Origin: Litorilituus sp.
Lineage (GTDB): Bacteria > Pseudomonadota > Gammaproteobacteria > Enterobacterales > Alteromonadaceae
Length of the DNA stretch: 43,437 nucleotides
Reading direction: 5' to 3'
Assembly (NCBI GenBank): GCA_030754235.1
Contig: JASMAS010000001.1
Span: 1-43,437, forward strand
The notes under the pieces were generated by a model, which was not told the DNA's origin, did no database searches, and saw only the letters and a program-made list of their open reading frames with translations. The translations under genes and the position numbers were made by a program. How positions within the stretch are numbered: position 1 is the first letter of the stretch; every line of letters begins with the position of its first letter. This document shows positions 1-43,437 of the stretch, piece by piece.

Positions 1-1
1 G

Positions 2-283
2 ATACTGGCAGAGCAACAGAAAAGCGGTTTAACCATTTCAGCATTTTGTCGTCAGCATAATATTTCAACCAGTGGTTTTTACACTCAGCGACAAAAACAA
101 AGCGTAGTCACTGCCTCGACTTCAGCATTCGTTAGTACAACGGTGACGGAAAATACCTCGACAAAAGTACATCGAGATGTTAAGCAACCTATTGTGCTCG
201 AACTCTCAGCCGCCAGGTTAACGCTGCCAACAGAAACATCGGCAAATTACCTAATCACCTTGCTTAATGGTTTGTCAGCATGA
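2..283 (+). pseudogene. IS66 TnpA-like accessory protein, 5' end outside window
   Basis: Reading frame 2 is open from the window edge to a TGA at 281-283 (93 codons visible). It contains the Ser/Gly-Leu-x-Ile-x-x-Phe-Cys-Arg-x-His (SGLTISAFCRQHNIS) and FYTQRQK segments typical of the helix-turn-helix accessory protein TnpA of IS66 elements. Near the end is a region like the usual RLxLP...LLxxL tail (ARLTLPTETSANYLITLLNG). The stop overlaps the next start as ATGA, as in IS66 operons. The start of the protein is not visible, so it is unknown whether this frame is intact. Its function is lost in any case because the transposase next to it is truncated. Confidence 0.75.
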
Positions 284-774
284 CGTTATTTGTTGAACCA
301 CCTCACATCCAGAAGCTCTACCGGATTGAAACACGTCTCAAAGGAAAATCCGCACAGCAGAAATATCAGGTCAGGCAAGCCGAATCACTTCCCCTGCTCA
401 ACCAATACAAAGCTTGGCTGGATAAATCCGTACTTCACGTACCCCCGAAAACCGCGTTGGGTAAAGCACTTGGCTACAGTCTGAATCAATGGCACAAACT
501 GGTGCGCTATGTCGATGATGGCAACCTAGCCATCGATAACAACCGAGCAGAGCGTGCCATAAAGCCCTTTGTTATTGGCAGAAAGAATTGGCTATTCAGC
601 AATGCCACAAGTGGTGCCAATGCCAGTGCAATACTCTATAGCATCATCGAAACAGCGAAGGCTAATGGATTAACCCCGTTTGATTACATTCTTCATTGTT
701 TAGACCATCTAGCCGTATCACCTAATGATGTCGAGCCTCTCTTGCCATGGAACATGGTTTTGAACAGGGTATAG
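280..774 (+). pseudogene. Deletion fusion: first codons of IS66 tnpB joined to C-terminal third of the IS66 transposase
   Basis: The 164-residue frame begins at the ATG that overlaps the tnpA stop, the normal place for tnpB, and its first residues (MTLFVEPPHIQ) resemble a TnpB start. From about residue 11 it continues directly as the C-terminal part of the IS66 transposase: KLYRIE, AWLDKSVLHVPPKTALGKAL, then the DDE_Tnp_IS66 block with the catalytic-region motif DNNRAERAIKPFVIGRKNW, and the C-terminal ETAKANG and LLPWN segments. The simplest reading is an in-frame internal deletion removing most of tnpB and about two thirds of the transposase. The N-terminal DDE residues are missing, so it should be inactive. 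Confidence 0.8.
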
Positions 775-1140
775 TTTACTTGAGTGTTACTGAATTTCGA
801 CGCGAAAGTTCAGATTGGACCGAAACCTATTATCCTGATTTTATCAAAAAACATCAGTCTATCGCGTTATGTTAAGTAAAAATAATCGCTAACTTCACAC
901 AAAGCACATAGTTTACACATAAAACAGGAGTACTTTAAATGAGTAAGTAGCTTTAGGTGTCAATTACCAGACGCTCACAAAATAACTATTCACAAAACTA
1001 AAAAAAACATGGGTAAAAGCCAATTTTTTTTGCATAAAAACACCCAAGAGCATCACAAAGCCGCCCTTAAGATTTTGCATTAGTTTTTCTAATGCGAACG
1101 GGTATTTTTTTTAGTTTGTTAAACGGATGTACGATGAGTA
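775..1140. other. Gene-free stretch after the IS66 remnant
   Basis: No convincing gene. At 928-950 there is a good Shine-Dalgarno (AGGAG) and an ATG, but the frame stops after three codons (Met-Ser-Lys-stop), which suggests the 5' stub of a lost gene or chance. Around 1077-1095 a perfect 7-base hairpin (GCATTAG, loop TTTTT, CTAATGC) is followed within a few bases by a run of eight T, and may be a terminator. Confidence 0.4.
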
Positions 1141-1144
1141 AAAT

Positions 1145-1345
1145 TATGTTGTTTTCTGGTTAAGCCCGTATTGCTAGCGTAATAATACACTCTTTGAACT
1201 GAATGTAGTTAACCAGAAAATTTTGATTAGATACTATTGTTATCTTTTCTTTCTGACATGTTTCTTGGAACTTTCTCTTTGAAAAAGACTTCCTTCTATC
1301 AACTTGGTATTTAAGTTGGCCCGCAAATTTTGCGGGCTTTTTTTT
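1145..1345 (+). ncRNA. Candidate structured small RNA upstream of a strong terminator
   Basis: No ORF covers this stretch, yet it ends in a strong plus-strand intrinsic terminator at 1319-1345. A perfect 12-base inverted repeat (TTTTCTGGTTAA at 1152-1163 and its complement at 1209-1220) encloses 45 bases that contain a further small stem (GTATT...AATAC). A long stem, a U-rich unpaired middle and a terminator with eight T is the arrangement of an Hfq-type small RNA. The promoter is not obvious and no known RNA family was recognised, so this is an inference from structure alone. The lolE gene downstream runs on the other strand and does not need this terminator. Confidence 0.4.
1319..1345 (+). 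terminator. Strong intrinsic terminator, plus strand
   Basis: Nine-base arms GCCCGCAAA and TTTGCGGGC around a single T (in practice a 7-bp stem with a 5-base loop), followed by eight T at 1338-1345. No protein gene lies upstream on this strand. Confidence 0.85.
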
Positions 1346-1380
1346 ATCATTTTTTTGTTCTTTCTCAGTAAAAAAACGTT

Positions 1381-1426
1381 AAAAAAGGCAATAATTTAAT
1401 CGGTTTACTATAAGATTATAATTGCC
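1381..1426 (-). terminator. Probable terminator of the lolCDE operon
   Basis: On the minus strand the last codons and stop of lolE contain GGCAATTATAAT, which pairs imperfectly with ATTAAATTATTGCC a few bases downstream, followed by six T. The stem overlaps the stop codon. Confidence 0.5.
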
Positions 1427-2699
1427 CGAGTACTTGCGCCGGTTCAATTTTAGTCGCGCGCCATGCCGGATAAATAGTCGCTAACAAAGACATTATAAGC
1501 GCCGTAGCTACGGTGATATAAACATCAATCATATTCAGTTCGCTAGGTATGTGATCAATAAAATAAACATCAGCTGAAAGCACCTTCATTGACAACGACT
1601 TTTCAATAAACAAGGTTATTTCAGCAAGATTAGCGGCTAGAAGTACACCCAGAACTCCACCGATAACACTACCTAAAATACCGTTAACTAAACCTTGAAA
1701 AATAAACGTTAACATAATTATTTTTGCTGGGGCTCCCATAGTTTTTAGAATGGCGATATCCCCTTTCTTTTCATTAACGGCCATGATCAAGGTCGAAACA
1801 ATATTAAAACTAGCCACCGCAATAACCAACACCAGTACAACAAACATGACCATTCTTACGAGTTGAATATCATTAAATAAATGCCCTTGAGTGCGAGTCC
1901 AATCCATGATGTAAACATAGTGATTAAAATGATAGGCAACCTCCCTAACTACTTGCGGTGCTGAAAACACCTCATTTAATTTTAAGCGGATCCCTTGGGT
2001 TTCTCCTGGCTGATAGCCTTTAATTTGTGCCGCTTGTGTTAATGAAATATAGGCAAGTGTTTCATCAATCGTACCACCAAACTTGAAAATACCAACAATT
2101 TTGACATGGCGCGTGAGCGGTGCAGAAAAAATATTTTGATTATTTTTTTGTGGTGATGAGTGATTTGTTGACGGTAATAATAATTGCACACTGTCACCAA
2201 GTGTTACCCCTAGTTTTTGAGCAATACCGGCACCAATTACAATTCCAAGCTTTTCTTGTTGAGAGTCGTTGGTAATTAATGCTTGCCAGCTACCAGCAAT
2301 AATATAATCATCAATATCTGAAACCTGTGTTTCTAAATTAGGCTCTACCCCTCGAATTTCTAATGCTTTTAATTGTGTTTTATATTGCATCATACCGGTT
2401 AAATTGATCACTGGAGCAGCGCTGATAATTTCTGGATTACGTTGAATTTTCTTAATGCTATCAGGCCAGTTTTGAATTGGCTTGTCCACCGAAATGAGCT
2501 CTGCATGAGGCACAATAGATAACAGTTTTTGTGCCAGTTCACGCTCAAAACCATTCATAGCGCTTAAGGCAACAATGAGCACTAAAGTTCCTAACGCAAT
2601 ACCAAGGGTTGATGAAGCAGAAATAAAGCTAGAAAACCCGTTACCATGACGACTTCGCACATAGCGTAGTGCGAGAAAAATACTCAAAGGCTTAAACAT
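1416..2699 (-). CDS. lolE: LolE, lipoprotein-releasing ABC transporter permease
   Basis: Inner-membrane subunit of LolCDE, which extracts outer-membrane lipoproteins from the inner membrane and passes them to LolA. The 427-residue product starts MFKPLSIFLALRY; I chose this Met over one 11 codons upstream because it matches the family start and gives the same 8-base overlap with lolD as lolD has with lolC. It has the MacB/FtsX layout: one membrane span near residues 23-50 with the signature VALSAMNGFERE, a periplasmic domain of about 200 residues, then three spans in the FtsX C-terminal domain (about 265 onward). The sequence ISASSTLGIALG and SAMNGFEREL resembles LolE more than LolC. Last gene of the operon, followed by a terminator-like hairpin. 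Confidence 0.93.
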   Translation of the reverse strand: MFKPLSIFLALRYVRSRHGNGFSSFISASSTLGIALGTLVLIVALSAMNGFERELAQKLLSIVPHAELISVDKPIQNWPDSIKKIQRNPEIISAAPVINLTGMMQYKTQLKALEIRGVEPNLETQVSDIDDYIIAGSWQALITNDSQQEKLGIVIGAGIAQKLGVTLGDSVQLLLPSTNHSSPQKNNQNIFSAPLTRHVKIVGIFKFGGTIDETLAYISLTQAAQIKGYQPGETQGIRLKLNEVFSAPQVVREVAYHFNHYVYIMDWTRTQGHLFNDIQLVRMVMFVVLVLVIAVASFNIVSTLIMAVNEKKGDIAILKTMGAPAKIIMLTFIFQGLVNGILGSVIGGVLGVLLAANLAEITLFIEKSLSMKVLSADVYFIDHIPSELNMIDVYITVATALIMSLLATIYPAWRATKIEPAQVLGQL

Positions 2700-3387
2700 G
2701 ATAGGCTTGCTCAAAGGTTGATAACTTTCCATGATCTAACCTTAATTGTCTGTCCATGCGTTTAGCTAAGGTTAAATCATGGGTAACAATCACAAAACTG
2801 GTTTGTTCACTTTGATTTAGCTCCCTGATTAATTGATATATTTGCTCTGCGGTATCGCTGTCTAAATTCCCCGTTGGTTCGTCAGCTAAAATCAATGCAG
2901 GCTTAGTCACTAAAGCTCGTGCAATAGCAGTACGCTGACGCTCGCCTCCTGAAAGCTCACTAGGTCTGTGCTGGCTACGATGTGCTAGCCCAACTTGGGC
3001 TAAAACTTCTGTCGCGGCTTGCATTGCTCTTTTAGGGCTATCGCCGCGAATCATGAGTGGCATGGCAACATTTTCAAGTGCGGTAAACTCCATCATTAAA
3101 TGATGAAACTGATAAATAAAACCAATATGTTGATTTCTAAAAGACGCTCTTTGTTTATCAGATAAGGTTAGTATATTTGTGTTATTTATTAATACTTCAC
3201 CCGAACTCGGTAAATCTAGTGCACCAGCAAGGTGTAAAAAGGTACTTTTACCACAGCCAGAACTACCGACAATGGCAAGTAACTCGCCTTTAACAACACT
3301 CAGTTCAAGCTTATCTAACACAGGCGTTTCTAATTTCCCTTGCAAGTATGATTTAGATAATTGTTTGCACTCTAATACATTACTCAT
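2692..3387 (-). CDS. lolD: LolD, lipoprotein-releasing ABC transporter ATPase
   Basis: Cytoplasmic ATPase that powers LolCDE. The 231-residue protein from MSNVLECKQL has Walker A GSSGCGKST (about 41-49), the LolD-type segment FIYQFHHLMMEFTALEN, which contacts the permeases, the ABC signature LSGGERQR and Walker B LILADEPTGNLD, and the switch His in VTHD. The frame stays open upstream, but a start at 3387 gives the normal LolD length and an 8-base overlap with the end of lolC. Its 3' end overlaps lolE by 8 bases, so the three genes are translationally coupled. Confidence 0.95.
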   Translation of the reverse strand: MSNVLECKQLSKSYLQGKLETPVLDKLELSVVKGELLAIVGSSGCGKSTFLHLAGALDLPSSGEVLINNTNILTLSDKQRASFRNQHIGFIYQFHHLMMEFTALENVAMPLMIRGDSPKRAMQAATEVLAQVGLAHRSQHRPSELSGGERQRTAIARALVTKPALILADEPTGNLDSDTAEQIYQLIRELNQSEQTSFVIVTHDLTLAKRMDRQLRLDHGKLSTFEQAYHV

Positions 3388-4633
3388 TTCGTAAAACCTC
3401 TGCCGGTTGAGTGTTTGATGCTTGAAAAGCAGGATATAAGGTAGCAACAAAACTCATTGCCAAAGCGGACATTGCAATAAGGACCACATTATTAATTTCT
3501 AATTGAATGGGAAGCTGCTGCATGGCATAACCTGCGCCAAAAATATTCACACCAAAGAACGCTAAAATGTCATTTAAGTATTGGCTTAACAATATGCCAA
3601 AGGCGCTGCCTAAACCAACTCCCCACAAACCGTTTACCATACCTTGGGTGATAAATATTTTTACAACGCCTGCTTTTGATAAACCAAGTGTTTGCAATAT
3701 TCCAATTTCTGCTTGTTTCTCAACAACGACCATCACTAACGCTGAAACGATATTAAATGCGGCAACGGCAACAATTAAACTGAGCATTAACCACATCATT
3801 TTTTTTTCCATACTCACTGCTAAAAACAGCGCACCTTGACTATCATTCCAGGTAGTAAGTCTTATCTTCTGAGCTAAAGCGGTATCAGTAGCGCTTAATT
3901 GAGTAACGACTTTCTCGGCATTAAAAGCATCATCTAAATACAAACGTAACTGTTCAACACCATCACCTTTATGTCTTAATAATTTAGCGCCATACTTACT
4001 GTGTACATACACCATAGCATCATCAACTTGTGAGCCAACATCAAAAATGCCTGTTATCGTGAATGTTCGCTGCACAGGAATGCGCCCCATAGGAGTAAAA
4101 ATAGTTTTGTTCGGTAATACCAAGCGAACGGTATCTTGCATTGACACATGTAACTTATTGGCTAATGAGCGGCCAATGACCATGGAATAGGCGTGAGCTG
4201 ATAATGATGAGAAAGTTCCTGAGATCATATTTGCACTAATAATATTTTGTTGCTCAAATTCAGGTATTACCCCTTGTAATAAAACGCCTTGCAAATTTTT
4301 TTGCGATTGTATTAACGCCTCACTGGAGAGCAGAGGTGTGACTTGTTGAATATGCTCCTGTTTTAGCAAGTATTGTCTTAATTTTTGCCAATTCGCCAAT
4401 TGCCCTTGATGGCTAATATCATTATTACTCACTAACACATGAGGTATAATGCCTAAGACACGCTTTTTGAGTTCACCTTCAAAACCGTTCATCACCGAAA
4501 CAACAGTGATCAGCGAGGCAACCCCCATTAAAATCCCCACTGTGGAGAAAAAGGTTATAAAAGAAATAAAACCAGTACGGCTTTTGCTGCGGCTATAGCG
4601 TAAACCAATAAATAAACTAACAGGTTGAAACAT
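3380..4633 (-). CDS. lolC: LolC, lipoprotein-releasing ABC transporter permease
   Basis: The 417-residue partner permease of LolE. It starts MFQPVSLFIGLRYSRSKS, close to the LolC family start, with the signature TVVSVMNGFEGELKKR after the first membrane span, a periplasmic domain with the basket fold expected for binding LolA and lipoprotein, and three C-terminal spans. First gene of lolC-lolD-lolE. The 200-base divergent region to the PilZ gene should hold its promoter. About 25-30% similar to LolE by eye; both keep the MacB_PCD plus FtsX layout, so this species uses the classic two-permease form rather than the fused LolF found elsewhere. Confidence 0.93.
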   Translation of the reverse strand: MFQPVSLFIGLRYSRSKSRTGFISFITFFSTVGILMGVASLITVVSVMNGFEGELKKRVLGIIPHVLVSNNDISHQGQLANWQKLRQYLLKQEHIQQVTPLLSSEALIQSQKNLQGVLLQGVIPEFEQQNIISANMISGTFSSLSAHAYSMVIGRSLANKLHVSMQDTVRLVLPNKTIFTPMGRIPVQRTFTITGIFDVGSQVDDAMVYVHSKYGAKLLRHKGDGVEQLRLYLDDAFNAEKVVTQLSATDTALAQKIRLTTWNDSQGALFLAVSMEKKMMWLMLSLIVAVAAFNIVSALVMVVVEKQAEIGILQTLGLSKAGVVKIFITQGMVNGLWGVGLGSAFGILLSQYLNDILAFFGVNIFGAGYAMQQLPIQLEINNVVLIAMSALAMSFVATLYPAFQASNTQPAEVLRNE

Positions 4634-4836
4634 TTGATATTATTATTAAAAACTTTCTTCGTTATGATAATGACAAGCTTAACACAGGCTAAAACATTTT
4701 AACGCTATTGTTCACTGTTTAAAGTAAAAAATACCGTAACAAAAAGTACTTAAACAATAGAATATCTGCTATAACTTTGTTATTAAATAACTTTTTATAT
4801 TAGCACCTTTAATTTCTAAAAAAGACCAAGACAAAA

Positions 4837-5445
4837 ATGAATACAAATAACGAAACCATAGAACAAAAGCTCATCAAATATCATGAATTTTTTTCAATCA
4901 AAAGTAAGTTTAGTATTAATATATTACCCATTGATGAAAAAAACAGCCAAAGTTATGAGCATTTTATTGCTTGCATGCCAACACCTTTTAAAATGGCTAA
5001 TGATATTTCCACGATAGATCAATCCGCACTCAGACCGCTACAATCCTTATCAGGGGTAGCCAGTCAATTAGTAGAATTTCTAAATCATCAAAGCGAAAAA
5101 ATAAATTTACTGATGGGTTATATTTTAAGCCAGCAAGATGAAGAGCAAAATAGATTCCAAGGTGTAGAATTTGGTGGTGGTGGCTTGTCATTCTTGGCTA
5201 GTAACATTTTTGACATTGGCCAATTCTTAGAAATGAAAATATTCCTTTTAGCAGAAAATTGCGCCGTGTATTGCTATGGAGAAATCATTGAAATAACCCC
5301 TAAAGGTGAGCATTATCATCACAAAGCTATTTTCCATTTTATCCGTGAAGATGATAGAGAAGTATTAGTGCGCACTAGCCTACATGAGCAGTCTAAGCAA
5401 TTACAAGCATTGACTAAACAACGACACCAAGAGACTAAAACTTAA
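4837..5445 (+). CDS. PilZ-domain-like protein with degenerate c-di-GMP motif
   Basis: A 202-residue soluble protein without signal peptide. The C-terminal half (about 105-195) resembles a PilZ domain: NRFQGVEFGGGGLSFLASN followed by GQFLEMKIFLL and the beta strands of the barrel. Classic PilZ proteins bind c-di-GMP with RxxxR and [D/N]xSxxG. Here only one Arg precedes the loop and the second motif reads E-F-G-G-G-G, with Glu for Asp and Gly for Ser, so binding may be weak or lost. The N-terminal half is helical and of unknown role. It diverges from lolC, and I have the impression that a PilZ gene next to lolC is common in related genera. Function beyond the fold is unknown. Confidence 0.65.
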   Translation: MNTNNETIEQKLIKYHEFFSIKSKFSINILPIDEKNSQSYEHFIACMPTPFKMANDISTIDQSALRPLQSLSGVASQLVEFLNHQSEKINLLMGYILSQQDEEQNRFQGVEFGGGGLSFLASNIFDIGQFLEMKIFLLAENCAVYCYGEIIEITPKGEHYHHKAIFHFIREDDREVLVRTSLHEQSKQLQALTKQRHQETKT

Positions 5446-5484
5446 AAGCCACAGACCACAGTGAATTTTTTAATCAATAGAGTA

Positions 5485-6651
5485 TTAGACACAAATCCGA
5501 TTTAAGATTACATCAACTTCTGCTGAGGTTTTTTGTTGTTGCTCGGCGTGATCAGCAACCTCAGTTAAGCTCTCATTTAACTCTCTGCTTAACGAAACGA
5601 CAGACATCATATTGTCATTAATGGAATCTGTTGCGCTTTGTTGTCCTTGAGTACCACTTGCTATTTGTGTGGTTAATTTATCAACTTCTTGAAATGCTTG
5701 CCCTATTTGCTCAAATGCTAACACAACCTCAGCCGATTGAGATAAACTTGTTTGAGAAAGCCCTTGACCTCTTGATACTGTTGCTACCGCATTACTTGTT
5801 TTACTTTGTAGTCCTTCAACCATAGACTGAATTTCCACAGTAGCTTCTTGAGTTCTATGAGCTAAAGCTCTGACTTCATCTGCTACGACAGCAAAACCTC
5901 GGCCTTGCTCACCTGCACGAGCAGCTTCTATAGCCGCATTTAAAGCCAATAAGTTTGTTTGCTCAGCAATAGCACGTATAACATCTAGTACAGAACCAAT
6001 ACGGGCACTTTCTTCTCGTAATAACTCTAAGTCACTCGCCATGCTGTCAACTTCGCTAGCAAAAGAAGTTATTGTATTTTTACTGGTATTGGATGAATCA
6101 ACCCCTTGGGATAAGGTGGTCAACACCACACTGGTTGTTTCACTAACTTGCACCGCACTGTCAGATAATTGTGCAGTAGTATTAGCAACCTCTTCTATTG
6201 ATTGCGCGATTTTTTCAACTTGGTTGACAGATTCATTAACTGAATTTACGGATTCTTGCATCTGCGTAGCAAGTAAATTTGACCCCTGACTTAAAGATTG
6301 CGATTCACCGCGAATTTTACTAATCACTGTTGATAGGTCAACAATAAAAGCACTAAAACCATTGATAACTTCAGCTAGCTCATCTTGATTAGTGTCTTTT
6401 AACGGTTCAGAAGGTGCTTTCTCGGCACTTACCACAACATCGAGATAATGTTTAAAAGCGACTATGCGCTGCACTATTAACTTAGATGAAAATAAATAAC
6501 TTGCAATAACTTGCAACAGCACTAATAGAAAAATAATACCCAGCACACTATATTTACTTAAATTATCAGGAGAAATCAATACAATTAGCATAAATACAAC
6601 GCCAACAAGTAATGTTGGTATAATAAGCTTAATGTTTAAACGGTTATTCAT
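5485..6651 (-). CDS. Methyl-accepting chemotaxis protein without periplasmic sensor
   Basis: Chemoreceptor of 388 residues. The start ATG at 6651 is preceded by GGAGAG at good spacing; a TTG four codons upstream also lies in frame but falls over this site. Two membrane spans (about 8-27 and 35-53) are separated by only a few residues, so there is no periplasmic ligand domain. A short HAMP-like linker and the cytoplasmic signalling coiled coil follow, with the near-invariant tip [19 protein letters not shown] and [18 protein letters not shown] that contacts CheA and CheW. No CheR/CheB-tethering pentapeptide at the C-terminus. It probably senses membrane state or works with other receptors. Monocistronic by position. 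Confidence 0.9.
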
Positions 6652-6769
6652 AATACTCTCCAAAACAGTAGTTCAATATCCTGCTAACTTTTATAAAGTG
6701 ATACAATAAGTTGTTCGCCAACTGGTAATTTAGCTATTATTATTAAAAAAATCAATCAATGAGTATATT

Positions 6770-6925
6770 ATGTCTATCAGTGCAATTATTATTATCTTAT
6801 TAGCATTAGGGTTAATTTTAGGCGGTATTTTACTCATTAAAAAATCAGCCAAAAAGTTCAATTTATCCGATGAGCAGCTTAAAAAGATCAAAGAGCGAAA
6901 TCAAGCTTTAGATAAAAAAGATTAA
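6770..6925 (+). CDS. Small single-span membrane protein, DUF2897-like
   Basis: A 51-residue frame, MSISAIIIIL..., with one N-terminal membrane helix (about 3-23, ending KK) and a charged helical tail (LSDEQLKKIKERNQALDKK). Size, layout and the basic stretch after the membrane span resemble the DUF2897 family of short gammaproteobacterial proteins, whose function is unknown. The ribosome site is weak (GAG seven bases upstream). Codon use and the classic hydrophobic-then-charged layout make it a likely real gene. It lies between the divergent chemoreceptor gene and convergent ppiC. Confidence 0.6.
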   Translation: MSISAIIIILLALGLILGGILLIKKSAKKFNLSDEQLKKIKERNQALDKKD

Positions 6926-6946
6926 CTCAATAAACCAGGACACTGC

Positions 6947-7225
6947 TTAACTACGATATAAGGTTTTAATTAAGTGATAGCCAAACTTCGTTTTAATTGG
7001 TCCATGCACGGTTAACAGTTCTTTTTTAAATACTACATCATCAAATGCTCTTACCATTTGACCTCGACGAAACTCCCCTAAATCGCCGCCTTTTTTCTTT
7101 GAAGGGCAAATAGAGTGCCTTTTTGCTAACTGAGCAAAATTACCGCCTTGGGATAATTTTGCTTTGATTGCTAACGCTTCCTTCTGTGTTTTAACTAAAA
7201 TATGAACTGCTGCTGCACTTGCCAT
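6947..7225 (-). CDS. ppiC: PpiC, parvulin-type peptidyl-prolyl isomerase
   Basis: Cytoplasmic prolyl cis-trans isomerase of 92 residues, the same size as E. coli PpiC (93). It is a single rotamase domain with the parvulin signatures [43 protein letters not shown] and [14 protein letters not shown]; the conserved His residues of the active site are in the first and last of these. No signal peptide. It diverges from the carbonic anhydrase gene across a 143-base promoter region. Confidence 0.95.
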
Positions 7226-7288
7226 AATGACACCGACTAATCGTTTTTTATTATTATAGCGAATTTACTGGTAATACCATATTTTACT

Positions 7289-7316
7289 TTGACTAATTGG
7301 TATCATGACATAAAAT
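7289..7316 (+). promoter_or_regulatory. Putative sigma-70 promoter of the carbonic anhydrase gene
   Basis: TTGACT (7289-7294) and TAAAAT (7311-7316) separated by 16 bases, about 50 bases before the can start. A small dyad (GACAT-AAA-ATGTC) overlaps the -10 and could be an operator. Confidence 0.45.
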
Positions 7317-7368
7317 GTCAGCATCTAGTTTTTTAGCACTGTAATAACCAATTTGCATAGGTAAAAAT

Positions 7369-7971
7369 ATGAGTACAATAAAGCATTTATTTGAAAACAA
7401 TAAAAAGTGGGCAGGAAAAGTAACCGAAGAAAAACCAGAGTTCTTTCAAAGCCTATCTGAGCAACAAACACCTCAATACCTATGGATTGGCTGCTCAGAC
7501 TCTCGCGTACCCGCTAATGAACTGCTGGGTATGCAACCAGGTGAAGTATTTGTACACCGCAATATTGCCAATCAAGTTATTCATTCTGATCTTAACTGTT
7601 TATCTGTCATTCAATACGCCGTTGAAGTGTTAAAAGTCAAAGATATTATAGTCTGTGGTCATTATGGCTGCGGCGGTGTTAATGCTGCATTTCATGATGA
7701 AAGTAATGGTTTTATTGATAACTGGCTACGGCATATTCAAGATGTTTACCGCTTTAACCAACAAAAGCTAGATGCCGTCAGTGATGAAGCTGAGCGTGTA
7801 AACTTATTATGTGAATTAAATGTTATCGAGCAAGTCGCTAATGTTTGTCATACCACAGTATTGCGCAATGCTTGGCTTGCTGAGCAAAATGTTACTGTAC
7901 ATGGTTTAGTGTACAACTTAAAAGACGGTATTTTAAAAGATTTAAATGTGTCTGTTAGTGGAAATAAGTAA
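7369..7971 (+). CDS. can: Beta-class carbonic anhydrase
   Basis: Zinc enzyme interconverting CO2 and bicarbonate in the cytoplasm, supplying bicarbonate for carboxylations. The 200-residue protein has the zinc ligands Cys42, His98 and Cys101 and the Asp44-Arg46 dyad in CSDSRVP, all at the numbering of E. coli Can, plus HRNIANQV and CGHYGCGGV. It is about 20 residues shorter at the C-terminus than the E. coli enzyme. Ribosome site AGGTAAAA lies just upstream of the ATG. A hairpin follows the stop. Confidence 0.95.
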   Translation: MSTIKHLFENNKKWAGKVTEEKPEFFQSLSEQQTPQYLWIGCSDSRVPANELLGMQPGEVFVHRNIANQVIHSDLNCLSVIQYAVEVLKVKDIIVCGHYGCGGVNAAFHDESNGFIDNWLRHIQDVYRFNQQKLDAVSDEAERVNLLCELNVIEQVANVCHTTVLRNAWLAEQNVTVHGLVYNLKDGILKDLNVSVSGNK

Positions 7972-7987
7972 CAGCACCGAAAAAATG

Positions 7988-8019
7988 GACGAGCTACGAA
8001 AGATTTTTCGCGACTCGTC
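7988..8019 (+). terminator. Weak hairpin between convergent can and hpd
   Basis: GACGAG (7988-7993) pairs with CTCGTC (8014-8019), with an inner CGAAA/TTTCG stem. There is no clear T run, so a terminator role is only plausible. Confidence 0.35.
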
Positions 8020-8048
8020 ACTGTTTAACTTACTTTGTATGCGATTAT

Positions 8049-9128
8049 TTAAATAACGCCTCGTTCCATTTGATTTAACTCAATCGACTTAAATAACGTT
8101 GAAAAATTTCCTTCACCAAATCCCTGATCATTGACGCGTTGGATCATTTCAATAAAAATAGGACCAAACAAGTTTTTGGTAAATATTTGCAGTAAATAAG
8201 AATTATCTGCTTGGCTGTCTACTAAAATTTGATGCGCTTTGATCTTTTCTTTGTCTTCTTTAACCCAAGGAACACGTGTAAATATTTCATCATAATACTC
8301 TGGCACAATATGCAAAGTATCAACAACAGAGCGATCAAGTTTATCTAGTGAGTCAACCAAGTCATCGGTTAAAAACGCTAAATGCTGAACGCCTGGACCA
8401 TTATATTCATCTAGGTATTCGTCAATTTGATTATCTTTACTACCTTTGCCTTCATTAATTGGAATACAGAACTTGCCACAAGGCGATTGTAATGCATAAG
8501 AAATCAAAGCGGTTTTAATGCCTTTAATATCAAAATAGCGAACCTCGGTAAAACCAAAAACTTGCTTATAAAAATCAGCCCACTTTTGCATCGTGCCTTG
8601 GTAAACATTATTGGTGAGATGATCAACGGCTAAAAAGCCTTTGTCTTCAACGGTAACAGGCTGTTCATGGCCTTCAAAGTCAGCCTCATAAATAAGCCCT
8701 TTATTTGTCCCTACACTTCCTTCATCAGAAGCAAAGTTATCAATAAAATAAATCAAGCTATCACCAATACCAAAAATAGCAGGGTAAGGTAATTTATTTT
8801 CTTCATTTTCAGCTGATTTTGCGCCACGCTTAACCGCTTCTTCAAAAGCAAAGTTAGCATCTTCAACGCGCCAACCCATAGAGCAAATGGCAGGACCATG
8901 GTTTTTAGCAAATTCTTTAGAGAAACCTTTTGTTTCTCTATTTAATAAAAAGTGAATATCATTTTGATTAAAGTAATCAATATCACGACCTTTAAACTTT
9001 TTCGTTTTTGAAAAACCAAATCCATAAAAAGCCTTTTCCATAAAGTCAGAGTCTGGGCTCGCGTACTCAGTAAATTCAATTCCACATAGTTTTAATGGAT
9101 TTTTTGCTACAGCAGTTACATCACTCAT
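8049..9128 (-). CDS. hpd: 4-hydroxyphenylpyruvate dioxygenase
   Basis: Fe(II) dioxygenase turning 4-hydroxyphenylpyruvate into homogentisate in tyrosine breakdown, and the entry to pyomelanin in some marine bacteria. The 359-residue protein has two vicinal-oxygen-chelate halves. The C-terminal half carries the metal ligands His170 (LAVDHLTNNV), His249 (GPGVQHLAFLTDD) and Glu327 (GPIFIEMIQR), with the typical C-terminal GFGEGNFSTLFKSIE. Full length. No homogentisate dioxygenase is in the window. A TyrR-box-like site lies about 140 bases upstream, and an aminotransferase that could supply its substrate lies on the far side of the glutamate mutase operon. Confidence 0.96.
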   Translation of the reverse strand: MSDVTAVAKNPLKLCGIEFTEYASPDSDFMEKAFYGFGFSKTKKFKGRDIDYFNQNDIHFLLNRETKGFSKEFAKNHGPAICSMGWRVEDANFAFEEAVKRGAKSAENEENKLPYPAIFGIGDSLIYFIDNFASDEGSVGTNKGLIYEADFEGHEQPVTVEDKGFLAVDHLTNNVYQGTMQKWADFYKQVFGFTEVRYFDIKGIKTALISYALQSPCGKFCIPINEGKGSKDNQIDEYLDEYNGPGVQHLAFLTDDLVDSLDKLDRSVVDTLHIVPEYYDEIFTRVPWVKEDKEKIKAHQILVDSQADNSYLLQIFTKNLFGPIFIEMIQRVNDQGFGEGNFSTLFKSIELNQMERGVI

Positions 9129-9267
9129 TTATCATTCTCTTTTTTTGCGGGTAACTAGCCCTTATTCTCTTCGATAAGTGCTAGTTACTATTTATATGTC
9201 ATCACTTCATTATCTAGAGGATTTTAGCTAAGCGAAAGACCAGTCAAGATAGAAGCTAAAATGACAA

Positions 9268-9285
9268 TGTAAATGTAAATGTACG
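9268..9285. promoter_or_regulatory. TyrR-box-like site upstream of hpd
   Basis: TGTAAA-N6-TGTACG matches the TyrR consensus TGTAAA-N6-TTTACA at 10 of 12 positions. It lies about 140 bases before hpd. Regulation by TyrR/PhhR is inferred from this match and the aromatic role of hpd. The rest of 9129-9495 shows no gene. Confidence 0.4.
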
Positions 9286-9427
9286 AAAAAAACGGGTAGA
9301 AAATCTTCAATAACTAGAAATGCCTGATAACTACTGACCAATTTATGTATTAAATTCTTTACAACACTAAATAATACGGGAAAGCGACCCTTTGATGGAG
9401 GAGGAAATTATAGAGTTATTAAAAGCA

Positions 9428-9463
9428 AAAAGAGGATGAATAGTTACCTATTCATCCTCTTTT
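9428..9463 (-). terminator. Perfect 16-bp terminator hairpin after the mutase/ligase operon
   Basis: Arms of 16 bases (AAAAGAGGATGAATAG and its exact complement) with a 4-base loop. On the minus strand the hairpin is followed by a T-rich stretch, 33 bases past the ligase stop. It could also work in the opposite direction. Confidence 0.85.
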
Positions 9464-9495
9464 GGGCTATTGTCAATCGACAAATAGCAGTGACG

Positions 9496-11067
9496 TTATC
9501 TTTTAGACAACTCGCGTTTTAGCTCGTCTTTGTTAACAAGGTTTTTATCACTTTGCACCAGTGGTAGTGACTTCTTATAAACGATTAAGCTAGGAAGCAT
9601 GTAAGATGCTAAGTGTTTTTTCAGCTCGAATAAAATTTCATTGTCTGTTATTTCATTCGCGGCTGAATAAACTAAAACGATCTCTTCTTCAATCATATCG
9701 TTTTCTAAACCAAAAACAGCACACTGTTCTACATGAGGAATATTCTTTGCAACCACAGATTCAACTTCAAAAGGTGAGACTCTAAAGCCTCTTGTTTTGA
9801 TCATATCATCTTGCCTTGAAACGAAGTAAAGGTAGCCTTCTTCATCTTTATAAACATAGTCTCCAGTAGCCACAACAATTTCATCGGTTAACTGACCATC
9901 TAAATTAACAACATCTTTTAAAATTTGTACGGATTTAAATCGTTGGGCATTTTGCTCTGGTGCATTCCAAAAACCTCGGTAAATATAACCTCCACGATGA
10001 ATGAGTTCACCCACTTCCCGAATGCCACATTCTTTGCCGTCTTCATTGATAATATAAAGCTCAACATCGGGAATGGCTTTACCTATTGAGTCAGGTCTAA
10101 TTTGCGCCTGTGCAGGATCAAGGTAAGTAGAACGAAAAGCTTCTGTTAAGCCGTGCATTGAAAAAAAATCAGCCTGAGTAAAAGTGTTTTTACAATCTTT
10201 GATCATTTTAGCGGTGACATTACCACCTGATGAGGTAATAATCTTAACTGCTGAAAACAATTCAGCAGTAGGAATTCGCTGAACACTACCATCAAACATT
10301 TGTGACAGATTTACTGGCATTAAAGGTAAAACAGTCACTCTATCGTTGATAATATGGTTAAAGTAATCTTCCGGCAGAATAAAGCGGTGTAAGGCTAGGG
10401 TTGCTTTTTTATACAAAGTACAAAATATTTGATTCAAGCCGTAATCAAGATTAAAGATAAGAACGCCAGAAATAATATCATCATGACTTAATTTCAAGTA
10501 CTGAGAAACCACACGAGCAGAGTCAATTAAATTTCGGTGTGAAATCACTATACCTTTAGGATTTCCAGAAACACCAAAAGAGTAGGTGATTAGCGCGTTG
10601 TTGTGGCCATTAATATCACACTGATAAGACTTATTATAGTATTTAAAAATCTCTTCAAATGACGCCATATCGTTGCCTGCGGTTTCATAAGAAATAACAT
10701 GGCCGGCAAAGTCAATTTCTTCAACGCTTTCAAGTTTCACTTTATCTGTGATGATACATTGAATATCACAGTCATTAATAATATATTCCACTTGCTCAGG
10801 TTTTAACAAAGTGGTTAATGGCACTAAAATGTAATCTGTCGACAAAATAGCTAGCACCGCAATCACTTGCTCAATGCCTTTAGTTGAATATATACCAACG
10901 CGAGAATCTTTAGGTAAATCTAACTCACTTAAGTAACAAGCTACTTGGTTTACTTTGGTAAATAACGCTTGGTAAGTGATACTTTTTTCATTATAAACAA
11001 GTGCAGTTTTCTCACTATGAGCCGCAACTGCATCTTCAAGTAGTGTTCTTATACAGTTTATTGACAT
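9496..11067 (-). CDS. AMP-forming ligase resembling exosortase-A-associated acyl-CoA ligases; substrate unknown
   Basis: Adenylate-forming enzyme (ANL superfamily) of 523 residues; it should activate a carboxylate with ATP. Phosphate loop at 162-171 reads YSFGVSGNPK, deviating from the usual Ser-Gly-Thr-Thr-Gly. It has A5-type GLTEAFRSTYL (306-316) and RPDSIGKAIP, A7 TGD at 401, A8 DDMIKTRGFRVSPFEVES and a C-terminal lysine (Lys508) aligned with the catalytic A10 Lys. LTEAFRSTYL, RPDSIGKAIP and LLKPEQV are strongly reminiscent of the ligase family found beside exosortase A, yet no exosortase, carrier protein or condensation domain is nearby. It overlaps glmL by 10 bases and ends the glutamate mutase operon, so 3-methylaspartate or a derivative is a logical but unproven substrate. 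Confidence 0.75.
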   Translation of the reverse strand: MSINCIRTLLEDAVAAHSEKTALVYNEKSITYQALFTKVNQVACYLSELDLPKDSRVGIYSTKGIEQVIAVLAILSTDYILVPLTTLLKPEQVEYIINDCDIQCIITDKVKLESVEEIDFAGHVISYETAGNDMASFEEIFKYYNKSYQCDINGHNNALITYSFGVSGNPKGIVISHRNLIDSARVVSQYLKLSHDDIISGVLIFNLDYGLNQIFCTLYKKATLALHRFILPEDYFNHIINDRVTVLPLMPVNLSQMFDGSVQRIPTAELFSAVKIITSSGGNVTAKMIKDCKNTFTQADFFSMHGLTEAFRSTYLDPAQAQIRPDSIGKAIPDVELYIINEDGKECGIREVGELIHRGGYIYRGFWNAPEQNAQRFKSVQILKDVVNLDGQLTDEIVVATGDYVYKDEEGYLYFVSRQDDMIKTRGFRVSPFEVESVVAKNIPHVEQCAVFGLENDMIEEEIVLVYSAANEITDNEILFELKKHLASYMLPSLIVYKKSLPLVQSDKNLVNKDELKRELSKR

Positions 11068-12308
11068 AATTTTTTTCCTCTTTCTTTCAGGCTGGCAGCC
11101 TCAAGTGTCCAAATATCATAATGACTATCAAGAACCGTTACGGGGTTATGCTCTGAATTAAGAATTTTTTTATAAAAAAATGAAATAATATCTTCTATTT
11201 CTTCACGGATTAATACTTTTGTTATTCCTCCCGTTAAAACAATAGAATTAAGAGAAAGTAACTTTATATTGATATAGGCTTTTCTATAGTGTGAAATTTT
11301 GCATAAAACCAAAAAGATAGCGAGCTGCATCAGTATTTTTGTTGCTTTTTTGCTTTGCTCTTCAAAAATATTTTCTGTCACTTTTAAATGCATTAACAAC
11401 TCATAAACAAATTCATTATTTTTTGCGGCAAAAATTAGCGACTGTTTAGATTTATAAACACCTAATTTTTTAAACACCAACCTGTCGTATTCATTTTCTG
11501 AAACCAAATTATCATCCACTAAATCTTTTGAGTAATGAATATCAGTAGTTGCCCCGCCAATATCCAATAATATAAAAGGATTAACCACAGAGAATTTAGC
11601 ATCAATTAACGGCAGTGTTTTATTCACAATATAAGGTGTGGGATATATTTGATTAGAAGTGATGTTATACAAGTTTTTTACATCCTCTTTGCCTTCAATA
11701 TCTTGTTGATAGAGATGAGTAAGATAGTCGCTTAAATGATCTTCAACTATATGTAATCTGTTATCAATAATGTTTGGCAATATCACTACGTGATCAATAT
11801 TCTCTTCTACTGTTGGCGCATCGATTTCATTACCCACAAAAACAATATTTGAATAATGCAATTGCGCTAAATAGTCATATAACCGTGATGAAAAAACACC
11901 ACCATTTGAGTTAATACCACCAACAATAATCACAACATCAATTAAATCACTTGGTATAGAGTAGTCTTCAATATCTTGATAAAGCACAGTATCGATAATA
12001 TTTATACCAGAATTAAACGCAATGTTAGTGGCATACTTGAGTGAAAACGTATGACTAATACCCACAATCAATGTCGTTAAACCACCATTAGCTGATGAAC
12101 AAATATGTACATCTTTTTTAGCAAAACCTGCAATAGTATCACCACACTTTTGCATCAAATCATCTAAAATATCTTTATTAAAGTCTCTAAAGTGCTGCTC
12201 TAAATTATCATCTGTGCTGAGTTTGAAGTAAGTACTACCCACGTCAATAAGCAACTTTTCATCACGGTTGTTACTATCTTGGTTAGTTTCAATTGCGGCA
12301 CTGCTCAT
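11058..12308 (-). CDS. glmL: GlmL/MutL-type glutamate mutase repair ATPase
   Basis: Actin/Hsp70-fold ATPase of 416 residues, of the family thought to reactivate adenosylcobalamin glutamate mutase by exchanging damaged cofactor. Phosphate-1 motif LLIDVGSTYFK (19-29), SSANGGL (71-77), phosphate-2 motif LLDIGGATTDIHY (247-259) and a late adenosine motif IVLTGGI. Somewhat shorter than most GlmL proteins (about 460-480). It overlaps glmE by four bases (ATGA) and the ligase by ten, so all four genes are translated as a unit. Known GlmL genes usually sit between glmS and glmE; here it follows glmE. Confidence 0.85.
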   Translation of the reverse strand: MSSAAIETNQDSNNRDEKLLIDVGSTYFKLSTDDNLEQHFRDFNKDILDDLMQKCGDTIAGFAKKDVHICSSANGGLTTLIVGISHTFSLKYATNIAFNSGINIIDTVLYQDIEDYSIPSDLIDVVIIVGGINSNGGVFSSRLYDYLAQLHYSNIVFVGNEIDAPTVEENIDHVVILPNIIDNRLHIVEDHLSDYLTHLYQQDIEGKEDVKNLYNITSNQIYPTPYIVNKTLPLIDAKFSVVNPFILLDIGGATTDIHYSKDLVDDNLVSENEYDRLVFKKLGVYKSKQSLIFAAKNNEFVYELLMHLKVTENIFEEQSKKATKILMQLAIFLVLCKISHYRKAYINIKLLSLNSIVLTGGITKVLIREEIEDIISFFYKKILNSEHNPVTVLDSHYDIWTLEAASLKERGKKLCQ

Positions 12309-13669
12309 TGCATAATTCCTATATCGTGAATAATATCGTTAACAATACTGGTAGTATCTTTGGTTAAATCACATTGCGCCTTGTCATAGGCATAGCAGCG
12401 ATCCGGTATAGGCACATTACCTCTTTTTATAATACGAATATTTTTCTTGGCATCTCTAATAGTGATCATCTTATTATGATTAATAATATGCGGGGAAAAT
12501 GGCACATCAATGACACCGCTTTTGATCGAATTAAACACTTTACGCCACAAGGTATCTGCAGGGTCATTAAATACAGCTTCCATGATCGCTTTGACTTGCA
12601 ATGTTAATATTTCTTCTTCTTCTTCATCAACAATATTAGGCAAGCCATTGAGTATACCTAGGGTGTATTGGGTATTGGCTACCGTTTTAGCATTGGCTTC
12701 TTTGGTGGGAATACCTGAGGCTTCTTCTCGGGTTTTGGTGATGATTTTATCTGCACCAACCATTGAAGCAATGACGGTAGACATGTTAATCAACTGCTCT
12801 GCATAGTCTTTGTTGGTTGGAAATGCTCCCATCCACTGGTGATAAACTAGGTGTATAGCCGCATCAGCACAGTTAATTTGCTCAGCATAATATTTTGCTA
12901 ACTTTTTAATGACCGCACCTGTGACTATATCTTGATTCATTGACCCCGTTTGTGAAAAAGACACCGAGAAAGATTTAACCCCTTCTTCTAATGAGAGCAA
13001 CATTTCTAATAATTGAATAACAATGGTAATTGCTGGTGGCACTAACGTCGCGGTTAATGGACCAAAAGATTCTCGATTAATGGGCTCATTAAGTTGTGAA
13101 TAATTAGCGCAAACACGCTCAACATATTTCCAATATAAAAAGGCTTTATCTAAGGGAAAGTTTTTTGAGTAAGGTAAAAGGTAAGTAATTGGTCCGCCTT
13201 CAATTTCAAAAATACCTGAAGCGATGGCCGTTTCAATCAGTAACCGAGCGTCTGGCGTACCATGCCTTAGACTCACTGGCTTATTAAAATGTGTGATCAT
13301 TTTACGGGTTGTTCTATAACCGTGATTAACTAAGGGATAACCGTTAAGCATATCCACATCATTTTCCTCACTTAAACGCAGCATTTTTTTTGCTGTTGCA
13401 TAATCATTAAGGCGAGTATTTGAGTCAATAGTCAAGGGAAGCACATCAACATTAGCTTTCACAAAAAACTCATTAAGGGCAAACTGCTTTTGATAGGTTG
13501 GAAAACCACCTCGAGGTTGCACTAGCATTTTATTTTTTTGTTTAAAATGATGCGATATAAATAAGTCTTTACTGGCACCTTTTACAAACTTAGCAACTTC
13601 GTCAAAATCAAAGTTATCTACGTATTCATTGCTAAGAATGATTTCTCTTTCTTCCTGCAGCAAACTCAT
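12305..13669 (-). CDS. glmE: Glutamate mutase (methylaspartate mutase) epsilon subunit
   Basis: Catalytic TIM-barrel subunit; with GlmS and adenosylcobalamin it converts L-glutamate to (2S,3S)-3-methylaspartate. The 454-residue protein keeps the substrate residues known from the Clostridium enzyme: the arginine claw Arg53 (QPRGGF), Arg86 (SNTR) and Arg135 (SLRHGTPD), and Glu157, Tyr163, Tyr167 in EGGPITYLLPY. The spacing of these residues matches that enzyme with a steady offset, so it should be active. Shorter than the clostridial protein (about 480). Starts one base inside the glmS stop (TAATG). No methylaspartate ammonia-lyase is in the window, so its product is used another way. Confidence 0.92.
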   Translation of the reverse strand: MSLLQEEREIILSNEYVDNFDFDEVAKFVKGASKDLFISHHFKQKNKMLVQPRGGFPTYQKQFALNEFFVKANVDVLPLTIDSNTRLNDYATAKKMLRLSEENDVDMLNGYPLVNHGYRTTRKMITHFNKPVSLRHGTPDARLLIETAIASGIFEIEGGPITYLLPYSKNFPLDKAFLYWKYVERVCANYSQLNEPINRESFGPLTATLVPPAITIVIQLLEMLLSLEEGVKSFSVSFSQTGSMNQDIVTGAVIKKLAKYYAEQINCADAAIHLVYHQWMGAFPTNKDYAEQLINMSTVIASMVGADKIITKTREEASGIPTKEANAKTVANTQYTLGILNGLPNIVDEEEEEILTLQVKAIMEAVFNDPADTLWRKVFNSIKSGVIDVPFSPHIINHNKMITIRDAKKNIRIIKRGNVPIPDRCYAYDKAQCDLTKDTTSIVNDIIHDIGIMQ

Positions 13670-14139
13670 TATTTATTACTCTCTTTTATATCACTATCGT
13701 TAACGACTCTTTCTTCAATAAAGGCTTCTAGTTGATCTAAACCCGTATTTAAATCTACTTGGTGACACACAATATCAAAACCATAATTTTTATATTTGGG
13801 GATGATATCTTCTGCGCTTCCCGTCCCCACAACTAAATTACCACCTATCATCATAATAAGGTTATCTAAGTGTTTGTATTTAGCTTTAAGTAACTGAACT
13901 TCTCTGCTCCACCCTTCCGCTTCACCATTAAGGGAAGATATCATCAAAACGTCGGCTCCCGTTTCTACAACCGCATCAAAAAACTCTTCTAAATAGGTGT
14001 TAACTCCAAGGTTAAACACTTCATATCCTCTTGCATCTAAAGAGAGTTCAAGTAATCGGTTGGCAACGACATGAATATCATTACCAACTACGCCTGTTAC
14101 TACTTTCATATTTTTTAAAGCCCGAACTTGTATATACAT
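13669..14139 (-). CDS. glmS: Glutamate mutase sigma subunit, B12-binding
   Basis: Rossmann-like cobalamin-binding subunit of glutamate mutase (not glucosamine synthase). B12 motif DxHxxG is present as DIHVVA: the Asp and the cobalt-ligating His are kept, but the final Gly is Ala. SSLNGEAEG and IGGNLVVGTG match the other cofactor contacts. At 156 residues it is longer than usual (about 137); the Met at 14109 would give 146 residues and the usual start KVVTGVVG. Neither start has a clear ribosome site, and the upstream Met sits directly against a 25-base palindrome, so the start is undecided. First gene of the operon. Confidence 0.88.
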   Translation of the reverse strand: MYIQVRALKNMKVVTGVVGNDIHVVANRLLELSLDARGYEVFNLGVNTYLEEFFDAVVETGADVLMISSLNGEAEGWSREVQLLKAKYKHLDNLIMMIGGNLVVGTGSAEDIIPKYKNYGFDIVCHQVDLNTGLDQLEAFIEERVVNDSDIKESNK

Positions 14140-14164
14140 ATATATTCACTTTTAGTGAATATAT
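14140..14164. promoter_or_regulatory. 25-base palindrome between glmS and the RraA-like gene
   Basis: Perfect 11-base arms ATATATTCACT and AGTGAATATAT around TTT. It lies in the 109-base divergent region of the two genes and ends exactly at the upstream glmS start codon. A dimeric repressor or activator serving both promoters is the natural reading; it does not match a box I know. Confidence 0.6.
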
Positions 14165-14247
14165 AGTACCAAATTTTCTATCAAAACACTTCTTTAATGC
14201 TAGAATACTGGCTTATACCCTATATAAAAAAAGAACAGGAATTAATT

Positions 14248-14727
14248 ATGACGTTTTTTACTGCAGATATCTGCGACGACCATAGTGACAAGGTATCTGT
14301 ATTAGGCACTGGCTATAAAAATTATGGTGGTGTGAGCAAATGCCAAGGTGAAATTATCACCATAAAATTAGAGAAAAATAACACGGAACTCATTAAACTA
14401 CTGCGAGACGAAAACGGTTCAGGCAAAGTGGTGGTAGTTGATGTTGCCCAAGAATATTATGCCGTAGTTGGTGAAAATTTGATGAAATTTGCTCAGCAAA
14501 ATAATTATAACGGCATCATTATCAACGGTTACATTAGAGACACCTTCCAAATCACGGGAATTCCGGTGGCATTATTTGCGTTAGGGACTTGCTCAAGAAA
14601 ATATATTCCTGTGACTCAGGGTAAAAGAGGACTCAAGTTATCCTTTGGAGGTATTGAATTTAATCATGGTGACTATTTATATGCTGACACCGATGGGGTC
14701 ATTGTATCCCCCAAAAAAATAGTATAA
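14248..14727 (+). CDS. RraA/HMG-aldolase family protein with the catalytic Arg-Asp pair
   Basis: A 159-residue protein covering the whole RraA fold (E. coli RraA has 161). I chose the ATG at 14248, preceded by AGGA, because the 17 upstream codons in frame have no family match. The family holds RNase E inhibitors (RraA) and class II pyruvate aldolases (4-hydroxy-4-methyl-2-oxoglutarate aldolase) that also decarboxylate oxaloacetate. This protein has VVGENL (73-78) and INGYIRDT with Arg97-Asp98, the metal/substrate pair that aldolases keep and that E. coli RraA has lost (Arg-Gln). It is therefore more likely an enzyme than an RNase regulator. Divergent from the glutamate mutase operon across a shared palindrome; decarboxylation of 3-methyloxaloacetate is one attractive but untested role. 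Confidence 0.75.
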   Translation: MTFFTADICDDHSDKVSVLGTGYKNYGGVSKCQGEIITIKLEKNNTELIKLLRDENGSGKVVVVDVAQEYYAVVGENLMKFAQQNNYNGIIINGYIRDTFQITGIPVALFALGTCSRKYIPVTQGKRGLKLSFGGIEFNHGDYLYADTDGVIVSPKKIV

Positions 14728-14759
14728 ATATCTAATTCGCTTGAATACAAAGAAACAAC

Positions 14760-14787
14760 AGCCCACAGTAATTGCTAGCAGTGGGCT
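14760..14787. terminator. Hairpin between convergent genes
   Basis: AGCCCAC (14760-14766) pairs with GTGGGCT (14781-14787) between the RraA-like gene and the aminotransferase. T runs are poor on both sides. Confidence 0.45.
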
Positions 14788-14812
14788 TATAGCAAGTTAA
14801 TCGTTTTGTAGG

Positions 14813-16003
14813 TTAAAGTATTTTAGCAATAGATTGCGTTAAGTAATCAACATTAGTTGGCGAAATACCGGCAAGACTGATACGACTTGAACCCACAATA
14901 TAAATACTAAATTCATCTTGTAAGCGCTGAACTTGTTCTTTATCAATACCTAAAAACGAGAACATCCCTTTTTGTGTAGTAATAAAACTAAAGTCACGAG
15001 TGACGCCATTTTCAACTAATTTATCCACGAATAACTGACGCATGCCATTAATACGATCACGCATCTCTTCTAACTCGCTGTGCCATTGTGTTGTAAGCGT
15101 TGGCGAACTCAAGATAGTTTCAACTATTGCGGCACCATGAGCTGGTGGCATAGAGTAAATAACACGTACCACAGCAAGTAATACCGAATTAATAATATCA
15201 GCATAAGCAGCACTGCTGCCAATAATAGAGCAAGCACCAATACGTTCACGGTATAAACCAAAATTTTTAGAACATGAACTACAAATAATCATTTGTTCAA
15301 CAGAGTCTGCCATTAACCTTAAGCCATAAGCATCGGCATCTAAGTCTTCACCAAAGCCTTGATAAGCCATATCAACCACGGGTATAAAGCCAATATGATT
15401 AGCCACTTCAGCAACTTGCTGCCATTGCTCTTTACTTAAGTCCATACCACTTGGATTATGACAACAAGCATGTAATAACACTGCATCTTCTTTAGGTATT
15501 TGTTTTAACGCTGCTAGCATACCATCAAAATCTAAACAGTTATTTTCATAATCATAATAAGGGTAGGTTTTAACACTTAAACCCGCCGCTTTAAAAATAC
15601 CTTGGTGATTTGCCCAAGTAGGGTTACTTACCCATATAGTAGCACCGGGTGTACAGGTTTTAATAAACTCACCTGCAACACGCAAAGCCCCAGTACCACC
15701 AGGAGTAGACACAGTACGAATACGGTTTTGAGCAATCACGTTGTGCGCTTTGCCCAACATGAGCTCTGTCATTTTTTCATTAAATAAACCAGAGCCCGCT
15801 GAGCCTAAATAAGCTTTACTTGCTTCCTGTTCAACACGATATTGTTCGGCAGCTTTTACGCAAGCTAAAACAGGTGTTCTTCCTACTTCATCTTTATAAA
15901 TGCCAGCACCAAGATCTATTTTATTCGGGTTATTATCCGCTTTATATTTTACCGACAAACCCAAAATAGGATCTGCTGGTACTTGCTTTAACTGAGTAAA
16001 CAT
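14813..16003 (-). CDS. Aspartate/aromatic aminotransferase (class I)
   Basis: PLP enzyme of the AspC/TyrB type, 396 residues from MFTQLKQVPADPILGL, which matches the family start and has AAGG upstream; a Met ten codons earlier is also in frame. PLP Lys246 lies in CSSCSKNFGLY, with Asn183 in HNPSG, Asp211 and Tyr214 in DMAYQGF, and the substrate-carboxylate Arg in SSRISLAGI. The family exchanges amino groups among Asp, Glu, Phe and Tyr; the sequence does not settle the preference. A TyrR-like box 33 bases upstream and hpd nearby favour tyrosine breakdown. It would also be able in principle to transaminate 3-methylaspartate from the adjacent mutase operon. Confidence 0.9.
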   Translation of the reverse strand: MFTQLKQVPADPILGLSVKYKADNNPNKIDLGAGIYKDEVGRTPVLACVKAAEQYRVEQEASKAYLGSAGSGLFNEKMTELMLGKAHNVIAQNRIRTVSTPGGTGALRVAGEFIKTCTPGATIWVSNPTWANHQGIFKAAGLSVKTYPYYDYENNCLDFDGMLAALKQIPKEDAVLLHACCHNPSGMDLSKEQWQQVAEVANHIGFIPVVDMAYQGFGEDLDADAYGLRLMADSVEQMIICSSCSKNFGLYRERIGACSIIGSSAAYADIINSVLLAVVRVIYSMPPAHGAAIVETILSSPTLTTQWHSELEEMRDRINGMRQLFVDKLVENGVTRDFSFITTQKGMFSFLGIDKEQVQRLQDEFSIYIVGSSRISLAGISPTNVDYLTQSIAKIL

Positions 16004-16035
16004 ACTTTTTACTACCTTTTTAATTTTCCACATGT

Positions 16036-16059
16036 TTCTGTACCAAAATCGATACAGAA
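16036..16059. promoter_or_regulatory. TyrR-like inverted repeat before the aminotransferase
   Basis: Seven-base arms TTCTGTA and TACAGAA around 10 bases. The core TGTACC-N6-GATACA fits the geometry of the TyrR box (TGTAAA-N6-TTTACA) at 8 of 12 positions. It lies 33 bases before the chosen start. Confidence 0.4.
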
Positions 16060-16721
16060 TATTTATTCATAATAAGTTTAGCGATTATACCTCAAGCTTT
16101 TTAAAAAAAAGCCCGCTCCTAAATAAAATTTGAATAAAAATTAGATTTAATCTAATAAAATCCCAGCACCACAATCAGTTGTTAGATTAAAAAACACCAA
16201 AAGTGAGACACATAAGACAGTCTATCAATACTTAGCGCTATATATTAATTGAAGATTAGAATAACTTAGCACTTAAAAAAATATAGATACGATAAACAGT
16301 TGAACTGTGCATAACTTTTCGCTATGAACGACTAAAACTTTGCTACTGTTTCTTTAAACAAATGGTTGAGAAGATAGGTTCACTCTAAATAGGCCATAGG
16401 GCAAAATCATGAATATTTCACACCTATACGAAAATGACTCACACATTAATGAAGAATTGAGCTTTGAAATAACAATGAATACGATTAACAAACCAAGAAA
16501 TAAAACAAGCAAGGCGACATTAATAAGCGAAATATTAATACTAGTTGATGAGACAACACCAAATTATGTTCTAGGTTATAATTAATGAGTGCCTAATATC
16601 TCATATGTAGATTAGAAAAGTTATTTACCTGTTTGGAGAACATTTCAATAGTCTCTATTTGATAGCAAGTATGCTTATTAAAACACTTATATATACTTAT
16701 ATTTTTTATAATTTAACAAAA
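16060..16721. other. AT-rich intergenic stretch
   Basis: About 660 bases without a confident gene. It holds one possible 58-codon ORF (16409-16585). Nothing else recognisable: no clear terminator, repeat or promoter pair. Confidence 0.5.
16409..16585 (+). CDS. Possible small protein of 58 residues
   Basis: ATG to TAA, 58 codons, beginning MNISHLYENDSHINEELSFE. A weak ribosome site (AGGG) lies 8-11 bases upstream. The product is polar with a short hydrophobic stretch (LISEILILV) and no recognised domain. In DNA this AT-rich an ORF of this length can occur by chance. Confidence 0.25.
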   Translation: MNISHLYENDSHINEELSFEITMNTINKPRNKTSKATLISEILILVDETTPNYVLGYN

Positions 16722-18308
16722 TTAACGAACAAACTTACCTGCTAAGATGTTGAGGTATTCACCATCTTTAATCACTTGTTGACCATTGACAAAAACTTGC
16801 TCAACTCCTGAGGAATATTTATTCCAATGGGAGAAGTCGGCATTAGCCTTGAAATTTCGACTATCAAAAACAATCACATCAGCCTGATAGCCAATAGCCA
16901 ATTGACCTCGCTCTTCAATACCCAATATTTCTGCTGTTTGGCTTGAGCTTTGGCGAATAAACTCTGCAATGGATAATAAAGAGTTTCCTGCAACATAGGT
17001 TTGGAATTTTTTCGGAAAACTTGCATATTTTCTGGGGTGACCATTAGTGCCATCCGACGAAGTTACTACCCAAGATTGCACCATAAACGCTTCAACATCG
17101 GTTGGCGACATGTTAAACGAGGCAACACGTACATCCCCTTCTTGCACTAACTGAATTGCAACAGTGACGGGATCTACAGATCTTTTTTTAGCAATCTGCA
17201 ATAAATTCATACCCACTAGGTTTTGATCTTTAAATGCGGTTACCAACAAAGATTCAGGCCCACCACGACGGCGAATATTTTCAGCAATTTCATTGTGCAA
17301 TTTCTCAGTTAAGCGTTCATCGTTTAAGCGTTGATAGAACGCCTTCGTTGAATCTGCCATAACCCATTTTGGTATAACTGCACTATGCAATTTAGTACCC
17401 GAAGCAAGCCATGGATATTGATCTGCAGAAATACTAACCCCCGCTTCTTTTGCAGCCAAAACTTTATCAATAGCTATTTTACTTTGCCCCCAGACATCAA
17501 CTCCTAGTGCCTTGATGTGTGCTAAATGAAGATGTATATCAGCACTTGCTGCTATATCAATAGCCTCATCTAAAGCTGCAATAAAACCAATATTGAAGGT
17601 ACTTTCATCACGTAAATGAGTGTCGTAAATACCATTATACTGACGTGCAACCTTTGCTAAAGTGATCACTTCTTCAGTATTTGCAAAGCTACCAGGCACA
17701 TAATAAAGTCCAGATGATATCCCCAGTGCACCTGCCTCCATACCATTGGCTAATAATGTCGACATTTGAGCGAGTTCTTGAGTTGTTGCAAATCGCTGCT
17801 CTCGACCCATCACTTGCTCACGAATACTACCATGACCTACAAGTAATCCTACATTAGTACCAATACCGTTTGCCTCTAAAGCGATTGCTGTAGCGGCAAC
17901 ATCTACTGGCCCTTCGCCATCATTACCATTAACAACGGTTGTCACGCCTTGCGTTAAATAGTTTAGGTTATGATTTTGATCTGAACTTAATAGCTCTTCT
18001 AGTGTGTGAGTATGTGGATCAATAAAGCCTGGGCTAACCACCTTACTTTTGGCATCAATAATATTGAAAGCATCAATATTGTGTTGCCCTGTAGGATATA
18101 AGCCACAAATAGTTTTACCACATATCGCCACATCTAAAGACTGGCCTTGCGCACTTTTACCCGTATAAACCGTACCATTTATGATTAAAATATCGGCAAC
18201 AATATCCGCTGTAGTTTGCTTTTCTTGTTCTTGGTTTTGATTAGTGCATGATGCTATGACAAACAAAACTATTGCTAGCGTGATAAAGGGATTATTAAAC
18301 CACTTCAT
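16722..18308 (-). CDS. N-acyl-D-amino-acid deacylase, lipoprotein
   Basis: Amidohydrolase-superfamily enzyme of 528 residues that removes acyl groups from N-acyl-D-amino acids. The N-terminus is a lipoprotein signal: a hydrophobic stretch then VIAS-Cys21, with Thr at +2, so outer-membrane anchoring is expected. Metal-binding PGFIDPHTHTLEE gives His99 and His101; further conserved blocks are DTHLRDES, HLHLAHIKALG and SSDGTNGHPRKYASFP near the end. Most D-aminoacylases are cytoplasmic, so the lipoprotein form suggests work on exported or environmental substrates. It starts 8 bases after the M14 peptidase stop and belongs with the TonB receptor operon. Specificity for D-Glu derivatives is suggested only by the neighbouring dgc genes. 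Confidence 0.88.
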   Translation of the reverse strand: MKWFNNPFITLAIVLFVIASCTNQNQEQEKQTTADIVADILIINGTVYTGKSAQGQSLDVAICGKTICGLYPTGQHNIDAFNIIDAKSKVVSPGFIDPHTHTLEELLSSDQNHNLNYLTQGVTTVVNGNDGEGPVDVAATAIALEANGIGTNVGLLVGHGSIREQVMGREQRFATTQELAQMSTLLANGMEAGALGISSGLYYVPGSFANTEEVITLAKVARQYNGIYDTHLRDESTFNIGFIAALDEAIDIAASADIHLHLAHIKALGVDVWGQSKIAIDKVLAAKEAGVSISADQYPWLASGTKLHSAVIPKWVMADSTKAFYQRLNDERLTEKLHNEIAENIRRRGGPESLLVTAFKDQNLVGMNLLQIAKKRSVDPVTVAIQLVQEGDVRVASFNMSPTDVEAFMVQSWVVTSSDGTNGHPRKYASFPKKFQTYVAGNSLLSIAEFIRQSSSQTAEILGIEERGQLAIGYQADVIVFDSRNFKANADFSHWNKYSSGVEQVFVNGQQVIKDGEYLNILAGKFVR

Positions 18309-18316
18309 TCTTAAAT

Positions 18317-19498
18317 CTATTCTTTATTATGATTAGCGTTTGATAGCATAGTCGACATTAATAAGTTAGCTGCATTAAAAGCAATGCGTTTTATTTTAAT
18401 ACGGTCTGTATTATCACCCATTTCGTAGGTAATGGCATGTACACCATAGTGATCTGAAAAATATTGTTTTGATACTCCTAAACCAGGATTGTTGCCAGGT
18501 TTTATTACCACATCAAACTTTGGCATTAGATAATCAAGCGCTCCTAGCCAATGCCGAACAAAATAAGGGTCTTCAACACCATAATCTACAGGCATACTGT
18601 AGAAAATATCCTTATGGGTAGAATGAAAATCTACAGCAAATTTTATCTTACCTCCCTGCTTAACTAATTGTTGTAAATAATTATTTATTAGGCTTGTTTC
18701 AACTTGAGAAAACTGATTCCAATCTCGGTTTAAATCTAATCCATTAGCATTATGTCGCCAATTACCGGCATGGACACCATCAGGGTTAATATTGGGAATA
18801 ACTAATATATTGTATTTTTTAAGATAATTTTGGCTTAGCTTGCTTGTAGATAAAAGGGTTTCAACAAAGGAAAATAGTGCCAGTGCACCTGTCACTTCAG
18901 GCGGGTGTTGCCGACCTAAAATAACCAACCATTCTTTAGCCTCTTTATTTCTATGCTCAATTTTATAAATAGGACGACCTTGGGTAGAGTTCCCCAAAAG
19001 GTTATGGGTAATTTTTCCACTCACCTTCAGTTTTTTAGCCCAATCAACATAGTATTGATTATTAATGATTTCTTGTGCTGCTATCACAACAGGCTTTGGT
19101 GAAGCAGTAATTTTCATAATAAGGCGATTGCCCTTTATTTGGTGTTTTTGTAATTGCCAAGCTCCGCCATTAATACTTATTTTAGGTGGGTATCTGTGTT
19201 TGTCACCACGTACTTTCATGGTGATGGTGATATTTGTAGTTTGGTCTGATTGTATTTTAAACGCATACCAAGGACTTGAATTAATAGGGGTGTTCTCAGG
19301 CACTAAGGTGATCAAATATTCATTTTCATCCACCAATAAACATTCATCCATACGGGCAGTAGAAAAATCAGTTGTAATGCGAACTTTGCCGCTACTACAT
19401 GCTTGTTCATTATCATTTTGTTCAGTTGTAATTGTTGCACAAGATATTAACAAAACACTCATAAATAATAATGAGCAAGCACATAATAAATTTTTCAT
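18317..19498 (-). CDS. M14-family zinc carboxypeptidase, lipoprotein
   Basis: Metallopeptidase of 393 residues with a lipoprotein signal (LLIS-Cys20, Ala at +2). Residues 40-140 form a beta-rich N-terminal domain like that of cytosolic-carboxypeptidase (Nna1-type) M14 proteins; the catalytic domain follows. Zinc ligands His198 and Glu201 (RQHPPE) and His292 (VDFHSTH), substrate-binding Asn257-Arg258 in LDLNRDWNQ and the general-base Glu359 in ITYEMGDN are all present. Some relatives remove glutamate from side chains or tails, which fits the neighbourhood, but specificity cannot be read here. Upstream neighbour of the deacylase (8-base gap), downstream of the TonB receptor with a hairpin between. 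Confidence 0.85.
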   Translation of the reverse strand: MKNLLCACSLLFMSVLLISCATITTEQNDNEQACSSGKVRITTDFSTARMDECLLVDENEYLITLVPENTPINSSPWYAFKIQSDQTTNITITMKVRGDKHRYPPKISINGGAWQLQKHQIKGNRLIMKITASPKPVVIAAQEIINNQYYVDWAKKLKVSGKITHNLLGNSTQGRPIYKIEHRNKEAKEWLVILGRQHPPEVTGALALFSFVETLLSTSKLSQNYLKKYNILVIPNINPDGVHAGNWRHNANGLDLNRDWNQFSQVETSLINNYLQQLVKQGGKIKFAVDFHSTHKDIFYSMPVDYGVEDPYFVRHWLGALDYLMPKFDVVIKPGNNPGLGVSKQYFSDHYGVHAITYEMGDNTDRIKIKRIAFNAANLLMSTMLSNANHNKE

Positions 19499-19530
19499 AT
19501 TGTTATCTTTATATACAGAAATAGAAATAA

Positions 19531-19566
19531 ATATGGCTTATCTCTCGTTAATTAGCTAAGCCATAT
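19531..19566 (-). terminator. Intercistronic hairpin between TonB receptor and M14 peptidase genes
   Basis: Perfect 10-base arms ATATGGCTTA and TAAGCCATAT around a 16-base loop, followed on the minus strand by a T-rich stretch. It may cause partial termination or stabilise the upstream receptor message, giving more receptor than hydrolase. Confidence 0.5.
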
Positions 19567-19591
19567 GATTGTTTTAAATAGTTAAGATTGA

Positions 19592-22450
19592 TTAAAAACT
19601 TTTACTAAGATTTAAGTAAACATAACGTCCACGGTTTGAGTGATAATCACCCGCATAACCGTGCCAGTAATCATCAGTTAATGGTGGTTCTTCATCACCA
19701 ATATTTCGAGCACCTAATCTAACTTTCATTCCTGCTAGAGCACTGTTTTTACTAAACTTATAAGAAGTATAGACGTCTATTGTAGTAAAGCTATCAACAG
19801 GAAGATAAACCATTTCACCGGCATCATCTTTGTAATTGGTGCTGGTATCAAAGAAATCACTAACATAGTTTACCGAAATACCGGCACCCCATTGATTTAG
19901 CTTCCAATTAAGCGACGTTCTAGCTTTCCATTCAGGGCTCCCATTGCGCATGATTTGATCACCTACACCAGTAGGAGTTCCTGTATCTAAGTTTGGATAG
20001 TTACCTGTTGCGGCTGCCGCGATCACTTGCGCTGAAAGTGAATCAATACTCACGTCATACTTAGTTAAGTAAGCAGCATTGGCGGTAAATTCAAAATTAC
20101 CTACCTCAGTGTCAAAATCAAAGACTAAACTAAAATCAAGACCTTCTAATTCTTGTTTAGCCGCATTTTGATATTTATTGTCTATGGTTACAAGTTCGCC
20201 GTTCTCATCACGATTGACACCCGAAAAACCTGAACCACCATCGACACGCGAGATATAATCCAAATCAACCAAGGTACTAGTCGCAATAATTGAGACTAAA
20301 TTTTCTTGTTTAATCTTCCAGCTATCTATCGTAAAAGTTAAATTATCATTAGGCTGTAAAACAATGCCCCAAGAGATATTGGTATCATCTTCAGTTACCA
20401 AATCAGCATTACCACTGCGGTTTTCAACAATTTCAAATGACTCATTATTATTTAGAGGGTCATTCACGCTATAACGACGTGGAAGTACATCTTCAGTTGT
20501 TTGTTGTAAACCAGGCGCTCTAAAGCCTCCGGCGTAAGATGCACGTAAGCTTACCCACTGTGTAGGTTCCCAAAATAATGCTACTTTAGGTTTTAGCGCA
20601 TTTCCAGCGTCAGAGTAGTCTTCGTAACGCGCCGCTAATTGTACTTCAGCATACTGGCTACCTGTATCAATCAAAGGTACCAATAATTCAGCATATGCTG
20701 AAACAACGTTACGATCTGCTTTAGAATCAAGTGTGGCACTACTACCATATAATGAGCTTAAGTTGGTAACGCCTTTGTAATCAACAAAAGGGTGTGTACC
20801 ATCTTGAAGTGGATCCCGGTTATCTTCAAATGTTTCATGACGATATTCAACACCAAGAGCTAGACCAGCATCACCTGCTGGTACTGCAAATATTTCACTG
20901 TTACTAGCTTTAAAGTCAACACTGGCTAAGCTTGTACTTGATATTCTGTGCTGAACAGCCGTAAAAGCGTCTGTTTGTGATGTAGGAAGCATAGGTATAT
21001 CGCCAATAGTATTTGGATTATTGACATCACCGCCCGCAAAAATATTATACGCGCCTGCTTGTGTTGTGCTATTAACAGCTGCGGCAAAGGCATTTACATC
21101 GACACGCTCACCGCTATCGTCTGTTTTTGCTTGACTGTAAAATGCTGCTGATTCCCATTCCCACTCCCCAAAATAACCTTTAAGACCAGCTAAAATACGG
21201 AAACTGCTGTCTTCAACGTTAACATGTCGTGGGCCTATATTGACAGGGCGGTATTTTAAAACCGTAACATCTTCACCAAAAGGGTTATAAAAAGCATCCG
21301 CAGCAATATTAAAACGATGGGCACTACCACCATGGTTTTGCTCTGAAGTGCGTGAAAGATCTGCTTTATAATAAATCCCCTCAGCGAAAAAGCTCACATC
21401 ATCATTAATTTCATGGGTAAAGTACGTATATAAATTAAGTCTGTTAGCATCTGAAGATAAAGGACGGGTTGTACCACGGTCAAAGCGAGTATCACGACCT
21501 GTAGAGCCTTGATCAACACAAACGCCTTCAACAGTTAAAGGAGAGTCAACGCATCCCGATAAAGAGTCGGGTTGTAGATGGAATTTACCTAATGTTGCAG
21601 ATTGAAATTCGCCCCATGGCGTATCAGTACTTCGGTTATCTAACTGAGTATCACCGACAAAATCCTCTGGTAAACCTGGATATTCTCTTCTGTCATGACT
21701 TGCAGCATAAGGGCGTTCAGTTGCCATCATGCCATTACGTTTATAGGCGGTTATGGAGCCAGTAAGGTGAGATTGACCATCATTAAACTCTAGCCCCCCC
21801 AAGTAACTAAAGGTTGTTTCATCTAAAGGCGTACCTTGAGATTGTCCATATTTAAGGCTTACTTTATGACCAACATAATCACTATCAAGTGCATAGTTCA
21901 CTACACCTGCAATGGCATCTGAACCATAAATAGCAGCAGCTCCGTCACGAAGTACTTCTAATGAACGTAAACCTGACACAGGTAAAGTATTAGAGTTAAC
22001 GGTAGTAACAGGAACTCTACCACCAAATTTTGCTGATTGCGTACCGGGATGATTCACTAAGCGTCGACCATTCAGCAGTACTAAGGTATTGCTTGGACCT
22101 AAGCCACGTAAATTAACACCACCAACATCGCCACGTGCACCATTTACGTTAGCCGAGCCCGTTGTTTCACCAAAGTTTATTGAGCCCATTTGTGGGATAG
22201 AACGTATTAAATCATCGCCTGTTACTGCGGCAGTATTGGCGATATCTTCTGCCGTCATAGACGTAACAGGTAAAGTTGCAATATCAGTTGCCCTTTTGAT
22301 ATGACTACCAATAATGGAAATCCGTTCAATCTCTTCTTCTTGCTCTTGAGCAAAAGCATATTGAATAGCAGCTGTTTGTGCCGCTAATGATGCAATTACA
22401 CATAAGCTTAAATGTTTGAACTTGTATTTATTGTTAATATTCTCTTTCAT
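19592..22450 (-). CDS. TonB-dependent outer-membrane receptor (amino-acid/peptide-linked locus)
   Basis: Active importer of 952 residues. I chose the Met at 22450, four bases after GGTGAG. A signal peptide ends near AYAFAQ, then a short linker and the plug: ERISIIGSHIKR, DDLIRSIPQMG, GVNLRGLGPSNTLVLLNGRR and LEVLRDGAAAIYGSDAIAGV. The rest is a 22-strand barrel with C-terminal LNLSKSF ending in Phe. The GSHIKR plug start and large loops are like a receptor class common in Alteromonadales and often placed beside peptidases rather than siderophore genes. Two lipoprotein hydrolases follow on the same strand, so its ligand may be a peptide or D-amino-acid polymer. No Fur box was seen; LysR-type sites lie upstream. 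Confidence 0.9.
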   Translation of the reverse strand: MKENINNKYKFKHLSLCVIASLAAQTAAIQYAFAQEQEEEIERISIIGSHIKRATDIATLPVTSMTAEDIANTAAVTGDDLIRSIPQMGSINFGETTGSANVNGARGDVGGVNLRGLGPSNTLVLLNGRRLVNHPGTQSAKFGGRVPVTTVNSNTLPVSGLRSLEVLRDGAAAIYGSDAIAGVVNYALDSDYVGHKVSLKYGQSQGTPLDETTFSYLGGLEFNDGQSHLTGSITAYKRNGMMATERPYAASHDRREYPGLPEDFVGDTQLDNRSTDTPWGEFQSATLGKFHLQPDSLSGCVDSPLTVEGVCVDQGSTGRDTRFDRGTTRPLSSDANRLNLYTYFTHEINDDVSFFAEGIYYKADLSRTSEQNHGGSAHRFNIAADAFYNPFGEDVTVLKYRPVNIGPRHVNVEDSSFRILAGLKGYFGEWEWESAAFYSQAKTDDSGERVDVNAFAAAVNSTTQAGAYNIFAGGDVNNPNTIGDIPMLPTSQTDAFTAVQHRISSTSLASVDFKASNSEIFAVPAGDAGLALGVEYRHETFEDNRDPLQDGTHPFVDYKGVTNLSSLYGSSATLDSKADRNVVSAYAELLVPLIDTGSQYAEVQLAARYEDYSDAGNALKPKVALFWEPTQWVSLRASYAGGFRAPGLQQTTEDVLPRRYSVNDPLNNNESFEIVENRSGNADLVTEDDTNISWGIVLQPNDNLTFTIDSWKIKQENLVSIIATSTLVDLDYISRVDGGSGFSGVNRDENGELVTIDNKYQNAAKQELEGLDFSLVFDFDTEVGNFEFTANAAYLTKYDVSIDSLSAQVIAAAATGNYPNLDTGTPTGVGDQIMRNGSPEWKARTSLNWKLNQWGAGISVNYVSDFFDTSTNYKDDAGEMVYLPVDSFTTIDVYTSYKFSKNSALAGMKVRLGARNIGDEEPPLTDDYWHGYAGDYHSNRGRYVYLNLSKSF

Positions 22451-22577
22451 CATTCTCACCGTCATAGTTTTAGTTATTATGTTTTAGGATGCCGGGTATA
22501 TGTTTACCGATCGTTGTTATTATATTCACCTTGCCCAATTCTTCAGGGCAATACCATTAACAGATTATTTACACCCC

Positions 22578-22592
22578 ATAACCTAAAGTTAT
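22578..22592. promoter_or_regulatory. ATAACC-N3-GGTTAT-type operator, copy 1
   Basis: ATAACC-TAA-AGTTAT: 11 of 12 arm positions fit. It lies in the divergent region between the TonB receptor and gltS, about 128 bases from the receptor start. Confidence 0.5.
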
Positions 22593-22717
22593 AGCCAAGT
22601 ACGTGCCCTGAAATTTTATCACGGATTTTTTAACGCATAGTAGCGCGACAGCCGCTATGCTCTTTTGGCTTTTCACACATGAATAAAAGTTAAGTTAAGA
22701 GCCTAACAAGCATAGAT

Positions 22718-22732
22718 AAAACCTTTGGTTAT
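22718..22732. promoter_or_regulatory. ATAACC-N3-GGTTAT-type operator, copy 2
   Basis: AAAACC-TTT-GGTTAT: 11 of 12 arm positions fit. It lies about 118 bases before gltS. The rest of the 399-base region 22451-22849 shows no gene. Confidence 0.5.
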
Positions 22733-22849
22733 GACCCTAACAAACTTTTGAACTGCTGCTCTAGCGAGTATCTCTTTACAATCAGATTTGCCTGCATTAT
22801 CTAAGCGTGCTGGCAAAAACATCCCAATTAATGAAGGTGAACTGCTTGT

Positions 22850-24064
22850 ATGAATATAGAAATTTCAATAATAGAAACATTGCTGATATCATTATTAATA
22901 CTATTTTCAGGGTATTACTTTAATAGTAAAGTTGTATTTTTAAAAAATAATAATATTCCAGAGCCAGTAGTCGGTGGAATTGCCTTTTCAATATTAACAA
23001 CAATTGCACACATATTTTTTGCTATTAATTTGCAATTTGACATGACCTTTAAAAGCCCGTTAATGACAGTGTTTTTTACCACTGTAGGACTTGGCGCTAG
23101 TTTCACTTTATTAGTGAAAGGTGGCCCCAAAGTAGCGCTATTTCTTGGTGTTGCAACGCTCTACTTATTTGTACAAAATGCTGTTGGCATTTCTTTGGCT
23201 GCGGCAACAGGAATAGATCCACTCATGGGACTTATTGGTGGTTCAGTGACTCTGTCTGGAGGCCACGGCAATGGTGCAACGTATGCTGACTTATTTATTA
23301 ATGAATATGGCATGGAAGGCAGTGTATTTGAATTAGCAATGGCGGCAGCAACTTTAGGGTTAATTTTAGGCGGTTTAGTCGGCGGCCCAGTAAGCAAACG
23401 CTTGATCACAAAATACAACCTTAAAGCAGATGCTAGTTATCATGAAGAACTAGATGATACGGTCACCTTTGATCCCGAAGATCATGACTTAGTGACTCCC
23501 AAGAAAATGATAGAAACACTGTTTATTATTTTATTGTGTATATCATTAGGGCAAGTTGGCTACGAAGAGCTTAAATCTGTTGATGTGGTTTTACCGGCGT
23601 TTTTGATCCCATTACTTTTTGGCGTGGTGTTCACAAACTTAACAGAGTTTAGTAAGCTTTATAAAGTCAGTCCTGCCTGTGTAGATTTATGGGGGACAAT
23701 GGCATTATCTATCTTTTTAGCCATGGCATTGATGTCTCTTAAAATTTGGGAGTTGGTTAGCTTAGTTGGCCCGATGATATTTATGATCTTAGTGCAAACA
23801 CTCATGTTAATGTTATTTACCTACTTCATTACCTTTAGAATTATGGGAAAAGATTACAACGCCGCAATTATCGCTGGTGGTCATTGTGGTTTCGGTTTAG
23901 GTGCTACGCCAACAGCGGTGGCAAACATGGAATCGTTAGTTTCTCGACATGGACCTTCACCACAAGCATTTCTGGTTGTCCCTTTAGTTGGTGCTTTTTT
24001 TATTGATATCACCAACGCCTTAATTATACAGTTGTATTTAAGCTTCCCATTTGTGGGCGGTTAA
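22850..24064 (+). CDS. gltS: GltS-type sodium/glutamate symporter
   Basis: Inner-membrane secondary transporter (ESS family) of 404 residues with about ten membrane spans in two inverted halves. The diagnostic reentrant loops are present in both: GGSVTLSGGHGNGATYAD (around 130-147) and IAGGHCGFGLGATPTAVANM near the end. E. coli GltS takes up L- and D-glutamate, which suits a D-Glu pathway. AAGG lies 12-15 bases before the ATG. The LysR gene follows after 34 bases on the same strand, so the two are probably co-transcribed. Confidence 0.93.
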   Translation: MNIEISIIETLLISLLILFSGYYFNSKVVFLKNNNIPEPVVGGIAFSILTTIAHIFFAINLQFDMTFKSPLMTVFFTTVGLGASFTLLVKGGPKVALFLGVATLYLFVQNAVGISLAAATGIDPLMGLIGGSVTLSGGHGNGATYADLFINEYGMEGSVFELAMAAATLGLILGGLVGGPVSKRLITKYNLKADASYHEELDDTVTFDPEDHDLVTPKKMIETLFIILLCISLGQVGYEELKSVDVVLPAFLIPLLFGVVFTNLTEFSKLYKVSPACVDLWGTMALSIFLAMALMSLKIWELVSLVGPMIFMILVQTLMLMLFTYFITFRIMGKDYNAAIIAGGHCGFGLGATPTAVANMESLVSRHGPSPQAFLVVPLVGAFFIDITNALIIQLYLSFPFVGG

Positions 24065-24098
24065 CCACTATAACAAGTGAACTTTACTGAGGTTTATA

Positions 24099-24983
24099 AT
24101 GCGTTTACGGCATATAGAAATTTTTCACGCGATTTATACCACTGGCTCAATTACTAATGCTGCAAAAATTTTGCATGTATCACAACCTTCCGTTAGTAAA
24201 GTGCTTGCGCACGCTGAGTTACAGCTAGGTTTTGAGCTTTTTAAACGCATTAAAGGTAGACTGATCCCTACAGAAGAAGCCGAAATGCTCTTCGATGAAG
24301 TCGACAAAATATACCAACAAATGCGTTCGATTAAAAACACCGCTCAAAATATTAAAAAATCCGAATTTGGCAGTATTAGTTTAGGGGTAACACCGGCGTT
24401 AGGCTTTGATGCTATTCCGAATGTTATAGCAAATTATCACCAAGATTTTCCTAATGTTACATTCGATATCCAAACCATTCATAATGATGCTGTAATGCAA
24501 TCGTTACTCGAACACAAATGTGATCTTGCCATTTTGTTTTCACCTAAGGATATGCCAGGTATTGAGTCGATATTTATAGCTGAATCTGAGCTTGTTATTG
24601 TTTACCCAAAAGAAATGTTTCCAGACTGTCCAGAAAAACTGACATTAACACAAGTATGTGATTCAGAATTTATTGATATCAGTGACAGTGGTCCGTTAGG
24701 TGATATGTTCTGGGCACGGATTATGAAAGAAGACATTAGTTTTAAATCTTCAATAAAAGTACAAACTTACTTTATTGCCTCTCGGTTAGTGGCAAGAGGG
24801 CTAGGTGTTTGTGTTGTCGACAGGTTTACCGCACATGGCAATTTATCCGACAATGTTGCCATCGCATCATTTGAACCAGCACTTACCTTTAATATTAAGG
24901 CAGCACGACTGGAAAATAGAACAAAGTCCAAGTTAATAGATGAATTTACACCTTACTTAAATTCAGGAATTTCAAATAATTAG
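24099..24983 (+). CDS. dgcR: LysR-family regulator, DgcR-like
   Basis: Transcription factor of 294 residues. The winged helix-turn-helix is at about 1-60 (RLRHIEIFHAIYTTGSITNA, then SQPSVSKVLAHAE) and the periplasmic-binding-like effector domain at about 90-290. GAGG precedes the ATG at good spacing. It lies between gltS and dgcN-dgcA, the place of DgcR, the activator of the DgcN-DgcA D-amino-acid pathway described in a marine Pseudoalteromonas. The inducer is then expected to be D-Glu or a relative. The palindrome CATAACC-CTA-GGTTATG a few bases after its stop is the best candidate binding site. The name rests on position and family; the family itself is certain. Confidence 0.8.
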   Translation: MRLRHIEIFHAIYTTGSITNAAKILHVSQPSVSKVLAHAELQLGFELFKRIKGRLIPTEEAEMLFDEVDKIYQQMRSIKNTAQNIKKSEFGSISLGVTPALGFDAIPNVIANYHQDFPNVTFDIQTIHNDAVMQSLLEHKCDLAILFSPKDMPGIESIFIAESELVIVYPKEMFPDCPEKLTLTQVCDSEFIDISDSGPLGDMFWARIMKEDISFKSSIKVQTYFIASRLVARGLGVCVVDRFTAHGNLSDNVAIASFEPALTFNIKAARLENRTKSKLIDEFTPYLNSGISNN

Positions 24984-24990
24984 AGGTAAA

Positions 24991-25007
24991 CATAACCCTA
25001 GGTTATG
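24991..25007. promoter_or_regulatory. ATAACC-N3-GGTTAT operator, perfect copy upstream of dgcN
   Basis: Perfect 7-base arms CATAACC and GGTTATG around CTA, about 100 bases before dgcN. It has a LysR-type dyad (ATAAC-N5-GTTAT). This is the best match of a motif found at three to four places in the window. Confidence 0.6.
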
Positions 25008-25056
25008 AGCATAAAAAACCTTCTCACTTTTAATGCCTAGTCACTGAGTTAAGCTC

Positions 25057-25081
25057 AAGATAACCAATATTTAGTTATCTT
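25057..25081. promoter_or_regulatory. Second inverted repeat upstream of dgcN
   Basis: Perfect 8-base arms AAGATAAC and GTTATCTT with a 9-base spacer, 24 bases before the dgcN ATG. It contains ATAAC/GTTAT halves like the upstream operator and may be the activation half of a LysR site. A T-rich stretch after it also allows a terminator for the LysR gene. Confidence 0.45.
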
Positions 25082-25105
25082 ACTTTTTAATTTAGGAATA
25101 TCACT

Positions 25106-26104
25106 ATGCACATTGCTCCTCCTTACCTATTATTTATCGGTGATGCAACCGACCAACTTTCAATAAAAATGGCAAGAGGAGCAGCCGACTGGTGCCCAGA
25201 ACTTTGTATTGGTGAGTACAGTGTGTCAGGTTGCACCGTTACAACAGGCATCCCTAAAATGGACATAGCCACAGCAGCAAAAAATGGTGCTAAATCTTTC
25301 GTTTTAGGCTTTGCTAATAGTGGCGGTATTCTTGATGAAAAATGGCTAGTGTATATTTTCGAAGCCATGGATAACGGTATGGATATCGTCAGTGGTTTAC
25401 ATGACAAACTCACTGATTTTCCGGAAATTGTTGAAAAATCGATTCAAACAAACCAGCAACTTTTAGATATTCGCCATCCTAGCGCAGAGTTTGTTACTGG
25501 GACAGGAGTTAAACGCCAAGGTAAACGTTTACTTACCGTAGGTACTGACTGTTCTGTAGGCAAAATGTATACTTCACTAAGTTTGGTTAACTCAATGAAA
25601 AAGTACTATCTTGATGTTGATTTTAGAGCTACTGGCCAATGCGGTATTCTCATTGCAGGTAGCGGTATTGCAATAGATTGTGTTATTTCAGATTTTTTAT
25701 CAGGTGCCTCTGAGTCGTTATCACCTGATAACAATAAAGCACATTGGGATGTGATTGAAGGACAAGGTTCTCTTTCTCATCCAGCTTTTGCAGGGGTTAG
25801 TTTAGGGTTACTTCATGGCTCTCAACCCGATGCTTTGGTTATTTGCCATGACTTAAATCGTACTCATATGAGAGGGCTACCTAACAGCCAATTTCCTAGC
25901 ATCGAAACAACGATTGCTCTCAACTTACAAGCGGCAAAACTAACTAATCCAAATGTAAAAGTAGTTGGCATTGCAGTAAATACCTCAAGTGTTAGTAAAG
26001 AGGAAGGACAACATATTTGTGCACAACTTAGTGAGCAATTCTCGCTTCCTTGCGTAGATCCTTTACGTGACAGTACAGACTGTATAGTAGCAACACTTGT
26101 TTAG
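25106..26104 (+). CDS. dgcN: DgcN, D-glutamate N-acetyltransferase (DUF1611)
   Basis: DUF1611 protein of 332 residues. An N-terminal Rossmann-like domain (about 1-135) precedes a P-loop domain with LLTVGTDCSVGKMYTSLSL, where Gly146 to Lys153 forms the nucleotide-binding loop. DgcN acetylates D-glutamate in the pathway described from marine Pseudoalteromonas; earlier annotations call this family EgtB-like or NAD-dependent epimerase-like without proof. AGGAATATCACT precedes the ATG. It is followed after 8 bases by dgcA, whose ribosome site overlaps the dgcN stop. Confidence 0.85.
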   Translation: MHIAPPYLLFIGDATDQLSIKMARGAADWCPELCIGEYSVSGCTVTTGIPKMDIATAAKNGAKSFVLGFANSGGILDEKWLVYIFEAMDNGMDIVSGLHDKLTDFPEIVEKSIQTNQQLLDIRHPSAEFVTGTGVKRQGKRLLTVGTDCSVGKMYTSLSLVNSMKKYYLDVDFRATGQCGILIAGSGIAIDCVISDFLSGASESLSPDNNKAHWDVIEGQGSLSHPAFAGVSLGLLHGSQPDALVICHDLNRTHMRGLPNSQFPSIETTIALNLQAAKLTNPNVKVVGIAVNTSSVSKEEGQHICAQLSEQFSLPCVDPLRDSTDCIVATLV

Positions 26105-26112
26105 GTAACATC

Positions 26113-27162
26113 ATGACAACAACCAAACAAACGAAATCACAATTACCGCTAACAATGAAGGTTTTTAACCAGCAATTGCCATTAAAGCATGTTTTTCGCA
26201 TTGCACGAGGAGAAAAAACGCAGGCTGATGTCATTGTGGTATTAATCAGCGACGGCGAAAATACAGGCTGGGCAGAAGCTGTGCCTTATGCGCGCTATCA
26301 AGAATCTGTTGAAAGCGTTACAAAGCAAATTAACTCACTAACTGATAAGTTACCTGGTGGAGTGTTAACAACTGATAATATTGCAGAGCATATTGCTAAG
26401 CTACCAGCCGGTGCTGCACGCAATGCTTGCGATTGTGCATGGTGGGATTTACAAGCAAAGCAAACGAAAACCTCAGTAGCACAACTACTTAATCTCGATC
26501 CAGCACAAGCCTGCATTACCGCACAAACACTAAGTATTGACTCACCTAACAAAATGGCAAAAGCCGTTACTGCGCTTAACAGCCCGCCGCTGGTAAAGGT
26601 GAAGCTGGACAATCAAGACATCATAGAAAAGATGACAGCGATAAAACAAGCAGCACCAAGTAGCCAGTTCATCGTCGACGCGAATGAAGGTTGGAGCATT
26701 AACGACCTTAAAGCGTGTTGTCAGCAGCTTAAAGCGCTTAACGTAGTATTAATTGAGCAGCCTTTACCTGCCGGTCAAGATCAGGAGCTCATTCATTTCA
26801 ACTCACCGATACCATTATGTGCCGATGAATCTTGCCATACCCGTAATGAACTAGATTATCTAAAAGGTCGATATCAAGTGATCAACATTAAACTTGACAA
26901 AACAGGAGGGTTAACTGAAGCGGCTCTCCTAGCCCAAGAAGCAAAAGCACAAGGGTTTGAGCTAATGTTAGGCTGTATGGTTGCTAGCTCATTGGCCATG
27001 GCTCCATTAGGACTTTTGGTCAATAAAGCTAAATTTGTAGATTTAGACGGCCCGCTATTAATTCGTAAAGACCGCATGTATGGCTTTGAATTTAATCAAG
27101 GGGTTATGCAACCATTATCTGCCAAGCTGTGGGGGGGAATAAATATCTGGAGTGAAGAATAA
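26113..27162 (+). CDS. dgcA: DgcA, N-acetyl-D-glutamate racemase (enolase superfamily)
   Basis: Enolase-superfamily epimerase of 349 residues related to L-Ala-D/L-Glu epimerase. The barrel carries the acid/base KxK (Lys162, Lys164 in VKVKLD), metal ligands Asp189 (VDANEG), Glu215 (IEQPLP) and Asp238 (CADES), and the second catalytic Lys260 (INIKLDKTGG). With DgcN it should turn D-Glu via N-acetyl-D-Glu into N-acetyl-L-Glu, which enters arginine synthesis or is deacetylated to L-Glu. The operon dgcN-dgcA is closed by a strong terminator. An alternative reading as a dipeptide epimerase is less likely given the tight pairing with dgcN. Confidence 0.88.
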   Translation: MTTTKQTKSQLPLTMKVFNQQLPLKHVFRIARGEKTQADVIVVLISDGENTGWAEAVPYARYQESVESVTKQINSLTDKLPGGVLTTDNIAEHIAKLPAGAARNACDCAWWDLQAKQTKTSVAQLLNLDPAQACITAQTLSIDSPNKMAKAVTALNSPPLVKVKLDNQDIIEKMTAIKQAAPSSQFIVDANEGWSINDLKACCQQLKALNVVLIEQPLPAGQDQELIHFNSPIPLCADESCHTRNELDYLKGRYQVINIKLDKTGGLTEAALLAQEAKAQGFELMLGCMVASSLAMAPLGLLVNKAKFVDLDGPLLIRKDRMYGFEFNQGVMQPLSAKLWGGINIWSEE

Positions 27163-27193
27163 CTTTCTCTTAACTTTTTTAAGACTTTGTCTT

Positions 27194-27217
27194 GCCCTGC
27201 TCGCAGGGCTTTTTTTT
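27194..27217 (+). terminator. Terminator of dgcN-dgcA
   Basis: GCCCTG and CAGGGC around CTCG, followed by eight T. Confidence 0.92.
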
Positions 27218-27301
27218 ATTCATCTTATCTCGTTAATTTTCATCTAAAAAATAATAGCAATGACACCTATATTGCTGATAACTTTAGCACAGAAAAAGCA
27301 C

Positions 27302-27763
27302 TTAACTCACACCTAAGTAATCAATAATATTTGCTTTTGTTTGCTCTATTTTATTGACATCACTTAGAATCACTAAAATAGTATTATCACTAGCCATACA
27401 AGCTAAAACACCAGCATCTTCACACATATCCTCAATCATTTTAGCAATAAGCGTTGCTGCTCCAATCACAGTTTTAATAATTATTTGAATATTATTGTGC
27501 TTTACATCAAGCACAACTGAATCAATAGCTTGTTGTCCTCTTGGAATGTAGTGTTTTTCAGCTAAGCGATAAACAATTTTATTATGATGATTGCGAACTT
27601 TTATCGCGCCAACCTTCTGAAGCAAACGCGAAATTCGAGTTTGAGTGATATTTTCAAAACCACGCAAAGATAAAGCACGTGCGAGTTGTTGTTGAGTTCC
27701 AAAGCACTGCTCTTGCAACAACGATTTAAATGTATCGAGTAAATCAGACTCTATAACTTTCAT
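27302..27763 (-). CDS. ArgR-family regulator, paralogue
   Basis: Regulator of 153 residues. The N-terminal winged helix (about 5-70) contains the recognition segment ITQTRISRLLQKVGAIKVR; the C-terminal oligomerisation and ligand domain has IGAATLIAKMIEDMCEDAGV. ArgR proteins bind arginine with a GDDT motif; here the segment reads ASDNT, so ligand preference may have changed. The housekeeping argR is normally beside mdh, not in such a locus, so this is probably a specialised second copy linked to D-Glu, N-acetyl-Glu or arginine supply. It follows the CapA-like gene by about 73 bases on the same strand and faces dgcA. Confidence 0.85.
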   Translation of the reverse strand: MKVIESDLLDTFKSLLQEQCFGTQQQLARALSLRGFENITQTRISRLLQKVGAIKVRNHHNKIVYRLAEKHYIPRGQQAIDSVVLDVKHNNIQIIIKTVIGAATLIAKMIEDMCEDAGVLACMASDNTILVILSDVNKIEQTKANIIDYLGVS

Positions 27764-27836
27764 TTATTGCACCAATAAAGCTAATTTAAAAATTTTTCAA
27801 TGGCTAGGAACATAGACAACAGTAATAATAAACATG

Positions 27837-29906
27837 CTAAAATTTAACAATAATCGGCGCAGTAACGTGTGTATCAACCCCAATATAAGCGGCTTGATGA
27901 CTCAAGGTATTATACAGATTAGGTATTTGATTTTTGCTGTATGCGCTTTGCCATTCAATTAAAGCAAAGTCGTCAATGTTTAACGAGCTACTCTCGCCGT
28001 TTTGCAATTGAATTTCAGCAATGACACGATAACTTTTATAACCAACTCGTGGTGAGTTAAAGTTAACTTCAATATTTTGCCAACCAGATTGCCCCTTTAA
28101 ATTAACGGTTTCAATATGATGCTTTTTACCGTTATTAAATGCGTCAAATAGTTTTTGTCGTTTTTTCCTTCCTTGCCAATAAAATGTTATCTTCACTGCT
28201 TTATTTGTACTGAACTTACCTTTAACAGTCATAGCACTGCTTGGGTTATACACCCGTTTGAAGCTTTGCATACCGAAGGTACTGATAATATTTTTTTGCA
28301 GAGTAATGCCAAGGCTACGTTGGCCACTTGCGCCAAAGTTATTTAATTTTGTTGTTAAGCGATCAAATACCCAACCTCGTTCAGGGCTATTAAATGTAGC
28401 AAAACTTTCAAAGTCACTGCCATTAATTAAATTAGTGCCTAATCGATACCTACTTTCTTTATTTGGCATCATTACGGCTTTAAGGCTTTGGTGCCATGGC
28501 AGTTGGTAAAGAGGTGTTACCTTTTCATCTTCAGCAAAAGTAATAGCGAAATGTGTTTTATTATTGCTCTTATGGTTTGAGTTCGCTTGTTCATCTATGC
28601 GGATAACACCATGTCCGCCTGAGTGAGAAATAAGGGTATTTCGTTGCTTAGATAGCTCGGTTAAACGCTTCATCACAGTATATCGATGCATACCAGTTGC
28701 TGGCGTAGGCTTATAACCTTTAACATAAAGTGGTACTATTTCTGCTCGATGAAATTTACCATCATCTAACCAGACATAAAGGATCAAACTATGTTGTGTT
28801 GCACTAAAGTTTTGATCAAAAATAAAATTTCCCATGGAGTAAGCAATTAACTTGTTATTGTATAATTCTATTCCCTGAGCAACATGTGGATGATGGGCAA
28901 TAGCAAGAGAAGCACCAGCATCAAGAGCTGATTTTAGCCGTTGCTCTGTTACTCCTGTAGGGTTATTTGCGTACTCTTGGCTGCCATGGTATTGCACAAT
29001 AGTGACATAGTCTTTAGTTACCTGTTTAGTCACAGAAGTTAAAATATTATCCATAGAGCCGTAAGCAGCGCCCCCATGTTGACTATTGGCTGTTTGCGTT
29101 GGATTGCCACTTCCCTCCCAACCAACATAACCAAGCATGGCTAAATTAGTATTATTCACTGTAGTTTTGTGAGCTTTCAATGCTGATGCTTGATTTTTTC
29201 CTGCACCCGAATAAGCTAAAGCGCTCTCATTTAAATAGGCTAAAGTTGACTCTAAGCCTGAGTCCATATAATCATAGGTATGATTATTTCCCAATGACAC
29301 ATAATCAACACCCGCCCAAGCTAGCGCAGCTAAAGTTTCAGGCTGAGAGAAAAAAGTGACTGACTTAGGAGCACGCTCAGCTGGTTTCATATCGGCAATT
29401 TGAGTCTCCAAATTAACCAACGCATAATCAGCAATGCTCATATACGGTTTGATATATCGCACAATAGATTTACTGTCAGATAGCTTATTTTCAGGATGAA
29501 TTAACACCTCATCACCAAAATAAGGTTTATAGTACCTACGCCCCATCATGACATCTCCGCCAAATGCTAACATAATGCGATTATCAGCTTTCTGCACAAG
29601 AGTGATATCTGCTATTTTAGCTGACTGTTGCTGTAGCTCGAAGTGGCTAAAAGTTTGTAATGCTCGATAGTACCCCCCCTTCGACAGTTTTAGTTGATAG
29701 ATATCATTAATAGGCACGTTTAATGTAAATTGGCCAAGATTGTTGGTTTTTGTTTTAACGTTATTAACAATAATATACACATTTTCTAGAGCAAGTCCCT
29801 GTTCGTTAACAACATTGCCTGTTATCGAAAAGGGAGAAAAAGCAAACAAAAAGCTACTTTTGAGCAGCATAAACATAAAACTAAGACGAAAACTAAGGCG
29901 TAGCAT
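27837..29906 (-). CDS. CapA/PGA_cap-type protein with N- and C-terminal beta domains
   Basis: Exported protein of 689 residues. A hydrophobic N-terminus (to about 24) is followed by a carboxypeptidase-regulatory-like beta domain (about 26-108, FSITGNVVNEQGLALENVYI). The PGA_cap domain spans about 112-370 with LAFGGDVMMGRRYY, LVNLETQI, VSLGNNHTYDYMDSGL, VQYHGSQEY, IAHHPHVAQGIE and YSMGNFIFDQ, the metallophosphatase-like core of proteins linked to poly-gamma-glutamate capsules. The last 200 residues (from GSDFESFATFNSPERGW) look like a beta-sandwich binding module. Whether it builds, anchors or cleaves a glutamyl polymer cannot be told; no capB/capC is nearby. It is followed by the ArgR paralogue. 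The ATG at 29906 is preceded by a GTG in frame. Confidence 0.82.
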   Translation of the reverse strand: MLRLSFRLSFMFMLLKSSFLFAFSPFSITGNVVNEQGLALENVYIIVNNVKTKTNNLGQFTLNVPINDIYQLKLSKGGYYRALQTFSHFELQQQSAKIADITLVQKADNRIMLAFGGDVMMGRRYYKPYFGDEVLIHPENKLSDSKSIVRYIKPYMSIADYALVNLETQIADMKPAERAPKSVTFFSQPETLAALAWAGVDYVSLGNNHTYDYMDSGLESTLAYLNESALAYSGAGKNQASALKAHKTTVNNTNLAMLGYVGWEGSGNPTQTANSQHGGAAYGSMDNILTSVTKQVTKDYVTIVQYHGSQEYANNPTGVTEQRLKSALDAGASLAIAHHPHVAQGIELYNNKLIAYSMGNFIFDQNFSATQHSLILYVWLDDGKFHRAEIVPLYVKGYKPTPATGMHRYTVMKRLTELSKQRNTLISHSGGHGVIRIDEQANSNHKSNNKTHFAITFAEDEKVTPLYQLPWHQSLKAVMMPNKESRYRLGTNLINGSDFESFATFNSPERGWVFDRLTTKLNNFGASGQRSLGITLQKNIISTFGMQSFKRVYNPSSAMTVKGKFSTNKAVKITFYWQGRKKRQKLFDAFNNGKKHHIETVNLKGQSGWQNIEVNFNSPRVGYKSYRVIAEIQLQNGESSSLNIDDFALIEWQSAYSKNQIPNLYNTLSHQAAYIGVDTHVTAPIIVKF

Positions 29907-29984
29907 CACTAATCCAACACTAAATTATTTTAGTCAGTATATATTTTTCTCAAGACAGTTTTTATTCTAAATTAAAGGGGAGCC

Positions 29985-29999
29985 ATAACCTAAGGGCAT
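29985..29999. promoter_or_regulatory. Weak match to the ATAACC-N3-GGTTAT operator
   Basis: ATAACC-TAA-GGGCAT: left arm perfect, right arm 4 of 6. It lies about 80 bases before the CapA-like gene. Suggestive only. Confidence 0.3.
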
Positions 30000-30161
30000 A
30001 GGTTTGTCGTGAGTAAAATTAAGCGGAAGAAAATTTATTTGTCAGGCTTTAAGCATCATTTTTTTGTCAGCAAAATTTTCCATTAATCATCGAGGTGCTA
30101 GCTAATAGGCTATAAAGAGTCTGCGGTATTTTGGCATAACGATGCTATTCAGCAACTAAAA

Positions 30162-30190
30162 GAAAACCCTAACCAAAGGATAAGGTTTTC
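30162..30190 (-). terminator. Imperfect hairpin downstream of the small outer-membrane protein gene
   Basis: GAAAACC and GGTTTTC close a stem that continues with two mismatches to a 3-base loop, followed on the minus strand by TTTT. It lies about 110 bases past the barrel-protein stop. The rest of 29907-30300 shows no gene. Confidence 0.4.
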
Positions 30191-30300
30191 CATGCGTTAC
30201 CAAGGAGTAGCGCTGATAAAAGCGCCTAAACACAGTGGTCTATTTTTTTCAAATTTGAGTAACTATCCTTGTTAACTTTTTGTAGGAATATCACAGAGAA

Positions 30301-30981
30301 TTAGAAAGTGTATTGAATATAGGCACCTAGGGTATAATATTCGTCAGCGTTTCTGTATTTAACGTTTGTAGATAGATTGTCTGTGAATGCATAGCTGAGC
30401 TCAGCTAGGTAGACTAGATTGTTTTCACTTTCTTGATCTTGAATTCTCTCAAAACCAAGGCCTAATCTAGTTGTAACGTTACCAAAAGTCTTGTTGTGAA
30501 CAGCCTCTATTGTAAACAAGTCAGACGTACTGTTCTCGTTATATACCTTTGAGAAATCATCTACATCTCCGTATACACTCTCATACTTGTAGCGAACAGC
30601 TACTTTATTTTTTACTTTAAAATTTGTGTAGGAGCCAACTATATCAATAGTGGAAGTTTCACTAATATTAAAAATCTTACCTATACCTATTTCAGTTTGG
30701 GAAAATGAGAGGGTATATTTTTCATTCTCAGTTTGCTTGTAGTAGGCGTCCTCATATAAATTTGAATTTTCAAAACTATCGTCGCTTGTGTGATATCCAG
30801 CAGTAATGTAGAAACTATCAAAATTTTTATTGATTGCAACCCCGTAACCAGAGGGTTTGATCACACTCATTCCATCAATTTTTAATGTGTTATAACCAAC
30901 CTCTACATAGTCGGTTGGTGATGCAATAGCACCTGATGTTGCAATTAAGGCGATTAGTGGTGGTATATAGCTAAGTTTCAT
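30301..30981 (-). CDS. Small outer-membrane beta-barrel protein
   Basis: A 226-residue protein with a signal peptide ending near AIASP. The mature part alternates polar and hydrophobic residues in strand-length blocks (YVEVGYN, FYITAGYHT, YTLSFSQTEIGIG, LGAYIQYTF) and ends in Phe, the BAM-recognition signature of outer-membrane barrels. An eight- to ten-stranded barrel of OmpX/OmpW-like size is likely. AAAGGAAAT lies before two adjacent ATGs; the second has better spacing. It diverges from the response regulator gene, so it may be a target of that two-component system. Function unknown. Confidence 0.7.
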   Translation of the reverse strand: MKLSYIPPLIALIATSGAIASPTDYVEVGYNTLKIDGMSVIKPSGYGVAINKNFDSFYITAGYHTSDDSFENSNLYEDAYYKQTENEKYTLSFSQTEIGIGKIFNISETSTIDIVGSYTNFKVKNKVAVRYKYESVYGDVDDFSKVYNENSTSDLFTIEAVHNKTFGNVTTRLGLGFERIQDQESENNLVYLAELSYAFTDNLSTNVKYRNADEYYTLGAYIQYTF

Positions 30982-31152
30982 CATATTTCCTTTATTTATT
31001 GATTTTTTTTCAAGCCGAGCATTTTAATGATAATTTATTAGTAAGCAAGTGATTAATTTACTTGAATTTTTAATAGTGCGGGGTGTTTTGACTCTTGTAT
31101 TTCTATGTTGATTTAAATAGATTACACTTTGATATTTTATCGAGAAAACGTT

Positions 31153-31839
31153 ATGCATGGCATTCACATTTTATTAATTGAAGATGATCATACGCTTAAT
31201 AAGCAACTTACAGAGTTGTTAAAATCAAAAGGCTACCAGGTTGAACAGTGCTTTGATGGTGAACAAGGCTTGTTACGTGCGGCTTCTTTACAACATCAGT
31301 TAATTCTGCTCGATGTAATGCTTCCAGAACGTGACGGTTTTTCATTGTTAAAAATATTAAGAAAATCATGTCAAACTCCGGTGATTATGGTGACCGCTAA
31401 GGGGGCAGAACAAGAAAAAATAAAAGGATTTAGTCAAGGAGCTGATGATTATGTCGCAAAACCATTTAATACCGATGAGCTATTGCTCCGTATTGAAGCG
31501 TTATTACGCCGTAGCCAACACATGCAAAAGGATGTATCAGCCAAAGAAATAAATTTAGAGCGTTTAACGCTTAACAATAGCACGCAAACAGTGACTGTTG
31601 ATAATAACTCATTAGAGTTCACCCCTATTCAATTTAAATTAATATGGGAGTTAGTGCAAAATCGCGGGGAAGTTTTGAGTAAAGCCTATTTATATCAACG
31701 TGTATTAAATCGAAGTATGACCGCTTATGATCGCAGTATTGATATGCACTTAAGTCGTGTTCGGCGCAAACTTAACGATGCGAACTGGCAAGGTGACCGC
31801 CTTCAAACAAGCCATGGAAAAGGGTATTGTTTTCTATGA
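31153..31839 (+). CDS. OmpR-family response regulator
   Basis: Two-component regulator of 228 residues. The receiver domain (about 3-118) has the acidic pair Asp11-Asp12, phospho-acceptor Asp54 (LLDVMLPERDG), Thr in MVTAKG and Lys in VAKPFNTDELL. The winged-helix DNA-binding domain (about 130-228) has FTPIQFKLIWELVQNRGEVLSK and YDRSIDMHLSRVRRKL. The chosen ATG has GAGAAA upstream; an in-frame Met eight codons earlier lacks a site. The stop overlaps the kinase start as ATGA. It resembles CpxR/RstA-type regulators; the signal is unknown. Confidence 0.93.
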   Translation: MHGIHILLIEDDHTLNKQLTELLKSKGYQVEQCFDGEQGLLRAASLQHQLILLDVMLPERDGFSLLKILRKSCQTPVIMVTAKGAEQEKIKGFSQGADDYVAKPFNTDELLLRIEALLRRSQHMQKDVSAKEINLERLTLNNSTQTVTVDNNSLEFTPIQFKLIWELVQNRGEVLSKAYLYQRVLNRSMTAYDRSIDMHLSRVRRKLNDANWQGDRLQTSHGKGYCFL

Positions 31840-33176
31840 AAAAAACCTTGTTTTGGAAGTTCTGTTTAATATTGGCAACAGGAGTAGTCTCCTTATTTTA
31901 TGTGATCAATTTGCTAACAACTCAAACAGAAAATGGTATGAGTATGATTTCACAACAGGATAAAGACACCTTAATTGGCTGGGGAAAAAACGCAGAGCAA
32001 CTCTATATTAACAATGATATTGCAGCACTAGAGTTATGGTTAGCTAATTTACAAAAGCAAGAAAACACTTGGATTTCTGTGGCTAAATACCAAGTGGGTT
32101 TAGTTGCGGGCAACCAATTCAATGATACTTATCAAAAAGGCTATTTATTAGGACGCAATGTCGAGTGGAAAATACATTTATATTTTCACGAAAACCCTGT
32201 GATGGAGATTCCGTTTCAAAATAAGCAGGTAAGCTTTTTAATCAAGCTCCCTGATAGAATGCGCCCTGGGGTTTATTGGCTCCATACTAAGATAGTTTTT
32301 CAAATAATATTACCTGCTATTTTATTAGCCTTACTTTCTTTTGTCTTATATTTACATATATTAAAGCCCATGAAGCAATTAAAACTAGCCACAATGAACT
32401 TTAGCAAAGGGGTTTTTGATATTAGAGCAAAAAAACTTATGGGTAACAGAAATGATGAGTTTTCTGAGTTAGCTGTTGCTTTTGATAAAATGGCAACACA
32501 CATAGGAGATCAAATTATCAGCCAACGTCAACTCATTGCTGATCTTTCCCATGAACTTAGAACACCATTAACTCGATTAGATATTGCTTTAGGTGTGGTC
32601 AAAGAAACGAGTAGCTACAATGAAAACATTGAGCGAATTTCTCATGAATCAATACATATTCGTAAGCTCGTTGAAGATACGTTGACCTTAGCTTGGCTAG
32701 AAAATGAAAAGCCAGATTTGCAACAAGAAAATGTTGAATTAATTGATTTACTTGATGTACTAATAGATGATGCAATTTTTGAGTTTCCGGATAAAGAAAT
32801 TATTTGTCAGGCGCCCAGTAACGCCTTAATTGCTAATTCAAGTCACAGAGCAGCCGGACAAGCATTGGAAAATGTCTTGAGAAATGCGTTAAGGTACACA
32901 CCAACAAAGCAACATATTAGAGTGAATGTTGTCGAACAAAAAAATCACATTATAGTTAATATTATCGATCATGGACCCGGTGTTCCAGAGCAATTTCTTG
33001 ATACAATATTTAAACCATTTTTCAGAGTAGATAAATCTCGTACCATGAAAGGCAAAAGTTTTGGCTTAGGGTTAGCCCTTGCGAGGCGACAATTAGCAAC
33101 AATTAGGGCAACAATTAAAGCATATAATATTGCAGGTAGTGGTTTATCTATGAAAATTACTTTTCCAAAAAGTTAA
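31836..33176 (+). CDS. Sensor histidine kinase, partner of the upstream regulator
   Basis: Membrane kinase of 446 residues. Membrane spans at about 7-27 and 153-174 enclose a periplasmic sensor of about 125 residues without a recognised fold. HAMP follows (about 174-228), then the H-box DLSHELRTPLTR with His239, N-box ENVLRNALRYTP, G1 DHGPGVPE, F-box FKPFFRVDKSR and G2 GLGLALARRQL. Layout and H-box resemble CpxA/RstB/PfeS-like kinases. Four-base overlap with the regulator gene. The next gene downstream is an iron-type receptor on the opposite strand, so an envelope or metal signal is plausible but unproven. Confidence 0.93.
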   Translation: MKKTLFWKFCLILATGVVSLFYVINLLTTQTENGMSMISQQDKDTLIGWGKNAEQLYINNDIAALELWLANLQKQENTWISVAKYQVGLVAGNQFNDTYQKGYLLGRNVEWKIHLYFHENPVMEIPFQNKQVSFLIKLPDRMRPGVYWLHTKIVFQIILPAILLALLSFVLYLHILKPMKQLKLATMNFSKGVFDIRAKKLMGNRNDEFSELAVAFDKMATHIGDQIISQRQLIADLSHELRTPLTRLDIALGVVKETSSYNENIERISHESIHIRKLVEDTLTLAWLENEKPDLQQENVELIDLLDVLIDDAIFEFPDKEIICQAPSNALIANSSHRAAGQALENVLRNALRYTPTKQHIRVNVVEQKNHIIVNIIDHGPGVPEQFLDTIFKPFFRVDKSRTMKGKSFGLGLALARRQLATIRATIKAYNIAGSGLSMKITFPKS

Positions 33177-33192
33177 ACTTAATTTTACCGTA

Positions 33193-33281
33193 GTCAAGTT
33201 TCTGATAAGCACAACTTGTGTATATTAGTATTAAAAAGATTAGAGTTTACATTGTAAAATGTAACAAACATGAAAACACTT
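33193..33281 (+). repeat. Diverged copy of the leader before the second iron receptor
   Basis: Over about 89 bases this segment matches 38140-38228 at roughly three quarters of positions by eye, in the same orientation and with almost no gaps. Shared blocks include AGTATTAAAAA, TTTACATT, TGTAACAAA and AAAACACTT. The second copy directly precedes the Fur box of the receptor at 38293; here no receptor follows on this strand. Confidence 0.55.
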
Positions 33282-33354
33282 AGATGGAACGATTGATTAA
33301 CTTTAACACTAAGCACATTCATTAATGATATAACGCCTCAGTGACGTTGTACAA

Positions 33355-33395
33355 GTAGCCAAAACTTCCATAACTGAAAACGTTGGCTACTTTTT
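33355..33395 (+). terminator. Terminator between the kinase and the convergent receptor gene
   Basis: GTAGCCAA (33355-33362) and TTGGCTAC (33383-33390) followed by five T on the plus strand. Confidence 0.7.
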
Positions 33396-33403
33396 ATCAC
33401 ACT

Positions 33404-35746
33404 TTAGAATTCAGCTTGGACACTGATGCTAAAGTGGCGAGGAGTACCAATCTCTGCTTGCCCGTCTGCATTTCTAGCTCCTGCAACAGAAATAAAGTTC
33501 TCAATGTATTGTTTATCAAGTAGGTTATGTGCTTGTAACCAAACTTTATAATTGCTCCATTCGTAACCAACTTGCCCATTGATTAGCACACGAGAATCAT
33601 TTTCTGGCTCATGTTGTGGGTCAAAATTTGGAATGATAGCGAATGGATTAGTAAATGGCACAGAAGCATCTGCGTAGTTGGTATTTAGGTTTAAATACAC
33701 ACCATTATCAAAGTGATAGCTAGTAGCAATATTTGCGGTCCATTTAGGCGCATCAGCGAAAGGTCTTCCGGTTAATACAATATCTTTACCTTGGGTATTA
33801 AATTCAAAATCAGTAAACTCAGTTTTAGCATAGCCTATACCTCCTGAAATTGACCAGTTGTCTGACGGGAAGTAAAACACCTCTGTTTCAAAACCTTTTA
33901 CCGTTGATGCACCAGCATTACGGGTTTCAACATCATATTGGTTACCAGATAACTGAACATTTATTTGTTGGTCTTTCCAATCTAAGTAAAACATGTTTAC
34001 GTTAACCACTAAGCTATTTTCTAACCAAGTTGACCTAAATGATAATTCATAGTTGTCAGTATATTCAGGCTCATATGCATACACTCTGGCTGTGGCAGTA
34101 TTTGAGCTAACACCACCAGAACGGTAGCCTTTTTGGTAAATGAAGCTGGTTGTTATATCGCTGGTAAAATGATAACTAAGACCAAGCTTAGGTAAAAAAG
34201 CGCTAAAATCTTCATCTATAAGTGGTTGTTGTTGAGAGGCTGATTGAGCTTGAGCATAGAGGTTAGCATTTAAACCCGTAATTAGTTGAGCAAGCATTGG
34301 GTTAACTGCTGCATAGTCTATGGGGTTTGGAAGTAAGTGTGCATTATCTATACTATAAATGCTGGCATCTTTATTTTCTTGGCTTTCTCGGTCATAACGA
34401 AAGCCCATAATGATATCTATATTGTCATTAAGCGTATAAGTGGCGTCAGCAAATAGTGCTGCAGTGTTAACCGTATTTGTATAGTGAACTTGTGTTCCTA
34501 GGCGAACAGGATCCACGGGTGCGTATATGCCAAGTACTTGGTCAGCTAACGCTTGATGTAAACCAAGACCGCCGAACTGAGTTGGAGCGGTTAGTAATGT
34601 TGGCACACCTAATTGATTTAGGGTAATAGCTCGTCCTCCAGAGGATTGATCATCAACATCTAAATCTGAGTAATATAGCCCTACTACACCTTTGAACGCT
34701 TCATATTCAAAAGTAAGTCGTAGTTCTTGACTAAAGGTAATATCAAGACGGTCATCGGTTAACGTGGAAATTGGCTCAGGAGTTACGTCTCCGTCCCAAT
34801 TATAACCATAGCTAGCTTCGTTATAGGTTGTGATTGAGTCCAAAAGCCAAGCATCATTTATTTCTTGACTTAATTCTAGCGTATAAATGTCGGTATCTGT
34901 CTGTTCAAAAATAGGTTCGTCAACAGCGATGGTGCGGGGACCTTTAGCGCTGTTAGTAAATGCCCACTTGGCGCCAATTTGGCCTTCATCATGTGTGTAA
35001 GTAAAAAGAGCTGAAAAATCTTCAATAAAACTTGGCTCCCAAAGCAGCTTTACGCGATAATTTTCATTTTCTTCAGCATCTGAGTTTTCTTGGCGAGTGA
35101 TGTTGTAGTTGTAGCCGTCAAAATCAGATTTTTCAGCACTAAATCTAAAGGCTAATTGATCTTCAATTAAAGCCCCACCGCCTGCAAGCGCAAATTCTTT
35201 TTGCCCTTTTTCACCCAAGGTTACTTTTGCTTTTGCATTCCACTCATAGCTCGGATCTTGTGAGCGAATAACAATTGCCCCCCCTAAAGCATTACGACCT
35301 TGAATTGTTGATTGCGGGCCTCGAAATATTTCAACCTGATTAACGTCCCAAAGTGATATTTGACCAGTTCTAACCATTCTAAACGGTAGAGGAGCCCCAT
35401 CAAAATAAACGCTGGTTAGATAGCTATTACCACCGCCGGAAACATTAAATGAGTCGATGCCTCGAATGGTAAAACCTTGGTTGGTACCACCATGTACATT
35501 CGGTATATGTTGGAATAAATCTGTAGGAGTAGAAACATTAAGTTTTTCCAAATTATTTGCTGTAATGACAGCGACACTGTTAACTGTTTCCTGTAAAGAG
35601 CGATCTATTTTTTGCCCTGTTACGGTAATTTTTTCAACGTCTTGCGCTAAACTAGCATCATCAAATTGAGCAAAAGTTAAAGATGAGACAGGTATAGCTG
35701 CAAATATCGCCACGTTAATAGCGCGAGAAAGAAGAGTGATTTTCAT
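33404..35746 (-). CDS. TonB-dependent ferric-chelate receptor 1
   Basis: Outer-membrane importer of 780 residues. The ATG at 35746 is used; a TTG four codons earlier is in frame but has no site. Signal peptide ends near LTFAQ. Plug motifs: EKITVTGQKIDRSLQETVNS (TonB-box region), LFQHIPNVHG, FTIRGIDSF, VEIFRGPQSTIQGRNALGGA. The barrel ends with RHFSISVQAEF, a C-terminal Phe. The sequence is of the FecA/pesticin-like, GRNALGG type common for siderophore receptors in Alteromonadales. It diverges from the DUF3325-DUF3649-PepSY operon across a Fur-box-like palindrome, so iron-repressed co-expression is expected. Ligand unknown. Confidence 0.9.
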   Translation of the reverse strand: MKITLLSRAINVAIFAAIPVSSLTFAQFDDASLAQDVEKITVTGQKIDRSLQETVNSVAVITANNLEKLNVSTPTDLFQHIPNVHGGTNQGFTIRGIDSFNVSGGGNSYLTSVYFDGAPLPFRMVRTGQISLWDVNQVEIFRGPQSTIQGRNALGGAIVIRSQDPSYEWNAKAKVTLGEKGQKEFALAGGGALIEDQLAFRFSAEKSDFDGYNYNITRQENSDAEENENYRVKLLWEPSFIEDFSALFTYTHDEGQIGAKWAFTNSAKGPRTIAVDEPIFEQTDTDIYTLELSQEINDAWLLDSITTYNEASYGYNWDGDVTPEPISTLTDDRLDITFSQELRLTFEYEAFKGVVGLYYSDLDVDDQSSGGRAITLNQLGVPTLLTAPTQFGGLGLHQALADQVLGIYAPVDPVRLGTQVHYTNTVNTAALFADATYTLNDNIDIIMGFRYDRESQENKDASIYSIDNAHLLPNPIDYAAVNPMLAQLITGLNANLYAQAQSASQQQPLIDEDFSAFLPKLGLSYHFTSDITTSFIYQKGYRSGGVSSNTATARVYAYEPEYTDNYELSFRSTWLENSLVVNVNMFYLDWKDQQINVQLSGNQYDVETRNAGASTVKGFETEVFYFPSDNWSISGGIGYAKTEFTDFEFNTQGKDIVLTGRPFADAPKWTANIATSYHFDNGVYLNLNTNYADASVPFTNPFAIIPNFDPQHEPENDSRVLINGQVGYEWSNYKVWLQAHNLLDKQYIENFISVAGARNADGQAEIGTPRHFSISVQAEF

Positions 35747-35772
35747 AATATAATCCAAAAAATAAAAAAATA

Positions 35773-35803
35773 AACACTAATGATACTCATTGTCATTAGT
35801 GTT
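35773..35803. promoter_or_regulatory. Fur-box-like palindrome
   Basis: Perfect 11-base arms AACACTAATGA and TCATTAGTGTT around nine bases. The core resembles the Fur consensus (GATAATGATAATCATTATC): AATGATACTCATTGTCATT. It sits between receptor 1 and the divergent DUF3325 operon and should control both. Confidence 0.8.
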
Positions 35804-35901
35804 AGTATTTTATCAATATCTGCGCTGGTATGACTAGCATTTTTAGGTTAACATCAGCCAATATCAATATAGGCCATTATTATTTAAGGAGTTTTCTATT
35901 T

Positions 35902-36213
35902 ATGTTACTAGCTGTTTTGTGTGTTTGGCTAGGATGTGCGTTTGTTTTTGTGAGCTCTAGGCAGCAAAAATTACTGACAATGAATATTAGAAAAGAAATT
36001 GCTTGGCCAATTTTTACCGTATTGCTATGTCTTGCTACTTATCTATTTTCTCTTCATTATTTATTCGTAGTCGCTTGTTTACTGAGCTTGGCTAATGTCA
36101 TGGTCGTTTGGCTATTAATGATATTCAGTCAAGGACATTTTACTATTTCCATATCAAAATTATTGGTTATCGGCACTTCATTTTCTGTTGTTTCATACTG
36201 GTTAGGGGGGTAA
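35902..36213 (+). CDS. Small membrane protein, DUF3325-like
   Basis: A 103-residue protein with three membrane spans. The ATG at 35902 has AAGGAG ten bases upstream; earlier in-frame Met codons do not. LAVLCVWLGCAFVFVSSRQQ at the start, a span near 40-60 and one near 80-100 fit the DUF3325 family, found beside PepSY and DUF3649 genes in siderophore loci. Molecular function unknown. First gene of a three-gene operon. Confidence 0.6.
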   Translation: MLLAVLCVWLGCAFVFVSSRQQKLLTMNIRKEIAWPIFTVLLCLATYLFSLHYLFVVACLLSLANVMVVWLLMIFSQGHFTISISKLLVIGTSFSVVSYWLGG

Positions 36214-36218
36214 TTATT

Positions 36219-36470
36219 ATGTGGGGAAAATCTTTTGCCGCTATTATTGGTGGCTGTTTTTTATCAGTTTCAATTATGTTAAATCTAAATCAAATTCTAC
36301 CGGTTGAAATAGGTATTAGGTTATTGGTGGGTTTGTTAATTTCCTTTCCTATTTGGGTTGCCGTTATGGTGTGGTGCTATGCAAGCGAAAGCACTAAGCA
36401 GGCGTGGTTACGTTGCTTAGGTTTACTGGCTGTTTCAGGCAGCATAAATGCTGTATTTATGGTGATATAG
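36219..36470 (+). CDS. Small membrane protein, DUF3649-like
   Basis: An 83-residue protein with two to three membrane spans (about 3-25, 30-52, 62-82). A GGGGGG stretch lies 8-13 bases before the ATG. The pattern of FAAIIGGCFLSVS, a Pro-containing LPVE loop and WVAVMVWCYA fits DUF3649, a family annotated as iron-uptake-linked. Stop and next start are adjacent (TAG ATG). Likely a helper of the PepSY protein. Confidence 0.65.
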   Translation: MWGKSFAAIIGGCFLSVSIMLNLNQILPVEIGIRLLVGLLISFPIWVAVMVWCYASESTKQAWLRCLGLLAVSGSINAVFMVI

Positions 36471-38027
36471 ATGTTATCAAAAGTATTTTTAAAACGAATA
36501 ACAGATGCTCATAGCTGGCTTGGTTTAATTATTTCAGGCTTATTATTTACCATTTTTTTCTGTGGTTCTATTGCTATTTATCGAGCAGAAATCACCCAAT
36601 GGGCAGTTCAGCCTCATTATAATTTTTCTGAAGGAAATGCTTTGCCTCTGAGTGAAATTATAAAAAAAGCTATTGAGGGGCAACATTTTGATGCTAAAGA
36701 GCATTTGTCACTGATTTTACCTACTGAGCAAAAGCCTTATTACAGTGCTTACATTGACGTAGTGCATGAGGTTGGTGAAAAAGACTATGTTAGTTTTATT
36801 ATTGACCCTGTCTCAGGTGAAAAACTAAACCATGTTGAGCAATTTTTCCTCGCAGATTTTATTTACAAATTGCATTATGACCTTAATTTTAAAGCAGGTA
36901 GTTATATTATTGGCTTTGTGACCTTGTTTTTCTTTTTTGCGTTAATCTCGGGGATTTTAATTCATGCAAAAAAACTCATAGCTAGCTTTTTCAAATATAG
37001 AACAGATCAAACAAAGCGCAGTAAGTTATTGGATATGCACAATGTTATTGGTGTGATGACCCTACCTTTTACCTTAATGTATGCTATTAGTGGTTTGATA
37101 TTTAATTTAGTGATCATCTATCAAATTGCTTTTGCCTTAGTTTTATATAAAGGTGATCAGCAAGCATTACTTGATGATGCGGGTTATGTAGCCATTAAAC
37201 CTGTCTGGAAAGATAAGCCTTGGCAAGACCCTGCTATAGACAAAGTATTTAATGAAATATCCACCAGAGAAAATTACCAAGCTAGCTTTGTTCGTATGTA
37301 TAACTATGGTGATGAGAGTGCGATTATGCATATTAGCGGTACCATGGCGCAGCAGATTGGTGGCCGTTTTGATATCGCAACAGAACTAACGACTCTCAAT
37401 GAAACCGTTGTCAACGATCCTATTAATAGCAATGTAGTGAGAAAAGGTTTACAAGTTGTCGCTAATTTACACTTTGGCAACTATGCTGGTTATGATTTAA
37501 GGTTGCTTTACTTTGTTATGGGTATTGGGGTTTGTGTGCTTATAGTAGCGGGTAATTTATTATGGATAGACAAAAAAGCTCGACAACGAGTGAGTTCATC
37601 TAGAGCAATTAAAATTGCTAACGCTTACACTCTAACATCTACAGCGGGCGTTATCCTCGCCACTATAGTTGCTTTTATTTTAGAGCGCGTATTACCCATT
37701 GATCTTAACGATAGACATTTAGTTCTAATATATAGTTTTATAGGCTCTTTAATTATGTCAGCTATTTATGCTGCTATGATTGATAACATAAAGTGCTGCT
37801 TAGCGAATTTATTAAAAGCAAGTGGCTTTATTGGTTTAGCTTTAGTGCTTTATGATGGTATTTTTTATTTTAATAAAATCATTACTCTGGCATACGATAG
37901 CTTAACAACAGCTTTATGGACAGATGGAAGTATTTTATTGCTCTCCTTATTTAGCTTACATATATCAAGAAGTTTGAAATTTCGGGAGCAACAGAAAATA
38001 GAACTTACCCAAGCGGTACCAAGCTAA
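36471..38027 (+). CDS. PepSY-associated transmembrane protein 1
   Basis: Inner-membrane protein of 518 residues of the PepSY_TM family. First span about 17-38 with AHSWLGLIISGLLF, a periplasmic PepSY-like domain, spans around 145-165 and 195-220 (MHNVIGVMTLPFTLMYAISG), a second periplasmic segment, LHFGNYAGYDLRLLYFVMG and C-terminal spans. Relatives near siderophore receptors (FoxB/FegB-like) are thought to help reduce or release iron from siderophores at the inner membrane; conserved His residues in the spans (HSWLG, MHNV, LHFG) could bind heme. Last gene of the operon, followed by a hairpin. Confidence 0.85.
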   Translation: MLSKVFLKRITDAHSWLGLIISGLLFTIFFCGSIAIYRAEITQWAVQPHYNFSEGNALPLSEIIKKAIEGQHFDAKEHLSLILPTEQKPYYSAYIDVVHEVGEKDYVSFIIDPVSGEKLNHVEQFFLADFIYKLHYDLNFKAGSYIIGFVTLFFFFALISGILIHAKKLIASFFKYRTDQTKRSKLLDMHNVIGVMTLPFTLMYAISGLIFNLVIIYQIAFALVLYKGDQQALLDDAGYVAIKPVWKDKPWQDPAIDKVFNEISTRENYQASFVRMYNYGDESAIMHISGTMAQQIGGRFDIATELTTLNETVVNDPINSNVVRKGLQVVANLHFGNYAGYDLRLLYFVMGIGVCVLIVAGNLLWIDKKARQRVSSSRAIKIANAYTLTSTAGVILATIVAFILERVLPIDLNDRHLVLIYSFIGSLIMSAIYAAMIDNIKCCLANLLKASGFIGLALVLYDGIFYFNKIITLAYDSLTTALWTDGSILLLSLFSLHISRSLKFREQQKIELTQAVPS

Positions 38028-38048
38028 TATTAATATCCTCCTTATTAA

Positions 38049-38081
38049 AAAATAGTTTCAGCAATGTGCTGGAGCTATTTT
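38049..38081 (+). terminator. Hairpin terminator after PepSY gene 1
   Basis: Fifteen-base arms (AAAATAG-TTTCAGCA and TGCTGGAG-CTATTTT, two G-T pairs and one mismatch) around ATG. Confidence 0.6.
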
Positions 38082-38139
38082 ATCAATCGCTACGAGCTAG
38101 ACTCCCCGTCAATGCCAATAAAGAAAAAGATTTACCCTT

Positions 38140-38228
38140 GTTAAGTTTTTGGTAAGCGCGAGTCCAGTATATCAGTATTAAAAAATCCTAGCATTTACAT
38201 TTTATTTGTAACAAATGTAAAAACACTT
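38140..38228 (+). repeat. Leader segment matching 33193-33281
   Basis: Partner copy of the diverged repeat at 33193. It directly precedes the Fur-box-like site of receptor 2. Confidence 0.55.
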
Positions 38229-38242
38229 TAATATCCACGTAC

Positions 38243-38263
38243 AAATGATAATAATTCGCATTA
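38243..38263. promoter_or_regulatory. Fur-box-like site before receptor 2
   Basis: AATGATAATAATTCGCATT closely follows the Fur consensus in its left half and keeps CATT at the right. It lies about 30 bases before the receptor start. Confidence 0.7.
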
Positions 38264-38292
38264 GTATTTTGTTTTGTTACGTAAGGTATATT

Positions 38293-40431
38293 ATGAAAGT
38301 TGTAAATTTAAGCAAAGGCCCTAGCCCTATTGCTCTTGCAATAGCGTTTGCTATTGCTTCTTCGACGGCTCTGGCCAATGAGAAAAATACAGAGACAGAT
38401 GATAGCTCAGTAGAAAAAATTACCATCGTTGGCGCAACTACCAACTCTTTTATTACACCAGAAGAATTAGAAAATTATCAAGCTAATGATCTTGAGGATA
38501 TTTTCCGTTCAACTCCTGCTGTAACTGTAGGGGGCTCTTTAGGCATTGTACAAAAAATTTATGTACGTGGTTTAGAAGACTCAATGGTTAACGTTACCGT
38601 TGATGGTGCGCCGCAAACGAGTACTCTATTTCATCATATTGGACGTGTTTCAATTGAGCCTGAGTTATTGCGTAGCGTAGAGGTTCAAGCAGGTGCAGGT
38701 GAAGCAACAGCGGGCAGTGGCTCAGTTGGTGGTGCTATTCGTTTTAAAACTAAAACGGCACAAGACATGCTTAAAGGTAATGAAAAGTTCGGTGGTTTTG
38801 TTAAAGCAAATTACTTTTCAAACAGTGGTCACAAAGAGAGTGTATCACTTTATGGTAAGGTGACCGATTCAGTAAGCGTTTTAGCTTCTTATGTCAATAT
38901 TAACCGTGACAATATGGAAGATGGTGATGGCAAGAAGCTTGAAGGTACCGCGGCTGATCAGACCCTAGCTTTTGTTAAGCTTAATGCCGAACTTACAGAT
39001 AACCAATCTATCACGTTAAGTTATGAAAACCGAAAAGAAGAAGGTGAATTTGCTAAGCAAACTAACTGGGCACCACTTGAAGGCGCACCTTTATTTAGCT
39101 CTTGGGGTGAACGCGAAACTTTGGTGCTAAACCATACTTGGTATTTAAGTGATTTAGTTAACCTTGAAACATCACTTTATCAAACGGAATCATCTTTTAA
39201 ACGTGAGTTATATACATGGGACGCCTCAATTCAAACCACTGGTTTTGATATTCGCAACACCAGTGAGCTAGCTGACCACTCAATAACTTATGGTATTGAA
39301 CAAAAAAATGACAAAGTAAACGCGCAATCTTATGCTGACTTTGGCGGTGTTTCTGATGAGGAAGGTACTGTAACTGGGGTTTATGCACAAGATCACTGGC
39401 AAATTACTGATGACTTAATGCTTAGCGCTGGTTTGCGCTACGATGCTTACGAGCTAGATCATGTAGCACAAGAAGCAAATTGGATTAAAGTAAATGGTGA
39501 ATGGATTGTTGAAACTGATGCCAATGGTGAGCCAATTAGTACAACAAAAGCTTTTTCAATTGAAAAGCAAGACGGTTTTAGTAAAAACTTAGGCTTAAAA
39601 TATAGCCTAGCTGAAAGTTTATCACTAACAGTAGGTTATGCTGAAGCGCTACGAGGAAGGCAAGTAGCCGATGCGTTTACTGCTGGTGACATTAAAACGG
39701 TCAATGAGCATCAAGCGCCAGAAAAAGTTGAGAACACTGAGTTTGGCCTTGAGTACAACAACGGCACTTGGTTATTTGAAGCCTCTGTATATCAAAGCGT
39801 AATAAACGATATTGTTTTTGATAAGTTTAAAGGGCGAGAAGGTGTTCTTTATGAAAACATAGGTGACCTACAAAGCCAAGGTGTAGAATTAGTCGCGGGT
39901 TATCAAGGCGATAACTTTGATGTACTTATTAGTTACAATAAAAACGATGTAGAATTAAATAACACTTCATTTATCTGGCCTGATGCTAATAGCCCAACAG
40001 GCTTTAAAACAGTTCAATTTGATGGTATTGATTTAGCCGCCTACGAATACGCTGGGCTAGGTAATGCGGTGGGCGACTCAATTAATATCAGCCTTAATTA
40101 TGAGATTAATGAGCAGATTAAGACCGGTTTTAATTTTAACTATGTTGCTGACTTAAATAATATTGAAGTGTTCCATCGTTCAATTGAGTTAGGTTGGGCT
40201 TCAAAATTAGAAACCATTAATAAGCCAGGTTATCAAATACTTGATGCCTTTGTAAGCTATGAGCCAACAGATAACCTACGTGTTGATATATCGATACAAA
40301 ATTTACTTAATGAGTCATACAGAAATCATGGTAGTGTTGGTGATTACGGCAATATTGCTGGCTATGCAATGGTCAAAGGAATTAAAGAACCAGGTCGAGA
40401 TATTCGTTTAAGTGTCTCTTATCAGTTTTAA
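38293..40431 (+). CDS. TonB-dependent ferric-chelate or heme receptor 2
   Basis: Outer-membrane importer of 712 residues. The ATG at 38293 has AAGG upstream and opens a clear signal peptide ending SSTALAN. Plug motifs: EKITIVGATTNSF, DLEDIFRSTPAVTVGG, IYVRGLEDSMVNVTVDGAPQ, SVEVQAGAGEATAGSGSVGG and AIRFKTKTAQDML. The barrel ends IRLSVSYQF with C-terminal Phe. The HHIGRVSIEPELLRSVEVQ plug is like a receptor class that includes heme/hemoglobin-type and IrgA-like proteins; the ligand cannot be fixed. A Fur-like box precedes it, a strong terminator follows, and a DUF3649-PepSY-DUF3325 operon lies downstream. Confidence 0.9.
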   Translation: MKVVNLSKGPSPIALAIAFAIASSTALANEKNTETDDSSVEKITIVGATTNSFITPEELENYQANDLEDIFRSTPAVTVGGSLGIVQKIYVRGLEDSMVNVTVDGAPQTSTLFHHIGRVSIEPELLRSVEVQAGAGEATAGSGSVGGAIRFKTKTAQDMLKGNEKFGGFVKANYFSNSGHKESVSLYGKVTDSVSVLASYVNINRDNMEDGDGKKLEGTAADQTLAFVKLNAELTDNQSITLSYENRKEEGEFAKQTNWAPLEGAPLFSSWGERETLVLNHTWYLSDLVNLETSLYQTESSFKRELYTWDASIQTTGFDIRNTSELADHSITYGIEQKNDKVNAQSYADFGGVSDEEGTVTGVYAQDHWQITDDLMLSAGLRYDAYELDHVAQEANWIKVNGEWIVETDANGEPISTTKAFSIEKQDGFSKNLGLKYSLAESLSLTVGYAEALRGRQVADAFTAGDIKTVNEHQAPEKVENTEFGLEYNNGTWLFEASVYQSVINDIVFDKFKGREGVLYENIGDLQSQGVELVAGYQGDNFDVLISYNKNDVELNNTSFIWPDANSPTGFKTVQFDGIDLAAYEYAGLGNAVGDSINISLNYEINEQIKTGFNFNYVADLNNIEVFHRSIELGWASKLETINKPGYQILDAFVSYEPTDNLRVDISIQNLLNESYRNHGSVGDYGNIAGYAMVKGIKEPGRDIRLSVSYQF

Positions 40432-40450
40432 TTTCAGTTGTTTTAAAAAT

Positions 40451-40484
40451 AAGCGCTGAGTATATGCTCAGCGCTTTTGTTTTT
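40451..40484 (+). terminator. Terminator of receptor 2
   Basis: Perfect 10-base arms AAGCGCTGAG and CTCAGCGCTT around TATATG, followed by TTGTTTTT. Confidence 0.93.
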
Positions 40485-40534
40485 ATATAATTACTACAAA
40501 TAATACCCGTAAGTTAGCGGTCAACTATCAATAA

Positions 40535-40620
40535 GGCTGAATTTTCAAGAACAAGGCGTTTGATTGAGAATAGCGAACTATTGAGATTAACAGCAACAAT
40601 GTTATTGAAATATTTAGTCC
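40535..40620. repeat. Long imperfect hairpin element, possibly a dispersed intergenic repeat
   Basis: The left half (from GGCTGAATTTTCAAGAACAA to GAGAATAG) is partly complementary to the right half (from CTATTGAG to TGTTATTGAAATATTTAGTCC), with a 4-base centre. Such decayed palindromes are typical of small non-coding dispersed elements. No second copy is in this window. Confidence 0.4.
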
Positions 40621-40695
40621 ATTTAGAATGGTCACGTATTTATTTGTATTGGTAATCAGGTGAATTATTGTCATTTATATTATGTTGGTGCTTTG

Positions 40696-40986
40696 ATGAA
40701 TTTTAGTGGGCTATATCGATTACGAGTATTGTATCGGGTATTAATTGCCACTATTGGCGGTTATTTTTTTTCTGTACTAGTTGCTATTTTACTTTCTTAT
40801 ATTTTACCTACCGAAACCAAGCATGCTATTGCGTGGTCAACCATGTTATTTTTTATCATTTATACAGGGGTAATTATGTGGGTTTTTAGTGTGCCTACTT
40901 GGCAAAAAGCCTTTTGGGGAGTATCTGTAACCTCCTTGTTTTTTACCAGTATACTTGTCGCTATAAAGTATTTGGGCGTATTATAA
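40696..40986 (+). CDS. Small membrane protein, DUF3649-like (second module)
   Basis: A 96-residue protein with three membrane spans. From MNFSGLYRLRVLYRVLIATIGG it fits DUF3649 better than its 83-residue counterpart at 36219: ATIGGYFFSVLVAILLSYILP, AIAWSTMLFFIIYTGVIMWVF. An upstream Met (40660) would add 12 residues without family match. Ribosome site weak (GGTG). Stop and PepSY start overlap by one base (TAATG). Confidence 0.7.
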   Translation: MNFSGLYRLRVLYRVLIATIGGYFFSVLVAILLSYILPTETKHAIAWSTMLFFIIYTGVIMWVFSVPTWQKAFWGVSVTSLFFTSILVAIKYLGVL

Positions 40987-42569
40987 TGAAGAGCGGTTTT
41001 CGTCAATCTATGGCGTGGTTACATACGTGGGTGGGTTTGCTAGTTAGCTGGCTTTTATATTTTATTTTTCTAACCGGAACTTTAGGCTATTTTGACAGTG
41101 AAATTGACCAATGGATGAGCCCTGAAACGCCGGTATTTCAAGTTGATGGTCGGCAGGTTATTCCTGTTGCAAGCAAGTTTTTATTAGAAAATGCTCAAAA
41201 ATCTGATCGTTGGAGGATTTACTTGCCTGTTACTCGTTCTTCATCGTATTTGTGGATTTCTTATCAAAAAAACAAAGGCAAAAGACACAGCGCCACTTTA
41301 AATCCTTATACAGGTGAAAAGTTAGTAAAGCGCTCAACGGCTGGTGGCCAAACCTTATATAAAATGCATTATCGACTGCGTTATTTACCCAGAAAAATAG
41401 CTTATTATATTGTTGGTATTTGTACCATGTTTATGCTTTTGGCTCTTGTTACAGGTGTTGTTGTACATAAAAAAATCTTCAAAGATTTTTTTACCTTTAG
41501 GCGCGGTAAAAAACCCTCCTCATGGTTAGATGGGCACAATGCTTTAAGTGTAATGTCTTTACCTTTTCATTTTATGATAACGCTATCTGGCTTACTGATG
41601 TTGTTGTACACACTAATGCCGCTTGTGATCAATGCCCATTATGGCTTTGAGAAAGACGCAAGAACTCAATTCTTTAATGATTATTTTCCTCGTGGTGAAG
41701 CTAGTGAACCGACAGGTGTTTCAGCAGAGATGTTAAGCCTTGAAATACTATATGATAAAGCGCAACAGCTTGTTGGCAAAGACAACATTATCAGTTTTTC
41801 AATCACAGCAGTAAATGATGTGAATGCGCAGGCAAAATTTAATTTAATTCATAAAAAACCATCAGACAGTGAAGCCTCTATTGTATTAAATGCAATAACC
41901 GGTGAGTTAATTAGTAAAAACTTGCAAGAAAAAGGATCAAAATCTTTTTATCACATATTATTAGCATTACATGAAGGGCTTTTTGCGAATACTAGCTTAA
42001 GATGGTTGTATTTTTTATCAGGCATATTAGGCACAGGTATGATCGCTTCTGGTATGATTTTGTGGACAGTCAAGCGACGAAATAAGGCGAAAAAGAATGG
42101 CGGAGGTAATTTAGGTTATCGAATGACTGAAGGTATAAACGTCGCAAGTATTATTGGTTTACCAATCGCTATTGGTGCTTATTTTTTAGCAAATCGACTA
42201 CTGCCACTAGACATAGCAGAGCGCGCCGCATGGGAAATCAATTGCTTATTTATTGTTTGGGGACTGATGACGATACACGGCATTTTACGTGCTATCTTTA
42301 AATCGGCAGACAATGCTTGGGTTGAACAATTAAATTTAGCTGCAGCGGTATTTTTATTGATACCTTTGATAAGTACTATTACCGCTCCCAAAAATCTTTT
42401 TACCAGTTTGGTAGAAACTAACTGGGTGTTCATCAGCATTGAAATAATATCGTTACTTGTGGCCTTTAGCTGTTTGTTTCTAGCTAGATACTTAGCTAAA
42501 TTGTTTCGCTTTGAATTAGTGAACGATTTAGGGACTAAGCCTACTGTAGTGCCTAGAGAACATAATTGA
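40986..42569 (+). CDS. PepSY-associated transmembrane protein 2
   Basis: Inner-membrane PepSY_TM protein of 527 residues, the counterpart of the protein at 36471. Conserved features: AWLHTWVGLLVSWLLYFIFL in the first span, HYRLRYLPRKIAYYIVG, GHNALSVMSLPFHFMITLSG, LLALHEGLFANTSLRWLYFLSG and four C-terminal spans. His residues recur in the spans as in heme- or metal-handling membrane proteins. Similarity to copy 1 is clear in layout but modest in sequence, so they are old paralogues or separate acquisitions. It overlaps DUF3649 by one base and DUF3325 by one base (TGATG). Confidence 0.85.
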   Translation: MKSGFRQSMAWLHTWVGLLVSWLLYFIFLTGTLGYFDSEIDQWMSPETPVFQVDGRQVIPVASKFLLENAQKSDRWRIYLPVTRSSSYLWISYQKNKGKRHSATLNPYTGEKLVKRSTAGGQTLYKMHYRLRYLPRKIAYYIVGICTMFMLLALVTGVVVHKKIFKDFFTFRRGKKPSSWLDGHNALSVMSLPFHFMITLSGLLMLLYTLMPLVINAHYGFEKDARTQFFNDYFPRGEASEPTGVSAEMLSLEILYDKAQQLVGKDNIISFSITAVNDVNAQAKFNLIHKKPSDSEASIVLNAITGELISKNLQEKGSKSFYHILLALHEGLFANTSLRWLYFLSGILGTGMIASGMILWTVKRRNKAKKNGGGNLGYRMTEGINVASIIGLPIAIGAYFLANRLLPLDIAERAAWEINCLFIVWGLMTIHGILRAIFKSADNAWVEQLNLAAAVFLLIPLISTITAPKNLFTSLVETNWVFISIEIISLLVAFSCLFLARYLAKLFRFELVNDLGTKPTVVPREHN

Positions 42570-42958
42570 TGATAATACTACTAAGTTTGATGATGAGTCA
42601 CGGTTTAGTCTGCTTGTTGCTAGCTATGCATAAATATAATAAACAAGTTAAAAGCTTTCCAAAACGAGATAAATCATTAACACGAGCATTATCTTTTTCT
42701 GGCTGGAGTTTAATTACCTTAACTATTATTATTTCAATTAATTACTTTGGTGTTGGTAACGGTCTAGTCTGGTTTTTCGCCATACTCACTCTGTGCGCTA
42801 GCTTTATATGTTTAATGTTTAGCTTTACAGCTGACGTTACTGCCGGGTTAGTATTTTTTTTACCCGTAAACATACTTAAACTTGGATTAAATAAATATAG
42901 CGCATTGATTTATTTACTTATTTATTTGACAACTTGCTTAACTCTTTGGCTAATGTAG
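42569..42958 (+). CDS. Small membrane protein, DUF3325-like (second module)
   Basis: A 129-residue membrane protein with three to four spans: MSHGLVCLLLAMHKYNKQV, RALSFSGWSLITLTIIISI, GLVWFFAILTLCASFICLMFS and a C-terminal span that the shorter copy at 35902 lacks. The first ~95 residues fit DUF3325. The ATG overlaps the PepSY stop; a TTG one codon earlier is also possible. Last gene of the module, followed by a hairpin. Confidence 0.6.
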   Translation: MIILLSLMMSHGLVCLLLAMHKYNKQVKSFPKRDKSLTRALSFSGWSLITLTIIISINYFGVGNGLVWFFAILTLCASFICLMFSFTADVTAGLVFFLPVNILKLGLNKYSALIYLLIYLTTCLTLWLM

Positions 42959-42971
42959 GTTAGAAAAAGCA

Positions 42972-43005
42972 AAAAAATAGACAAACTAGAGTTTGTCTAT
43001 TTTTT
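42972..43005 (+). terminator. Perfect 15-bp hairpin after the second iron module
   Basis: Arms AAAAAATAGACAAAC and its exact complement around TAGA, ending in six T. It suits a terminator in both directions. Its TAGACAAAC core recurs in the palindrome at 43127. Confidence 0.75.
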
Positions 43006-43007
43006 AA

Positions 43008-43049
43008 TACAGTGTCTGAATTTTAAATATTCAGGCCCAAAACACTGTA
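43008..43049. repeat. Nested inverted repeat
   Basis: Outer arms TACAGTGT and ACACTGTA enclose inner arms CTGAAT and ATTCAG. It starts two bases after the preceding hairpin and has no T run. Confidence 0.5.
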
Positions 43050-43126
43050 GCTGCATATTTAAAACCCAGACAAAGTACTTTTCAGCTGTCCAAAGTTAGC
43101 CTTAAATTATCCAGTGGAATCTATTT

Positions 43127-43178
43127 AAAATTTAGACAAACAGCCACAAAAGTGTTTTTTATTGTTTGTCTAAATTTT
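43127..43178 (-). terminator. Perfect 15-bp inverted repeat after the last gene
   Basis: AAAATTTAGACAAAC (43127-43141) and its exact complement (43164-43178) around 22 bases. On the minus strand it starts at the last base of the stop codon of the terminal gene and may end its transcript. Confidence 0.5.
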
Positions 43179-43437
43179 TAATGCCTTTTACTTAAATGCC
43201 AACCTTCACAGTAATCGCATTTATATTCAAACAAAGTTACCCCTCGTTTTCGGTTGATTAATCTAGCTTGATGAATAGCCTCCTGCCTTGTTTCATACGA
43301 TTTTTTATAATCACCGTCATTTCCTTTTTGCTTGTAACATGTTTGAACCTGTTTGATAGGTTTTGAAGATAAACGCCATGTATTCAATTTAGCACGTTCG
43401 TATAAGTCCAATCCTTCAGCAAACCGTGATTGAATAT
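43178..43437 (-). CDS. Partial small protein with C-terminal CxxC, function unknown
   Basis: The frame is open to the window edge, so the 5' end is missing; about 85 residues are visible. A TTG at 43411 could start a 77-residue form, but upstream codons (QSRFAEG) continue the same helical pattern, so the true start is probably outside. The C-terminus FEYKCDYCEGWHLSKRH holds a CxxC followed by GWHL, as in short zinc-ribbon-like proteins with a YxCxxCxxWHLS tail. An Arg/Lys-rich middle (YETRQEAIHQARLINRKRG) suggests nucleic-acid contact. No known function. The gene is followed by palindromes, and such small proteins are often found in mobile or integron-like DNA. Confidence 0.6.
   Translation of the reverse strand, partial: IQSRFAEGLDLYERAKLNTWRLSSKPIKQVQTCYKQKGNDGDYKKSYETRQEAIHQARLINRKRGVTLFEYKCDYCEGWHLSKRH

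Follow-up and report, generated by a model that had tools for sequence, protein, structure and literature searches.

A conserved glutamate mutase cassette of marine bacteria, predicted to make 3-methylaspartate, carries a VinN-like ligase with an altered ATP site

Glutamate mutase forms 3-methylaspartate, on which methylaspartate ammonia-lyase normally acts next. In a stretch of 43,437 nucleotides from Litorilituus sp. (hereafter the window), mutase genes stand instead beside a ligase-like gene and a divergent RraA-like gene, which raises the question of what becomes of 3-methylaspartate in this organism. A sequence-only reading had offered two routes, namely (a) transamination, giving 3-methyloxaloacetate, which the RraA-like enzyme would decarboxylate to 2-oxobutyrate, a source of isoleucine carbon, and (b) activation by the ligase. 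This overall interpretation is partly supported by our analysis, which concerns the following genes.

13669-14139, minus strand, conserved start 14109: glmS, B12-binding sigma subunit (ORF, families, relatives' starts)
12305-13669, minus strand: glmE, glutamate mutase epsilon subunit, 454 aa (ORF, families, alignment to the Clostridium enzyme)
11058-12308, minus strand: glmL-like ASKHA (MutL/GlmL) protein, 416 aa (family matches, motifs)
9496-11067, minus strand: LIG, ANL-superfamily (AMP-binding) protein, 523 aa, with a VinN-like amino-acid pocket and altered ATP motifs (families, alignment)
14197-14727 as ORF, likely start 14248, plus strand: RraA-like metal-dependent aldolase/decarboxylase family protein (families, residues, relatives' starts)
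14813-16033, minus strand: AAT, cassette-specific class I aminotransferase of AspC/TyrB type (families, paralogue counts, tree)

The glmS-glmE-glmL-LIG string had been read as one overlapping unit, and the ORF list agrees, with overlaps of 1, 4 and 10 bases; the membership given at that time was incomplete, as AAT, a cassette member in many gammaproteobacteria, had been overlooked. In profile searches, GlmS exceeded the PRK02261 cut-off (144 vs 110 bits), GlmE matched PF06368 at 385 bits and fell just under the TIGR01503 cut-off (373 vs 390.1), and the GlmL-like protein matched PF13941 (MutL/GlmL) at 84 bits and lay far under the GlmL equivalog cut-off (71 vs 475). GlmE and GlmL, scoring below these equivalog cut-offs, therefore appear to be divergent family members. 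GlmS carries DxHxxA in place of DxHxxG, which we take to be the B12-binding motif of the mutase S subunit: D and H are invariant and A replaces G in 40/40 rows passing the length filter, while the canonical Gly is present in the GlmS of a canonical locus (L204). The GlmL-like protein, presumably the mutase reactivase, has DVGST and DIGGATTD motifs that are (near-)invariant across 84 rows. The substrate residues of GlmE, described as intact from the sequence, are indeed so: in alignment to the solved Clostridium enzyme, whose numbering is used here, the claw R66/R100/R149 together with E171 and Y177, the roles of which are given in a passage of PMC9545868, is identical, and these columns, plus H150 and Y181, are invariant in 88/88 rows. 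The intact residues suggest that GlmS/GlmE with GlmL would convert glutamate to (2S,3S)-3-methylaspartate.

The sequence-only reading had called for a search for co-conservation of the ligase and RraA-like gene with the mutase, and such linkage was found. LIG occurs in 76 of the best 80 loci among 214 GlmE relatives, the remaining 4 ending too soon, and at all 22 GlmE loci encountered among 249 Campylobacterota genomes, with only its start visible in 17. A cassette-type RraA (best match at least 49%) was present in 9/9 cassette genomes tested, even where unlinked (in two pieces in G663), and the best RraA match in three of three cassette-less congeners was at most 35%. In 369 sampled genomes of the class, with scoring limited to 4 candidates in each, LIG homologues of at least 71% turned up in 4, the window's included (next best, 37%); all four adjoin glmL, and within the sampled class the discrete LIG clade occurs nowhere without the mutase. 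The pairwise distances of LIG, GlmE, GlmL, RraA-like protein and AAT (GlmS left out) correlate at r 0.48 to 0.81 (0/500 permutations each). No further recurrent neighbour was seen in more than 11 loci across the sampled flanks. A quick tree of 75 concatenated rows placed the 22 Campylobacterota in one clade, two phylum changes suffice, and wide inter-phylum shuffling is not seen. A plasmid-borne cassette was likewise rejected: all 70 plasmid records matching LIG were below 60% identity (best about 35% among the matches listed), and those listed with a feature name are exosortase-A ligases. Many marine bacteria therefore have this compact and tightly conserved cassette, among them Colwellia, Sulfurimonas, Arcobacter relatives, Halieaceae and Oceanospirillaceae; it is predicted to turn glutamate into 3-methylaspartate, a non-protein amino acid, and usually comes without methylaspartase. 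We know of no report on the use of 3-methylaspartate in these genera.

The missing methylaspartate ammonia-lyase, claimed from the operon, extends to the whole window genome, where a real methylaspartase used as query found no match while its positive control was found. Among 27 cassette-genome handles, two of which, G194 and G662, are apparently the same genome, only G679 (Pseudomaricurvus) had a methylaspartase, and there it lies on a different contig. Of the two findings named beforehand as fatal to the sequence-only reading, neither materialised: the window genome yielded no methylaspartase, and the ligase is kept with the mutase across genomes. The cassette has GlmS, GlmL and GlmE in common with the methylaspartate fermentation operon and cycle but lacks, in the window genome, the methylaspartase that canonical L204 encodes beside GlmE.

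Activation by the ligase, or a mixed pathway, had looked new, but a glutamate mutase beside a ligase that activates 3-methylaspartate is not so in itself: the vicenistatin glutamate mutase VinH/VinI pairs with the 3-methylaspartate-activating enzyme VinN, according to a passage of PMC11284099. LIG (AMP-binding PF00501, 197 bits) is, like VinN, an ANL enzyme that stands alone, and their pockets correspond: D208, Y209, S280 and R312 align with D230, F231, S299 and R331, the shortened loop aligns gap-free and F311 sits where VinN has K330. The determinants taken from a passage of PMC11253843 (Asp, bulky aromatic, Ser, Arg, shortened loop) are hence all found in LIG, with Tyr for Phe-231 and Phe for Lys-330, and the pocket is invariant in 82/82 cassette ligase rows (near-duplicates counted). 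Restricted to the pocket segment, the comparison puts VinN first among single-domain solved structures, whereas over its whole length LIG is nearer to gramicidin/tyrocidine synthetase domains, VinN coming only 10th and 18th in two rankings. D208 and R312 argue for an amino dicarboxylic acid rather than a fatty acid as substrate.

The ATP site of LIG has diverged. A3 reads YSFG(L/M/V/I)(T/S)G against the canonical YTSGSTG and His replaces Tyr in A5, both in 82/82 cassette ligases, and the A10 Lys (K508), present in the window protein, is Lys in 63 rows and absent in 19; all three are canonical in 26/26 control ligases. A simple loss of A10 was dropped in favour of degeneracy, since deeper Campylobacterota rows show HGKEIDK and EAKIDK. 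With A3 and A5 altered throughout and A10 degenerate, adenylation by LIG cannot be assumed. The thiolation-state residues are retained (E309 in 82/82, K424 in 81/82 with 1 row indeterminate, R429 in 82/82), making LIG a naturally occurring example of an adenylating fold in which these residues and an amino-acid pocket persist while the ATP motifs have changed.

LIG also differs from known systems in its surroundings. Three carrier proteins and two decarboxylases of such systems, queries that were detected in positive-control loci, were found in 0/80 cassette loci at E up to 0.001; the cassette is hence without the VinL-like carrier and VinO-like decarboxylase of vicenistatin and adds the RraA-like protein and AAT. 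The closest named family is the exosortase-A ligase TIGR03098, which LIG matches at 426.9 bits, below the cut-off of 592.35 (446 for L090; 718 and 819 for two controls). Most of 26 relatives of this kind also have the LIG pocket residues, with no mutase seen near those exosortase-A ligases, but their A3, A5 and A10 are canonical, a long branch separates them from LIG, and annotated members adjoin a decarboxylase (TIGR03099) and a carrier, an arrangement present in 0/80 cassette loci. TIGR03099 scores 207 in the window genome, under its cut-off of 478, and exceeds it elsewhere in the cassette-bearing genomes G194, G679 and G683. In genome G700, a 32% relative of LIG has as neighbours a GlmS-GlmE fusion, a carrier protein and a decarboxylase, an arrangement which together with the shared pocket suggests an amino dicarboxylic substrate for the TIGR03098-type family. 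Route (b) accordingly stands as regards the VinN-like pocket and is weakened as regards activation, because of the A3/A5/A10 changes and the absence of a carrier or decarboxylase of known kind from the 80 loci.

For route (a), candidate enzymes are at hand. AAT keeps Lys258, which presumably holds PLP, Arg292 and Arg386, which presumably contact the substrate, and Asp222, also listed with these class I residues, in 40/40 rows each. The 13 cassette AATs form a single clade (SH-aLRT 99), and in many gammaproteobacteria AAT is a cassette-specific paralogue, near the cassette in several families; paralogue counts and tree reject a chance neighbour. Of 67 loci with space for AAT, 33 lack it, and none was seen beside the cassette at any Campylobacterota locus. 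The RraA-like protein belongs to PF03737 (112 bits), falls just under the cut-off for the RNase E regulator RraA (PRK09372, 134.7 vs 136) and retains E93-x20-R114-D115 (of 72 rows, 71 have E and one has D at the first position, and all 72 have the R and the final D), which we take to be the D/E-x20-R-D motif of the RraA-like class II pyruvate aldolase/oxaloacetate decarboxylase. It thus shares with the RraA/HMG-CHA aldolase family the catalytic Arg-Asp pair, Arg-123/Asp-124 in a passage of PMC5065237 on their roles, but cassette-type proteins are a group of their own, the window protein sharing about 28-34% identity with the other two RraA-like proteins encoded in its genome.

A glutamate-mutase route to 2-oxobutyrate is among the known routes listed in a passage of PMC7476758, which cites Abramsky 1962. 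The cassette agrees with that route in having a mutase, an aminotransferase and a member of a 2-oxo-acid decarboxylase family, and differs in that the ligase is foreign to it and threonine deaminase is also present: its regulatory domain was matched in 28/30 cassette genomes including the window's, 21 over cut-off and the other 7 (Campylobacterota) weak. Route (a) therefore survives by virtue of its dedicated AAT and RraA-like residues but not as a replacement isoleucine route, and a cassette substituting for threonine deaminase is rejected, on evidence that is weak in Campylobacterota. Searches pairing glutamate mutase with RraA, and methylaspartate with methyloxaloacetate, found no literature on the combination.

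Taken together, two outlets for 3-methylaspartate are plausible, one through AAT and the RraA-like enzyme to 2-oxobutyrate and the other through LIG. The explanation we favour, tentatively and at somewhat less than even chances, is a free-standing 3-methylaspartate module that combines a VinN-like ligase, its ATP site altered, with an AAT/RraA branch that removes excess. LIG would recognise 3-methylaspartate as a beta-amino acid in the manner of VinN and most likely activate its beta-carboxyl despite the altered ATP-binding loop, passing it to a putative thiol or amine acceptor encoded elsewhere. From residues and co-occurrence, AAT may transaminate 3-methylaspartate to 3-methyloxaloacetate and the RraA-like enzyme may decarboxylate this to 2-oxobutyrate, an outlet that could drain surplus and pull a mutase equilibrium that favours glutamate (a value of 0.093, printed as Km in a passage of PMC8307300). 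In its most specific form, which we consider rather unlikely, marine gammaproteobacteria and Campylobacterota would link the beta-carboxyl of 3-methylaspartate with a housekeeping acceptor, be it a carrier protein, CoA, an RNA or an envelope polymer, using an ANL enzyme with a rebuilt ATP site or without ordinary adenylation, while AAT and RraA would hold free 3-methylaspartate and the 2-oxo acid low.

The same ATP-site changes, set against an invariant pocket, could also mean that LIG is a pseudo-ligase which binds 3-methylaspartate to sense product or tune the mutase, the main job being to make 2-oxobutyrate from glutamate. The dedicated AAT and RraA-like genes would complete this already listed route, but a sensor has no need of invariant thiolation-state residues, the window LIG retains K508, threonine deaminase is widespread in cassette genomes and AAT is missing from about half of the loci with room, so that we regard this reading, too, as on the unlikely side. 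Activation might instead be the sole purpose, with the RraA-like protein acting in metabolite repair to destroy accidentally transaminated 3-methyloxaloacetate and AAT being incidental. LIG and GlmL are indeed the tightest-linked partners, RraA accompanies the cassette even unlinked and AAT is confined to some lineages; however, cassette AATs are a clade apart and several gammaproteobacterial families retain them near the cassette, which suggests a real step, and we think this account improbable. It is quite improbable that LIG acts on another acid (aspartate, glutamate or a fatty acid) and is linked to the mutase by operon convenience: VinN also takes aspartate, at low efficiency (a passage of PMC11284099), and the pocket recurs in exosortase-A ligases with no mutase seen nearby, yet the LIG clade is discrete and mutase-bound in the sampled class, and D208 and R312 speak against a fatty acid. 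Least probable, and very much so, is a reverse, catabolic module converting imported 3-methylaspartate or a 3-methylaspartyl compound to glutamate, the direction the equilibrium favours, as the sampled flanks hold no conserved extra gene and thus no transporter or hydrolase, and the RraA-like decarboxylase would compete. If confirmed, the predicted cassette would supply the full gene set for a glutamate-to-2-oxobutyrate route put forward decades ago, or else lead to a new 3-methylaspartyl product.

The RraA-like gene of Arcobacteraceae stands first in a group that also comprises a cyclotransferase-like gene, an uncharacterised gene of 740 aa and ovoA. OvoA scored over cut-off in 26 of 80 genomes: 4/25 cassette genomes vs 9/26 cassette-less ones in gammaproteobacteria, 11/13 vs 2/14 in Campylobacterota, where kinship confounds the comparison, and 0/2 other cassette genomes; none did so in the window genome. 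These co-occurrence counts reject an ovothiol link as a general cassette partner.

The region between glmS and the RraA-like gene contains three features.

14198-14206, plus strand: TGCTAGAAT, extended -10-like box of the RraA-like gene, kept across families (intergenic comparison)
14163-14171, minus strand: TGGTACTAT, extended -10-like box of glmS, kept across families (intergenic comparison)
14139-14165, no strand: TATATATTCACTTTTAGTGAATATATA, 27-base operator-like palindrome with 12-base arms and a 3-base loop

The divergent gene and palindrome were correctly described, whereas the gap is about 138 bases and not the 109 reported, because the conserved start codons of relatives and the -10-like box at 14201-14206 put the start of the RraA-like gene at 14248 and that of glmS at 14109. 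Riboswitch control was rejected, with no Rfam match within 7000-17000. The 12-base arms of the palindrome were reached in 0/1000 dinucleotide shuffles; among the relatives compared, a resembling TATTCA/TGAATA repeat occurs in some Colwelliaceae only, and an operator common to the whole family was rejected, the palindrome being local. By comparison of 50 intergenic sequences, the RraA-side -10 pattern was found in 41 and a loose glmS-side pattern in 48, with both together in 40 and a spacing of 35-38 in 35.

Five genes in the window, placed from the ORF listing and family scans, form the cassette, namely the glutamate mutase genes glmS-glmE-glmL, the AMP-binding (ANL-superfamily) ligase-like protein LIG and a divergent RraA-like gene:

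9496-11067, - strand, LIG, AMP-binding protein
11058-12308, - strand, glmL
12305-13669, - strand, glmE
13669-14139, - strand, glmS
14197-14727, + strand, RraA-like gene, divergent

Overlaps of 1, 4 and 10 bases in the ORF listing bear out the sequence-only reading of glmS-glmE-glmL-LIG as one overlapping string, and the RraA-like ORF indeed lies on the + strand opposite it, with which the family scans concur. The substrate residues of GlmE had been described as intact, and alignment to the solved Clostridium enzyme recovers the R66, R100 and R149 claw together with E171 and Y177 (roles as given in PMC9545868). These five columns show no variation in 88/88 rows, and in the B12 motif DxHxxG of the cassette GlmS (13669-14139) D and H are kept and A replaces G in 40/40 rows, the rows that passed a length filter. 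The alignments took in the window and the named loci plus seven further ones (five for GlmS), partly from the same genomes as the named loci, and many of the rows compared are metagenome bins.

A GlmE scan of species genomes gave 214 relatives, and cassette counts were made on the best 80 of these, with gene presence called by best hit. The co-occurrence of LIG with the mutase, which the sequence-only reading had proposed to check, was found in 76 of the 80 loci, the other four having less than 3 kb downstream. Their record titles place these best 80 loci in gammaproteobacteria, betaproteobacteria, Campylobacterota and a Rhodothermales bin. GlmE occurs in 22 of 249 Campylobacterota genomes (one of them, G682, also the genome of locus L090), always in a cassette-type setting (22/22); LIG adjoins glmL in 21, frequently with the LIG start alone in view, and in the remaining locus glmE is parted from glmL-LIG by unrelated genes. 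One Campylobacterota cassette (L219, 8133-12649) carries a glmE-glmL insert of unrelated genes, by eye partly toxin-antitoxin-like, and one Aliarcobacter bin holds identical GlmE-GlmL-LIG proteins on different contigs (L094 and L097), a duplication or assembly artefact. Within the window's own family, PF06368 matched in 11 of 295 sampled genomes (10 of cassette type, one of these ten being split across two contigs). Six of 398 sampled genomes of its phylum exceeded the cut-off: two cassettes, a canonical fermentation operon that includes methylaspartase, G700, G701 and one other. In G700 (fused GlmS-GlmE) and G701 a LIG relative adjoins the mutase. When ORFs of at least 70 aa were clustered, no gene beyond the cassette recurred in more than 11 of the 80 loci. 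Because small carriers could escape such clustering, carrier proteins (three queries) and decarboxylases (two) of known systems were searched directly, and none matched in the 80 loci to E 0.001; as a control each query recovered its own locus, with decarboxylases found in six of six control loci and carriers in two to five.

The RraA-like gene, whose co-occurrence had likewise been put forward, lies within 3 kb of the mutase in 67 of the 80 loci, two lack room, and 11 do not have it inside that distance. Among these 11 it sits farther off within the locus in L042, L070 and L088, and it is missing from the locus in seven. The remaining one is Colwellia maritima (L028, 8910-9437), where its frame appears broken and the cassette is otherwise complete. 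All nine cassette genomes tested held a match of at least 49% identity (in two pieces in G663), including G680, G681 and G684, whose loci L086, L089 and L094 are without the gene, whereas three cassette-less congeners reached at most 35%. In the genomes tested, the RraA-like gene accompanies the cassette even when unlinked. Loci L095, L098, L103, L220 and L222, from genomes outside the nine, showed none nearby. Four Campylobacterota genomes (G680, G682, G684, G686) carry two or three cassette-type copies each (48-67% identity). In Arcobacteraceae (L210, L211, L215, L216, L090) the gene stands at the head of a collinear series whose other members can be a cyclotransferase-like gene (190 aa), an unknown one of about 740 aa and the ovothiol gene ovoA, the first two of these three being absent from L216; the family-library scan of this set covered the L210 proteins and one of L216.

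A cassette-specific class I aminotransferase, AAT (14813-16033, - strand), is present in 34 of the 80 loci, absent despite room in 33 and without room in 13. Twelve further gammaproteobacterial cassette genomes have a near-cassette aminotransferase with 71-86% identity to it, and they and the window's genome also hold a more distant second one (67% in the latter). Eight cassette-less congeners have one each (71-74%), with a second at 38% in G207 and G247; a close cassette AAT is lacking in G668 (Vibrio) and G677 (Granulosicoccus). In a quick tree of 30 rows, some of whose other branches are long, the 13 cassette AATs group as a single clade (SH-aLRT 99), and the columns for PLP and dicarboxylate binding are conserved in 40/40 rows. 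Pairwise distances are correlated among the LIG, GlmE, GlmL, RraA-like and AAT proteins (r between 0.48 and 0.81; 0/500 permutations for each pair).

For LIG residues 157-343, the solved single-domain structure that matches best is the 3-methylaspartate-activating enzyme VinN (3WV4/3WV5, 3WVN), which ranks 2nd and 3rd by E-value below a synthetase that sums two domains; with full-length LIG it falls to 10th (18th with a profile), and synthetase domains, those of gramicidin and tyrocidine among them, come before it. The VinN determinants, according to the review PMC11253843, are D230, F231, S299 and a shortened loop with K330 and R331, and D230, F231, S299, K330 and R331 align without gaps to LIG D208, Y209, S280, F311 and R312. 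These are unchanged in 82/82 cassette rows; position 311 is Leu in one of four deeper Campylobacterota rows. Twenty-six relatives at 34-37% identity, from the 37 non-cassette genomes with a LIG match, have a nearly identical pocket (D 26, Y 23, S 23, F 26, R 26), and both of the two scanned exceed the TIGR03098 (exosortase-A-associated ligase) cut-off. At L205 (G700:C15:54000-72000, 5801-12490) an exosortase-A-type ligase, a GlmS-GlmE fusion, a decarboxylase and a carrier protein stand together: the ligase scores 505 bits to TIGR03098, below cut-off, with Ala at position 280, and its neighbours are a TIGR03099-like decarboxylase (443 bits, below cut-off) and a phosphopantetheine-binding protein. 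Read from its genes, this set resembles the vicenistatin conversion of 3-methylaspartate to a 3-aminoisobutyryl-carrier, here in a proteobacterium. This context ties the pocket family to 3-methylaspartate, and it suggests a substrate for the TIGR03098/TIGR03099 pair.

The ATP side of LIG differs from that of these relatives. Cassette LIGs have YSFG[LMVI][TS]G at A3, against YTSGSTG in relatives (82/82 vs 0/26), and H305 at A5, against Tyr (82/82 vs 0/26). The A10 catalytic Lys is present in 26/26 relatives and ambiguous in cassette rows, where K508 is Lys in 63 of 82, Arg in 8 and some other residue in the remaining 11, position 510 is Lys in 26, and 16/82 have Lys at neither. The four deeper Campylobacterota rows retain YSFG and MHG; Ser returns at 166 in two, Arg replaces K171 in two, and two read HGKEIDK or EAKIDK at A10. 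The AMP ligase label of the sequence-only reading is therefore insecure. The GrsA thiolation-state residues K434, R439 and E327 (from the same review) correspond by motif to LIG K424, R429 and E309, all kept, which argues for a continuing role of acyl transfer.

Methylaspartase (METHYLASPARTASE) had been reported absent, and a canonical-operon query indeed found none in the window's genome while matching fully in a control genome; among 27 cassette-genome handles (of which G194 and G662, with identical results, seem to be a single genome) only G679 has it, on another contig. The mutase equilibrium is unfavourable for 3-methylaspartate (0.093, printed as Km, in PMC8307300), so a sink is needed. 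Glutamate mutase would supply 3-methylaspartate to two encoded sinks. One is LIG, provided that it uses ATP; the other is AAT acting together with the RraA-like protein as decarboxylase. We tentatively favour, at rather less than an even chance, a mixed pathway in which LIG would be the committed step toward an acceptor and AAT/RraA would drain the surplus. Confidence is limited by a somewhat less likely alternative, in which LIG would be a sensor. On paper, AAT-bearing gammaproteobacteria have every step of the proposed route to 2-oxobutyrate, but the threonine deaminase regulatory domain occurs in 28/30 genomes (21 above cut-off), so the route is no replacement for that enzyme. Vicenistatin synthesis is a precedent for a mutase with a 3-methylaspartate ligase (PMC11284099). 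The parts are of known kinds; the combination and the LIG state were not met in the literature searched and appear new to us.

Between the divergent genes, back-to-back extended -10-like boxes are conserved on the RraA side in 41/50, the glmS side in 48/50 (a loose pattern, without shuffle control) and both in 40/50 intergenic sequences (63 extracted minus 14 over 200 bases, plus the window), with a spacing of 35-38 bases in 35. The palindrome noted there is above chance (0/1000 shuffles) but local to some Colwelliaceae. Beside the cassette, 16722-27162 holds genes that may serve the use of peptides or D-glutamate, coding for an amidohydrolase, an M14 peptidase, a TonB receptor, a glutamate symporter, a LysR regulator, and DUF1611 and enolase-superfamily proteins; the amidohydrolase, M14 and symporter genes were not seen beside 80 other cassettes. 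The window also contains an IS66-type transposase fragment (280-774) and, at 27837-29909, a protein of the PGA_cap family (capsule synthesis) that carries a carboxypeptidase-regulatory-like domain.
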